Shown here one piece after another: positions 1 through 64,000 of a DNA stretch of 64,000 bases (position 1 is its first letter; each line of letters begins with the position of its first letter). The DNA is taken from positions 2,966,501-3,030,500 of the forward strand of contig NC_088787.1 in assembly GCF_949628265.1 (NCBI RefSeq). Reading direction: 5' to 3'. This stretch comes from Cloeon dipterum. Its lineage: Eukaryota > Arthropoda > Insecta > Ephemeroptera > Baetidae. The notes under the pieces were generated by a model, which was given only the letters and a program-made list of their open reading frames with translations, was not told where the DNA came from and ran no database searches. Made by a program: the position numbers and the translations under genes.

Positions 1-324
1 CAATGTAAACCTTAAACAGCTAAATAAAAGAATTAAAAAAAATTGGATCACAACATTTTCCTTATAAATATTGAAGTGCAATTCTTTTAGATTTTCTTAT
101 ACTCATAGTAATCTTTTGTAAAAAATGAAAATCTTAATAAAATTCCAATACAAAATTTAAAATAATTGTTTTGATCCTAAATTTCCTTTTTTTGAAATTT
201 TTAATTAGCTGGATAAGTGATGTAACTTCAAAATAAATTAGTTAATTCAATGTGAATAAATTAATGAATAAAGGAGAATATATATATTTATATTAATTCA
301 AAATTGTGTATGCTCTTGTTGTAG
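1..324 (+). other. Intron of Yellow-family gene Y1
   Basis: AT-rich sequence ending in a good acceptor (TTGTTGTAG at 316-324) directly before the first visible coding exon of Y1. By comparison with Y2 and Y3, this should be the intron between exon 1 (signal peptide and start of the propeller) and exon 2; exon 1 lies outside the window. Nothing else is recognisable. Confidence 0.7.
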
Positions 325-1764
325 GATTATAGTAAATGTGACTCAATCCAAGCATCAAAAGGGCTGGAAGTTGACATCATTGGGAGGCTATGGGTTCTTG
401 ACGGTGGTCATTTAAATTGTCCCGCAAAACTTTGGATTTTTAACCTCACCAACAACGATGAGGTCGATCATGTGCATCAATTTTCTTCAGACTATGGGCA
501 TCAAATGCACGATCTAGTGCTTGAAGAGACACAAAATGGATGGTTTGCATATATTACGCGCCGGGTAATCGAGAACATCCTTGTGTTTAGCTTGAAAGAG
601 GACAAATCTTGGCTGATGGTTAAGAGTGAAGAAATATGGGTGTCAATAGCGCTTTCTCCTAAGGAAAACCCAAGACAGATCTACCTTGGAAAATACAACT
701 CCAATGATCTGCATTCTATTCCCGTGGCCGATCTTCAGAACGAAAATCGATATTATTTGAATCCAAAAATTATCAGAAAACTGACTGCAGAGCCTTACCG
801 AATGTTGATTGACAATGCTGGGACAGTCTATGCCGCATTTAATGGGAAAAACTATATTTCAACTTGGAAAATTTCAAAGGAACTTCAGGAGCAACGTTCT
901 TATGAGGTAGTTATATTCACATTTCCAAATTATATAATTTATTTTTTTTGCTCTTTTTTATCCTTGTCCTCTCGGACCGGGAAGGGCGCGCACTGCACTA
1001 GCACGAATGCTGAAACCCGGGCTTAACTGAAAATTTGATTTTCATTCGGGACTTTGAAGAGAGTTTTTAATTTTTTTTGCTCAATTCACTCACATTTTAG
1101 TTAGAATTTCTTTATAGAAATATTGTTTTTAGTCATATTACACCTTTTTATGTATATATGTTTTAGGCTGTAAAACTGGGCTCATGGCCGTTTACTTTTG
1201 CCTTGAGCTCGTCTGGGACGCTCTGGATGATGGTGTTTTACGAAAGTGGAGAGCCGAAGTACAGACTACAGAGGGCTGAAGTTAGTGTATTGCCGTATCT
1301 CTACAACACCTCAACAGGTATTTTTTTTTCAAGTTTAACCGCATGCCAGCAAGAACTAAAGCAGAATCCGCAGAATCAAAATTTGATCCCATATTACAAT
1401 TGTTTCAGAAGCTATCACACTGCCCCCAACTCCAACATTAGCCATAGGGAAAGACAAAGAAAATAAAACATGCAACAGCGACGACGCCACACACCAAAGT
1501 CTGCTCATTTTGAACACCATTTTGTCCTGCTGGAACGTTTTCTGCATCTTCTCCATCGCATCCCAAATCTATTGGTTCCGGAAGATGAAGCGCACGCAAG
1601 ACACGATTGCCAAAACCAAGAAAGATCGCGATAAAATGTGCAAAGAGCCTCTTATCAACCGCGAAATTCAACCACGCGACACTTCCGAGCCGATCTACGA
1701 GGAAATCATCGATCCCGTTCCTTCCACATCAATGGACACTACGATCGCTGATGTCCACTTGTAG
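325..1764 (+). CDS. Yellow/MRJP-family membrane protein Y1 (5' end outside window)
   Basis: Yellow proteins are six-bladed propellers, usually secreted and tied to cuticle pigment, development or royal jelly. Exons seen: 325-906, 1167-1317 and 1409-1764, joined in phases 0 and 1, giving 362 residues without exon 1. Family landmarks are GRLWVLDGGHLNC, the block PAKLWIFNL and, in the next exon, SWPFTFAL. Unlike typical Yellows it continues past the propeller into a threonine/proline linker, a hydrophobic helix (LLILNTILSCWNVFCIFSIA, about 1498-1566) stopped by basic residues, and a cytoplasmic tail containing EPIYEEIIDP. YEEI is the classic optimal ligand for Src-type SH2 domains. Its 3' neighbour is a minus-strand gene. 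A SINE tail lies in its second visible intron. Family assignment is firm; membrane topology is inferred from hydrophobicity and shared structure with Y2, Y3, Y5 and Y6. Confidence 0.9.
951..1026 (-). mobile_element. SINE 3' fragment in Y1 intron
   Basis: Read on the minus strand, this segment (GGTTTCAGCATTCGTGC, then CCCTTCCCGGTCC, then GGATAAAAA) matches the 3' part of the longer element at 8440-8755, with a short internal expansion. It lies inside an intron of Y1. It has no 5S-like head and looks 5'-truncated, as is usual for retroposed SINEs. Confidence 0.6.
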
Positions 1765-1859
1765 TTATTTAATTAAAATTTGTAGCCCTAAAATAAAAAA
1801 AATAATCTAAAAGTTATCATGAGCCTCATCATTTAGAAAGCGGAAATGATAATAATATT

Positions 1860-2135
1860 ATTAAATTCTGATTGGCCGCTGGACTGTCTTCTGATTGGCC
1901 TCCATTATTTCGACGCCATATTGAATTCTGACCGTCGGGAACCAACACAGGCCTCGATGGGTATTTCGACTGCGCAGAAGGTTTTAATTAGGGTCACGCA
2001 TGCGCAGTAATGAGTTACAGTCTCTCTGTGAGATCAAGAAGCGATCTGAACATACTGCGCATGCTTAAGATGGGCACAAGTTCACTGCGCAGCTTCAACA
2101 CAGATCGCAACACGGTCCACTGGTGTGTTTCAAAA
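1860..2135. repeat. Dispersed repeat R2, copy 1
   Basis: Shares long blocks with 11945-12310: GACGCCATATTGA, GACTGCGCAGAAGGTTTTA, CATGCGCAGTAATGAGTT, GAAGCGATCT, CATACTGCGCATGCTTAAGA and CTGCGCAGCTTCAAC. A short third piece is at 24503-24565. Copies 1 and 2 each sit just 3' of a Yellow-family gene (Y1, Y3). No coding potential; probably a non-autonomous DNA element or a remnant of one. Confidence 0.7.
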
Positions 2136-2620
2136 AAATTTATATTTTCACCTAGAGATATTTAATATATTGGCAAGGCATTGCATTTCCTTTATCAGAT
2201 AGGTTTAAAAAAGGGAAATTATATATTTAGAATACACCTTATGATTGGTTTCAAGGTTAAATAAAAGCAGTTACTTCTATTAGCAGTAAGATTTTAATAT
2301 AACTGTAAAATTGAATGTTTCTAAAACCGCGTTAGTGTATATAAGAAGTGCAGGTATCAGCCAATGCCAATTGTCCCTCGTCACTTTCTAACTGGGATGA
2401 TCACACAGGGTTTCTCGTCAAACCTTAAACCTATCAAGTTGGGTCCGTTTCCACCCCAAATGCTGCAACTTGATGCGGCAGCATTTGCGGTATTTTTACC
2501 GCCTTTATGTGGATTCCGTCGTGGGGGTGGTGGCGGAGGTTAAGATCGTTGGTTGGGTGAAGGTGAAGTCGCTGGACGTTAATATTAGTTGAATCCACCC
2601 CCATTTCCCTGGGGTGAACA
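2136..2620. other. Spacer between Y1 and the Pro/Gln-rich gene
   Basis: AT-rich, then moderately GC-rich sequence directly downstream (on the minus strand) of the stop codon of the Pro/Gln-rich gene; part of it is likely that gene's 3' untranslated region. No further gene seen. Confidence 0.5.
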
Positions 2621-5054
2621 CTACTGTGGAACGTGAGGTGGATACGGTGGTAGACCCTGCGGTGGGAACTGACTTGAAGGAACCAGCAGGACAATTTGTG
2701 GCGCACCCTGAGGTGGGAACTGAGCTGGAGGAACCTGCGGTGCAAACTGTGGTGGACCCTGAGGTGGGAACAGAGTTGGAGGATTCTGCGGTTTTAACTG
2801 TGGTGGACCCTGAGGTGGGAACAGAGTCAGAGGATTCTGCGGTTTTAACTGTGGTGGACCCTGAAGTGGAAACTGTGGCGGGAACTGTTGATTCAGGTTA
2901 GGTTGACTCATAGGAGGTGTACATTGGTTGAAACCGCCTTCTCCTCCTCCTATTGGGCCGTTTCCCAAGCCACCCTGGGACATCAGAGGTGGTTGATGTT
3001 GTTGAAAACCTTGACCTTGACCGCAGCCACCCTGGGGTGGATGCGGTGGTTGTGGTGGCCTTATCTGGGGATTGCCCTTTGGATGCCCATGCTGCTGCGG
3101 CTGTGTCCCTCCGGCGTATATAGAACCCTGCTGAGGGTCATGCTGAATCAGCAACTGTCTCCATTGTTGAGCTACAAATAAAATATTTGAAGACCAAAAA
3201 GCATAAATTCACATGTCGTAAATAAAATCTCGAAATTAATGTTGGAACACTGTTACGCACAATTATTTGTGAACTGTGGTGCACCCTGAGGAGGAAACTG
3301 CGGTGCACACTGTGGCGGACCCTGAGGTGGGAACAGAGTTAGAGGAACCTGCAGTGTCATCTGTGGTAGACCCTGAGGTGGTAACTGCGGCGGAAACTGT
3401 TGATTAGGGTTAGGTTGAGCCCTAGAAGGTGTGTTCTGGTTGATGCCTCCTCCTCCTCCTCGACCTGGACCGCAGCCACCCTGGGGTGGATGCGGTGGTT
3501 GTGGTGGCCTTATCTGGGGACTGCCCATTGGATGCCCATGCTGTTGCGGCTGTGTTCCTCCGTATATAGAACCCTGCTGAGGGTTATGCTGAATCTGCAA
3601 GTGACTCCATTGTTGAGCTACAAATAAAATATTTTAATGGATGAATTCATATACCAGTTCTAGTAGAAACAGTTAAGACCAAAGCATAATTTCACATATG
3701 TTGTGGAGAACATCAAATCTCGAAATTAATGTTGGCAACACTGTTACGTACAATTATTTGTAAACTGTGGCGGACCCTGAGGTGGAAAATGCGGCGGAAA
3801 CTGTTGATTAGGGTTAGATTGAACGCAACCACCCTGGGGTGGATGTGGTGGCCTTATCTGGGGATTGCCCTTTGGATACCCATGCTGCTGCGGCTGTGTT
3901 CCTCCGGAGTATATAGAACCTTGCTGAGGGTCATACTGAATCGGCAACTGAATCCATTGTTGGGCTACAAATAAAATATTTTAATGGGTTCTAGCGGGAA
4001 TAAGAGTAAAGACCAAAACATAATAATCACAAGTTGTACAGAAAATCAAAACTCAAATTTAATGTTGGCAACACAGTTGCGCACAACTATATGTGGTAAG
4101 AATTTGTATTACTTATCGGTCCTTTAATATTCAGTCATGCGGATTAGTCACATGCTTTACAGATTTAAGCAGATGTCTCGAATATCGCCTGCTCCAGCTG
4201 TAGCTTTCTTTCCAGACACTTTCGATCGGGGGAATTTCTCAGTTCTTTTATTTCCCACGGTCATACGCTTGCAGCAGCCACCTTTTCCCCCACTATCACC
4301 TAATATATGTTCAACTCGCTAGCGAGCGGGGTGGAGGTTATTGTAACCTAGGCCGTTGCGTTGTACAGGTGATAAGAGGGGAAAGGTAGCTGCTGCAAGC
4401 GTATGACCGTGGGAAATAAAAGAACCGAGCTCTCATCGTTAGACACCAATTAAGACGCGGATGGCTTCAGGAATTTTGATACAGAGCCGCTAGTAAAGAT
4501 TGAGAATATGACATCCATATCTGGGAGCAATTTTTAAAAATAGTTCCTGTAAAATTTTCTGCATTCTTCGTCCCGGAATTACTAGAAAAATTCTAGAATT
4601 TCACTGGAGAGACTTAATGAAATTATAAGTAGCTTTTGTATTTTTCGGTGTTTTCTTTCTTTGTAATAAAGCTTTTGAAAAATAAAACTCAAAGCCAAAG
4701 GAAGGTTTAAAATCTCTCGTTCGCATCTCTCAATTTAATGAATTAAAAGGAATTATGTACCTTGTGCAGGAGTATAGCCATCAGATCCTTGTTGAGGGTT
4801 TCCGCCCCTGTAACCCTGAGGAGGGTTGCCATTGTAACCCTGCTGACCTTGCTGGAATTGTCCGGGATATTGGTTTTGCGGCTGGTTGGGATCGACGTAA
4901 CCTTGAACCTGACCATTGGGATACCGATTGTGGTGCATGCTGCAGTCGCTAAGCAAGAAAACGCGTGACTTCAACCCCGAAACTGGTCTACTTGAGGACT
5001 GACTCGTTGACTGTACGTGGACGCGATCCCACCTGAAGCAGAACTGTATACAGG
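2621..5054 (-). CDS. Pro/Gln/Gly-rich repeat protein with triplicated exons
   Basis: Not recognised as a known family. Minus-strand exons read 4948-4761, 3964-3752, 3619-3257 and 3171-2621 (stop at 2623-2621). All internal joins are phase 1 and every exon is bounded by AG and GT; a further 5' exon near 5054-4975 is in the right phase but has a weak donor. Three exons are copies of one another: each starts QQW followed by a short variable stretch, then IQ, then QQGSIY, then GGTQPQQHG, and runs into proline-rich repeats of the type PPQGPPQ. The exon at 4948-4761 is Gln/Gly/Asn/Tyr-rich (QGYNGNPPQGYRGG). Composition suggests an extracellular structural, adhesive or mucin-like protein; a signal-peptide exon was not found. 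The opposite strand is also open, but splice signals and conserved starts support the minus strand. Confidence 0.6.
4239..4428. mobile_element. Short fold-back MITE in an intron
   Basis: About 60-bp imperfect terminal inverted repeats: the left end reads TTATTTCCCACGGTCATACG and the right end contains its reverse complement at about 4400-4420. The middle has no coding capacity. It sits in the long intron of the Pro/Gln-rich gene. Superfamily not determined; no clear target duplication seen. Confidence 0.65.
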
Positions 5055-6118
5055 TACCAGCTGATAGGGATGCTTAATATTTGGTAGGAGTGTAATGTAA
5101 GGAGTATGGGAAATATTAATGTGATACTTAGAAATTATGAAGTTTTCCAGTTTATAATTGAAAGATGTGTTTATTTTGGTGCATTCTAATTGTTCAGAAG
5201 GTTTTTTAATGCAAATCAATATTCATCTTCTGTAATATATCTTAAGTTCTATTCCTGAATTTCAGCTCCTCGTCGTACTCCCTTTAGCGGGAAGAGGGGA
5301 TCAGGGAAAGCAACCAATAAGCTGGTTTCCCCTCTCCCCTGATATTTAGGACATTATATCAAGAACGATATATCAAATTTGATATGCCCAACCCTTTTTC
5401 CTGCTAAATTTTAGTTTTTGGTTTGGTTGAAAATAAAAGTAATGTGCCTTGGAGAATTTTTGCCGTTTCCTGAAGCATATTTAACCGTTATTAACAACGC
5501 GAACCCATGGGCTTGTTAATTTGTATTTAAATTCTTTGAACCCTTCTTTGATTTTTTTAACGTTACGTTTATTATTTGATGATGGGGATTGTATTTTATT
5601 TATGAATTTGATGCAATATATTTCATAACATTAAAAATACGGTAACTTCCAGCCACTGGCCAAAACTACGTTGACCTTATTAGCTAATATGTGTACAAAA
5701 AATATTATTTCGGGACATAATTATAACCAAAATAAAACCCTCCACCTGTGCAGTATTGGTATAGGTAATCCTAATTATCAATTATTTGGTTTTTCTTGGC
5801 TCCAGCATAACTTTCTTTTTCTTCCGCTGACGTAAGAAATCCTTGAATATTTAATCTTTCTCATACCATATGGATTATAAGAGCGGATGTAGATTATTAA
5901 TGCGAAATATCCGTGTAAAAGTCCTGTTGAAAGAAATTTATTTGAGCCAAAGTAACGGGCTTTGTATGATGTGCTGGTGCACTCTGTACTGCTTTACCTG
6001 ATTCTCAGAACAGGCCAGTAAAAGCTTAGCTTTGAATAGATCACATATTATTAGTCGTTTGTTGATTAATTTTTATCGATTCAATTTCCAATTTTCCAGC
6101 TGCAGCACCTCTTCAATC
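5055..6118. other. Intergenic spacer upstream of Y2
   Basis: AT-rich. Contains one small inverted repeat near 5290-5345 (an AGAGGGGATCAGGG arm and its near complement) and the presumed promoter and 5' leader of Y2 just before 6119. No other gene seen. Confidence 0.5.
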
Positions 6119-7747
6119 ATGACTCCATTATCCTTTCTGACCATCCTCCTAGTGCCAGGACTCTCTGCGGCTTCGAGCCATGATTTCACCACCATATACG
6201 AGTGGAGCAACTTAGTTTTAAAGTTGCCCTCTGATACAAGCCTGGTAGATGGAGAGTACAACCCAAGAAATAAACCATTATATATGGCAGTGTTTCGCGG
6301 AAGGGTGTTTGTCAGCTACTCTCGATACAATGGAATTCCTGTGACCCTTGCTTGGTTTCCAACGACTTCCGAGTCTTCTACGCCTCCACAACTCAACCCA
6401 TTTCCCTCGTGGCAAGCGCAGGTAAATAAAATTCTCAGTAAAAAGTTTAAATCTCGCCTGAAGCTATCTATAACACACTATTTACATACATTTCATCGTA
6501 ACACAGAAAAGAAGTGATTGCAAGGCCGCCTTATATAGCATCAGGGGCTTGGACATTGATATCTACGGTCGCCTCTGGGCTGTTGATGATGGAAGTGACG
6601 TCTGCAAACCAAAGTTGTGGATATTTGACCTCAATCACAAAGATTCGCTCAAAGTTAAACACGAGTTCCTTCCTGAAGTTGTTTCCTCAGAACGGTTCCT
6701 GCTTGACCTTGTTGTGGACGTAACGCCGGAAGACACTTTCGCGTACATTGCTGACTCATATGAGCAATCAACACACATCATCGCATACAGTCTCAACAAA
6801 GATAAGTCCTGGCGCGTGGAAACTGGAGCCAGTCGCATCGAAACTCTCGCCATTTCACATTCCAACATTTACGTTGGTGGACTGCACTCCAACAACCTGC
6901 ATGCGGTTCGACTGTGTGAAATCAGAGCGGAAATTAAAAAACCGAAAACGTCTTTCATTGGTAAATTTTCATATGAAACTAGAAGAATGGTTTTGGACCT
7001 AAACGGGAGGTTGTATTTCGACCTTCCTTACGAAAGGTCCATAAAATCATGGGATACCAACGTTGCCAGCTTCAAAGAAGAGAAATTTTTCAAGGTATAT
7101 GTCTTAATTTTCAGATATGAAAAGGACTAAGATAATAAAATACACTCGGACTTTGTTTCTAGGACACAAGGTTGGCCGAATACTATCCATTTATATTTTC
7201 CCTTGACGAATTCAACAATCTTTGGATAATAACAATGTCCGACAAAGAACCAAAATACAAGTTAATGAAATATGCAGTCAGTCGCACAAAATCAGAGACC
7301 TGTACCTGCAACTACACAATAAGTACTGCAACAACCAGCACGACGACCACTGAGCACCAGCCCGACATTTCCGCGTTTGACTGCGGTCTCAATTTCACTG
7401 AAAGTGGAATTTTTGCACGGTTGGATCGCCACCAAACTGATACTTTGATCATTTCCTTGATGTGCTCGAACGGAGTCACCTTCTTAATAATGGCTCTAAT
7501 CATTTTGTTCCTTGGTCTGAAATTTAGAAGAATGCAAAATTCCATCGACCAGATAAATAAGGAGGGCGAAGAAATGTCCCAATTTCCTCGTGATGATGAT
7601 GAGTCGGACACGTACGATGATGTTGGACCACCTGAGCCTTTGGCCGAGAACCAGGACGATAATGAACCGATTTATGAGCGATGCGAAAGTGAGTCAGAAT
7701 TGTACGCGGAAATTGTTCCACAACCAGGACATAATTACTTTGTTTAA
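6119..7747 (+). CDS. Yellow/MRJP-family membrane protein Y2
   Basis: Complete gene of three exons, 6119-6421, 6507-7094 and 7163-7747, all joined in phase 0, encoding 491 residues. The start MTPLSFLTILLVPGLSA is a signal peptide; FTTIYEWSNL, GRLWAVDDG and KLWIFDL are Yellow-family landmarks. After the propeller comes a Thr-rich linker, a transmembrane helix at about residues 391-418 (SLMCSNGVTFLIMALIILFL) and an acidic cytoplasmic tail of about 70 residues. The tail holds tyrosines in TYDDV, EPIYERC and LYAEIV; the last two are spaced like a half-canonical ITAM. Compared with Y1, Y3, Y5 and Y6, the intron before the linker is missing, so the last two exons are fused (intron loss). Likely a single-pass surface protein; function unknown. 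Confidence 0.93.
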
Positions 7748-8439
7748 CACGTTACGTATAATCTCAATATTTATATGAATATAGCAGAGCCTTATTATCT
7801 TATATTTGTTTAAAATTTGTGTGCTTATGTCAAATTAAAAAAAATAAATAGCTTGATATATTGTATTTTAGCTTATGCTTTAGTGATGTTCAATAAATTT
7901 AGCACAAAATATTCAACCCATTATAGATTTTAATTAAAAACCGCCCATACCTAAAACAGTTATAGTTTGAGTAAAATTTTTATTAGTAATGAAAATAGCA
8001 TATTTTAAATTACGAAATAATTAATTTCTGTAATAGAGCCCACTTGAAAAACGTGAACAATTAAATCATTTTGTTGAATGTAATCTGATTTTGTGGTTAT
8101 GTGTTTTTACGTCTAGAATTTATCGTTAAGTTTGCGTTCAACCTCAGAGATTGCCATATGCCGGATGTGCGACTTAAAAATTAGTACGCAGTTGCAGCTT
8201 GATCGGTTATTAGAACCATATATGGTCAAAACTCAGATTCAAAACGACAAGCAATAAACAATTTATTTCCTACCAATCACAGTCTACAAAACAAGACCAT
8301 ATTCAGAGGCAATCACTATTAAGTAGCGAGTTAAATTATATAGAAGGGTGTTGATAATAGCAAAAGTTTCTTGAACATGCAGTCACGTGACCAATAGCCT
8401 CTCGCCCTATAGGATCTTTCTCTTGTATTCTTCCTCGCA
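7748..8439. other. Spacer downstream of Y2
   Basis: AT-rich 3' flank of Y2, with an AATAAA-like signal near 7847. No gene or clear repeat seen until the SINE. Confidence 0.5.
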
Positions 8440-8755
8440 TTTTTTGCTTTTTATCCCTGTCCAAGGACCGGGAAGGGCACGAATGCTGAAACCCTGGTCC
8501 CAATAACACCGCGAACGGATAACCAGGCCGCAAAGGGACCCAGCCCACTCAAGGGCCCCTTGCTTCCGCACTGAGGACTGCATTGAAACGCTAGACATTC
8601 GTCCCGTGAAGCCAAATCACGCATGCTGGAAAGGTGCAAAGCAGCAAGTAGCGAGTAGGCCTGGAGCTATGCAGCCGGCAGCCAGGTGGTCACCCATCCA
8701 CCTACTGACCTTCGATGATCTAACGAGAACCAATGTATCCGCAGCATGCTACACC
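8440..8755 (-). mobile_element. 5S rRNA-derived SINE (SINE3-like)
   Basis: On the minus strand the 5' end (about 8755-8660) resembles 5S rRNA: GATACATTGGTTCTCGTTAG, then GATCATCGAA, then GGATGGGTGACCACCTGG, with a short internal deletion where 5S would continue AAGCAGCGTCGGGCG. This includes the region of the 5S internal promoter boxes. It runs into about 200 bp of unrelated body and ends GGTCCTTGGACAGGGATAAA. The 3' end is shared with the fragment at 951-1026, which shows that head and tail belong to a dispersed element and not to a plain 5S pseudogene. Confidence 0.65.
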
Positions 8756-9038
8756 CTAGAACACATTAAAAAACTGTAGTAACCTCTTTAACAGATTTAT
8801 TCAGAGTTTTGCTAGGGTGCTATCGATTAAGGAAAAAATGACGATATTTTTTGTGCAGCATGTACGACTATTTTTTATGTTTTCTTCAAGCTGAAGGAGC
8901 ATGACTCATTTCCACTCCATTACTGATTTTTCCCTCTGCTAGTTTATTTTCAAATTATGTTATCTACTACAATTTTTACTAATTTTCCTTGTTTGTTTGA
9001 AATATGATTAGTGAGAAGCAGTCACTCTAACCGGGGCC
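8756..9038. other. Upstream region of Y3
   Basis: AT-rich sequence ending at the start codon of Y3. Presumed promoter and leader; no specific element identified. Confidence 0.4.
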
Positions 9039-11851
9039 ATGGCTCCGTTCCGTTTGATCGCTCTGCTGCTCAGCCTGTCGGCGGCCGCGGCCCTCAACTT
9101 CACTTCCGTGTACGAGTGGGACCAGTTTGATTTCAACTGGTCCTCCTCGGACGATCTCAAGGGGACAAGGAATTTCGAACCCAATCAAATTTATCCCTTA
9201 TACCTGGCTGTGTCCGGGCAGAGGTTGTTCTTGAGCCTTCGCCCGGTCAAGTACGTCCCTGCGTCCCTCGCGTGGCTGCCAACTCAGGACGCAACCTCGT
9301 CGCATCCCAAACTCAGTCCTTATCCTTCGTGGGCCATGACGGTAAGATTTTTTGTGTATTTTGGGCGTGGATTTAAATTTGTTGACATTGCCATTGATGA
9401 AAAAACCGAATTTTTGGTCTCTTCTCTTCTAACAATAAGGAAAGAAGATTCTAACTATTTACACGTCAGCTTTATGTGCACTTGCACTGCGTTGGTCTGT
9501 TGCTAGGCAACGCAACTCGTTCAATTGTTTGTTTACTTACGAGCAGTCTCGTTGCTAGGCAACAGACCAACACAGTGCAAATAAAGCTGACGTGCAAATA
9601 GTATCTGATACAATTGTCGTCTCCTTACAATTAGTCTCTTCTTGCAACTGAAGAACTAATCTGTCGAATTATAATCGCTGGAACGCATTGAAAGTTGCTT
9701 TAAACCGAATGAAGACACGCGCAACTCGAAAAAAGCACTAAGAATTCTTTGGATTTTAAATTCACGACGCTGACGTGTACGTGCATGTCAGCAGCTACTC
9801 AAGCGTTATTCATGCGAGCCGTTGCTAGGCAACCACGGGAGCTGTTGACAGCCAATCAGCGTTTAGGATTTGCTGCCTTATTAGATTGCTTTATAGCTGC
9901 TATAGTAGAGACCAAACAATCGGTTTTCCTGCTCTTATCGCAAGTCGCAAGCGGCTTATCAGAGGCACGGGGTTCAGCGACTTTTAGACTTTTTTCTTCT
10001 CTATTGCCAACTTCACGGTTCTTTCGAATTTCGTAGGGTATGGAATCCTGCAAAGCAGTTCAAAGTGCCAAGGGAATCGCAACCGACAACATGGGACGAC
10101 TCTGGGTCCTAGACAACGGCCACCTAAATTGCCAACCAAAGCTCTGGATTTTTAATATGGCCGACGATTCCGTTCACCTGCTCCACGAGTTTCCGAATAG
10201 CCTCGTCTCCGCCAAATTTACCAGCAGGAATCTAAATGACTTGGCTATCGACGAGACAATTCGGGACAACCTGCACGCCTACTTCTCCGCCACCATTTCT
10301 GGCACCGATCACCTTTTCGTCTATAGACTGAAGGAAAATCAAATTCGGCTCGTTGCAACACAGAAAATCCAGATTTTTTCCCTCGCCTTCTCCCCTATGA
10401 GACAACGTCTTTACGTCAGCGGTGCCAATAATCCCTCTACACTGTACTCCATCTCGACCCCAGACCTCAGGGCTGGAGTAAATTCTGTGTCCCTCGCGCG
10501 AGTAGGAAACAAGATGGCTCCATCTCACAGAATGGCTATGGATGGCAAAGGGGTTCTTTACTCTGACCTCATTTCACCGAAAGGTTTATTTGTGGCGACT
10601 TGGAACACGAATTTATCCTTCAAGGAAGAGCGAATCTATCAGGTAAAACCATCAAATGAAATTATTTGTGAAGTAATTTTTGTTTAAAGGGTGATGGTCT
10701 CTACGAAAAATGGCCTTTTACTTTCGCTTTTGACGCACAGGGTGATTTTTGGATAACGCTCAGGTATAATTCGGTCAAGCCAACTTTCAAGCTTCTCAAG
10801 TATAAATTCAGCACATCTCAAGGTAATTATAAAATTATTAATTTATGTTTTTTCCCTAAAGAACGTCTTTAACGAAGTTTCTCAGCAAACGAATCGATTC
10901 TTGAGGGTCGAATTTAGGTAAAGGGGATATTTTTTCCAACCAAACAGTCCAGCGCGACGTGCGAACCTTTTTCCCGCCAAAACAATATGAATGCGAAAAC
11001 TGCGCATGCGTCAGAGCTGCCTGGATCTGAAAAAAAGTCACTCGTACAAGTGGTCTCTCTGCCAGTGCTCAAATTAGCTCTGACGCATGCGCACTTCTCG
11101 CATTCAAATTGTTTTGGCGGGAAAAAAATTCGCACGTCACGAAGGACTTATTAATTGGTCGCTAAAAATATCCGCTTTGCCTAAATCGACCCTCAGGAAT
11201 CGTTTATTGTGTTCAGAAACTTTGTTAAAGCAGTCGATTCAATGGTTTTCTCTTCATTTTGGTATCAGAAATATTCATAAAATAAATAATTAACTTTCAG
11301 GTTGTGATGGGAGGAGATCTTGCGTGACCGTTGGCAGTACAACCACCCCCGCGCCACCCACAACCAAAAGAATTCCGAGAACCACCACATCAAAAAAGTA
11401 TCAAACACTTGTAGCCAGAATTTCCACCAAAACACCCGTAACGGACAAAGTACCAGAACCACCAGCAGAACTTAAAAATTCAAAACGAGAATCAATTTGG
11501 ATCATAATTTTGATCTGCTCGAACGTCTTCACCTTGATCTTTTGCGGATTGGTCATTCTGTGTCTTTGCAAGCGTATGAAAACGCCATCTAGCGAGCCGC
11601 AACCATTATTCAACATGGCTTTCCGGAAACACCAACACAAGACGCACTCGATCCTCAGCGACGAGATCGTCGCCGAACCAATTGCCCCAGTGCGGGACCA
11701 AAGCCCCACCCCGGACTATGAAAACACGGCTCCAGCCGCTTCTTCTTCCGGTAAATTTAGGCCTTATTCAACTTCGGATTTGTACGAGGAAGTTCAGAAC
11801 CCTTTCCCGGAGGAGGAGATTTATCAGAACACCCAGCAAAGCCGGATGTAA
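9039..11851 (+). CDS. Yellow/MRJP-family membrane protein Y3
   Basis: Complete gene, exons 9039-9341, 10037-10642, 10690-10822 and 11301-11851 (phases 0, 0, 1), encoding 530 residues. MAPFRLIALLLSLSAAAA is a signal peptide; FTSVYEWDQFDFNW, GRLWVLDNGHLNC and KLWIFNM place it in the Yellow family. A Thr/Pro linker (about residues 355-410) precedes a transmembrane helix at about 413-437 (WIIILICSNVFTLIFCGLVI) and a tail of about 93 residues. Tail tyrosines at about 487 (DYENT), 509 (LYEEV) and 522 (IYQNT) fit SH2 ligands; YxN is the Grb2-type consensus. Introns 1 and 3 hold transposon insertions and intron 2 is only 47 bp. Single-pass type I membrane topology is inferred. Ligand and partners are unknown. 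Confidence 0.93.
9453..9602. mobile_element. Fold-back element in Y3 intron 1
   Basis: Arms ACGTCAGCTTTATGTGCA and, inverted, TGCAAATAAAGCTGACGT, each followed inward by CGTTGCTAGGCAAC-type sequence. Same arm sequence (GCxAGCTTTATTTGCAC, GTTGCTAxGCAACG) as the larger element at 15354-15923, so it is a short member of that family. Further partial inverted pieces of the family extend to about 9850. Confidence 0.7.
10856..11232. mobile_element. MITE family R1, copy in Y3 intron 3
   Basis: About 375 bp with terminal inverted repeats beginning near CGTCTTTAACGAAGTTTCT and an inner CCCGCCAAAACAATATGAA / TTTTGGCGGGAAAAA pair, plus a central block with GCGCATGCGTCAGAGCT. The same structure recurs at 26065-26414, 27672-28042 and 61184-61472, with partial copies at 52240-52474 and 55978-56092. 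No coding capacity. Confidence 0.85.
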
Positions 11852-11944
11852 AAGTCTTGAGGCTTTTTTATTTATATGATTTTGAGTGTGTTCTTTGAAG
11901 CTTTTGAGTTCTTTGCACTTTTCAGACTTATATTATCTTTTTTA

Positions 11945-12310
11945 TAAAATCACCGGGGTCCAGTAATTGGAAAATAGACCGTTAGATGGCTTATCAGGCT
12001 GATGGAAATGTAAAAAAATACGCGGGAAGGAAATTATTAGGTCGGCACGCCCCTTTTTTGACGCTTCTGAATGGCCTCCATGATTTGGACGCCATATTGA
12101 CTCCTGACTGGCGGGAATCAGCACAGATCGCAACCCGGTGGGAATTACGACTGCGCAGAAGGTTTTATTTAGGGTCAAGCATGCGCAGTAATGAGTTTCA
12201 GGCTCCCTGTGAGATAAAGAAGCGATCTAAACATACTGCGCATGCTTAAGATGCGCATATGTTTACTGCGCAGCTTCAACGCAGATCGCAATCCAGACCC
12301 CGGTGTGTGA
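11945..12310. repeat. Dispersed repeat R2, copy 2
   Basis: Matches R2 copy 1 (1860-2135) over most of its length, including GACTGCGCAGAAGGTTTTAT and CATACTGCGCATGCTTAAGA. It lies just downstream of Y3. Confidence 0.7.
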
Positions 12311-12935
12311 AATGAGGTTTTTAGGTCATTACATTAAAATTTTATTACTCTAATATACTTGGCATAAGGTTCATGATGTTATCTTTATCGGCGGAAACAT
12401 ATGGCTGCGGTCAAGCACATGTTCTTGCTGGTAAAATAAAAAAGAAATTTATAATATTTAATATGCTAATAAAAAATTCTTAACAAGCGTGAGAATGTTT
12501 TTCCTTTCTTAACAAAAAAAAGCACAAATCATTTCCAAAATTATAAGAACTTTAAATTAGAGAATATTAATTATTTAAAGCTAGGATCCAGTGCAACGGA
12601 ATCATTTTAACTCATTTTGGTTATTTAAAATTAATTTCCCTGCTATTTGCGCCGGCTGCTGCAATATAAATTCGTTATCAGCAATCGTTTCCGTCTGTGC
12701 ACGGCGCAAGCCGCAACGCACACAGCTCATTCGAGGCCTGCAATTAAATTCGAACTTTTATAGCTCTATTAAATTTCTTTCATTGACTTTTAACCGAAAT
12801 TAAACCAAAATAAATCAGAGATACAAGCAAATTTTTATTTTTGTTATTATCAAAGGTCCAAAAAATTAGCAGAAATTTTTTCTAGACGTGCAACTCGCTA
12901 TGGCTGCTCTCCAGAATTTAATGGTTGAAAGTTGA
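12311..12935. other. Spacer
   Basis: AT-rich. The piece 12480-12550 (TTCCTTTCTTAACAAAAAAA, then CAAATCATTTCCA) recurs in similar form near 20495-20545, pointing to a duplicated block. Includes the 3' flank of the minus-strand coiled-coil gene. No other gene seen. Confidence 0.45.
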
Positions 12936-13601
12936 CTAAATTGAGCAGAGTCCTTGCTCCTTATAAACCTGGAAAAAGGGAACATCAGGTTTTATAAAAG
13001 AACTAAACTGATTGTGAATAAAGGTTTACCTTTTTCAGGCCTTTAACTTGATCGGCGAGATTGTTATACTGCAAGCAAGAAAAATAATTAAGACGTTTAA
13101 AATAAAATTATTTCATGCACACCTTGATGATAGTTTCATTTTGATCGGATTCTCCCGTCTTGTGCTTCGAATCTTGTTGCTCCAATTTTGCTTGCATCCT
13201 GTCAGTTCTGGTCTGCAAATCATCCAATTTCGAGTTCGTTGAGCTCATTTTGGCGTCTAAAGAGTCCAATTTCGCTTTCACCTCGTTCCAGTGATCATTC
13301 ATGTCCTGAAAATTGCTATTTCGCGAATGCAACAAAACCAAAATTACAAAAATCACCTTTCGCATTCCGCTGATGGAATCTGCGAACTTGGCTCGGAACT
13401 TTTGGCTTTCCAGGGCAACTCCTTCGAAAGCGTTTTCGACTTGACCAAACCTAGTGATTTAATATTAGATTTTTGCAGATTTAAATCGGTGTAACTTTAC
13501 AAGAATTCGTGCTTGTAGATGCTTTCCTCGATGTCCACATTCGCCGTCACATTCGGCGAGAGGAAAGCGACCAAGAGGAACCAAAGCAGCAGCATAGTCA
13601 T
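12936..13601 (-). CDS. Small secreted coiled-coil protein, lectin-stalk paralog
   Basis: Exons on the minus strand: 13601-13501, 13450-13357, 13305-13123, 13068-13030 and 12968-12936, giving 149 residues. MTMLLLWFLLVAFLSPNVTA is a signal peptide. The rest is heptad-rich (DMNDHWNEVKAKLDSLDAKM, then KLDDLQTRTDRMQAKLEQQD) and ends YNNLADQVKGLKK plus a short exon. Exons 1 and 2 have exactly the same lengths (101 and 94 bp) and phases as those of the C-type lectin gene at 14473-16651, and the protein is clearly homologous to its first 200 residues. No C-type lectin domain follows before the stop. It may be a functional stalk-only protein that oligomerises with the lectin, or a truncated duplicate; signal peptide and frames are intact. 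Confidence 0.75.
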
Positions 13602-14472
13602 CGCTCAATTCTTATTCTCCGGTGAACGAATGTTGGAACTCTCACCACGGTTGATGGAAAGAAATAGTCGATGTGAGTGCTCGAAATGAGAGGAAAATTA
13701 ATTTTTTAATTATTTTACCGCACGAATGTGGAAGTGGAAAACCGAGGAAAGATATACACCTTTTAAATTTAATTGGCCACATTTTTATGTAATCAGCTTG
13801 TGGCGAAAAGCAGAAATAGGCCGCTGACCAACACACTCTGATTTTGAGAAAAATAAAAAAGCAATCTCGAACCATAAAAACCACTAACAAGGAGAAGTAT
13901 AACTATAGTGACCAGAATTTTTATCAACCTCTTGAATAAAATTAATTATAAAAATGAATTGCATGCCACGCAAATTAATTTTTATAATTTTTCAACTTAA
14001 TTTGTTTGAATTAAGAGTTAGAAATGTTTTTTTTAATCTAACATTTTGCTGAGGCTGCTAAAAAATTGTGCTTCGAGTTCGAGACTAATAATTAATAATT
14101 CTTCTTTCCAATTTTTTGTTCGACTGGTGCGGCTATGGTCTACCTCATTTTCTCTTTTTGGTTCGTGCCGCAATAAAATCTTAATCAGCGTTGGCTTCCG
14201 TCTCCATCTGCTCGCTGGCTGCATAGCAATTTAAATTCTCGCTCGCTTAATTGGAGATAAAATTTTTAAAGGGCAGTGCATGAGTTCTTCTACTATATAT
14301 TTATCCAATATCTGTTTCTGCTTGGCGAGCTTCCTATTTTTTAGAAGTTTCAGGTGAAGTGCAAATAAAACTCTCATGTTTAGATGGCCAAAATAAGTGT
14401 CAAAAATATATTATTTGCAACCGAGATAATCTCACCCCTTGGATGATTTTCGCACGCTTTTATTCCTGGTCG
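13602..14472. other. Spacer between the two stalk genes
   Basis: Upstream flank of the small coiled-coil gene. The segment near 13795-13870 (GAAAAGCAGAAATAGGCCGC) resembles 16975-17040, upstream of the lectin gene, and 20600-20640, so the promoter region was duplicated with the genes. No gene seen in the rest. Confidence 0.45.
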
Positions 14473-16651
14473 TCAGGGGCAGGACGAGGCACGAAATTCA
14501 CATATTGCGAAACATTTATATGAGCATGGGTAGAGCCACCATTTATAGCCGTATATTTTAGAGTTGCTTGATGTTCCGACGCAGTGGTTTGATAAATTTC
14601 CGTATTTACGTGGATCATCTGTAGACCACGACTCGCTGTTTTTCGGAAGAGCCTGTCCATCGTGCCATCTTAAGTCACCTGCTTCTCGTCCCACGTTCGA
14701 TGCAGACAGCCACCAATGAACGTCAGCAGCTGCATACAAATTTTGTACATAATTGTTTATTTAATAATTAAATTTCTAACCACTAAAAATTTCACCGGCT
14801 TTGCTGGACAACAAACGCACATCGTCTCCAGTCTTTGGCGACGCCAACTGCATTCCGATACTTTGGCAGTATTTTCTGGATTCATACCAGTCCCGCTGAA
14901 AGGATATATATTTATTGCCTCAATTAATTTAATTATTCAAACGGTCCTAGAACTGCATGTCGTGGAATGAAATGGAATAAAAATAATACTTGCCTTGACG
15001 GCCGAAAAATGGTATTTCTTTCCGTTTTCCAACCTATGCAGCACTGTCATAATAATTGAACATTAATTACTCAGCTTTATTTTCTTTTTAAAAAATCCTT
15101 ACCGCGGGTTTTCAGGCAATCAACATCCTGGACACATGAAACAAAATGTTGGCACTTAAATATCAGTAGAACAATTGCAAAAGATATAAAAAGTAAGTTT
15201 AAAGTGCGTAGAATTGGAATAAATTTATAATATATATGTTACAGTAAAAATTCCGTCTATTCTCGCTGGCAGCGCTGATTTGTGACTTCAGTAGTAGGGG
15301 AAATTGTGCCGAGAATGCGTTGGTGGAAGAAAAATAAAAGCTATAACAGCCGTAAGGAGAGTAGAGACTAGGAGGCGACATTCCGTATCAGAGCTGATAC
15401 CCTACTATATGCACGCCAGCTTTATTTGCACGGTGTTAGTATGTTGCTAAGCAACGCGACTGATTCCTAGTAAACAATCAGTCTAACAATGGGTCGCAAT
15501 ATCGAAAATCGCAGGAAAGCCCTGAAATCTCGCGTTCGGGACGGATACAGAACCTTCGGACAGTCGGATGGATCGCCAATAACAGCAAAAGTCTTCAGGT
15601 TAGTCTGTTGTGTTTGCACACCTGGTGCACACTACTAGACGAAGCTTGCTTAGCTCACCTATACTAACATGACTCGCGGCTGACACTTTTGCTGTTATTT
15701 GGCGATCCATCCGACTGTCCGAAGGTCTGTATCCGTCCCGAACGTGAGATTTCAGGGCATTCCTGCGATTTTCGATATTGCGACCCATTGTTAGACTGAT
15801 TGTTTACTAGGAATCAGTCGCGTTGCTTAGCAACATACTAACGCCGTGCAAATAAAGCTGGCGTGCATATAGTAGGGTATCAGCTCTGATACCGAATGTC
15901 GCCTCCTAGTCTCTACTCTCCTTAAACAGCCGTTTTTAGATAAAAATCATGAAAAATTTAATGTTTTTATCACATATAATGCAATTAGAATCCAAATTTG
16001 TAGCTCTAATGTTTGTTAAAACCTTGATATGTTGATATGCGTGCTTACCTGTTTATACAAACTCTCTATTTCAAGAGCCAATGCGGTGTGCTAAAAATAA
16101 GAAAATAGTATTTCGAATTTAAGTAGCACTTTTGGGAAACCTTGTCTTGTATTATTTTCCGATTGGATGCTCGCTTTTCATGCAATCGCTCAAACTCTTG
16201 CACTTTCAATTCCTGCTCATCCAATTTTGATTCGATCCTGGCAATTTCAGACTCCAGCCCCTCCAACTTCCCTTCCATTTCGTCCGTTTTGGAGTGCAGA
16301 TCGACCAATTTTAATGCCACCTCGTCCCATTGATCATTCATGTCCTATAAAATTATTAATTCGCGATTATCGTAACTAAAAAATAAAGAAATACCTTTGC
16401 CATTTGACCGAGCGATGCTGTGAGCTGAGCTCTGTACTTTTTGCTTTCCAGGGCCTTGTCGTCAAAGGTTTTCTCAACCTGACTGAACCTTTATTGTTTA
16501 AATTAACGATATTTAAATTAAATTTGGATATCAAGATTTTCTGTTTATACATCAAGTCGTGTTTGTGGATGAATTCTTTAATGTTCAGCTTTTCCTCCGC
16601 TGTCACAGTCGGCGAGAGAAAAGCGACCAGGAAGAACCAACGAATCTCCAT
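14473..16651 (-). CDS. Secreted C-type lectin with coiled-coil stalk
   Basis: Eight minus-strand exons: 16651-16551, 16488-16395, 16344-16141, 16090-16049, 15127-15103, 15043-14994, 14895-14781 and 14729-14473; 295 residues in one consistent frame. Signal peptide (MEIRWFFLVAFLSPTVTA), then a heptad-rich stalk to about residue 147, then a C-type lectin domain: CLKTRVLHRLENGKKYHF, WYESRKYCQSIGMQLASP, WWLSASNV, LRWHDGQAL, then NHCV and a final Cys pair ending AICEF. C-type lectins bind sugars or proteins, often in insect immunity. The calcium-site EPN or QPD triplet is not obvious, so calcium-dependent sugar binding is uncertain. The intron after exon 6 uses a GC donor (AAG/GCAAGT). Intron 4 holds a 570-bp fold-back transposon. 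Confidence 0.85.
15354..15923. mobile_element. Long-armed fold-back transposon, Mutator-like
   Basis: Arms of about 250 bp are near-perfect inverted repeats (left end AAGGAGAGTAGAGACTAGGA, right end its complement), with a spacer of about 70 bp. Flanked by the direct repeat AACAGCCGT at 15345-15353 and 15925-15933, a 9-bp target duplication. Long inverted repeats plus a 9-bp duplication fit non-autonomous Mutator-like elements. Each arm contains a short open stretch starting MGRNIENRR on the outward-reading strand. Inserted in intron 4 of the lectin gene. Confidence 0.8.
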
Positions 16652-17089
16652 GGCTAGAACTCAAATTTCACCTTTTCCCTGGAAAAAATGCGATTTTGTG
16701 CTGAGGGGACGCATATTCGCGTGTTGGAACTCACCACAGTTGGAGATTCGGCTGCTTCTGATTGTGATTTAATTGAGACCTTGCCTTTTTATACCAGAAT
16801 AACCACAACTGCGTATAAGGAAAGAAAAATTCTAGCCTTTTTATTTTTATTTAAATCATACCACTATCGTGAAACGGCGACAAATGTGCGGCGAGCGAAA
16901 GCGGGCTGGCAGACCGACGATAAAGCTTTTATATTATTTTAATTAAACTAATTAGTTGTAAAATTTTTATCAGCTTTTGGTGAGAAGCAGAAATAGCCAG
17001 ACGAATGATTGTGAGAAATTAAAAGGCGAGTCCGAACCTACATGAAAATTAAAAATATCAATGCTAGCATTTTTTGCCACGGTTGCCAA
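16652..17089. other. Upstream flank of the lectin gene
   Basis: Presumed promoter region. Contains GAGAAGCAGAAATAGCC near 16981, shared with the flanks at about 13800 and 20600. No gene seen. Confidence 0.45.
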
Positions 17090-17360
17090 TCCCGGTGGAT
17101 CTAGGTGAAATACAGGTTGGTTGGCAGCCAGACCAGGGAGCTCAGAGAGATGCATCTTCGAAAGGTAAAAGGCTGAGAAAGAGCCTCTCGCCGCCGAACA
17201 CAGCCATATGAATCGAGGAAGAATTTCTTCGGAAACGAAACCTCTTCCCCCACAGCTTCCAACCTTTTTTCCTCCAGGTGAAGTCCATTTTATTCCACTT
17301 GTAGACGGTCGTGAAGTTGACGGTGGCGGAGGCCAACGCAAAGCAGTGAAATGATTCATG
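17090..17360 (-). pseudogene. Yellow-family exon 1 fossil
   Basis: On the minus strand, VNFTTVYKWNKMDFTW, then IHMAVFGGERLFLSLLPFED, then SLVWLPTN match exon 1 of the Yellow genes (compare VYEWDQFDFNW, LYLAVSGQRLFLSLRP and SLAWLPT in Y3). The signal peptide, first block and last block lie in different frames, and no downstream exons follow on the minus strand. It is a single-exon relic of a former Yellow copy. Confidence 0.8.
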
Positions 17361-17842
17361 GCGGACCGCACGGCTTTCTTATCGTCGACTGACCGAGGAG
17401 ACGCTTTTTTTCACAACAAAAAACTCTTTTTGGGCCGCGTGCCCTCTGGAAGGAGGAGGTGATTATTTATTTCTCTCTGCCTCTGAACCAGTTTTTTCGG
17501 TTCATTGCCATGAGGATTAAAAGGCAAATCGGTGAATTTTAAAAACAAAATATAATGCTTACTCACAAATTCATATTTTGTCAAATTTTCATTTAAATTC
17601 TTATGATAATCAAATGTGTGTTACTGCAATTTAAATTTTGAGAGGAAAGCCAATCGTATTCTGGGGGGTTGAATTTGGTTTGGTAGGTGAATTAAATACT
17701 CGGCTGAAAATGCAGCGGAATTATCGCAGAGAGGTCACTTTTTTAAATTATTCGATCGGACGACGGCTCTCAGATGTTATGGACCTTAGGTTTTAAATCC
17801 CATGAGAACGAATTTTTCTGCTTTTTTAAATAATTTGCTTTT

Positions 17843-18110
17843 TTTGACGTGCTGATAACCAAAATCGGTTCAGCCATTCGCCGTAGAAACGTTGGAAAAG
17901 ATTTTTTATTTAAAAAAAATAGTTTTTCACGATTCTACGGCGATTGGCTGAACCGATTTTGATGTTCAGCACGTCAAAATAAGCAAATTAACTGAAGAAT
18001 GCACAGTAGCTAGATTGAGTCTGAAATCGCAGCGGAAGTGCCTTAAAATCGAAAGTCTACGGTGGCGCCATCTGTTGGCGGCTTCAAACACTTAGGGTTT
18101 ATGCAACTGG
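17843..18110. repeat. Repeat family R3, copy 1
   Basis: Contains the R3 hallmarks: paired GACGTGCTGA..CCAAAATCGGTT / AACCGATTTTG..CAGCACGTC arms around 17847-17970, then GAGTCTGAAATCGCAGCGGA and GGCGCCATCTGTTGGCGGC. Other copies: 25300-25505, 39030-39440, 46550-46715 and 47625-48540. Confidence 0.8.
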
Positions 18111-18213
18111 TGAATTGAGTTTGTATCGCGGATAGCGTTATCGCAGGCAAGCTGACTTCGCGGGCTAAACGCCAAACGTAGAGCGTGTGGAGAAGGAGGC
18201 GGAGCCAGATGGC

Positions 18214-18395
18214 TCAAGTGCGCATGCGCGGTTGGCAGCTAGCGGTGGCATTTAAGGAGAAGCAGCCAGAGTACAAAAAGAGGGGAAGGAGTGGGGACAA
18301 ACGACGCTTGGCTGCTGGGTGAATGACCCACTGCTTCCCCTCTTTTGCTGACTCTGTCTGCTGCTTCGCTTCTCCTACTCTCGTCAGTCTTTAAC
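18214..18395 (+). promoter_or_regulatory. Promoter of a decayed or unidentified gene
   Basis: GTGCGCATGCGCGG near 18219-18232 matches the palindromic NRF-1 (Ewg in insects) site typical of housekeeping promoters. About 160 bp further on, CGTCAGTCT (TCAGT at 18384-18388) fits the arthropod initiator, 55 bp before a start codon at 18443. No TATA box seen. Function not tested. Confidence 0.4.
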
Positions 18396-18550
18396 TGGCA
18401 GTGACGGCAGGAGGACGTGCGCGGAGCTGGTCTGTAGCCGTGATGGAGGGGCCAGCGAGCAGCGAGGCGGCCAGCGACCACCAGGTGACCATTGAGGACC
18501 ACGGCCACATTAAGGGTGAGTCCAAATTCTTTTTTCATTCCTTTCTCAGC

Positions 18551-19590
18551 AGGGTCATGCCCGCCTGTGTTTTCGACGCTTGTGGGTGTGGCCCTGCTTT
18601 TTCCTTTTCCATTAATTTTCTCTTTTTAATTCAATTTCCCCTTTTCTACTTAATTTCCAGCAGGGTCGTGCCCGCCTGTGTTTTTGACGCTTGTGGGTGT
18701 GGCCCTGCTTTTTCCTTTTCCATTAATTTTCTCTTTTTAATTCAATTTCCCCTTTTCTACTTAATTTCCAGCAGGGTCGTGCCCGCCTGTGTTTTTGACG
18801 CTTGTGGGTGTGGCCCTGCTTTTTCCTTTTCCATTAATTTTCTCTTTTTAATTCAATTTCCCCTTTTCTACTTAATTTCCAGCAGGGTCGTGCCCGCCTG
18901 TGTTTTTGACGCTTGTGGGTGTGGCCCTGCTTTTTCCTTTTCCATTAATTTTCTCTTTTTAATTCAATTTCCCCTTTTCTACTTAATTTCCAGCAGGGTC
19001 GTGCCCGCCTGTGTTTTTGACGCTTGTGGGTGTGGCCCTGCTTTTTCCTTTTCCATTAATTTTCTCTTTTTAATTCAATTTCCCCTTTTCTACTTAATTT
19101 CCAGCAGGGTCATGCCCGCCTGTGTTTTTGACGCTTGTGGGTGTGGCCCTGCTTTTTCCTTTTCCATTAATTTTCTCTTTTTAATTCAATTTCCCCTTTT
19201 CTACTTAATTTCCAGCAGGGTCGTGCCCGCCTGTGTTTTTGACGCTTGTGGGTGTGGCCCTGCTTTTTCCTTTTCCATTAATTTTCTCTTTTTAATTCAA
19301 TTTCCCCTTTTCTACTTAATTTCCAGCAGGGTCGTGCCCGCCTGTGTTTTTGACGCTTGTGGGTGTGGCCCTGCTTTTTCCTTTTCCATTAATTTTCTCT
19401 TTTTAATTCAATTTCCCCTTTTCTACTTAATTTCCAGCAGGGTCGTGCCCGCCTGTGTTTTTGACGCTTGTGGGTGTGGCCCTGCTTTTTCCTTTTCCAT
19501 TAATTTTCTCTTTTTAATTCAATTTCCCCTTTTCTACTTAATTTCCAGCAGGGTCGTGCCCGTCTGTGTTTTGGACGCTTGTGGGTGTGA
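18551..19590 (+). repeat. 111-bp minisatellite, nine units plus a partial
   Basis: Units begin at 18551, 18662, 18773, 18884, 18995, 19106, 19217, 19328 and 19439, with a diverged tenth at 19550. Units 2-9 are nearly identical. Each contains GCTTGTGGGTGTGGCCCTG, a long pyrimidine tract and TACTTAATTTCCAG, a good branch-point and 3' splice-site mimic. 111 is a multiple of three, so one frame stays open for 400 codons, but the translation (repeats of ACVFDACGCGPAFSFSINF) is hydrophobic and lies between a splice donor and acceptor. Best read as an intronic array, recently expanded or homogenised. Confidence 0.9.
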
Positions 19591-19612
19591 CCTTGCTGTT
19601 TCCTAATTCCCA

Positions 19613-19787
19613 CACTGCAAGTCAGGGTTGCGAAAATGTCACTGCGCTGCATTGAGAAAATGTCATCTCACCGCATGTCACTATTCATTGTGTGGGGGAG
19701 TTTTACGCACACACAGCAGTGACATGCGGCGGGGTGAGATTTTCTCACTGCAGCGCAGTGACATTTTCTCACCCCTGACTTGCAGTG
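19613..19787. mobile_element. Fold-back MITE with CACTGCAAGTCAGGG ends
   Basis: The left end CACTGCAAGTCAGGG is matched by the inverted right end CCCTGACTTGCAGTG. Arms of about 70 bp include AAAATGTCACTGCGCTGC and its complement. About 175 bp in total, directly after the minisatellite in the same intron. Confidence 0.8.
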
Positions 19788-20328
19788 CACTGCATCACAG
19801 GACCTTCATGTGAGACGTCGAAGTTGAGCGCGATGATGCTCAGTTTGGATCCTGGACTCGGCGTTCGCGACGCCGATGATGCAACCTGGTGCAGCGCTAC
19901 GCCCTCCTCTTCACGCCGCGCCGCGACCCGCTCTGGCTGCAGCTCCACCCCCTCGAGGCCGTCAGTCTGATCATCGGCCCGCTGGATGTGCCGAGCAGCG
20001 AGTGGCAGGTCGGCAAGACGATGTTTCTGTGGAGGAGCGGCGGTCGCAGGTGGTGCGCCTGCTGGTCATCCAGCGCTCGTGGAAGCGCTTTAAGGCCGTC
20101 AAAGGTGAGTCAAAAAGCATTTTATTGTCTAATTTGTCTAATTCAGGGTTGGCAGAGTTCGCGAGGGTGCGGTGGGCGTCGCTGACCAAGCAGCACGGCA
20201 TCCGCTTCCTCAGACAGCGCCGCCGTCGTCATCGAGTCGCACCTCCGCGCGGCGTCTTCGCCAGAGAGGTGGCCAGCTCCCTCAGGGAAATGCGGGGCGT
20301 CGAGCATTTCCTACTGTCAACATTTTAA

Positions 20329-22060
20329 ATTTTATGTTTGAATAAAAGGATTTTCAAATACGAATATTTTTTATTTAATAAATCAAGTCAATGTATCATA
20401 CGAGTGGACTTTGCAGGCAATTATTTACTCTTAGCTGCGATAAATTTGTGATAATTAAAGGAAAGAAATAAAAACCTCAATTATGCATGAGTGGTTTTCC
20501 TTTTTTAACAAAAAAATCAAAAATCATTTCCACAATTATTAGGTTTTAAATAATTTTAATTTAATTAATTTATCAAATTTTTTGATCAGTTTTAACGGTG
20601 AAAGGCAGAAATAGCCTGACAACTGATCGGGCTCATAGGAGAATTTAGAAAAAAAATCGGTGCGGAGGCGGACAGTGGCGGGCGAGGCGCCTAAAAGACG
20701 CAGAATCTTGTGCAAATTCTAAATAACTTTAGTTTTACACCGCACGACCCATAGGAGCCAAGTTATTAATTTTTTAAGTAGAAAAAACGTGGTTCAGACA
20801 TTAATTCCTTGATTTTCAAAGCTCCAAATTAATAAAATCCAGTAAATTATGACGTCAACAACAATTCTGTGCATCAGATGAGGTTGAGACGAGTCTAACG
20901 GTGGGTAGTTTATTATGCCCTTCTGATGATTAGAACCTGATATTTGGATTAGCAAAAATCACAAAAATGGAAAAAATGCCTTTATCTCGCGTTTTTGGAA
21001 ATTGTGCGACAATCTCAGGGCTCAGGCCGATTCAAAATCAAGCCCATTAGGCTGCACTTATTATTTTGCCTATTTTCCGTCAGGGATTCTGTTTGCACGT
21101 TTTTTATGATATTTCAGCAGTTTTGAGCACATTTGGCGATGCTCGATTTTTCACCATTGCCTGTTACAAACTTCCTCAGGTCACGCGACCTTACTTAAGA
21201 GCTGTTTTTACGCTGTGTCGACGGCGTCGTGTGCTGCTATGAAAATCTCATGGGAGGAGAAGAGGAGATTGTGAAGCGGCCAAGCGGCTCCATGTGCGCA
21301 AAAGAACCAAGCGCTTCGGGGGGCGGAGCTCTTTAAATTTCACCGAGTTAATACCGGTAATTTTTTGGAGCACCACTTCTACCGTTTACACCCATGGGAA
21401 GAAATGTAGCAAAATTTTCATTTTAATTTGATTAAAATTGGTAAATATTTTGATAAATAATTTAAAAGTTTCGATATAAGGGAGAGTTTCGTATTTAAAA
21501 TACCTGAATTATTTATACCGGTTGTTTCGCGAATCACCACACTGTCTCTTGGACTTTGCATAAACCGGTACAGCTCAAGAAATTATTATCCTAATAATGC
21601 CGATTGCCTATTGATTAACAGCTCACATGCTTGAAAATTACGCAAGAGACGCTTTCATGCGTGTGCATCACCCAGGATTTTCAATTGATTATTTAAATTA
21701 TTTCTTTTACTTCTTTTTACCGGTTTGAGCAAAACTGGCTCAAGTCACAACCGGTTATTCCGCTCTAGAATCATACAATAAATCGGTTTTCCCACAATTC
21801 TCATGCAAAGACCAGCTTGACCGCCATGTTTGATTCGCTGCTGCGTTCTTCCTGCCGCCTGTGACGTCATTTAAGATGGCGGCGCATTCGGCTCTCGCTC
21901 GCAGCAGCAGCAGCAGCTGCTTGGTTTGTTTATGTTTTGATTCGGGTCGCGTTGGTTTCGCGATGCTTACTCGAGTTTCGATACCTGAAATATTAATCCT
22001 TAATCCTGCGCAGCGGAGACGTCAGGCGGCGGCCGAGTCATTATATATAAATTGCTGGAA
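20329..22060. other. Spacer with duplicated flank and promoter-like sequence
   Basis: 20450-20640 resembles the flank and upstream parts of the stalk genes (TTTTCCTTTTTTAACAAAAA, GTGAAAGGCAGAAATAGCC) and may be the ghost of a third copy. 20990-21190 carries pieces of repeat R4, including CTTCCTCAGGTCACGCGACC. 21830-22060 is GC-richer with GTGACGTCA (CRE-like) and leads into the ETHE1 relic, so probably its former promoter. Confidence 0.45.
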
Positions 22061-24470
22061 ATGCTGTCGAGCGTCACGAGAGTGGTCGGCCGACTCCTGT
22101 CGTCAGCAACAACAGCCATGACCACTAAGGCCGACGACTTCCTCTTCAGACAGGTGAAAATTCAGAAAATTACTTTCTTAGAGGGCTGTTAATGGACCCT
22201 TTGCACTCCATTAACGACGGAACGGCCGCAGAGACCATTTTATTTGTTGGGAGGAGCAGCGTAGAAGTGGTCCTGATCTGTAATTCAACCAAATTCCAAT
22301 TTATAATCGCTGGAATTCATGAATTTAGGTGGCCACAATCTGTATTAGTACCAATATTTCACTCTTCCATGCCTAAATAACGTGGGTCTTTACTGTAACG
22401 TGACCAAAAAGAATTAATTTTTTAATTCTGGTAGCTGTTTGACCGTGAGAGCTGCACCTGCTGACCGACCTGGGCCGTGCTGATCGACCCTGAGCTCGAA
22501 CTGACCGAAAGGGATGCCCAACTCTCATCTCGCAACTCGGACTCACCCTCAAATACGCAAGTAAGGCTTCACAAAAGGTGAATTTGGGCTGATTGAATCG
22601 ATTTGTCTGGTTGCAGTGAACACGACACACACGCCCACGTCACGGACAGCGAGCTCGTCGAGTTCAGACGCCACAAACTCATCACGCTCGGACACAGCAA
22701 CGGTGATTTAAATTAATTAATTAATTACCCCTGCTTATAGCGGGCTGGATCAAAATATTTTGGGTTTTAGAATTGTTTGAAATTGATTTCGGTTTTAGGA
22801 ACTGGTGCATGGCATTCACCGAGGACACGCTGCTGATCTTCCAGGAAGGCAGTCCGACCACCCTGTATTAGTCGGACCACTCCAAAATCTTCTCGCTGCC
22901 TCTTGAATTAAAACTCTACTCGGTAAACGATTACAAAGGTTTTTATTTTTTTTAAATCAAAATTTTTAGGAGCATTTTTTTTTAAATAATTAGCTTCTAA
23001 AGCAAAAATATTTTTAAATTCTACGCCTGTAATTCTGTAAACCAACGGCAGTAGCAAGCCAAATTTTTTCACAAATCCGGCCCATAGGGGCCCCGTTTGG
23101 ACCCTCGGCCGAATCCGTTCCCTATCTTCCCATGTAAAAAAATCAGCAAATTTGCGAATTTCGGCACTCAACCTGAGAAATCAACGCGTTTTGTTGCGGG
23201 GAGGCGTATTTTCAAGTCAGAAACCGAATCCGGCCCATAGGCGAATTTAAAAAAAATAAATTAAACTAAAAAACCCCAGATTTTGGGGGCGTTGGAAGTG
23301 GCGGGACGGGCGGGGACGGAATTTGGGTTGAATCGACGCGAATTGTTACGGCGAATCTAAAAAACTTTGATTTTTTGCTCTGCGCCCCATAGGGGCCAAG
23401 TTATAAATTTTTTAACACGATTTGTGACACTTGCCAACTTTGGTTTTTGGGGCCCAGGCGGCCCCTATAGGCCGGATGGTGCCGGTTTTAGTACCAATCG
23501 ACGCCTCTTGGTGCGGCGCGTCCGCCTATGTGTGGATTTCTAAAATCGAACCCATTTTAAAATTTTTAAAAAATAATTCTTCCAAATTTTTGAAAAAGTC
23601 AAAATTTTTAAAGCCCAATTTCGGTACAGGCCAAAAATTCTAAACAGTGACCCCTGAATCAACGCAAAATATATCTGAAATAATTTTGAGACCAAATACA
23701 AGCCGATCCGATCAAAATTAAAATAAACGTGATTTTTGCTATTTCTTAAACATAGAAAATTGAAAATTCGCAATTTTTTCCAAACGGAAGAAAACCTAGG
23801 AGTTTTTCTAACTCCATCGCACGCGCAGGTCCACCGCCAGTCTGGAAACCTATTTTCAGATTGTTCGAGCACATAGAAAAATTAAAATTAATTTTTTTTC
23901 GTTTTTCTTTTTCGGCTTTGCACTGTTTCCGAGGAAAAAGGTTTTATTTTTGTTTAAATTCCACCACTCATCCGATCGTTGACCACGACCCCTCATTGGA
24001 AACGTCTCAGGAAGGGCTTTGATGTGCGATACCCTGACGACCTTTTTCAGGTTACCTCGACCTGAGATCCGCTTGGAGACCGATTTTTAATGCCTTTTAA
24101 TTAATTTCGGAAACGAAATTTTACGAGTTTTCACTATTGCATGTTATTTGACCTTCCTCAGGTGGCGTGACCTGAGGAATTTTTTGTGGTTTTGTTTGCG
24201 CCATCACTTATATTTGAGTCTTTAGGTTCACATTTTTCATTATAATTTCCAGGTTTGACCGAGACGACTGTTGGCGAGGAGTTCAACGCCCGGCTGACGA
24301 AGCTTCAGAAGGAGTTCTTGGACATCATGGACCACCTGAACCTGCCGTACCCCAAGATGATTGGTTAGCTTTTTACTGTCCCAGCTCGGAAGGGCCTCTT
24401 ATTCAATTGTTCTGTCTTAATTCGCAGACAAGGCCGTACCCGCCAACCACGTCTGTTGCCTTCAGTTCCG
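22061..24470 (+). pseudogene. ETHE1: ETHE1 (mitochondrial persulfide dioxygenase) pseudogene
   Basis: ETHE1 oxidises glutathione persulfide in mitochondria. Pieces in order: 22061-22153 (MLSSVTRVVGRLLSSATTAM to FLFRQ, like a targeting peptide and the RQ start); 22435-22560 (LFDRESCT, LIDP, ERDAQL, QLGLTLKYA, with a small disruption); 22617-22700 (NTTHTHAHVTDSELV for family NTHxHADHxTGSGLL); about 22799-22905 (MAFTEDTLLIFQ, then a stop, then HSKIFSLPL); 24254-24364 (GLTETTVGEEFNARLTKLQK and ILDHLNLPYPK-like); 24428-24460 (DKAVPANH). The central exons with HTPGC are absent and the HxHxDH iron site has lost its Asp. Splice sites are kept, so it is a duplicated gene copy and not a retrocopy. Repeat R4 fills an intron. 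Confidence 0.85.
23680..24180. repeat. Repeat R4, copy 1
   Basis: Shared with 41540-42060: CATCCGATCGTTGACCACGA / CGTCCGATTCTCGATCACGA, ATACCCTGACGACCTTTTTC / ATACCCTGATGACATTTTTC, then CGACCTGAGATCC, and CCTTCCTCAGGT..CGTGACCTGAG. Weaker match at 20990-21190. Upstream, 23050-23480 carries repeated CCATAGGGGCC motifs. No coding capacity. Confidence 0.7.
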
Positions 24471-26064
24471 AAAACAACGCACGTAGTGTCTATTTTTTAC
24501 GATTCTGATTGGCCGCTGGACTGTTATCCTGATTGGCCTGCATTATTTCGACGCCATATTGACTTATAATTTAATAGAAATATTTTCAAATATTAGAAAA
24601 TCCAAAATATTTTATTTTTTAAAAGAAAATTGATAAAATTCTGGAATTTATTATATGTTTTCAAGAAAGAAAGCCTTTATTTCCTAAATAAACACAACTT
24701 ACCACGTAAAAATCGACTCTTCTCGTTTTGGCGGTCTGTGGCCCAGTGTGGTGACGGCGAGGATCGACCCGCGCAGAGAGCAGCATGTTAGCCTTGATAT
24801 CATGAAAAGAGCAAGCTGCCTGTTCGTCCGCCTCGCTCCATCCCTCGGTTCAGCAGCCAAACGAATGAATTCGACTGACAATGAGCCATTCCGGCAGCTT
24901 TTGTTGCAATTATAATCAAGTCTCGGGGTGATTTTTATTTTCTTTCCTCTTAATTCATGAAATTTTGTATTGAATAGTTTACAAAAATGCTGAAATAAGA
25001 ACACCGCTATTTTTATTCTTTCTTTGTTTCAAAGTAAAACTATTTTATTTACAAATTATTCATCGTTCCTAAAAATTTGTAGATAAAAAGTAAATTAATA
25101 AAAATGCTGAACAGATGTTTTTTTTATTAAATTCAATTCCTATAAAAATGATTCAATACCTCATTGCTGAAGAGTAAGTAATAAAACTCTTAAATATTCA
25201 TAGTATTCTGCTCTTTTCTCTGCCGACGGCCACTCGAAGACCAATTCATCAGGCCACTCGAAGACGGGAGTGAAGTTAATGACGCCACTCGCCTATTTTT
25301 TGAAATAAAAAAATCTTTTTCAACGTTTCTATGGCGAATGGCTGAACCGATTTTGGTTTTCAGCACGTCAAAAAAAAGCAAAATAGATAGATTGAGTCTG
25401 AAATCGCAGCGGAAATGCCTTAAAACCGATCAAAACAAAATTTTAAAAAAGTCTGGTTGCGCCATCTGTTGGCGGCTTCAATAACTAAGGGTTTATGCAA
25501 CTGGTCAATTCAATTTATTAATATTTCTAAGAGGATAAATGCCTCAAAATGAGCTACTCGCCGCGTTCGTGCCGTGCTGTGCGGCCTGTCTGGATCGACT
25601 CTCTCGACGGGTTAAACATTTCTTGGTGACGCCAGCTTTTAAAATCAGCATCTTGCCTCTTCTCCTTCACATTTAAAATTTAAAGCGCTTGCTCCGTCAC
25701 TCCGACAAAAGTGAACCGAATTTAATGCTTTGCATAGATCTGGTTTAAAAGTTCATCGCAAAGCGTGAAAAATAAACTCCGAATTCCCAGGATAATAAAA
25801 ATGTTCGGCGCGGTCCAATGTTTACAATGTGAGTCGTTTCTCGTTTCATGTGCCGCCTCGATATAACACACGTACGTAAATAATATACCCCTACTTCTTT
25901 TAAACACGTTACCGCGCTGCTCTTCTTTCTGCACATCGCACTTTCCTCCTGCCAGTCGTGCGATTGACTCGGCACGAGTGCTTTCAGCTCGGCTTGAAAT
26001 CGTTAACAAAGCCTCAAGGTGCGTACATATTTTTATTTCCTCGGTTTAAAAGGGATTATTCACT
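24471..26064. other. Repeat-rich spacer
   Basis: 24503-24565 is a short R2 piece (GATTCTGATTGGCCGCTGGA). 24700-25010 is an unremarkable open stretch on the minus strand with no recognisable motif. 25300-25505 is an R3 copy. 25540-26020 holds nothing recognised. Confidence 0.45.
25300..25505. repeat. Repeat family R3, copy 2
   Basis: Contains GGCTGAACCGATTTTGGTTT, AGCACGTCAAA, GAGTCTGAAATCGCAGCGGA and GCGCCATCTGTTGGCGGC followed by AAGGGTTTATGCAACTGGTC, the same order as in copy 1. Confidence 0.8.
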
Positions 26065-26414
26065 AAAAGACCGTCTTTGACGAAGTTTCTGAGCTCATCA
26101 ATCGATTCCTGAGGGCCGAATTAGGTTAAGTGGATATATTTTCTGACCAAAAAGTCAAGCGCGACGTGCGAACTTTTTTCCCGCCAAAACAATATGAATG
26201 CGAGAAGTGCGCGTGCGCCAGTGCTGGCTGGATCTGACAAAGAAGTCATTCGTACAGGTGGTCTCTCTGCAAGTGCTCAAACCAGCTCTCACGCAGGCGC
26301 ACTTCTCGCATTCATATTGTTTTGGCGGGAAAACAAGTTTTCTTTTTCGTTCTGAAAAATATCCACTTTTAAACCGTCAAGAATCGATTGGTGGGCTCAG
26401 AAACAGTTTTAAGA
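26065..26414. mobile_element. MITE family R1, copy upstream of Y5
   Basis: Both ends present (AAAGACCGTCTTTGACGAAG on the left, ATCGATTGGTGGGCTCAGAA on the right) with the CCCGCCAAAACAATATGAAT / ATTCATATTGTTTTGGCGGG pair inside. It ends about 25 bp before the Y5 start codon, so it probably forms the promoter or leader of that gene. Confidence 0.85.
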
Positions 26415-26438
26415 CATTAGATAAGCTCACCTTCAACG

Positions 26439-28419
26439 ATGTCTCGATGTTGGATCATCTTGCTGTGGACAACTTGTGCAACGGCCCTGAACCTGAACCT
26501 CACCACCGTCTACGAATGGAATTCGACCAGCTTCGACTGGCCCTCCGAGAGAGACAAGGAATTCGCCCCGCCTGAACAAGGGATCAGGTACGATCCTCGT
26601 TTCATGGCCGTCTTCGGCTCCAGAGGCTGTTCCTCAGCCTGTTACCTTCCAGTCTGGTCTGGCTGCCAATCAACTCGACATCGACGTCTCCGAAATTCAA
26701 TCCCATGCCGTCCTGGGAAATGCAGGTTGGCCGCAAATCAACGAAGAATTAACAATTATCTGACATTATATCCAGGTTTCAGGCGACTGCGAGGCCATGC
26801 AAGCAGTTCGTGGTCTGCAAGTGGACACCGTTGGACGCCTGTGGGTGCTGGACGACGGAAGGACTTCGACGGAGTGTCCACCGAAGCTGTGGATTTTCGA
26901 TCTGAACAAAAACGACTCCGTAGTACTCGTGTACGCGTTCCCCCGTGACTTTTATTACTATAAGAGTGAACGTAATTATTATTCAAAAATAGTACTGTCC
27001 AGAATACAGGTTAATTTTGATCTTAAATAAGGTGGTAAGCTACACGACCTGGTGCTGGATCGGACAAAAACTGACTGGCTCGCCTACATCGCAAGTCCTA
27101 ACGCCCGAAACCTCGTCGTCTTCAGTTTCAAAAGAAACGCATCTTGGGTAGTCAAGTCCAGTGTTGTTTTTTGGAGACAAATTTCTGGCGTCGCCATTTC
27201 TCCAGGAACCAGGGCAAGACTTTACTTCTTCCAGTTTAATTCCAAGGAGCTCTTCTCCGTTTCTGTACGTGATCTCAGAGCTCGGAAGGAAGATCCGGCC
27301 GTCAGGTTGGAATTCTCGGGAACTTCTATCAGTAGGATGGTTATGGACGCCGAAGGAGTGCTGTACTTCGACCTTGGAGTCAGGAAATCGCTTTTTAAAT
27401 GGAATACGAGCAGCCCCTTTAAAGAGGAAAGACTCCTGAAGGTATTCTTCCTTTTTATCTTTATCTCAGCACTTTTATTATTAATCATTTTTATTAGGAT
27501 GTGTTGCTGGTTCGAGACATACCGTTCACTTTCACCTTGGACGAGCAGGGAAATTTCTGGATTACGAAGCAGTACGAAAATAAGAAGCCACGGTACAAAC
27601 TGCTGAAGGCTGATGTCGGAGCAAAATCTTATTTGTACGACGCCATAACAGGTGAAATTTAATTTCCTCTTTAAGACCGTCTTTAACGAAGTTTCTGAGC
27701 TCACCAATCGATTCTTGAGGATCAAATTAGGTAGAATGGATATTTTTCCGACCAAAATGTCCAGCGCGACGTGCGAACCTGCTTTTTCCCGCCAAAACAA
27801 TATGAACTTATATTCGAGAAGTGCGCATGCGTGAGAGCTGGTTTGAGCACTTGCAGTGAGACCACCTGTACGAATGTCTCCTTTGTCAGATCAAACCAGC
27901 TTTGACGCATGCGCGCGCTCACAACATTCAGGTTTTGGCGGGAAGAAAGGTTTGCACGTCGCACTGCACTTTACGCTCGGAAAAATATAATTTACCTCAA
28001 GAATCGATTGGTGAACTCAGAAAATCCGTCAAAGATGGTCTAAATATTGCAAGAATGGAACACTTTTCTAACAGAGAACTCAGCCGCTTAGATTTAAAAT
28101 TCAAATTGCTTGAAGTAGGAACAATAATTAGTAAAATTTTTATCATATTTCAGATTGTAGTTCCAGCAACGAAACCTGCGATTCCTCAGAAATGGAAAAG
28201 GACGATTCTCCAACCTTCAGCTGGAACTTTGAAATTTCCCCCGAAGGAAAGACGATTTTTATTATCTTATTGATATGTTTAAACGTCGCCATCGCTGTTT
28301 CACTTGGAACTGTTATTTACTGTTTGCTGCAGAAGTTAAAAAAATTGCAAGACTCATTCAAAGAGGCCATGGCCAGACCCAAGGAATTCAAGGGTCTGCT
28401 AGCTGTGAACTCAACTTGA
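26439..28419 (+). CDS. Yellow/MRJP-family membrane protein Y5, one frameshift
   Basis: Exons 26439-26725, 26776-26971, 27032-27441, 27498-27651 and 28154-28419. MSRCWIILLWTTCATA is a signal peptide; LTTVYEWNSTSFDWPSE, GRLWVLDDG, KLWIFDLNKND, LVLDRTKTDWLAYIA and IPFTFTLDEQGNFWI are Yellow landmarks. Near 26619-26626 the frame of exon 1 shifts, so the block RLFLSLLPSSLVWLPIN is read only in another frame: a young pseudogenising change or an assembly error. A 60-bp intron (26972-27031) is unique to this copy. After the linker comes a transmembrane helix (IFIILLICLNVAIAVSLGTV) and a short basic tail that lacks the tyrosine motifs of Y1, Y2, Y3 and Y6. R1 elements sit just upstream and in the last intron. 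Confidence 0.8.
27672..28042. mobile_element. MITE family R1, copy in Y5 last intron
   Basis: Ends AAGACCGTCTTTAACGAAGT and CTCAGAAAATCCGTCAAAGA, with the GGCGGGAA / TTCCCGCC inner pair and a central GTGCGCATGCGTGAGAGCTG. Full-length. Confidence 0.85.
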
Positions 28420-29121
28420 TGATATGAATGTATCGCGTCTAATGACACAGATTGATTAAATAAATTAGGATCGATATTTAGGAGAAAAACCAATCATGCA
28501 TATTTATTTCGCGCAGTTTTTATTGTTTAGAAACCCGCGATAATTCTTTTATTCCATGAATAAATAATGAGATAATTAATTTGAGTCCTCTGATAGAACA
28601 ACTGTGTTATATTTCAAACGAAAATGCAGGTACTATCCCAAAAAGAAACAAAAATATTGCCCCAATGACTCAATATGTAATACGGAATCACAGTCCAGTT
28701 TCCAATTATTTTCGAGCTTAAAGTTTTTTCTTTTCTTTTCAGGACATACAGTTCACTTATTCCTGTCCTTTCCGCGCTAGTTTAAGCTCTATATCTCTCA
28801 GTTCAGCAGAAAAACTAATTTAATTCTATAAAATAAATAAACACTGATGTCCGAGCGAACAAAATCCTTACAAATGCGTTAGAGTTAAATTGAGGTGGGG
28901 GGCAATATTTTAAGCCAGAACCCGGATTTGGCGGAGTGGAGCGTGGCCATATGTTAATATAGCGATTAAAATTTGTTGATAATATTTCTTATCCATATAC
29001 GTCAGCATCCTTTTCATGTTGCTGCTTTTAAATTTTAATTGGAACCCTTCTGTCCATTGAAGGAATTTGAGATAGTAATTTTAGTATTAATTTAAACATG
29101 AGAGACGATTGACCGTGAGAA
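28420..29121. other. Spacer downstream of Y5
   Basis: AT-rich, with AATAAATTAGG shortly after the Y5 stop as a possible polyadenylation signal. No gene or repeat recognised. Confidence 0.5.
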
Positions 29122-29380
29122 GCAGCTGCCGCGACGGCAAAAGATCAGGACGAAAATCTCCAGTTCAGCGAGCTGCATGTAAGTAAAGGGGTAGGCGGGC
29201 ACTAATCATGTTTTCGGAATTCTCTATGTGTTCAAGAAAATCCGCAACAAATACAATAAAAATCGATCAGCCTATTCTTTTACTTTTTTGCTTCATCCTC
29301 AGACTCTCGCTCAGAAAAAAAATGATTTCGAAGAAACTCCTGAGCCGTTTAGCTACCAAGAAATCGTGAAGGGACTATAA
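29122..29380 (+). CDS. Possible 3' exons of a small unknown gene
   Basis: 29122-29178 reads AAAATAKDQDENLQFSELH up to a good donor (GTAAGT); 29303-29380 continues in frame after an acceptor (TCATCCTCAG) with TLAQKKNDFEETPEPFSYQEI and a stop. The two pieces join in phase 0 and together resemble a short acidic cytoplasmic tail with one tyrosine motif (SYQEIV). The upstream start was not found; it could be a relic or an alternative tail exon of the Yellow gene before it. Confidence 0.3.
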
Positions 29381-29699
29381 TCGTCGAAAAAATATAGTTT
29401 ATTAAAAAAATACATTTAATTCGAGATATTATAAACTAATTGTGTGGAATTAAGTAATTGTAGATCTATAAATCATCAATATTTTGCCACTGTGAAACTT
29501 CATCAATAAAGCAGATTAACACGGCCTAAAATTTCCAAATTTTAGCCCCAATCTTTACATATAATCTATTTTCTTCTAAGCCGGACCAATATTCACTCAA
29601 AAATTGAAACGATTAATTTTTATATAAGAATTAAATATATATAATGTTGCTTTATAGAAAAAGAAATTAAAGTCTAAAATGCGCTAATTAAATAATCTC

Positions 29700-29992
29700 G
29701 TTTAGCTCGATTAGTTTGGCTGCTGCCGCCTCTGTGCGGGCCAGTGTAGAACTTACAGAGAAGAGGGCGAAACCGCGGTGACTCATTTTTAGCGAGAAAG
29801 TCTAACTCGCGAGAGGCGAGTCGCCAGCCAGCCAGCCGCTCCGCACGCACACAACAACAAGGAGCCGCTGCCGCGAGTCGCGAGTGTGCACGTCCGCCCG
29901 GCGACTGGCAAACTGCTCTCTATTAAAATTTGAGGGCAACTGCCTTGAAAATTTTCCTGAGTTCTCTGATTAAATGTGAGATCAACTAATTG
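29700..29992 (+). promoter_or_regulatory. Promoter and 5' noncoding exon of the caspase-NACHT gene
   Basis: A GC-rich island in AT-rich surroundings ends in ATTGGTAAGTAAA, a strong donor at 29993. The next plausible exon begins at 30733 and carries the start codon of the caspase-NACHT-ankyrin gene, so this is probably its leader exon and promoter. The precise transcription start is not evident. Confidence 0.4.
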
Positions 29993-30761
29993 GTAAGTAA
30001 AATTTTTATTGGTTAATTTGTTCCTGGCTCTGCAATTTATTATATTTTGTACTAACGTTTTGATAGCAATGTTGAGACTGAATTAAAAAAAATAATGCAA
30101 TTAATTACTCTTCCATTTATATTTTACTGTTTTTTCAAGGAGTGATGAGTATAATAATTCGAGAATCACTCCAAGAATTAACGGAATTAATGTTTAATTA
30201 TTTATTCTCCTAAAATCGAGCCACAGAGCCTGCGTAATAAAATAATGTTCGCCGCCTGCCGACTGCTGCGATAAGAGCGCGAGTGTGGTTAAGCAGGCGG
30301 CCTTGAAAGCGGTTATTGGACTTTTGGTGCGCGAGTCGCTCTTTCCTCTTGCCATCCGCCGAGCAGCCGCGCGGCAGATCGACACACCGGATTAAAAACA
30401 TTTAGCTTGCTGGCACCGATCACACAAATAAAATGCATATTTAAGAGATTTGCCATAATTACATTACGATGGCCTGATATTTTTACTCATTATAAATTTA
30501 GGAAGTACATAGATTTAAAAATTAATTAAAAAAATTTAAATGAATCTAAGTTGAGGACGAGTTGCTTAGGGAACCTCTTAAAATATTTTTTTAAATTTAA
30601 ACATCTAGGAATTTCATCATTTTCTATGGCATAAATATAAACGTTTGTATAATAATAGTTTGATTAATTAAAACCATTAACAATGGGAGAAATGTTCAGG
30701 TAATTTATTGGCTACCTCAACTCTGTTACCAGGAAAACGACAAGATTTTCTTCTTCCTGAC

Positions 30762-33700
30762 ATGGAAGAAATAAAAAGGATTGTTGAAGAAGGTAAGGAC
30801 CCTGACAGGGCCGGACTAGCTTCCCTGGACCTATTTTTTCCGTTTCATGCCACGAATATATCACTTAAAAAATTAAATTGAACTTCTTGCACGTTGAATT
30901 CAGTGTTTTTCACATTAAATGCAAAATTTAAATTCTTCTAGACCCTTTCCACCCCCAAAGGCGCTCGCTTCCTTGACGCCCTTTTAATTTCCCATTCATT
31001 CATGCACGACCTTTTGGAAGTAATTAAGTGATATTCACTCATTATTTACAATTTCAGGGGAGAAAATGCCTGAGAGGCCGGCCAATTTAGGGTATTTCGT
31101 GTCCCAAGACCAAACTAGAACAAACGCAGACAAGTATAAACATCGTGGAAATTATCCGATGTATATTTAATTAAAGAAATAAATTTCAGTGTTTGCGTGC
31201 TGGTCGTCCACTACAACTTTGAAAATGCCAAAAACAAAAACTTGCATCGGAAAGGTGATGCTCAGGACGTAAAGAACCTGGAAAGAACCTTCAGAGTGAA
31301 CCGGAACTGCAACTTCCGCAGTATTTTGTCACCGGAAAAAGGGCAGTTGCTCCAACTTCTCGCCAATCAGGAAGAGCTATTACGATTATTCGGCTCTTCA
31401 GGTAAAACGAATAATTTTATCTTTTTTTTATTTACCTTTATCAATTTTACAGAAGTTCCGTCCGTATTTGTGCTTTACATTCTTTCTCACGGCTACAGAG
31501 ACGGAATAATCTTCACAGACCACTACCAGAACGAAGACCCAAATGACTTAATTTACTTCACAACAGCGGAGATATTCGATTCTCTGAAAAAGCTGACTGG
31601 TTTCGAGGATTGTCTAAAATTATTAAACTTTGGTGTAAGTCTCTGCTAAATATCACCAAGACTTGCAATAAAAAAATGTTTATTTAGCCATGCAGAGGGG
31701 AACTAGGAGACGAAGTTTTTGTTGCAAACAACAAAATTGTCCCTTTCAAGAACGAAAATTCCTGCCGAATCACCTACAGCCCTCTGATGAGGAACACGGT
31801 TGTGTTCTTCTCAACGGTTGAAAGTATGTCATTTGTCAATATATTATTATATTCTACTCTAAATTTAAATAATTTCACAGCAACCAGGGCTAAACGAAAC
31901 CAGTCAGGAACAACTTTCACCTTCCTTACGTGCCAGGTCTTAAATTCGCTTGAGCAGGACGAGAGTCTCATAAATGTCCTGGCAAATATTCAAAATGAGA
32001 GTCACAAAAATGTGGACTTCGTGGAAAAAAAATACACTGGACAGACTCCAGAAGTGAAGATGTTTTCCCAGGACAGAAGTTTTTTCTTCTCAAAGTGAGT
32101 TTTTAACAGAATTTCCTTAGTGTTCATACATTTCAATGCCTGATATGCTTTCTAATTGTGTGATAAAATTTGTGTTTCAGAAGTCCTTCAATCTACTCGG
32201 CTCCCTCGACATCTGACGCAATGGGCATAAAAAATAAAAAGAAACGCGAGTTTTACTCTTGGAAATCGAGCTCAGGAGTTAACTTGCGACACCGCATTGC
32301 GTTCCTATTTTCCGCAGAACCAAATGAGCAGTTGAAAGAAATTAAAAGGGCCTTGTCCCAAAACCTAGACTTTGAAACCAGCGAAAGGATGCTCAGTGGA
32401 AAGCCTTGGGCGTCTATTAATGAAGGTTTTATTACTGATTTTATTGAATTGCCGGAAATTATGCAATTCATATTTCAGCCTCGAGGCTTGACTCCGACAT
32501 TGGCTGCGTTTTCCTATTTCTGTTTGGCCGTCTGATTGAAAACAAGGACATGAAAGAGGTTTGCGTGCAAGTGGACAGCAGAGAAACTGCGGTATCAGAA
32601 ATACTGCGCGAGTTCATCGGGCCGAAAAATGACCAGTGGATTGGAAAACCAAAAATATTATTTCTTGTGAACCTGGAAACGAGCTCATTTGACTACGTAA
32701 GTGCGATTGGCATTAAGTTAATTTCGAAATAATTCCAAAATGTCTAAAATATGTAAGAAACTCAATATGTCTTTTTCCTAAAGGAAATTCCATTGAGACC
32801 GAAAATGGAAATATCAGCAACAAACCACAGTGGATGGCTAGTCCTAGTTCTCCACAACAAAGGTATATATATTTAAACTCCTCTAGATTTTTTAATTAGT
32901 TTATATTTTTCATCTAAATAGAAGAACTTCAAAAGCTGATCGAAATCTTCAAGGGGCAAGAGCTGAAAAAGGAGAAAAGTCTGCAAGAACTGCTCGCAAG
33001 TCTGCTAATTTCCGATTCAATAGAAAGTAGGGATTTGCTTAACTCGACGCTCCAATATCTTCTCAATTTCCCCGACTGGCCTAGGTCTTTTGTTAAACTT
33101 AACTTTTCAGTGAAATATTCTCAACAATCTCAAAAAAAGAACTTCAGCTTTGACAGCTTGATCAAGGATTCAGCAACAAAAAAACAAACTTGGCTCTTGA
33201 GTTCCGATGCAGGATCAGGAAAGACGACAATTCTCAGGGAAATGGCTTTTCAGCTCGGGAAACTTCATCCAGAATTAAAAATTTTACGCGTTTCTCTCCC
33301 AAAAGTTTCGTTCAGCACTCTAAAGCGAAATTTTACTGACATTGAATTTCTCGTAAAAGCCACTCACAATTCGCACGAAGAAATCACCAAGAGCATAGAA
33401 AACAAGCAATGTGTTGTGTTTCTTGATGGGTTTGATGAAACTGAAAACCAAGAAATAATTCTGAAAGTTATCGACGCTTTAGAAAAGAAGCAGATATCGG
33501 TATGGGTTGGAACGAGACCTCACGCAGCAGAAGCAATCCAAAAGTGGGTAACAAATGCTGTTTTAGTAAAGATTGAACCCTTGAACCAAGAGCAGCAAAT
33601 CGAGTTGCTTCAGCAAGAGACGGGCATGCGTAAAGGCGATTGTGAAGAATTCATAGCGAACTTTACATCAAAGGACATCTTGGAAAATCCTCTGCACCTC

Positions 33701-36700
33701 TCTTTGGTTGCTAAGTACGGAGCAGAAGGAAATTTGTACCAAATCTACGACCAGGTCGTGCGACACAAAGTCGAAGACTCTCTGATCAGGGAAGGATATG
33801 ACAAAAACAACGTAAACACATTTCAAAGGAAATTAAACAAAGCTTTGGAAAGTCTTCAACAGATAGCAAGTTGCCACATCAGAGGAGTTGAAATAATAGG
33901 TGAAAATTCAAAAGACCTTGTAAAAATCAACTGTTATGGCATTGCCACGTTTGAAAATAACAGGGTTGATTTCATTCATCAGACTTTCGCAGAATTTCTT
34001 GCTGCCCAGTATTTCCTACGAGTAATCGAGGATGGTGATGATTTCCAAACCACCAACCAAGATGCTGCAAATTTGTTTCTTGGGGAATGGTTTTCTTGGT
34101 GTAGAAAGTTTGTCGATCTGTTCTATTCCACGGTGTTGACTGACGAGGCCAAAATTGAGGAGCACAGAGCATCAATTCTTCCAATCGTGAAGTTGAATCC
34201 AGATAGATTTATGGAATTGATTGCTCGCAATGGCTGCACAAATATTTTCACAATGATTGAGCCAGTTATTACCTTCGGTAATAACCAAGAGGGTAATTGT
34301 ATTTCTGTTGTAAGGGATAAGGCTCTTCTGGTCAAAGCAATGGATGGTGAGGAGGAAATTGCTATGAAGCTGCTAGACAAGGACTTGATCAACAGTGACG
34401 ACGAGTTGCTAATATTGTTACCATACCTGTTGAAGTCAGTAGCAAGGTCAAACGCAACTCTCTTTTTTGAAAAGCTGAAGACAAAATATCCAAGATTGCC
34501 AGAGATGATCCGCTCTAGAAGATTATCTATAGACGCTGCAGTGATGGCAGCAAGAAATAATAGCGGTGAAATCCTTGATCTACTGCTACAAAGCGGTGTC
34601 GATGTAGACACCATTGATAAAAACGAGGGAAACACCCTATACTGTGCAATTTCAAAAGGAGCTATGAAGTGCGTGGAAATTTTGCTAAAGCATGGCGCGA
34701 AATTGGCAAAAGATGTGAGTGGCAACAGCTGGGACCCATTGATGGTGGCTGTTAAAGAAAATCAACTAGACCTAGTCAAATACTTCTTGGAAGAAAATAT
34801 CAGTGGGCTGCAACGCAACAAAGAAACTTTCGAAATCAATGAAGTAAAGACAGATTTGAATGCTCTTCAGTTTTCTATTCACAGAGGACACAAAGAAATC
34901 GCAAAATTTTTAATAGAAAAGAGCCCAAGCTTGAAAAATGTTGACAATGGCAAAGAAGGAAGTCTTCTACAAATTTCGGCAAAAAAAGGATATTTAGGAA
35001 CGTGTCAATGGCTTGTTGACGAAGCAGAGGTTGACGTGAATACCTTACGACCAAGTGGAGAATCAAAAGATTGGTCTTTTTGGGAAACCAAATACATGGA
35101 CCATCTCTTAATTCTGCAGAAGAGTGACATTAACAAAACAGACGAAAGAGGAAAAACTGCCCTTCATTGTTCTGCAGAGTATGGTTATCTTGAGAGTGTC
35201 CAAGATCTGATTCAATCTGGTGCAAACGTTCAAGCTCAAGACGATAATGGATGGAATGCTTTTCATTTTGCTTGCAAAAGTTCTAGTGACCATAAAGAAA
35301 AAATTATTCGACTGTTGCACGGCACGGATTGTCAGCTGGCTAAGGAGAAAACCAAAAGCGGTCAAACAGGGTTGCATATTCTTCTGAAATTCAGCTATTT
35401 CTCGGTTGAGAAAGTGCGTTTTCTGGTCGAAGAGATTGGAGTTGACGTGAAAGCAAAGGACAACAATGGCTGCAGTGCGTTGCAATTTGCACTTAGCAAA
35501 GGAATGGGTTGCGTTAACTATTTGATGAGAAAAGATATCAACCTGGAAGTAAAAAACAAATGGGGGCAAGCATGCCTGCATCTAGCCGCTGTAATGGGCG
35601 ATTTAGAGGCTCTGCAAACTTGGATAGATCTAGGTGGAGACTTGGATGTGGTAGACAACTACGGGCTGACTGCGTTGCATTATGCCGCTAATGAAGGACA
35701 TTTGCAATTTGTGAAGAAGCTTTTAGTGTTCGCGGCCAAGGAAGCCAAAAATCCAGATATCGGTGAAGGTTCTGCTGGATCCACCCAAAAAAAGAGAGTG
35801 AACAGATTTGACAACAGTGGAACAACAGCTCTGCACCTTGCTGTTAAATCAAAAAATGTTGATATGGTGAAAATGTTGCTTGAAAGCAACGCAGATTTAA
35901 CTCTAACGGGCATGGAAGGAAATAATGCTATCCACTACGCTATCAACAGCGAAAGAATGTTACGATTCATCCATGAGAAAAACGGATCTCTGCTAAAGCA
36001 GGCTTTAAAAAACGAAAGCACACTTCTACATCTGGCATTGCACCACAATTATGTACTGGAAGATAGCGATAAAATCTATAAGTGGATTGTAGAACAAGAA
36101 GACGACACCGATTTGAACGTAAAAAATGCTTCTGGCGATACACCACTCTTACACGCTTGCAAACATATGATCTGGAGTGTCGCCGAAATGCTGCTGACCA
36201 GAAATGTTGAGGTCAATGTCCAAGACACGGAAGGAAAAACTGCGATGCACTACGCCGCAGAGAAAGGAAAATTGAATTTAGTGAAGCTGATGCATGAGAA
36301 AGGTGCGAATTTTGCTCTAACAGACGACGATGGAATGAACACTTTGCACAGCGCAACGGGTTACTTCGAGATATTTATATTTCTTCACGAGAAAAACGAT
36401 GCCTTGTTGAAACAGCGTTTGAAAAACGGAGACACGACACTCCATTGTGCAATAAGGAGTTCCTACTGCACGAAATTAATAAAGTGGCTAATTGAACAAT
36501 GCCAAATTGACTTGAATTCGACAAATAGTGGGGGTGAGACACCCCTTCTGCTGGCTTGCACAATGAGAAGGTGGATGATTGCCAAAATGTTGTTGGAAAA
36601 AAGCGTCGATGTACACGTGAAAGATAAAATTGGAAAAACGGCCCTGCACTACGCCGTTAATTCCCACGATGGCCTAGAAGATTTACATGCTTTTGATGTG

Positions 36701-37180
36701 GTGCAAGAGTTGTGCAAAAGAGGCGCAGATTTGGCTTCGACGGACAACGACGGGAAGAACGCATTTCACCATGCGATGAAAAACTTCCACATGGCGTTAT
36801 TCATTCATGAATTGAATGGTGAATTAGTTAAACAGCGTCTGAACAATGGAGATACCACTCTGCATCTGGCAATCAAATCAGACCTATTAAACAGGAATCA
36901 AGCCTTAATTATGTGGCTTTTGGAGCAAGACTTCGTTGACTTGAACGCGAGAAACGCTTTGAATGAAACCCCGCTGATTCTGGCTTGTAAGGCGAGTCTG
37001 TACACTTGGAAAATTGTTGAAATACTACTGTCTCAAAACGTGGATGTCAACGTAAGAGACGATAATGGGAAATCTGCTCGGGATTTCGTAGAAGAATTTG
37101 TTGGAGGCGGTTTTCTTAAAAGGTTTGACGAAATTGTAGCGTCAAGAAACGCCAACAACGAAGTTGAGGACAGAAAATAA
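30762..37180 (+). CDS. Caspase-pseudocaspase-NACHT-ankyrin protein (NLR-like)
   Basis: Exons 30762-30792, 31058-31133, 31190-31401, 31453-31634, 31688-31823, 31881-32094, 32181-32425, 32479-32696, 32784-32862 and 32922-37180 keep one frame: 1883 residues. Residues about 35-285 form a caspase domain: VCVLVVHYNFENAK, His119 in YILSHG, Cys169 in PCRG, then a p10-like part ending GQTPEVKMFSQDRSFFFSK. Residues about 300-470 resemble a second caspase (DSDIGCVFLFLFG and WIGKPKILFLVNLE) with both catalytic residues replaced. A NACHT domain follows: AGSGKTT (Lys about 565), FLDGFDE (about 633), then GTRPH. About twenty ankyrin repeats fill residues 1005-1870. There is no CARD or death-domain leader. 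By family logic the ankyrins sense, NACHT oligomerises and the protease is the effector; this is inferred. The last exon is intronless for 4.2 kb. Confidence 0.9.
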
Positions 37181-38380
37181 GGGATTTCCGCTCTTATTTA
37201 AGTTTGAGAGTGCCAGATGAGCTAATATTCTCATTGTTTTTGTGGCGTTTTATGACATAGGATCATATTTTTACTTGATTTTCATTTTTGAATGCCTAAT
37301 TTGTATATAAATATTTAAATCACATTTGAGAAGTTTGAGTTTCGCAGAACTTTGTCCTCTATTTGAGAATTATATTATATATAGGGTGATAAATGTGAAA
37401 TATGCAGTATATAAATTTATGTTAGTTACTAAGAGATTTGTTTAATTTCTGTACTCCACTAACTGGCTATACAGCGAACGTACCATAAAGAAAAGCAATA
37501 ATGGTGTCCGCTGAAAGCATTTTAAAATAAAATATTAATATTTTGTAAAAAGACAACTGCATTTTACCCAAAAAATCCAAAAAATATAGCATTCTTATTA
37601 CGAATTCATGTATAGTATTATGTGTTATGAATCAAATTAGAATCATTATTATTGATTTTAGTTTTTTAACAATGAAACGTACAGCAATGTCGCTATCCTC
37701 ATTAATTAATCTTAAAATTAATTCAAATAATTATTTAAAACAATCCCTTGAAAGATAATCTAATTAATTTAATTTTTTAAATCATGACCGTTTCTTAATA
37801 ATTTCGAATATTATATCTTATTATTATTTTTAAAAGTAAAAATCTCCTGAAAATTAATTGCGTAAAGATAAAAAAGACTTCATTCTTCACTACAAGTCCA
37901 ACTTACCTATTTAAAATTGTGCCACGTGTCTCTTTTGAACTGAATCTTACTTCAAATAAATATGACATTCAGTCTTATTAAAAAAAGCTCCACTTGTAAA
38001 GCAAAAACAGCTGCTGCTTCCACACTCCCATCTAGTCGCACCTTTCTCAATCAACTACCCTGAACTACTTTTGAATTTCGATCCAGCAGCTGATTACAAG
38101 CGTGCAACAAAGAAGCTGTCTATGTTTCCACGCTCCCAGCTGCGGTCGCGGTCGAGCCTCCTCGATTGCCCTGAAGGTGGCAGGGAAGTGCGGCAGGCAA
38201 TCAGCTGTAACCACAAAAACACCGCTGGATGAAGCCGTGGGTGCATCGAGACGCGACAACTTGGCTTTTCTTGGAAAATAATTGTGTAACTTGGGTAATT
38301 TTAATCTTTAAACCCTTTTTAACGATTCATATTTAGTTTTTGGAATTAATAGTGTTAATCATCCTTTCCCAAGCAGCACA
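37181..38380. other. Spacer
   Basis: Very AT-rich 3' flank of the caspase-NACHT gene (AATAAAATATTAATA near 37527), then the promoter side of zinc-binding gene A. 38090-38210 (CAGCTGATTACAAGCG, CCTGAAGGTGGCAGGGAAG) resembles 46970-47040 upstream of gene B, so the promoters were duplicated together. Confidence 0.5.
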
Positions 38381-40068
38381 ATGGCGGAAAATTTTGACCC
38401 GATTCAGGACGTATTTGAGGTGTTAAATAAGCATTTCGATGCGCAGAAAAAAGCAGAGTCTGATTTCAAGAGAGCTGGGTGAGAGCTTGAAAATCCTTCA
38501 GCCTTTTTGTTCCTTTTTTAAATATTTTTTTCTTTAGTTTCGCCATGAATCTTAAAAAGCTTAGAAAGCCTGATTGTCGAGGAGAGACTTCAAATTCTTA
38601 TGGTTTGTATAAATTTATTTAATTATTCTGAGGTGTTATAAACACTTCTTTTTAAAATATATTGAAAATTGAAATACAGTCACGACTATATGTGATTTAA
38701 GTCTTTTAACTCTCTAGATGAAAATCGTTTTCAACCTGCCAGGATCAAGACAAAAAACTGCGACTTTTGTGGATACTCTCCTCCATCAGAAAACCAATTA
38801 GTCTTAATCTCCAAAGGCGTCCAGCCGAAAAAGGATTATTTGAGGATTTGTACCGAGTGCGTCACCAGAACAAAGTATTTAACCCCTTTTAATTGTGTTA
38901 AGAGAAATTTAAAAATTAAAATTCACAGGCAGACCCTGGAGGATTTCTGCGAAATGATGAACATTCCCAAGATGGAGGATTTGACAGATGAAGCTCGTCA
39001 GATAATTCGCGAAATATTTGGTAAGCCCTTTAAGCTTTAAGAGTTCGAAGCCGGCAAAAGATGGCGCCACCGAATACTTTTGTAATAAATTTAATTTTAT
39101 TGCACTTCAGCTGCGATTTTAAACTCAATCTAGCTACTGTGCATTCTTCACTTCATATACTTTCTTTTGACGTGCTGAAAACCAAAATCGGTTAAACCAA
39201 TCGCCGTAGAATCGTGAAAAACTATTTCTCGAATAAAAAATTATTTTCCAACGTTTCTGCGGTGAATGGCTTACCCGATTTTAGTTATAAGCACGTCAAA
39301 AGAAAGAATATTAAGTGAAGAATGAACAAGAGCAGGATTGAGTCTGAAATCGCAGCGGAAGTTCTTTAAAATTTAATTTATAACGAAAGTATACGGTGGC
39401 GCCATCTGTTGGCGGCTTCGGATACTTTAGGGTTTTATACATCTGTTGTATTTTGTGATTTTGAATTAACCGCATCAACTATTTTCAATTCCAGACAATG
39501 ATGATTGCGTAGGCATGTGGTTTGAGAGAGGAGAGTGCACCCTGTGCACCCTGGAGGGTAAAAACGTTTCCCTCAGCGTCCACGAGATGGAGGACCACGT
39601 GCTGGAGCATCACCGCGACACCTCGGCTGGCGGCAAGTGCGTGAAGGATTGCAACCTGCACTTCAGGACCTTGGAGGAAAGGGCCGATCACGAGCGCTAC
39701 TGCGGCGCGTGGTGCAGGGAGTGCGGCACTTGCTTCCTGAAGTGCGACGCCCACTTCAGGGACGTGCACCATGCTTACGTGTGTCCGGGCGTCGGGTGCG
39801 TGGGGACCTTCCGTTCCCTTCGCACTGCCTGCAAACACGTTTCCTGGTACCACCTTTGGAAGGTCGAGGTATTTTTTTTTCTCCAAATATTTTCCTGAAT
39901 GAAGAAATTAATTTTATTCTATTATTTTAGAAATCTGGTGATGGGCCAGCAGCCGCGCTGAGCCGAGCCAAACTTTTCTTAAGCCACCAGCCAGAATTTG
40001 CATCTTCATTTCATGTTTCATCATCAGTCGGGTGCGTTGGAACCTCCCATTCCCTTCGCACAGTCTGA
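38381..40068 (+). CDS. Zinc-binding protein A (Cys4 plus Cys/His fingers)
   Basis: Exons 38381-38478, 38538-38602, 38718-38874, 38929-39020, 39495-39868 and 39931-40068 share one frame, 307 residues. Residues about 60-105 hold a Cys4 module (NCDFCGYSP then ICTECVTRTK). The fifth exon holds a row of Cys/His pairs: CTLCTLEG, HEMEDHVLEHH, KDCNLHFRTLEERADHERYC, WCRECGTCFLKCDAHFRDVH and VCPGVGCVGTFRSLRTACKH, resembling degenerate C2H2 or TRAF-type fingers. Family not recognised. Gene B at 47133-49898 is a paralog. The last exon is odd: it derives from a tandem copy of the end of exon 5 and carries VGCVGTSHSLRTV just before the stop. Intron 4 is almost entirely an R3 element. Confidence 0.75.
39030..39440. 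mobile_element. Repeat family R3, complete inverted-repeat copy
   Basis: Arms of about 190 bp: left GATGGCGCCACCGAATACTT, GACGTGCTGAAAACCAAAAT; right inverted GCACGTCAAA, GAGTCTGAAATCGCAGCGGA, GGCGCCATCTGTTGGCGGC. This copy shows R3 to be a fold-back (MITE-like) element. It occupies most of intron 4 of zinc-binding gene A. Confidence 0.85.
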
Positions 40069-40125
40069 AACCACCTTTGGATGATGGTCGAGTGATTTTT
40101 CTCCAACAAAAATATTCCTGGCTGA
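40028..40125 (+). repeat. Partial tandem duplication of the gene A exon 5 end
   Basis: GGGTGCGTTGGAACCTCCCA through TCTCCAACAAAAATATTCCT parallels 39784-39905 (GGGTGCGTGGGGACCTTCCG through TCTCCAAATATTTTCCTGAA). The copied part supplies the present stop codon of gene A. Confidence 0.7.
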
Positions 40126-42043
40126 TGAATATAATCCAACGAATTTGGTTTACTCGAGTAAATCATAAAAACGTAATTTTCATTTCAAAAAATTCACAAC
40201 ATTTCAATAAAATTTAGCATGACGCAAAATTCAAGAGGATCACATTTTTTATTGGTACTAAGAACCCTAAAAACAGCTCTCTTTTTGGAAGGCTAGAAAA
40301 GAATCTTTGTAAACAGAAGACGCCCGGCGAAATATTTCAGGAAATAATTTTTTATGCTCGATCATCTTTTTTTATTTTCAAAATAGAGGAATTATTATTT
40401 TAAGCAGGAATTTCGAACGGTAGTTCTCGTCTGATGGCTGGAAAATTGGTCCAATCAGCAGTTTTTGTAAAGGTAAGTGGTTGCAATCTCAGGAACGACC
40501 TGATTCGTCTTTTAGGGCGACGAAAAATGTGTCGGGAAAATTATCGTTTGGAAAGAAACGTTGTAGGGTAAGCTATTCAGGCATTTTAACTTGCCTAAAT
40601 AATTGTTACTGCGAAAGGTGACACGGCAAAATCTCAGTTACGACCTGAACCGCAGCAGAAATAAAGATGGCTTGCACTTTTAAAAAATACGCGCTGAAAA
40701 ATTACTCTGGTGTTTTTAATAACATCGTGAGGTTGATAAAGAATTTCTTTGTAGCTTTCAGTTTCTGACGCTAGGTGGCGGTATAATCTCAGGTACGGCC
40801 TGATTCGTTGAGCCAGGGTGATGCGCAGTAATTATCAAGTTGACGCCTGACGCATCGAGGGACCATTTTCAGCTGTCCGGCCGTGATTCGCAGGTAGGAA
40901 ACGCACAAAATACGAAATTTTAGCTCCGCTGATGACAAATCTTCGATGTATCTCGCCCGTTTTCGTTTTGCATAGCGTCCCGTCAGGTTTTTGTACCTTT
41001 ATATAACCGCGTACGCGTGTGTTTTTCTTCTGCACCCTCTAAACCGAAATACGAGAACGCAAAATTCGGGAATAGTAAATTATGCCTAAAAACCATTTTT
41101 TTGGACAGATCAAGAGTCAATTTACACTGTTTTCAATTCCATTACAGTTTAATTACTTTTGAAAATCCTGAAATTCCACATTTTTGGAGCAACCGACGAA
41201 GTGGGCGTGGTATACACCATCAAGGCGCGAACGCGAAGGGGAAAATTGACCAGAGATGAAGTAAATGCAAAGTACTTGACGTTATTCTGACAAAATCTTA
41301 TTTTCCAACTTTCTAAGTGAAACTCTCTGTATAAATTTAACCATTTTAACTCATTGAATCACCTGGAAAAGGTTAAAAACGGAATTCTTAAGATCACTAT
41401 TTTTATCTCCTTTGCTTACACCCATCAGATCCAGTGATTGTCATTTTTCACCGCGTGTACCTTTCGTCAGGGATAGCCCAGGGCCAAAACAAACAAAAAA
41501 TGGCTTTATTTTAGACGCGAAATATATTTCGGGTCATTTTAAAACCAAATGCGAGTCGATCAGATCAAAATCGTAGGACTAGATAGTTTTTAAACTTTGA
41601 AAAACGTGATTTTTTGGTTTCCCTCATGGACGACATTCGGAAACTATTATTTTGAGATAGTTTTAGTTCTGATTTTAACTATTCCACGATGACCAGCCCG
41701 TCCTCTTCTAATTGACAAAAACTTATGCGAAACAGAGTTTGAATTTTTTGCGACCCAAAGGCGAATAATGGCGATTTTTTTAAAAAAAATGTGCGAAAAT
41801 GGTTTTATTTTTGTTAAAATTCAGCCGCTCGTCCGATTCTCGATCACGATCCCTCATCGGACAAGTCTCGGTCTGCACTTCAACCTGGCATACCCTGATG
41901 ACATTTTTCAGGGTACCCCGACCTGAAATCCTCTACGAGGCCGATTTTTGATGATTTTTCAACAATTTGGTGGTACTCACAGTCAGAGTCAGCCATGATA
42001 TTTGACCCTTGTCCTTCATTAGCCTTCCTCAGGTCGCGTGACC
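40126..42043. other. Spacer with repeats
   Basis: 40485, 40632 and 40790 carry a motif of the form AATCTCAGGAACGACCTGA about every 150 bp, a degenerate tandem repeat. 41400-42060 is R4. 40830-41250 holds open stretches without recognisable motifs. No supported gene. Confidence 0.5.
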
Positions 42044-42060
42044 TGAGATCTGGCCCCAGA
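41540..42060. repeat. Repeat R4, copy 2
   Basis: Collinear with 23680-24180: GTCGATCAGATCAAAATC, CGATCACGATCCCTCATCGG, ATACCCTGATGACATTTTTC, CCTTCCTCAGGTCGCGTGAC. Runs up to the coding-like segment at 42044-42254. Confidence 0.7.
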
Positions 42061-42254
42061 ATGATTATTTTCCGTCGCTTATTATGATTTTTACTGGCAA
42101 GTGAGCGTAAAGCTTGCGTGAAATCCTCTTCAGCCTCATAGACTGCAAAAATTCTGCCATTCAAATCCCCAGAGTTGCCGGCAATGTACGCAACTGGCTT
42201 GACAATAGCACCAAGCAGTGTGCATAACCAGAGAAAAAGTACACTGCTTTTCAT
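42044..42254 (-). CDS. First exon of a small secreted protein, unknown
   Basis: Starts MKSSVLFLWLCTLLGAIVKP, a convincing signal peptide, followed by AYIAGNSGDLNGRIFAVYEA and EEDFTQALRSLASKNHN. The open frame continues to 41880, but from about 42050 the DNA is repeat R4, so the native part probably ends near ILGPDLR. No downstream exon was identified. It may be a gene truncated by R4. Family not recognised. Confidence 0.3.
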
Positions 42255-42525
42255 TTCAGCTTGGCCATTAAAATTATTTTATCTTAATTTAGTCAAATGG
42301 AAATGCAGAAATAAAATGTCTGTGCGAATAAGCACAGCAATAAATTTAAAATGCATGCAGAAAATTAATATTAAATAAAGGGAAAAAATATTTTGTCCTC
42401 GCTTTTTTCCTTCCGACCAACTGCATACTCCCTCTTTCCTTGAGATAAAAATTAGAGGGCTAAGGAAATAAAGAAGTTAAGTTTATTCATCATTTACAAC
42501 CGAGATCCGAATACATGGTGCTCAT
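42255..42525. other. Short spacer downstream of Y6
   Basis: AT-rich sequence between the small secreted exon and the Y6 stop codon; probably Y6 3' untranslated region in part. Nothing else seen. Confidence 0.5.
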
Positions 42526-45069
42526 TCACGGCAAGATTTTCAGACATTGCAGAGACTCGGAAGTAGTAGCGTCTTCGCCACCTGGTGACCTGGAAGGTGC
42601 CGGTGCAACGTATTCGCACAGAGGTTCCTGTTGACCAGGGCCGCTGTCGTTGTTATTCTCAACTGTATCACGAGAAGCCTCTCCAGGTTTCTTGGAAGTT
42701 CTCGGCGTCGCTTTCCTTCTTCCTGCCGATCGCGGGCTGATGATGAGAAGTATAGCAGAAGGGGGCGTGGCAATGGCCTGGACGTCATCGACCACCCTGT
42801 ACTGCCCTTCAATGGCGCCGTTGTCACGGAAAATGGACGTTTTCTGGGCTTCGCTGGTGTTTTGCAAAGGGGTGTTTTCTCTCTTCACTTTAAGTAGCAG
42901 AAAAATCATGAAACCCAACATGACGACGGTGCAGTAGGTCGTCATGATAATGATAAACTTTTGGTCAGATTTTGTTCTGGTCGGAATACGAATATGCGAG
43001 TGGGATCGTCCTGTAATGGTAAAAGAAGCACCGGTTAGTTAGTTCTTTTAGGAAATGGAATAAGTGGTGATTGAACAATTAATCGCCATGATGTCGTTCA
43101 TTCTTGCTCCAACCGTCATTAATTCAAAGTGGAATGAGCCAAACTTTAGCAATATTTTTTTTTAATTAAAAATAAACAAATAAGGACTGCTATTCCCCCA
43201 CGACGTTTTGATAAAACCAAGAGAACTAAAATAGAATATTAACTAATTACTGGTTTAGTTTTCAGCCTAAAAATTTAGAAATCCACTTGAAAATTTGAAA
43301 ATTAAACCAACGTTTCAGTATTAGCTGTCAATTCTTTAAAAATATACTCACAGAATAAGAGCCATTATAATTATTGCATAATTATTATTAATAAATTGAG
43401 ATTAACGACAATGTGAAATTTTACAGAGGGGATTACTTACTTCGCGATTCCTCGACGATGTACGAATCTGCACTGACTGCAGCCTTCAAGAGCGTGTATT
43501 TTGGCTGTATTTCATCAACAACCACCATCCAAATGGTTCCATTCTGATCCAATACAAAAGTAAACGGCCATCTTCCAAATGATTCATTCAGTGCAGGCTC
43601 CTAAAACCAAGCAATGCACTGATTTTAAATTCGTTACAAAATTATTCTATATATACTTTGTATTCATGGCTAAAATTAAAGTTAAACTACTTTATTTCAT
43701 ATTTGAGAAATTCTGCAAGTATTTTTTAATCAACGCATTAACAAAATTCACTAAATGCTCCGCACCACCAAATATAAATTTAATATTCATCTCGATTTTC
43801 AAAAATAATAGTAGAATAGCAAAGGGGCCAGTTTCAAATAAAAAACTTCGGCAGCTACAAAGGCATATTCGCGGTCCATCCACCTCAAAAAAAGAGACGC
43901 GCGTGCTCCCAAGGCTGAACACTCAAAATCGCGGAATATTTATCATTTTGAACCTCCACATTGAAAAGTTGACAAAATAGTTAACGACTAGTTCACTAAA
44001 ATCGAGATTGATTTCTATTCTCAAATGTATTTTAAGTGAATTGGTGACCAAGTTACCTCATGAAAACGCTGCTGCACAAATGACTGAGAAGTGTTCAATA
44101 AGGAAGCGTAACTCTTAAACAGAAAGGCAGCATACGAGTTCCCGTGGTTGTCCATCAGCATTCTATTCGAATTTTCTGCAGTCCATTTTCCAGTTAGCTC
44201 CGGATTTGCAATTCCGTTGCGAAGGGTGGCAACGGAAAATGAATACAGATATCTATAGCCGGTTCTGGTGAGGTAGAGCTCTCTCGGTTCCTCATTCTTA
44301 GGGGACAGGGCAATGAACAAAACTTTGATTCCTTGCGTGTCCACAATCCAAGATGCATTTCTCTCCAAACTAAACACGACAATGTTTTCGTGATACCACC
44401 GCGAGATGAAGGCCAAGGTTTCGTTGGGCGTTTCGTCAAGAACCAAGTCATGCGTCAATATTTGAAAAGGAAATCGATGAAGGAGTTCAATGTGATTGTT
44501 GGACAAGTTGAAAATCCATAGTTTGGAATTGCAATTGTCACTACCACTGTCCAGTACCCACAGCCTGCCAACAGAGTCCACTTCCATCCCTGTTGCTTCT
44601 TCAATTTTGTCGCAGTTTCCGTATTCCTGCAAAAAAAGTAATTGAATTTTGACACAAGTACAAGACTACCAATTGAATTAAATAATAATTCCGAGCACTT
44701 TTTACTCCCATTAAAATATTCATCGAATTTAATTTATGTTTTGCTACTTACATGCATGTGCCACGAAGGGAATGGAGTGAGCTTTGGGGGTGCAGAGGAC
44801 GCGCTGCTCGTCGGCAAAGACACCAGAGTAACCGGAGTGTTATTGTATTTTGTAAGGCCGAGGAAAATCCTTGTTCCGTTAACTGCCATGTTTATAGGTT
44901 TTAAATTCTCTGGTTCGAAAGTTCCATCTTCCAAAGCCTCTGTCCTGCTGGCCTCCGACGGCCACTCGTAGTCCAATTCATTCCACTCGAAGACTTGAGT
45001 GAAGTTGGCTGCTACTGTGGCCAGAGATGATACGCCGAGGAGGGAAATGGCGCACAGGATTGGAGTCAT
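42526..45069 (-). CDS. Yellow/MRJP-family membrane protein Y6
   Basis: Minus-strand exons 45069-44752, 44626-44057, 43600-43441 and 43010-42526 (phases 0, 0, 1), 510 residues, intact. MTPILCAISLLGVSSLATVA is a signal peptide; FTQVFEWNELDYEWPSE, GRLWVLDSG, KLWIFNLSNN and WPFTFVLDQNGTIWMVV are family landmarks. The start at 45069 matches that of Y2 (both MTP). A basic linker leads to a transmembrane helix at about residues 368-390 (TTYCTVVMLGFMIFLLLKVK) and a tail of about 120 residues containing GQYRVVDD and CEYVAPAP; YVAP fits the Crk-type YxxP motif. It is the only intact plus-less (reverse-strand) member, set between the two zinc-binding genes. Probably a surface protein. Confidence 0.93.
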
Positions 45070-45689
45070 GCTTCTATCCTTTCCTGCCCAACTGTTCACA
45101 AAAAGCACAGAGATTAATAATAAAAGCGACTCTATTTTGACAAATTTCGGAGCAGGACGAACAACCAATGATCTTGTTTGCTGTACAGTCCACTTACCTT
45201 CTCATTGACTAACTAAGGGCCCCTTTGAGGCCTTTAACACTGAAAATACTAACGGAAAACCCCAAACACTTGTGTTTGTTTACAACCTGAGCGGCCTGTC
45301 CAGGATGCGTCGCACGCGGCCATCGGTGTGGGGATGCGGAAAGGAGCTTAGGACTCTAGTCGGCTATTGGTCGTCTAAGTACTTCACCCCGTTTCCTGCA
45401 GCTCGCATCTGCTCGCTCCTCCCGCACCTGAGCTGGCTGCGGAGCCGTTTTTGATTGGTCAGCTAAGGGTTTGCCTCCCTACGCGTTTTTTTCAAGTGAG
45501 AGGCGCGAAAGCCACGAGGGCGGCAGCAGGTCAACATTAAAATTAACCTGCTATATTTTTTATATAGATCGAAAACTCTACTATAACTAATCATAGCCAA
45601 TATAAAGTACAATCAATTAAAGAGAGACTAAATATGCATCGAGCATGTGAACTGATTAAGTGATTGGCCAATTTTTTGAGTCACCGACG

Positions 45690-46535
45690 CTTACCTTCAA
45701 CGGTCGATTTAAACCGCCCGCCGCACTTTCATTGGCTCTCTGGTGGGGCGCGCGCTGAGCGCCCCCACCTCTCCCGACCAGCCACGAAGTAGCTGAGGGT
45801 TGAGGGCATCGGGAAAGGTGGGGAAGTTCTGAGCCAGGTTAAAAATAGGCAAATATTGGCGGTTAAACATTCAAATGTCGAGAGGAACCATGAAACGAAA
45901 CAAATAATGCCGAAATGAAGTTATAATGCATGAAAATAGTTCAGTCTCAATCAATGGGCCTTGCCGGCGAGCGGGCCGCTGGGCCTGTGCGCGTGCGGCC
46001 CAGCAGAGCTGGCGAATTACGGTCTGCTTGGCTAGCCTGCGCCTCTTGCCGGCGAGCGGCTGCCATCTTGGCTTGGAATCATATTTAACGGCAATAATAA
46101 TCAATTAATTCCACAGCGTTTGGGTTCTAACGCGGGCTCAAACTCATTCCACACAACAGCGAAGCTTTAATTAACATAATGCATGTTGTTATTCGGCCGC
46201 CTTCGCGCCTCAACACTCCAAAAAATAACTATCCGTTTCCCGCCTGCCATGCAGCTACAGTCACCGCACTTCTGAGCGGGTTTTGAGGGAAAACAGGGGG
46301 CGGCGCGTGTTCGACCTCAAGGAAGGACTTCAGCTGTAATTGTTCAATCATTTTGGCCGTTGGCACACTCATCTTTCGCCCTTGAAGATTACTTTAATGA
46401 CGTACTCTCCAGTCACACACATTTACTCTGCGTGCACGTGGCCTTTCCCACGCGTCAAGCTCGCTAGATGGCGTTGGAGTTTGCCAGACGCGGGAACCCA
46501 GGGCGTGCATATTGGCCGCCACCTCTCACAAAACT
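45690..46535. repeat. Large GC-rich repeat R5, copy 1
   Basis: Collinear with 50925-51670: TCTGGTGGGGCGCGCGCTGA, GCGCCCCCACCTCTCC, GACCAGCCACGA, GGCGAGCGGGCCGC, and TCGCTAGATGGCGTTGGAG. About 800 bp, clearly GC-richer than its surroundings. Unclassified; it may be an old LTR or a large non-autonomous element. Confidence 0.7.
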
Positions 46536-46549
46536 AAAATTGGTTAAGC

Positions 46550-46715
46550 TTTTTGCTACGCTGATTTGGTTGTTCAGCACGACAAATTAAATCTTTTTAC
46601 GCCCAAAAATGTTAAGGAGCGGAATTAAACGCGAAAACGCAGTGGAAATACAATAAAATTTAAATTCAGCGGTGGCGCCATCTATTGGTGGCTTCGGGCA
46701 CTAAGGACTCTCCCA
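46550..46715. repeat. Repeat family R3, partial copy
   Basis: Diverged half copy ending GGTGGCGCCATCTATTGGTG, with upstream TTGGTTGTTCAGCACGACAA. Confidence 0.65.
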
Positions 46716-47132
46716 ATAAACGACTTAAATACATATAATCAAAATGGCCGACTCGAATTTTTTTCCGATTATTTTAAAATTAACCGGTTTTTTCAATTGA
46801 AATGTTTATCAAATTAATCGATTATTTCCTTACAAATCGACTATTTTCGCATTAATTATATCTAAAAACGATCATAGACTCTTGCAAATGACATTAAATC
46901 AATCAACTTTTAATATTTAAAAACAGGTTTTATACCGGTTTCATCCCAATCACTAACCGTGCCCGACCTTCCTCAACTGACCTGAAGGTGGCACGTGAGA
47001 TCGGGAGGGAAACATCAGCTGATCAAGTATAAACAGTCTGGGTCAGCTTCTTTTCGAGTGTCGCGTGGTGTTTGAGTCAGCGTAAAACTAATTTGTGTTT
47101 AATGCACTTGGAGAAGTCGGAAAATTCCGAAA

Positions 47133-49898
47133 ATGCCGTTTTACTGCACCTGTTACCACGAGGATCCTGATCTTGTGAGACGCAATTTGGTGTGCCCAAA
47201 TCCAAATTGCACGTTACTGATGTAAAAAAATCTTTAATTGAATTTTCACAATTTTTGAATTGAAAATTAATTTTTAGAAGGCAGGCTCCGCAAGGCCCGC
47301 GTTTTCACCGACCTGCTCAACAAGGTAAAATCAGGTTTTCTTTACATTAGATCGAGATTTAGAATATTAATTAATTTTTCCTTGCGCAGCACTGCCCTAT
47401 GCCAACCCGGCCTATAACCAGGATAATGGAAATCAAAATTATCCGGCTTTTCCGAGAAATGTTCCAGGTATTTTTTATTTCTAACATTGCTTGAATATTT
47501 TATAAAAGGCGCATTTTTCAGTTCCCCCGAGACACATCCAGCCTGGAATGTTCCTTGTACCTGAAGTTCCTGCAGCCCCACAGAATTTTAATCCTTGTGG
47601 TAGGTCGAAATTTTTTCTCCTGTTGTGTTCAAAGCCGCCAACAGATGGCGCCACCGTATACTTTAGTAATTTATTTAATTTCAAGTCACTTTCACACAGG
47701 GTTCCGAAAAAATCGGGAATTTTACTTTTTGTCTAATATCAGGGTTTTTTACCTGACGATGTTCCGATTAATATTATTCGTACCGATGTCATCAATCCAA
47801 AGGGGACAGGCGAGGTATAGAGTCAGGTGAGAAAGCACTCCTCAAGGGGAAGAGCTCTCGTTCACACTTTAGCCTGGTCAGTTTAAACCAGGTGGGGAAA
47901 ATTCGGAACCTTGTTCGTTGCAATTTCAGACTTACAATTAATCCTGCCACTGTGAATTCCTCACTTCATATCCGTTCTTTCGACGTGCTGAAAACCAAAA
48001 TCGGTCCAGCCATTCCCTCACTCATATCCGTGAGCGAGCTAAGAAGTTCAGCATCCTCTGGCAGGTGGCAGGTCGATAGCTTTTTCAGCCAATCAGAGGA
48101 CGTCTCAGAGTTTCTTGCCTGTTATGCCCGCGTGAAGAAGGAGCGAGGAGTAGAAGGGCGTAAGCGGTGTTTTTCGTGGGCGTAACAGGCAACAAACTCC
48201 GATACGGCCTCTGATTGGCTGAAAAAGCTATCGACCTGCCACCTGCCAGTGAATGCTGAACTTCTTAGTTAGCTTGCTCACGGACGCTCCATATATGAGT
48301 GAGCTGAGCCATTCGCCGCAGGGCGTAGAAACGTTGGAAAAGATTTTATATTTCTAAAAATAGTTTTCACCATTTTACGGCGATTGGCTCAACTGATTTT
48401 GGTTTTCAGCACGTCTAAAGAAAACATTTTAAATGAAAAAAACCACAGTGGCAGGATTGAGTTTGAAATTGCAGCGAAATGACCTTATAATTAAATATAC
48501 GGTGGCGCCATCTGTGAGCAGCATCTAAAACTAGGAGCTCATTCAAAGAACCTAATGAAATTGGTCTTTCAGCTCCTCCTGCCCCTCGTCGTGTGCGTGC
48601 ACTTTATAATGTAGAGCCTGGCCGACCACCTGCACTCATGGTCGGACAAAATCGTCAGCAGATGAACCGGCCTGCTGCTCGCCCGGAATTCCAAATTCCG
48701 CCTCCTGGGTTCGGGTACATAGCGCCAATAATGAGTGAAAACTATAGCTTTAACGCATCACGTTGCTCTTGGTGCAAATTGAAGTTTGGCGTTCTCACTT
48801 TCGAGAGGCTCACCCTTCAAAATAATAGGGCCGACGTTTGCGAGCTGTGCCTTGCGAGAACACAGTATGATATATTTAAAAAATATTTAATTTCCAATCC
48901 TAATCCTTGATTTATTTTTCCAGGATGACAATGGAAAGAATTTTCGGACGCATCGAATTCGATAATAATCGTAACAATAATTTCAGAAACATATTCGATT
49001 TCACAGGTTTGTAAACTATCCTATTTAAAGTTTGATGATGGTAAATTTACCCGAAATATCCTTTGATACACATGCGGATTAAGAACAGTAAAAAATGTAC
49101 ATACATTTTCGAGAAAATCGGCCTCAAAGTTAGCATTGTTTTTAACGGAGAATCTTAAAGTAATTTTGCAATCATGATTTTCAATGAAATTCCGCATTTT
49201 CCCAAAGAAAGACTCTCGCTGTCGGATAGATTTCGATCAGAGGATTCCAAATCATGTGAGAAAACATGGTCAAGCCATGGGAATTTCGGAGAAAACGGGA
49301 ATTTCTCACCCCGGAAGCAATTCCTTTGCTTAACAAAGACGGCGTAACCGGTAAAATTCGAATAAAATGGATTTTCGGGCAATTTCGGTAGAATATGAAG
49401 AACATTGGTCGATCATGGTTAAATTTTCATTTTAAAATCATTTTGTAAAATGAAAAAAATCCACTACATTCCACTTTAAGGAATTAATTCAACTTTAAAA
49501 AATTATTTCCATTTTCAGAGACAGGCAGAGTTCTTGGATACATGAATGACATGGTCCAATGCAACCACTGCCCGAAAAAAATACCGAGAGAAGAAATAGT
49601 TCCTCACGTAATTGACATTCACAACGGCGGTGCCTTTTACAAATGTCCTCGTAACTGCGAAAACTACTTCAGAAATGATCAGATATTGCAGCACTCCGAA
49701 CAATGCGTGCGCCAGTGTATCATCTGTGTCGCCAATGGAAATTTGAATGCGCCACTAAATCTCATTAGTCACATCAAAGCAGAACACTGGCAGTACGCTA
49801 TTTGTGGCATCACCGGCTGCGACGGAGTTTCCACCGAGCCTGATAGAATGTTCAATCACATGATGGAAAATCATGTCTGGAGACTTCAGCATGTCTAA
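47133..49898 (+). CDS. Zinc-binding protein B, paralog of A
   Basis: Exons 47133-47221, 47278-47324, 47390-47467, 47522-47599, 48573-48864, 48924-49006 and 49519-49898 keep one frame, 348 residues. It begins MPFYCTCYHEDPDLVRRNLV then CPNPNC (a small Cys-rich knot), has a Pro/Asn-rich middle (PPRHIQPGMFLVPEVPAAP), then a Cys4 module (CSWCKLKF then CELCLARTQ) matching that of protein A. The last exon carries Cys/His fingers: CNHCPKKIPREEIVPHVIDI, CPRNCENYFRNDQILQHSEQ, CIICVANG and CGITGCDGVSTEPDRMFNH, ending ENHVWRLQHV (compare VSWYHLWKVE in A). No named family recognised; TRAF-type or C2H2-like fingers suggest nucleic-acid or protein binding. Intron 4 contains an R3 element with another transposon nested in it. 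Confidence 0.75.
47625..48540. mobile_element. Repeat family R3 copy interrupted by another element
   Basis: Left end GCCGCCAACAGATGGCGCC near 47633, right end GGTGGCGCCATCTGTGAGCA near 48501, inner arms with CGACGTGCTGAAAACCAAAA and GATTTTGGTTTTCAGCACGT. The left half is split by unrelated sequence and the inner part by the nested element at 48016-48306. It lies in intron 4 of gene B. Confidence 0.75.
48016..48306. mobile_element. hAT-like MITE nested in R3
   Basis: Fold-back element with arms CTCACTCATATCCGTGAGCG / its diverged complement, and a strong inner palindrome (GATAGCTTTTTCAGCCAATC and complement). Flanked by the 8-bp direct repeat AGCCATTC at 48008-48015 and 48307-48314; the uninterrupted R3 sequence elsewhere reads CAGCCATTCGCCG, so the duplication is certain. 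An 8-bp duplication fits the hAT superfamily. Confidence 0.8.
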
Positions 49899-50924
49899 TT
49901 CGTCTGCTGCGGTTACAAAAGTTCCTAACCAACGAGTGATTCGCAGCAAGATTTTTTGTCATTTTTCCAACGCATGTTTTAGTCCTGATTGACGATGTAC
50001 ATATGACCGACCTATCTGTGCAATATCAATATACAAACCGTAGTGGAACATTGTAGAACTGTCTCATGACTTTAAATTCAACATGAACTACCTAACATTT
50101 AGATTAAACCGGGAATTTTAATCTGTACAGCTAATATTGCAAGAATATTGATTTGAGATAGCGTTTAAGCGGCGGAATTTTCGCCAGTCTTTTCATCCCG
50201 CCCACTTTTATGTCTCTCTGCATCGCACGCTCGAGTAAGCTGATCGGAGTGAAGTTAGCACTTGGAGAGGTATATGACATGGCGATAACTTCACTTTTTT
50301 CAGATACCTCGAGCGCGCGATGACAATACCAGAATCAACAAGTCAACTACAGGATTGAAAGGTCAATTCCAGGATCAACAGTCGATTCCAGGATCGACCA
50401 GGATCTTTCCGTGCATTTGTCGTGTACCAGAAGAGCACTGGGGGGTCTACGCGAATCTACAGGGGTGTCGGTTGTCTAGGGGGATCTTAATCGCTTGGGG
50501 GGAAATAATTAGTCACTGTACAAACAACTACAGAGAACGTAGGTAATAAATAGCAAATCAAACACACAGAATTAATTTAATCAAGAATGTACTAGTATTT
50601 AATCAATCTGTTCGGACACCTTAACTGAGGTATCACGGCTTTAATATTACAATTCTAACGTAACTTGACAAACTTTAAACTCTATTTTCAGACTTTGGAT
50701 TTCTTAGCTCAGACTCAAACTTCGTTACTTCACAATTAACTCTTTCTCTAATCACAAACCGAATTAAATCTCACTAATTCACGCTCCACTCTGTCCTTTA
50801 CATACCCGCCTAATCAACGTTTTCTCATGGAAAACACAACCGCTAGCCGCGAGAAAAAGCACACACGTCTGTCTCTTTTCGCAGCCAGAAGCCAAGAGAA
50901 GAGACGCGGCGGAAGCGTCATGAC
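49899..50924. other. Spacer with a short degenerate tandem repeat
   Basis: 50325-50405 holds degenerate copies of a roughly 15-25-bp unit around the words CAGGATCAACA and GTCAATTCCAGG. The rest is AT-rich, with a GC-richer piece at 50170-50330. No gene recognised. Confidence 0.45.
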
Positions 50925-51670
50925 GCTAACTCGCAACGGTCATTTTCAAACCACGCGCCGCGCTCTCATTGGCTGTTCGGTGGGGCGCGCACTGAGCGCC
51001 CCCACCTCTCCTGACCAGCCACGATGTGGTTGAGGGCATCGGGAGAAGTGGGGAGGTGAGGGGCAGAGTCGGGCATCATGAACAAGGGGCAATGGTACAA
51101 TGATAATTTGAACAATGTCGGGCGGAATCACATAAATAAACAGAAATTATGCCGAAAAAATAAACTCAAATTCAAGTTACATCATTAATTCACAACTGGC
51201 CCACGCCGGCGAGCGGGCCGCGGGGCTGGAGGGCCGTCAGACGGCGCCCTGCCTCAACATCACGCGCCATTTTGGACGCCTTGCACTTTTGGTTGAAAAT
51301 ACGAGTTCTGGGCTCTTTTGGGGAGCCCAGACTCGCGTTACATGGTTATGCACTTGACATTATGACGGAACTTAAATATCCAGTCGGCAACTAGCCGCTG
51401 AGTACAGAAAAACAACAGAATTTCATGCGGGCTTTGCCGCACCGCGCGCCATGTGGCTGACGCCGCCGCACTTTGGGGCCGTTTTTGGGGGTTTTTGGGT
51501 GATGACAGGGGGGGGCGCGGTTCACAGTGACGACACGGTTCACCTGGCCGGCTAGCGTCACTGCTTGGTTTGCACACGGTGAATTTCCCACGTCTGGCTC
51601 GCTAGATGGCGTTGGAGCTTGCCAGGCGCGGGAATCGCGGGTTATGTTTGCCGGCCGTCCCCTCTCACAG
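50925..51670. repeat. Large GC-rich repeat R5, copy 2
   Basis: Shares GGTGGGGCGCGCACTGAGCG, CCCCCACCTCTCCTGACCAG, GTTGAGGGCATCGGGA and CTCGCTAGATGGCGTTGGAG with copy 1 in the same order and orientation. The two copies bracket zinc-binding gene B. Confidence 0.7.
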
Positions 51671-51769
51671 TCGGTCGGTTTGCTCTTGGAAATTGAGAGA
51701 TAAAAAGCTCACCTGCAACCTTAAAAATAATGTTCCATGAAATTCAAGGCAAATTTCTCACCATAAGAT

Positions 51770-52140
51770 TGGCAAAATGTATTACTTGCAATCTAACGCT
51801 TCAGCTCAAGGAATTCTAAGCAAACCACTGTCTTTCGGATAATATTTATAAAGTCTAGAAATGTGAAATATTTACGAGAGAGATGCTCCACGTGGCTCAT
51901 CCAGACGATTATGGCCGAAGGTTAAAACGTCTAACGCTAACGGGTGGACTTCGTGGAGAGCAAGGAAAGGTGTTTAGTAGTCGAAGCGAAATTAATCGAG
52001 AAGAGAAAGTTCTTAATGGGACAATGCAATTCCCGCCGTTACTGCCCTGTTTCTGTTTCCTTCGTATTTGAAATAGCCAAGCACAGATGGCACGGCTGTT
52101 CCTGTGGCATCATTGGCATTGGCGGGAGAGGGACATCGCA
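51770..52140. repeat. Repeat R6, copy 1
   Basis: Collinear with 62830-63240: TATTACTTGCAATCTAACGC, GAGAGATGCTCC, GTGGGA/GTGGAGAGCAAGGAAAGG and TGTTTCTGTTTCCTTCGT, ending CATTGGCGGGAGAGG. Flanks the protease cluster on the left. A third trace is near 60125-60170. Confidence 0.7.
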
Positions 52141-52239
52141 CCTGTGACACACAAGTTTGAGTGTGTTGGTTAATTTATCAAATTTCAATTTTAACCCTCT
52201 ATTAAGGGTCTGTAGAACACTAAATCTGATCTGATGTGT

Positions 52240-52474
52240 GTCTAAATACTGGAACCTGGAACTGACAAAGAAGTCATTCGTAGAGGTGGTCTCTCTGCAA
52301 GTGCTCAAACCAGCTCTGACGCATGCGCACTTCTCGCATTCTTGTTGTTGTGGCGGGAGAAAATTTCGCGCGCCGCGCTGCTCTTTTTGGCCAGAAAAAT
52401 ATCTATTTTACCTAATTCAACCCTCAGGAATCGATTGGTGGGCTCAGAAACTTCGTCAAAGACGGTCTTTAAGA
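52240..52474. mobile_element. MITE family R1, right half
   Basis: Begins in the R1 centre (ACAAAGAAGTCATTCGTAGA, GACGCATGCGCACTTCTCGC) and runs to the right end (GAATCGATTGGTGGGCTCAG, CGTCAAAGACGGTCTTTAAG). The left half is missing. Confidence 0.75.
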
Positions 52475-52847
52475 GATAAATAATCGCTTTTAATTCGCTA
52501 GACTTTGCGCTAAAATTCTCACAAGCAAATGCGCCTGCAAAATTTGGTTTTAGTGATGGCGCCCCGTTAAATTATTCTTTTTGTGTTTACTAGACTAAAT
52601 TCTGTGTTTATTCTCTTAAAATTGGTTGTCTTGATGGGCTACATACAAAAATCAGTCAAAATCAGCGTTTTATACTCTAATTGATTTTTTAACTTTTTAC
52701 CAATAAAGCAATTAAACGTGCTTCTTATTGTTAGCTCAACACAGTAAGCTAAAATTAACTAATAAATTAAAAATCTTGTTCACACAAAGAGTCAGGAAAT
52801 TTATGAAAACGGTTTTAATTTTATTTAATCTTTCGAATAAACATATA

Positions 52848-54045
52848 TTATTTACTTTCCTCGGTGATCACGCTGTTGATCCAATTGGTGAAGGATGCAA
52901 CTTCTGTGTAGACGCCCGGTATTGCACCGCAATCTGCACCGTATCCCCACGACACAACGCCGTGCAGCACGCCATCCTTGACCAGGGGACCACCTGAGTC
53001 ACCCTGAAATTTTGTATTATCTTAGACATTTAGACATCAAAGCATGAAACAATAAGCCTCGTCATTTAAATAAATAAGTTACTCACGAAGCACGTGTCCT
53101 GTCCTTCCCCACCAGCACAGATGTTATTCTCAAAGATGCCACGACCTATCTTGGCTTTGTAAAGCTCGTCGCATTTTTCCTTGCTCACAATTCGCACTTC
53201 TGCCTTCTGCAGGTAATAGGGTAGCCTGCCCACTGATTGCTGCGCATTTTCATCGTTTTGTAAACATTTTAAAGGGTACAAATATTTATAATTACATCAG
53301 TCTGTCCCCATCCGGAGACAGTCATGAGCCACCCGTCCTTTACCCTGCTGTTTCCAATCCGCACAGGTTGAATATTTTCGCTCCAAATGAAGGAAGAATC
53401 CACCTGATCATGGAAAAGGGTGTCTGATAAGCAATGTAGATAGTTAATGTTATTTAAACCTCCCAAACAGCAATGTCGTTTCCTTGGACCTTTTTGGACA
53501 AACGATCATATTCAGGGTGAATTGCGATAGAGCGAACGCGAACTCTTGTGCCTTCATTTGGGTGAATCGAGCCGGCGACAACGTCGATGTAATGTGGATT
53601 AAAAATACTGAAAATTCATTTATATTCAATGGTTATGCTTAAAATAGTTAAAATTTTCAAAATAAAGCAGATTTAAGAGGTTCATGGCATCTGTCCTGTT
53701 AATTTTCAAAAAAGGATTAGAAAAAGGAAAGAAAAGACTAACGAGCAATGTGCAGCTGTGACAATGTGCTTCCTGCCGACTATCGTCCCGCCACAAAAGT
53801 GGCCGAATCGAATATACTGGAGGGACACCTGCCACGGAACTTCACCATCGCGTGCATTCGTCCCGCCGATGATTCTTCCCTTCAAGGTCAGCTCCTGGTC
53901 AACGATGAGAGGGTTAGCAGCCACTCTCGCCCATGTACACGCTGAATAATTTGATAAGAAAAAAATGAACAGCTAAATTTGTTTTAAAAGGGTTTCTACC
54001 TGCACAGAACGCGGCGAACAACAGCAACGACCAAAGGAAATTCAT
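52848..54045 (-). CDS. Trypsin-type serine protease T1
   Basis: Minus-strand exons 54045-54000, 53941-53743, 53607-53460, 53403-53296, 53239-53087 and 53003-52848, 269 residues. Signal peptide [16 protein letters not shown]-like; short propeptide with one Cys ([10 protein letters not shown]); activation site GRIIGG. Catalytic triad: His in TAAHC, Asp in GNDIAVWE, Ser in GDSGGP. The residue six before the Ser is Asp (DTCFGDSGG), giving trypsin-like preference for Arg/Lys; SWG and PGVYT complete the pocket. Secreted digestive or haemolymph enzyme. It is divergently paired with T2 across 606 bp whose two halves are homologous in inverted orientation. Confidence 0.93.
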
Positions 54046-54651
54046 GTTTGAGCTTCAAGTGCCGTAGCTAAATTGATTTAGACTTGACTTATATTTAATG
54101 GGCAGGTAACAGAAAATTAAAATGACGGGGGAAAATATTATTTAATGGTTTTGGATGGGCAACTTTAAATGCGAGGAAATTATGTTAATTTATGTCTTAG
54201 TTAGAAAAACATCTCGCAATTAGTTATTTAAAATATCGGTGCTGCGTGGTTCGAACATGGCAACGCCGCATGGGGAGGGGCTGAGTGAGGCCGGTAGGAG
54301 AGTGGGAGTTAGATGAGGAGCTGCCACGCGAGATACTTGAGGTGGACGATATCAGAGTGTACAACCACACTTAATACATTTAACAGTTTAAACTTATTAC
54401 ACTGAAATTCTTTTAAATTAATTCTCATTTAGTATTCTAGTGACTCTTAGAAGATTTAAATTTTAATTAACTAATTATGAGATGTTTTCTCAATAACACA
54501 AACATGATTTCCTCGTACTTAAAGTTGCCAAGAGGTTATTAATTAACCATTACAGAATATTTTTCCCCATCATATTTTGATTTTCTGTAACCTGCCCATT
54601 AAATATCAGTCAAGTCTAAATCACTTTAGCTGCGGCACTTGAAGCTCAAAC
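54046..54651. promoter_or_regulatory. Shared divergent promoter region of T1 and T2
   Basis: Both ends carry the same sequence read outward: CCTGCCCATTAAATATCAGT, CAAGTCTAAATCA, TTTAGCTGCGGCACTTGAAG and CTCAAACATG (T2), with small changes for T1. TATCAGTC (54604-54611) fits an arthropod initiator, about 45 bp before the T2 start; T1 has TATAAGTC instead. The middle (54240-54340) is GC-richer. The arrangement is an inverted duplication of the promoter with the gene. The same leader precedes T3, T4 (lacking the CAGT part) and T5. Confidence 0.6.
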
Positions 54652-55869
<1,218 letters not shown>

Positions 55870-55977
55870 TATATGTTTAATTGAAAGGTTAAATAAAATC
55901 TTTTTTAATCGCTTTCCTAATTTTCATGAACAGAAATGGATAATTTCCCCTCCATAAATAACAAGTGAACGAGATGT

Positions 55978-56092
55978 AAACGTTTTTCCCGCCAAAACAA
56001 TACATATGCGACAAGTGCGCATGCGTTAGAGCTGGTTTGAGCACTTGCACAGAGACCACCTGTAGGAATGACTTCTTTGTCAAATCCGGTAT
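55978..56092. mobile_element. MITE family R1, inner left part
   Basis: CCCGCCAAAACAATACATAT, GTGCGCATGCGTTAGAGCTG and GACTTCTTTGTCAAATCC follow the R1 order; both ends are missing. Confidence 0.65.
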
Positions 56093-56339
56093 TTGATATT
56101 ATGCCAAATAAATATTTCCATATGGAAACTATGTAATTATGAGATGATTTCTCAATAATGTTGCGAGAAAGAAGGAAATAAACGAGAATTCGAAAAAATA
56201 CCCTAAATTCTCTCAACTCTGGCCGACAATTCCTATAAAGCACAAAGCCTTTCTTCTCGCGGTGGGTTCTACGACCGCCAGCTGCAGCAAAATCAGAGAT
56301 TCCTTGAGCAAATATCCAAAAAAATGTCTATGCTTAAAG

Positions 56340-56775
56340 TAGGGAAAGCCAAATTTAAACCCGCGCAACTTAACAAGACAATTCGACTTTATTGAATTAC
56401 TCTAAACAAGAGATATAACGCGGATCACTCGAATTCCGCTTCGACGCCTCAAACCGCAATCACTCGCTTCCTTCTGGACCATAAAACCCCACGTCGCTCC
56501 GCCACTGCCGAAACCGGCAGAAATTAGCAGCAGCCTGACTGCTCACTCGCCGACATCTTAAAGTCCACGGCACGGCCCTGCGACGGAAGTCCTCGGCGTT
56601 GCCCACGAGCCCTCCAAAAGTGATCTCCTACCTTGTCTAATTACGCTGTCCGACTTCGGCTCGTTTAACTCGTGGACTTCGCTTCTCCTCGTTCCGTCCT
56701 TGTTCGGGTTCTTATACGGTCCTTTCTCCTCCTGCGTCTAGCTCCTCCTCGTTCTCCACGTTGTCACAACACCTA
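56340..56775 (-). mobile_element. Probable solo LTR fossil
   Basis: On the minus strand, begins TGTTGTGACAACGTGG, has a TATA-like CCGTATAAGAACCC about 60 bp in, GC-rich middle sequence and an AATAAA signal (TTCAATAAAGTCG) near the far end. This order (TG start, TATA, polyadenylation signal) is that of a retroelement long terminal repeat. No internal gag-pol region is seen on either side, so it looks like a solo LTR, probably of the gypsy/Ty3 type by general form. The far boundary and target duplication are not clear. Age cannot be judged from one copy. Confidence 0.45.
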
Positions 56776-58314
56776 ATGTGCTGATAAAAATGTTTGTAGG
56801 ATGCCAGTTAATTTTGGAAAAATTAACAAAATTTATTCATTCAAAAAAATCTGCGTCAGAATTAAACTAATCTTTAATTATGACTCAAATTGCTCTAAAC
56901 CAAAGGTCACTAAGGTTCTTCCCTGCCCTTCAAGAAAAATAGACTAAGTTAGGAATATCGCAAAAAATGACACACGGAATTTAATGGAATTAAGGTCGCT
57001 GATTATTATTATTAACCGGAAAAACAACAATCTTTATGAAAATCAGAACAATAGAAATTTGGCGTGTTGTTGAGTGTTTGTCTGTTGTTTTTCAATCGAG
57101 CGAATTCACATTAAAAAAAATGGAAGTTGTTAGTGGGGAAATTACAAATATAGAAATACAACAAAGAAAGAGATATCGACGCGCAACACTAAAAGGAGTA
57201 CTTATCACAGCCTCTTCTCGGGTGTTGGCGCGGGGCCGCTCCGTCTATGTAGCTGCCGCTCGTATAGAAAGAAATCCGCAAAGTTGTCGATGCTGCCGCT
57301 CTCTCCAGGCTGGTGTGTCCACCGGGTGACCATGGGTTCGGCAAAGGTCACGGCGCGCGGGTGACGTGTGCGCGCGGCCGCCGATATGACGCCTCGGTTG
57401 GGCTCCGCGTGGACGAGGGACTCCTGACAGGGACTGGCCACGAGGGACACCTACAGGGTGGTGGACGAGGGAACATCAGAATGGCTCTTTGAAATAATTG
57501 TGGTGCCCGAAGCAACCACTGGCGGAAGCCCAAAAGGAGAATCCCAAAAGTTGGAAAAGCAAATGTTTACTTACAATTCCTGACTTAGGAGTGAATTAAA
57601 CGTCGAATCCGAAATCTTATGATTTCGTTGTCTACAATGAGAGACGCACCCTGCTCAGGTGACGTGCGCTCTCGTCGGTGATTTTGGGCCATCTGATTTA
57701 TTGTTCCCTGACCTACCGTGGGTTAACTCAGGCTAACCCCCCTGCGGCACCTATCGAAGGTGGAGAAATTGGGAGGGCGAAGCAGCTGGTCGCTGTGCAG
57801 TCGCACTCGTGCTGCACACAAGTTCGCTTTTGCACAGTTTTTCACATGATCACTTCACTCGCACAAATACAAAAAAACAAGCAATAATCAAAGAAGAGAG
57901 GGAAAGATAGGAAAGATATTTTTACAAAAATAAAAATAAATCAGTCATTTTACACAATTTACGTGTTTGCCAATTTCGCTATTGCCTTTATTACAAGTGA
58001 TTGTAACAACGTTAACCCCTTCCTGTGCCTGTCGTCTTTTGAGAGGGTAGTTTTCTGCCTCCCCTAATAAAAGAATTAAGTTATCCCCTAGCACCTTCAT
58101 CCCCCACCTCCTTAAAGCGCCCCTGCCCTTGCATCACACCAATAACTCAAACACAGTTTCCTCGTATTTAAATAAGTTGCCAAGAGACTATTAATAAACC
58201 ATTACATAGAAAGTTTCCACCAACCTTTTAATTTCCTACTAGAAACCTGCTCAATTGCCCATTAAATATCAGTCAAGTCTAAATCACTTTAGCTGCGGCA
58301 CTTGAAGCTCAAAC
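56776..58314. other. Spacer between T2 and T3
   Basis: 56900-57200 is AT-rich. 57205-57530 is GC-rich, with open stretches on both strands but no recognisable motif. 57600-57900 likewise. 58135-58314 is the duplicated upstream flank of the protease genes (TTTCCTCGTATTTAAATAAG, GCCAAGAGACTATTAAT, ATATCAGTCAAGTCTAAATC). Confidence 0.45.
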
Positions 58315-59611
58315 ATGAATTTCCTTTGGTCGTTGCTGATTTTCGCCGCTTTCTGTGCAGGTAGAAACCCTTTTAAAACTAATTTAGAAGTTTTTATTAT
58401 TTTAACTAAATCAACCTCAGAGTGTACCTGGGCGAGAGTGGCTGCTAACCCCCTCGTTGACCAGCAGCTGACCTTGAAGGGCAGAATCATCGGCGGGAGG
58501 AATGCACGCGATGGTGAAATTCCGTGGCAGGTGTCCCTCCAGATAAGAGGATTCGGACACTTTTGCGGCGGGACGATAGTCGGCAGGAAGCACATTGTCA
58601 CAGCTGCGCATTGCTCTACAATACAGTTAGTATTTCCGAGCATTTTCATTTTTAGAAATAATTTGGAAAAAAGGACAGATATGCCTTGAAAATCGAATCC
58701 TGCTTGATTTTTAAATTTTAGCCTTTTTATCGGAATATATAAATGAATTTTCAGCATGATTAACGTCTTTGTTGTGGCCGGCTCGATTTACAAGGACACC
58801 GGCATTAGTTTTGGCGTGCGCTCTTTCAAAATTCACCCTGACTATGTTCATTCGACCCAAGGAAATGACATTGCTGTTTGGGAGGTAAAATTAAAAAAAT
58901 ACAATTTGAAGACCATCTTTTGAAGAAGTTTTTGAGCACAACAATCAGGTCTTTAATTCGACCTTCAAGAATCGAATGGTGTGTCCAGAATCTTCGTCAG
59001 AATTGTTGTCTGACACACTTTTCCATGATCAGGTGGATTCTCCCTTCAAGTGGAGCGAAAATATTCAACCTGTGCAGATTGCAAACAGCAGGGTAGAGGA
59101 CGGGTGGCTCATGACTGTCTCAGGATGGGGAAAGACTGATGTAATTGGAAATATTTTTACTCTATTAAAGGTTTTCATACCTTCCAAATGACATGGTAAG
59201 GCAGCACGAGGTGTGTCCTGATAACCTGCAGAAGGTAGAAGTGCGAATCGTGAACATGGACAAATGCACCGCGCTTTACAGGGCAAAGCATGACATGCCA
59301 ATATATGAGAACCAAATTTGTGCTGGTGGGAGAGGGAAGGACGCGTGCTTCGTGAGTAACCAATTTATTTCAGTGCTTTATGATTTCAATGTCGAGGATT
59401 TTTATTTGTTGCTGTGTTATGTCTAAATGTCTTAGATCTTAGATAACAAAAATTTCAGGGCGATTCAGGTGGTCCCCTGGTCAAGGATGGCGTGCTGCAC
59501 GGAGTTGTGTCGTGGGGACCTTCAGATTGCATGTCAATTCCGGGCGTCTACACCGTAGTTGCATCCTTCGCCAATTGGATCGACAGCGTGATCACCAAGG
59601 ACAGTAAATAA
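58315..59611 (+). CDS. Trypsin-type serine protease T3
   Basis: Exons 58315-58360, 58421-58625, 58755-58884, 59033-59140, 59205-59351 and 59459-59611, 262 residues. Signal peptide [16 protein letters not shown]; propeptide [20 protein letters not shown]; activation GRIIGG. Triad His (TAAHC), Asp (GNDIAVWE), Ser (GDSGGP); pocket Asp in KDACFGDSGG. The fifth exon starts [10 protein letters not shown] in place of QQSVxRLPxYLQK in its sisters, adding a Cys. The preceding TATCAGTC leader is intact. Intron 3 holds the two ends of an old R1 element. Same orientation as T2, T4 and T5. Confidence 0.93.
58908..59003. mobile_element. R1 remnant in T3 intron 3
   Basis: GAAGACCATCTTTTGAAGAA and, 60 bp on, CCTTCAAGAATCGAATGGTG: only the outer ends of R1 survive. 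T2 (55248-55290) and T4 (61184-61472) have R1 sequence at the same place in the same intron. Confidence 0.65.
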
Positions 59612-60571
59612 TATGTTTGTTTGAGAGGTAAAATAAATTAAAACGCTTTTTAATCGATTTCTTAATTGTCATGACAATTTTATCAATTTATTTGCAAATT
59701 TAAGCTGCCAGTGTTAAGCAAAGAAACACGTTTAATTGCTTTATTGCTAAGAAATCAATTACCATACATATACTATTTTAGGGAAAATAGTTTGTTTCTG
59801 ACTGATTTCAATTTATTCATAAATTTAACGGGGCACCATGAAAAGCAGTAAAAGGGTTTACAAAAATTAATTTTAATTTTTAAAAGAGCAACTGCAATTT
59901 ACTTTTTAGGTATTTAAGCAACGCGCAGGACTCATTAGACCAGCAAAATGCCTATTTCACATTCTTGCAGGCGAATTTACTTGTGGCAATTTAAGTTAAA
60001 AGTAACTTTTAAGCGATTTATTAGCGAGCTGTGCACCTGCGCAGAATAAGTCATATTTTTTCTCGAGATAAGGGGCAGCTCAGCGAGTGAAAAAATAAAA
60101 AGGCTTTGAGCACCCAACTAAAGTTGGCACGACTGTATCTGTGACGTCACCAGCAGTGGCGGGAGAAGGAGGAACCATTGGATTTTGGAGCACTTTTGGT
60201 CATGAAACAAATTCATATCATATACTATCTTTCTTTAAATTAAAAAAAATCATCATTCCCCGTTAAAGCACGGAATCAAATGATTGGTCTCTGTTATATA
60301 TAGTAACCGCTTAAACATTTTACACCTTATTTCTTTCCAGATTATTTTCATTTAGTTTTCCAGTGACTCTTATATAAGGTTAAAATTTTAATTTGGAAAC
60401 GAATTATTAGATGTTTTCTAAATAACACAAACAAATTTTCCTCATATTTCAAGCAGCCAAGAGAACGATTGCAAGATTAATATTAAAACCATTTTACAGC
60501 GTAAATGATTAAAGTTCAACCTGCCCATCAAGTATCTAAATCACTTTAGCTGCGGCGCTTGAAGCTCAAAC
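59612..60571. other. Spacer between T3 and T4
   Basis: AT-rich. 60120-60300 (GGAGCACTTTTGGTCATGAA, CGTTAAAGCACGGAATCAAA) is repeated at 63260-63365, upstream of T5, so it is part of the duplicated unit. 60410-60571 is the common upstream flank of the protease genes. Confidence 0.5.
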
Positions 60572-62072
60572 ATGAATTATTTCCTTTGGTCGTTGCTGAT
60601 TTTCGCCGCATTCTGTGCAGGTAGAAACCCTTTTAAAACTAATTTAAAAGTATTTTTATTTTAATTAAATATGAAACTCAGAATGTACCTGCGGGAGAGT
60701 GGCTGCTAACCCTTTCGTTGAAAAACAGCTGACCTTGGAAGAAAGAATCACCGGCGGGACGAATGCACGCAAAGGCGAAATTCCGTGGCAGGTGTCCCTC
60801 CAGAATAGAGGATTCCACTTTTGCGGCGGAACGATAGTCGGCAGAGAGCACATCGTCACAGCTGCACACTGCTCTCAGGGTTTAGTATTAGGGTTGTACA
60901 AAACCGATTATTTATCTTTTGCCTCTATGATGTCCGCGGATAGATTTCATAAACCTCGAATCCCCTGATTTATTTTAAAATTTAATCGTTTTTAAGGCAC
61001 AATAATTGAATATTTATTAATGAATTTTCAGCCGTATTAGCATCACCGTTGTCGCCGGCTCGATTCACAAGGACACCGGCATTAGATTTGGCGTGCGCTC
61101 TATCAAAATTCACCCTGACTATGATCGTTCGTCCCAAGGTTACGACATTGCTGTTTGGGAGGTAAAAATCATAAATATAATTTGAAGACCGTCTTTGACG
61201 AGGATTCTAGTTCATTATGAAGGTATATGCGAGAAGTGCGCATGCGTGAGAGCTGGTTTGATCTCTTGCAGAGAGACCGCTTGTACGAATGACTTCTTTG
61301 TCAGATCCAGCAAGCTCTGACGCATGCGCACTTCCCGCATTCATATTGCTTTGGCGGGAAAAAAAGTCCACACGTCGCACTGAATGTTTTGGTTGCAAAA
61401 AATACCAACTTTACCTCATTCGACCCTCAAGAATCGATTGGTGGGCTCAGAAACTTCAAAAGACGATCTTTAATTGTGTTTCTGACACACTTTTGCATTT
61501 TCAGGTGGATTCTCCCTTCATATGGAGCGTAAATATTAAACCTGTTCGGATTGCAAACAGCAGGGTAAAGGACGAGTGGCTCATGACTCTTTCAGGATGG
61601 GGAAAGACTGAGGTAATTGTAAATATTGGTACCTTTTAAAATGTTTTCAAAATGATGGCAATGCAGCAATCAGTGGACAGGCTACCTGATTACCTGCAGA
61701 AGGTAGAAGTGCGAATCGTGAACATGGACAAATGCAACGCGCTTTACAGGGCAAAGCATCACATGCCAATAAAAGAGAACCAAATTTGTGCTGGTGGGAG
61801 AGGGAAGGACGCGTGCTTCGTGAGTAACCAGTTTATTCCAGTGGTTTATGATTTAAATGCTGAGAATTTTTATTTGTTGCTGTGGTACGTCTAAATGTCT
61901 AAGTTAAGAAAAATTTCAGGGCGATTCAGGCGGTCCCCTGGTCAAGGATGGCGTGCTGCACGGCGTTGTAGCGTGGGGAGATGCAGATTGCGTTTCAATT
62001 CCGGGCATCTACACCGAAGTTGCATCCTTCGCCAATTGGATCAACAGCGCGATCGCCACAGACAGAAAATAA
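60572..62072 (+). CDS. Trypsin-type serine protease T4
   Basis: Exons 60572-60620, 60682-60892, 61032-61161, 61505-61612, 61667-61819 and 61920-62072, 267 residues. Signal peptide [17 protein letters not shown]; propeptide [20 protein letters not shown], where the Trp of its sisters has become Cys; activation at ERITGG. Triad His (TAAHC), Asp (GYDIAVWE), Ser (GDSGGP); pocket Asp in KDACFGDSGG. The end of exon 2 is extended (SQGLVLG), assuming the donor at 60893. SWG is AWG here (VAWGDADC), a change beside the substrate pocket. A full R1 element lies in intron 3. The conserved leader lacks the CAGT initiator part, so transcription may start elsewhere. Confidence 0.9.
61184..61472. mobile_element. 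MITE family R1, copy in T4 intron 3
   Basis: Ends GAAGACCGTCTTTGACGAGG and GATTGGTGGGCTCAGAAACT, central GTGCGCATGCGTGAGAGCTG and CATTGCTTTGGCGGGAA-like inner repeat. Shorter than other copies because of a deletion on the left side. Confidence 0.85.
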
Positions 62073-63692
62073 TTTATTTATTTGAAAGGTTGAATAAACT
62101 AAGAACGCTTTTCCTAACTAGCTTTTTATTTTATTTGCGGATTTTAGCTGAAAGTGTTGAGCTAACTAAGAAAGCACATTTAATTGCTTTGTTGCTAAAA
62201 AAATGTTCAAAAGTAAATGAACTTATAAAACGCTTTAGCGAAAATAAATTTTTCTGATTGATTTTTGTGTTCAGCCAACCAAAAGAACCTCAGAATTTAG
62301 TCTGAAATCATGAAAAGTGCATTAAATTATAATACAGAATGATGCAATTCATTATTTGAACAATGTTAAAACCGAGGACAAAATCCTTGTGTATACTCTC
62401 CATAAAAATGTCAAGTATTAACTGTAGTCGATAGGAGAAATCTGCACGTGTTGGTGCAGACACACAAAATTCTTTAGAGACATTTACCGCCTTATCTGTG
62501 CCCTTTAGTAACTAAAATGTATATTGTTAAGAGCGCATGAAAGTGTTGAAGTGCCTGGAAACAGTCTTCAAGTTCTAAGTTACCGCCTGTGGAACAACCT
62601 CCCACAGTAATTTTATTTGCTTTTCAAGTATTTATGCAACGCGCAGGATTCATCAGTCTAGCAAAATGCCTAGTTCACATTTTGCAGGCAGCAACGCACA
62701 ACTAAACACGAATTAATAAAATCTTGTGTGTCTTTCCTGCTTTCGTCGGTTAAATTAAATGTTTTTTTTTGTTTGCCTGTAACGAGTATTTGAAAATTCA
62801 AAGCTCACAAAACTCATCTGCCACCTAAAGAGTAATTTTCAATTATATTCAAGGCATATTTCTCGCCTAGAGAATGGAAAAATATATTACTTGCAATCTC
62901 ACGCTCTAACTCCAGTAGTTCTGAGCAGCCTGCTTTATCCTCAAATAAAATATTTCGATGCAAAAATGTGAAATCTTTACGAAAGAGAGATGCTCCGCGT
63001 GGCTCCAGATCCAGATGAGTATGGCCAAACGGAAGCTGTGTGGGGACCAAGGAAAGGAGTTTAGGAGTCGAGCCGAAATTCTTCAGGTGGAGATAGTACT
63101 TGCCGGGACTAAGCCATTCCCGTCCCCGTCGTTACTACTATGTTTCTGTTTCCTTCGTTTTTAACGCAGCCAACAACAGATGGCACGGCTGTATCAGTGA
63201 TGTCACCGGCATTGGTGGGAGAAGAGGAGTGGGTTTAGCCGGTAAAATTAGGAGAATTGGAATATTCGGGCACTTTTGGTCATGAAACAAATTCATATAA
63301 TATACCATCATTCTTTAAAATAAAAAAATCACCATCATTCCACGTTAAAGCACGGAATCAAATGGAGTGACTGCAGAGGAAAATTAGGAATTTATATTAT
63401 AAGGATTTATGAGGTGGATCAAATGTTTTAGTCTCTGTAATAATTACAGCTTAAACATTTTCTTTCCAATTTATTTTCATTGAGTATTCTAGTGACTCTT
63501 AGAAAGTTACTATTTTAATTAACTAATTATGAGATGTTTTCTCAATAGCACAAACATAATTTCCTCGTATTTAAAGTTGCCAAGAGGTTATTAATTAACC
63601 ATTACAGAATATTTTTCACCCATCATTTTAATTTTCTGTTACCTGCCCATTAAATATCAGTCAAGTTTAGCTGCGGCACTTGAAGCTTAAAC
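62073..63692. other. Spacer between T4 and T5
   Basis: 62073-62830 is AT-rich with a polyadenylation-like AATAAA near 62092. 62830-63260 is R6. 63260-63692 is the duplicated upstream flank of the proteases, with TATCAGTCAAG at 63654 and the common leader to the T5 start. Confidence 0.5.
62830..63260. repeat. Repeat R6, copy 2
   Basis: Matches 51770-52140 in order: TATTACTTGCAATCTCACGC, AAAGAGAGATGCTCCGCGTG, TATGTTTCTGTTTCCTTCGT, AGATGGCACGGCTGTATCAG. Together the copies bracket the protease cluster. Confidence 0.7.
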
Positions 63693-64000
63693 ATGAATTT
63701 CCGTTGGTCGTTGCTGATCTTTGCCGCATTCTGTGCAGGTATTGAAACCCTATCAAAACAAATCTGGCAGTTATTAATTGTTATAATTATAATTAAACTT
63801 AGAGAGCACATGGGCCAGAGTGGCTGCTAACCCCTTCGTTGACCGGCAGCCGACCTTGAAGGACAGAATCATCGGCGGTACGGATGCACGCGAAGGGGAA
63901 GTTCCGTGGCAGGTGTCTCTCCATCATATTCGATACGGCTTCTATTGCGGTGGGACCATAGTCGGCAGGAAGCACATTGTCACAGCTGCACACTGCTCTA
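63693..64000 (+). CDS. Trypsin-type serine protease T5 (cut by window end)
   Basis: Exon 1 63693-63738 and exon 2 from 63803; the gene runs off the window inside exon 2 or at its end. Signal peptide [16 protein letters not shown]; propeptide [20 protein letters not shown], where the Cys kept in T1-T4 is Ser; activation DRIIGG; His of the triad in TAAHC. The propeptide Cys in such enzymes often stays bonded to the catalytic domain, so its loss may free the propeptide after activation. The remaining exons with Asp and Ser are outside the window. Confidence 0.85.

What the first reader, a model, noticed from the sequence alone, without database searches (positions are those of the whole stretch)
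30762..37180. Caspase joined to NACHT and ankyrin repeats in one insect gene
Spliced exons give a single 1883-residue protein: caspase p20/p10, second caspase-like part, NACHT and about twenty ankyrins. Direct fusion of a caspase-type protease to a STAND switch is familiar from bacterial and fungal defence proteins; animal NLRs usually recruit caspases through adaptor domains, and insects generally lack NACHT receptors. A self-contained sensor-switch-protease would be a one-protein inflammasome-like system.
Basis: partly seen in the sequence, partly recalled or inferred. Interest (0 to 1): 0.93.

Follow-up and report, generated by a model that had tools for sequence, protein, structure and literature searches.

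The report
Caspase–NACHT–ankyrin fusion gene in arthropod
One intact arthropod (probably insect) gene appears to join a caspase protease, a poorly conserved middle part, a NACHT molecular switch and a long ankyrin-repeat arm in one protein, which could act as a self-contained cell-death receptor.

Summary
Ten exons with canonical GT–AG introns (51–265 nt) splice into one open frame of 1883 residues. Pfam finds a caspase domain (Peptidase_C14, E 1.5e-9), a NACHT NTPase (E 2.5e-8) and 14 to 18 ankyrin stretches, depending on the model, above curated cut-offs. The caspase keeps catalytic His119 and Cys169; the NACHT keeps Walker A and B. The 'second caspase-like part' has no Pfam match. Only its second half resembles a caspase, without the active-site Cys; its first half is weakly closer to a death-effector domain. 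Neither match is significant by database standards. Fusion is well supported: the first Met of the NACHT exon lies after its P-loop, and only 86 nt separate the caspase from the next exon. No transcript was available. Caspase–NACHT fusions are described in bacteria, receptor–caspase fusions in amphioxus, pseudo/active double caspases in coral. Ten literature searches listed no animal caspase–NACHT–ankyrin protein that I recognised. The likeliest mechanism is a one-chain, proximity-activated cell-death receptor: ankyrins sense, NACHT oligomerises, the caspase fires. That is inferred, not shown.

The parts
30762..30792 (+). Exon 1: possible start codon and 10 residues
   Evidence: Open frame plus donor GTAAGG. 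Weakest exon; a Met in exon 2 (MPERPAN) is an alternative start.
31058..31133 (+). Exon 2: short N-terminal leader
   Evidence: Phases match; donor at 31134 gives a 56-nt intron and 1883 aa
31190..32094 (+). Exons 3-6 (31190-31401, 31453-31634, 31688-31823, 31881-32094): caspase domain D1, p20 and p10; catalytic His119 codon 31488-31490, Cys169 codon 31691-31693
   Evidence: Peptidase_C14 aa 37-254, E 1.5e-9, 38.3 bits against cut-off 21.4; p20 alignment to caspases
32181..32862 (+). Exons 7-9 (32181-32425, 32479-32696, 32784-32862): linker with a possible STSD/A autocleavage site (aa 293-297) and unresolved region D2 (about aa 313-464): first half weakly DED-like, second half weakly caspase-like without the active-site Cys
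   Evidence: No Pfam match above cut-off; phmmer best PDB hits caspase-8, E 0.27-0.89, and PEA-15, E 0.43-0.65, PEA-15 and mS34 for the first half alone; shuffle tests
32922..37180 (+). Exon 10: uninterrupted block with NACHT and ankyrin repeats, ending in the stop codon
   Evidence: ORF; acceptor TAAATAG before 32922; first in-frame Met only at 33242, after the P-loop
33194..33616 (+). NACHT NTPase core: Walker A GSGKTT (aa 562, from 33212), Walker B FLDGFDE (aa 631), GTRP (aa 661)
   Evidence: Pfam NACHT E 2.5e-8, 34.4 bits against cut-off 26.7; motif positions
33617..34003 (+). Probable helical / winged-helix part after NACHT, with NPLHLSL (aa 720) and FIHQTFAEFLA (aa 815)
   Evidence: Motif positions; the assignment rests on recalled NLR motifs, and the fold attempt was uninformative
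34500..37110 (+). Ankyrin-repeat array (approximate limits)
   Evidence: Pfam Ank_2 E 2e-117, 14 stretches; Ank 15; Ank_4 18
37526..37531 (+). First AATAAA after the stop codon, candidate poly(A) signal
   Evidence: Pattern scan

Best explanation
The gene encodes one NLR-like (STAND) receptor in which the protease itself sits where an adaptor domain is usual: caspase - unresolved middle part - NACHT - ankyrin repeats. Shown by sequence: an intact gene model, a caspase domain with its catalytic dyad, and a NACHT with nucleotide-binding motifs. Inferred: at rest the ankyrin arm and the nucleotide-bound NACHT hold the protein closed. A ligand, or loss of a guarded partner, lets the NACHT oligomerise. 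This brings the caspase domains together so that they activate by proximity, possibly releasing themselves at a linker aspartate (STSD/A, aa 293-297), to start cell death or an inflammatory-type response. The middle part may be a c-FLIP-like pseudo-caspase partner or brake, or a DED-like assembly module.
For: Single open frame over ten exons, 1883 aa. Peptidase_C14 E 1.5e-9; NACHT E 2.5e-8 and ankyrins. The alignment places His of SHG, Cys of GPCRG and the Arg of LHRKG on the caspase positions (the S1-pocket role of the Arg is recalled). Walker A/B, GTRP and FIHQTFAEFLA are present. Fusion: the first Met of exon 10 follows the P-loop, the exon 6-exon 7 gap is 86 nt, and no AATAAA or ATTAAA lies between 31667 and 32233. 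Codon usage of exons 1-9 fits exon 10 in frame only. Precedents: bacterial metacaspase-NACHT-WD40 (PMC3501461); amphioxus LRR-caspase and TNFR-caspase genes (PMC2575513); coral caspase-X, in which a pseudo-caspase restrains an active one in cis (PMC4715348).
Against: No transcript or protein evidence. No homologue was found; none of those collections is of insect genomes. The Gln-Ala of the QACRG motif is Gly-Pro here. Similarity of the caspase to solved caspases is weak by phmmer (best E 0.09). phmmer of the NACHT segment against the PDB found no NLR (only CTP synthase, E 0.54). The middle part is unresolved. Activation, cell death and ligand are untested.
Confidence: 0.6

Rival explanations
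1. Two genes side by side: a short stand-alone caspase (exons 1-6) and a separate middle part-NACHT-ankyrin gene starting at a Met in exons 7-9.
For: Methionines exist in exons 7, 8 and 9 (translation); no transcript data.
Against: Only 86 nt between exon 6 and exon 7, with a canonical donor and acceptor in matching phase; no AATAAA or ATTAAA between 31667 and 32233; the NACHT exon has no Met before its P-loop.
Confidence: 0.1
2. The caspase domain is catalytically weak or inactive, and the protein works as a scaffold or decoy rather than a protease.
For: GPCRG in place of QACRG; weak similarity to solved caspases.
Against: Catalytic His and Cys and one conserved Arg are kept in an otherwise divergent domain, which suggests selection for activity; Drosophila Dronc also departs from QACRG (recalled).
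Confidence: 0.2
3. The middle part (aa 313-464) is a divergent death-effector domain followed by a short caspase-like remnant, or a lineage-specific linker, rather than a whole pseudo-caspase.
For: No Pfam match above cut-off. First half: PEA-15 (a DED protein; identity of the domain recalled) is the best PDB hit, E 0.18, tied with ribosomal mS34 at 0.18-0.25; PEA-15 model 14.6 bits, 0 of 5000 shuffles as high, while the caspase models give -1.7 bits (1666 of 5000) and -0.2 bits (823 of 5000). Caspase-4 fragment model: -0.7 bits, 2565 of 5000 shuffles as high. Model with D1 included: 30 of 5000.
Against: Second half: caspase-8 model 15.7 bits, 0 of 5000; ancestral caspase-3/6/7 model, not picked from a hit of this region, 9.1 bits, 1 of 5000. 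Pfam reports no DED. PEA-15 and caspase-8 models were both picked after the hit.
Confidence: 0.5

Closest known systems
Bacterial metacaspase-NACHT-WD40 proteins (PMC3501461, passages seen)
   Same: Caspase-fold protease and NACHT with a repeat sensor in one chain
   Different: Here a metazoan-type caspase in a spliced animal gene, ankyrins instead of WD40, plus a middle part; no bacterial relative of the NACHT segment found in genome contigs or plasmids
Vertebrate NLR inflammasome sensors with caspase-1
   Same: NACHT switch between an N-terminal signalling part and C-terminal repeats, expected to control a caspase
   Different: Protease is in cis, no CARD or pyrin found by Pfam, ankyrins instead of LRR
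Amphioxus LRR-caspase and TNFR-caspase 'direct connection' genes, and DED-NACHT genes (PMC2575513, passages seen)
   Same: Animal receptor domains fused directly to a caspase, bypassing adaptors
   Different: The passages seen do not report caspase-NACHT
Acropora caspase-X double caspases (PMC4715348, section 11 read)
   Same: If the middle part is a pseudo-caspase: an inactive and an active caspase in one chain
   Different: There the order is inactive then active, here active first; section 11 reports no NACHT or ankyrin (two predictions have a glycosyl-transferase domain)
Apaf-1/Dark/CED-4 apoptosomes (largely recalled)
   Same: STAND oligomerisation to activate a caspase
   Different: NB-ARC rather than NACHT, caspase recruited through CARD

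Membership tests
Caspase (Peptidase_C14) | Significant profile match over p20 and p10 | tested here: met
   E 1.5e-9, 38.3 bits against cut-off 21.4, profile positions 3-212 of 233
Caspase (Peptidase_C14) | Catalytic His and Cys | tested here: met
   SHG (His119) and GPCRG (Cys169) align with the caspase dyad
Caspase (Peptidase_C14) | QACxG pentapeptide | tested here: not met
   GPCRG instead; natural variation at the first two positions is recalled
Caspase (Peptidase_C14) | Proteolysis after aspartate | not testable with these tools
   Needs enzyme assay
NACHT STAND NTPase | NACHT profile match | tested here: met
   E 2.5e-8, 34.4 bits against cut-off 26.7
NACHT STAND NTPase | Walker A and Walker B | tested here: met
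   GSGKTT aa 562, FLDGFDE aa 631
NLR-like tripartite receptor | C-terminal repeat sensor | tested here: met
   14-18 ankyrin stretches
Classical animal NLR | N-terminal CARD, pyrin, DED, Death or BIR and C-terminal LRR | tested here: not met
   None reported by Pfam in aa 1-477 or exon 10; weak DED-like signal in the middle part
Inflammasome | Ligand-induced oligomer that activates a caspase | not testable with these tools
   Needs biochemistry
Pseudo-caspase (c-FLIP-like), middle part | Whole caspase fold without catalytic residues | tested here: inconclusive
   No Pfam match; caspase-like signal only in the second half
Death-effector domain, first half of middle part | DED profile match | tested here: inconclusive
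   No Pfam DED; PEA-15 E 0.18 and 0 of 5000 shuffles, picked after the hit

The most novel reading that the evidence does not exclude
A complete inflammasome-like circuit in one animal polypeptide: an ankyrin sensor, a NACHT oligomerisation switch, an active caspase and its own c-FLIP-like regulator (pseudo-caspase, perhaps with a death-effector-like half) in cis, converging on bacterial caspase-NACHT architecture in an arthropod.
Probability: 0.25. Interest if true: 0.85.

Novelty: new variant of a known kind. Interest (0 to 1): 0.62.

Why it matters
Animal NLRs are thought to reach caspases through adaptor domains. A direct fusion would show that the adaptor step can be dispensed with in animals, give insects a testable NLR–caspase pathway, and offer a one-protein system for studying proximity activation of caspases.

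Tried and rejected
My first gene model with a 29-nt intron 2 (1892 aa) was dropped for the 56-nt intron and 1883 aa. Searches used the 1892-aa model or parts of it; the difference is nine residues just before the caspase core.

Structure prediction of the contiguous NACHT segment (528 aa, single sequence) gave mean pLDDT 38.8, so no fold search was run. Searches for relatives found none: caspase part in viral contigs; NACHT segment in genome contigs, plasmids, phages and viral contigs. These are viral, bacterial, archaeal and plasmid collections, so the absence says little about insects. phmmer of the NACHT segment against the PDB gave only a CTP synthase at E 0.54. MAFFT of D1 against D2 alone was not informative; BLASTP of the two p10-like regions gave E 0.043 in a two-sequence comparison, 23% identity over 43 residues, which I did not count as evidence.

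Hits of the ankyrin array to bacterial ankyrin effectors, MzaA and a TRP channel model lie below the NCBIfam cut-offs and were read as shared repeats; PADLOC hits (no cut-offs given) were read the same way. The partial NACHT hit to the antiphage EruA model (47.2 bits against a cut-off of 1000) was read as shared NACHT; no paper of the 8 listed (of 17) holds the word EruA. No paralogue was seen elsewhere in the window (tblastn at E 0.01, no row outside the gene region). My first reading of the whole middle part as a pseudo-caspase was weakened, and the odds of the novel case were lowered from 0.3 to 0.25 and of its rival raised from 0.35 to 0.5.

Full report
What is there. The window carries, on the + strand between 30762 and 37180, a ten-exon gene. 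The exons are 30762–30792, 31058–31133, 31190–31401, 31453–31634, 31688–31823, 31881–32094, 32181–32425, 32479–32696, 32784–32862 and 32922–37180; the introns are 265, 56, 51, 53, 57, 86, 53, 87 and 59 nt, and the frame is open for 1883 residues. Codon usage trained on exon 10 scores exons 1–9 at +0.06 per codon in frame against -0.29 and -0.22 in the other frames, and the introns at -0.44 to -0.53 (1892-aa model).

Domains. Pfam finds Peptidase_C14 at aa 37–254 (E 1.5e-9, 38.3 bits, cut-off 21.4), NACHT in exon 10 (E 2.5e-8, 34.4 bits, cut-off 26.7) and ankyrin repeats (Ank_2 E 2e-117, 14 stretches; Ank 15; Ank_4 18). No CARD, DED, Death or pyrin domain was reported for aa 1–477. The alignment of the p20 part with three caspase sequences puts SHG (His119) and GPCRG (Cys169) on the catalytic positions and the Arg of LHRKG on a conserved Arg; its role in the S1 pocket is recalled. 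The stretch TRAKRNQSG resembles by eye the p10 motif with the second S1 Arg; this was not tested. By phmmer the domain is far from solved caspases: caspase-4 E 0.09 and 0.14, ancestral caspase E 0.12. The NACHT keeps GSGKTT, FLDGFDE, GTRP, NPLHLSL and FIHQTFAEFLA; reading the last two as helical-domain motifs is recalled.

The middle part. Residues 313–464 have no Pfam match above cut-off. phmmer of aa 285–526 against the PDB gives 17 hits at E up to 10: 10 caspase-8 chains (E 0.27–0.89), 3 PEA-15 (0.43–0.65) and 4 mS34 (1.7–1.8). The caspase-8 match covers the second half, KPKILFLVNLETS against KPKVFFIQACQGD or KPKVFFIQAAQGD, so the Cys position is not Cys. The PEA-15 match covers the first half. 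With the first half alone the 11 hits are PEA-15 (5, best E 0.18), mS34 (5, best 0.18) and MARK1 (1). Shuffle tests, each with 5000 shuffles, on the whole part: caspase-8 model 15.1 bits, 0 as high; ancestral caspase-3/6/7 8.4 bits, 2 as high; ancestral plus caspase-4 6.6 bits, 3 as high; caspase-4 fragment -0.7 bits, 2565 as high; three caspases together 12.7 bits, 0 as high; the same with D1 added 3.5 bits, 30 as high. A repeat gave 0, 1, 4, 2520 and 0 for the first five. Of 127 windows cut from the rest of the protein, 104 to 114 were reported per model; none scored as high for the first three models and 86 of 107 did for caspase-4. Split in halves, the first half scores 14.6 bits with PEA-15 (0 of 5000) but -1.7 and -0.2 with the caspase-8 and ancestral models (1666 and 823 of 5000); the second half scores 15.7 and 9.1 bits with those caspase models (0 and 1 of 5000) but 1.4 with PEA-15 (453 of 5000). 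The caspase-8 and PEA-15 models were picked because they were hits, so their counts are flattering. I conclude that the second half probably derives from a caspase and is not catalytic, and that the first half may be a decayed caspase or a death-effector-like domain.

One gene or two. In exon 10 the first in-frame Met (33242) lies after the P-loop (from 33212), so the NACHT cannot start inside that exon. The gap between the last caspase exon and exon 7 is 86 nt with canonical splice sites, and no AATAAA or ATTAAA occurs between 31667 and 32233. A separate gene starting at a Met in exons 7–9 is not strictly excluded. No transcript data were available.

Origin and surroundings. No genome is held for the window. 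Of ten neighbouring ORFs tested, four match MRJP/yellow, two match trypsin and four match nothing at E 0.001. This suggests an arthropod, probably an insect. No relatives were found among viral contigs, bacterial and archaeal genome contigs, plasmids or phages, so there is no sign of a recent bacterial donor, but these collections cannot show insect relatives. No second copy was seen in the window.

How it may work. By its parts this is an NLR-like receptor with a built-in protease: ankyrins sense, NACHT switches and oligomerises, and the caspase is activated by proximity. STSD/A in the linker (aa 293–297) is one possible release site among 22 Asp-Ala/Gly/Ser steps in the 1892-aa model. Coral caspase-X gives a precedent for a pseudo-caspase that restrains an active caspase in cis (PMC4715348, section 11 read). 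All of these steps are inferred for this protein.

Comparison. Caspase–NACHT fusions are published for bacteria: 15 sequences with NACHT in that survey, including metacaspase–NACHT–WD40 (PMC3501461, passages). Amphioxus has LRR–caspase, TNFR–caspase and DED–NACHT genes, and the same paper says NACHT is absent from Drosophila and C. elegans (PMC2575513, passages). Coral NACHT/NB-ARC proteins have CARD, DED or Death domains and repeats including ankyrin (PMC4083563, passages). A review and a survey describe fungal NLRs with N-terminal proteases including CHAT, of the caspase clade (PMC12881547, PMC9815663, passages); a third paper lists only peptidase S8 among the proteases in the passage seen (PMC4986451). 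Passages of PMC8195603 mention caspases among the effectors of bacterial STAND systems; passages of PMC2246300 and PMC11797021 showed no caspase–NACHT fusion. PMC5381652 notes caspases as a possible exception in family size in a damselfly (passage). The ten searches of the held library listed no paper that I recognised as reporting an insect or other animal caspase–NACHT–ankyrin protein; most papers were seen only as listings, several listings were capped, and subscription papers and database gene predictions are not covered. I therefore rate it a new variant of a known kind.

Noticed in passing
325-1761, 6002-7744, 9015-11848, 26421-28416 (+) and 44024-45201 (-): At least five MRJP/yellow-like genes; several are followed by an open hydrophobic stretch that looks like a C-terminal membrane anchor, unusual for this mostly secreted family (recalled). 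The caspase-NACHT gene lies among them. Four ORFs were tested by Pfam; the rest is by eye from ORFs.
   Followed up: partly
18395-19603: Tandem repeat that stays open in one frame with a near-identical repeated peptide of about 37 residues; probably non-coding satellite.
   Followed up: no
54750-61636: Cluster of trypsin-like serine protease genes (two ORFs matched by Pfam; a third by eye).
   Followed up: partly
38696-39895 and 48518-49895: Two cysteine/histidine-rich gene regions that look alike by eye, possibly zinc-finger; Pfam found no family at E 0.001 for the three ORFs tested.
   Followed up: partly
33371-33742: Part of the NACHT region matches the NCBIfam model of the bacterial antiphage protein EruA (E 9.4e-13, 47.2 bits, far below its cut-off of 1000).
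   Followed up: partly
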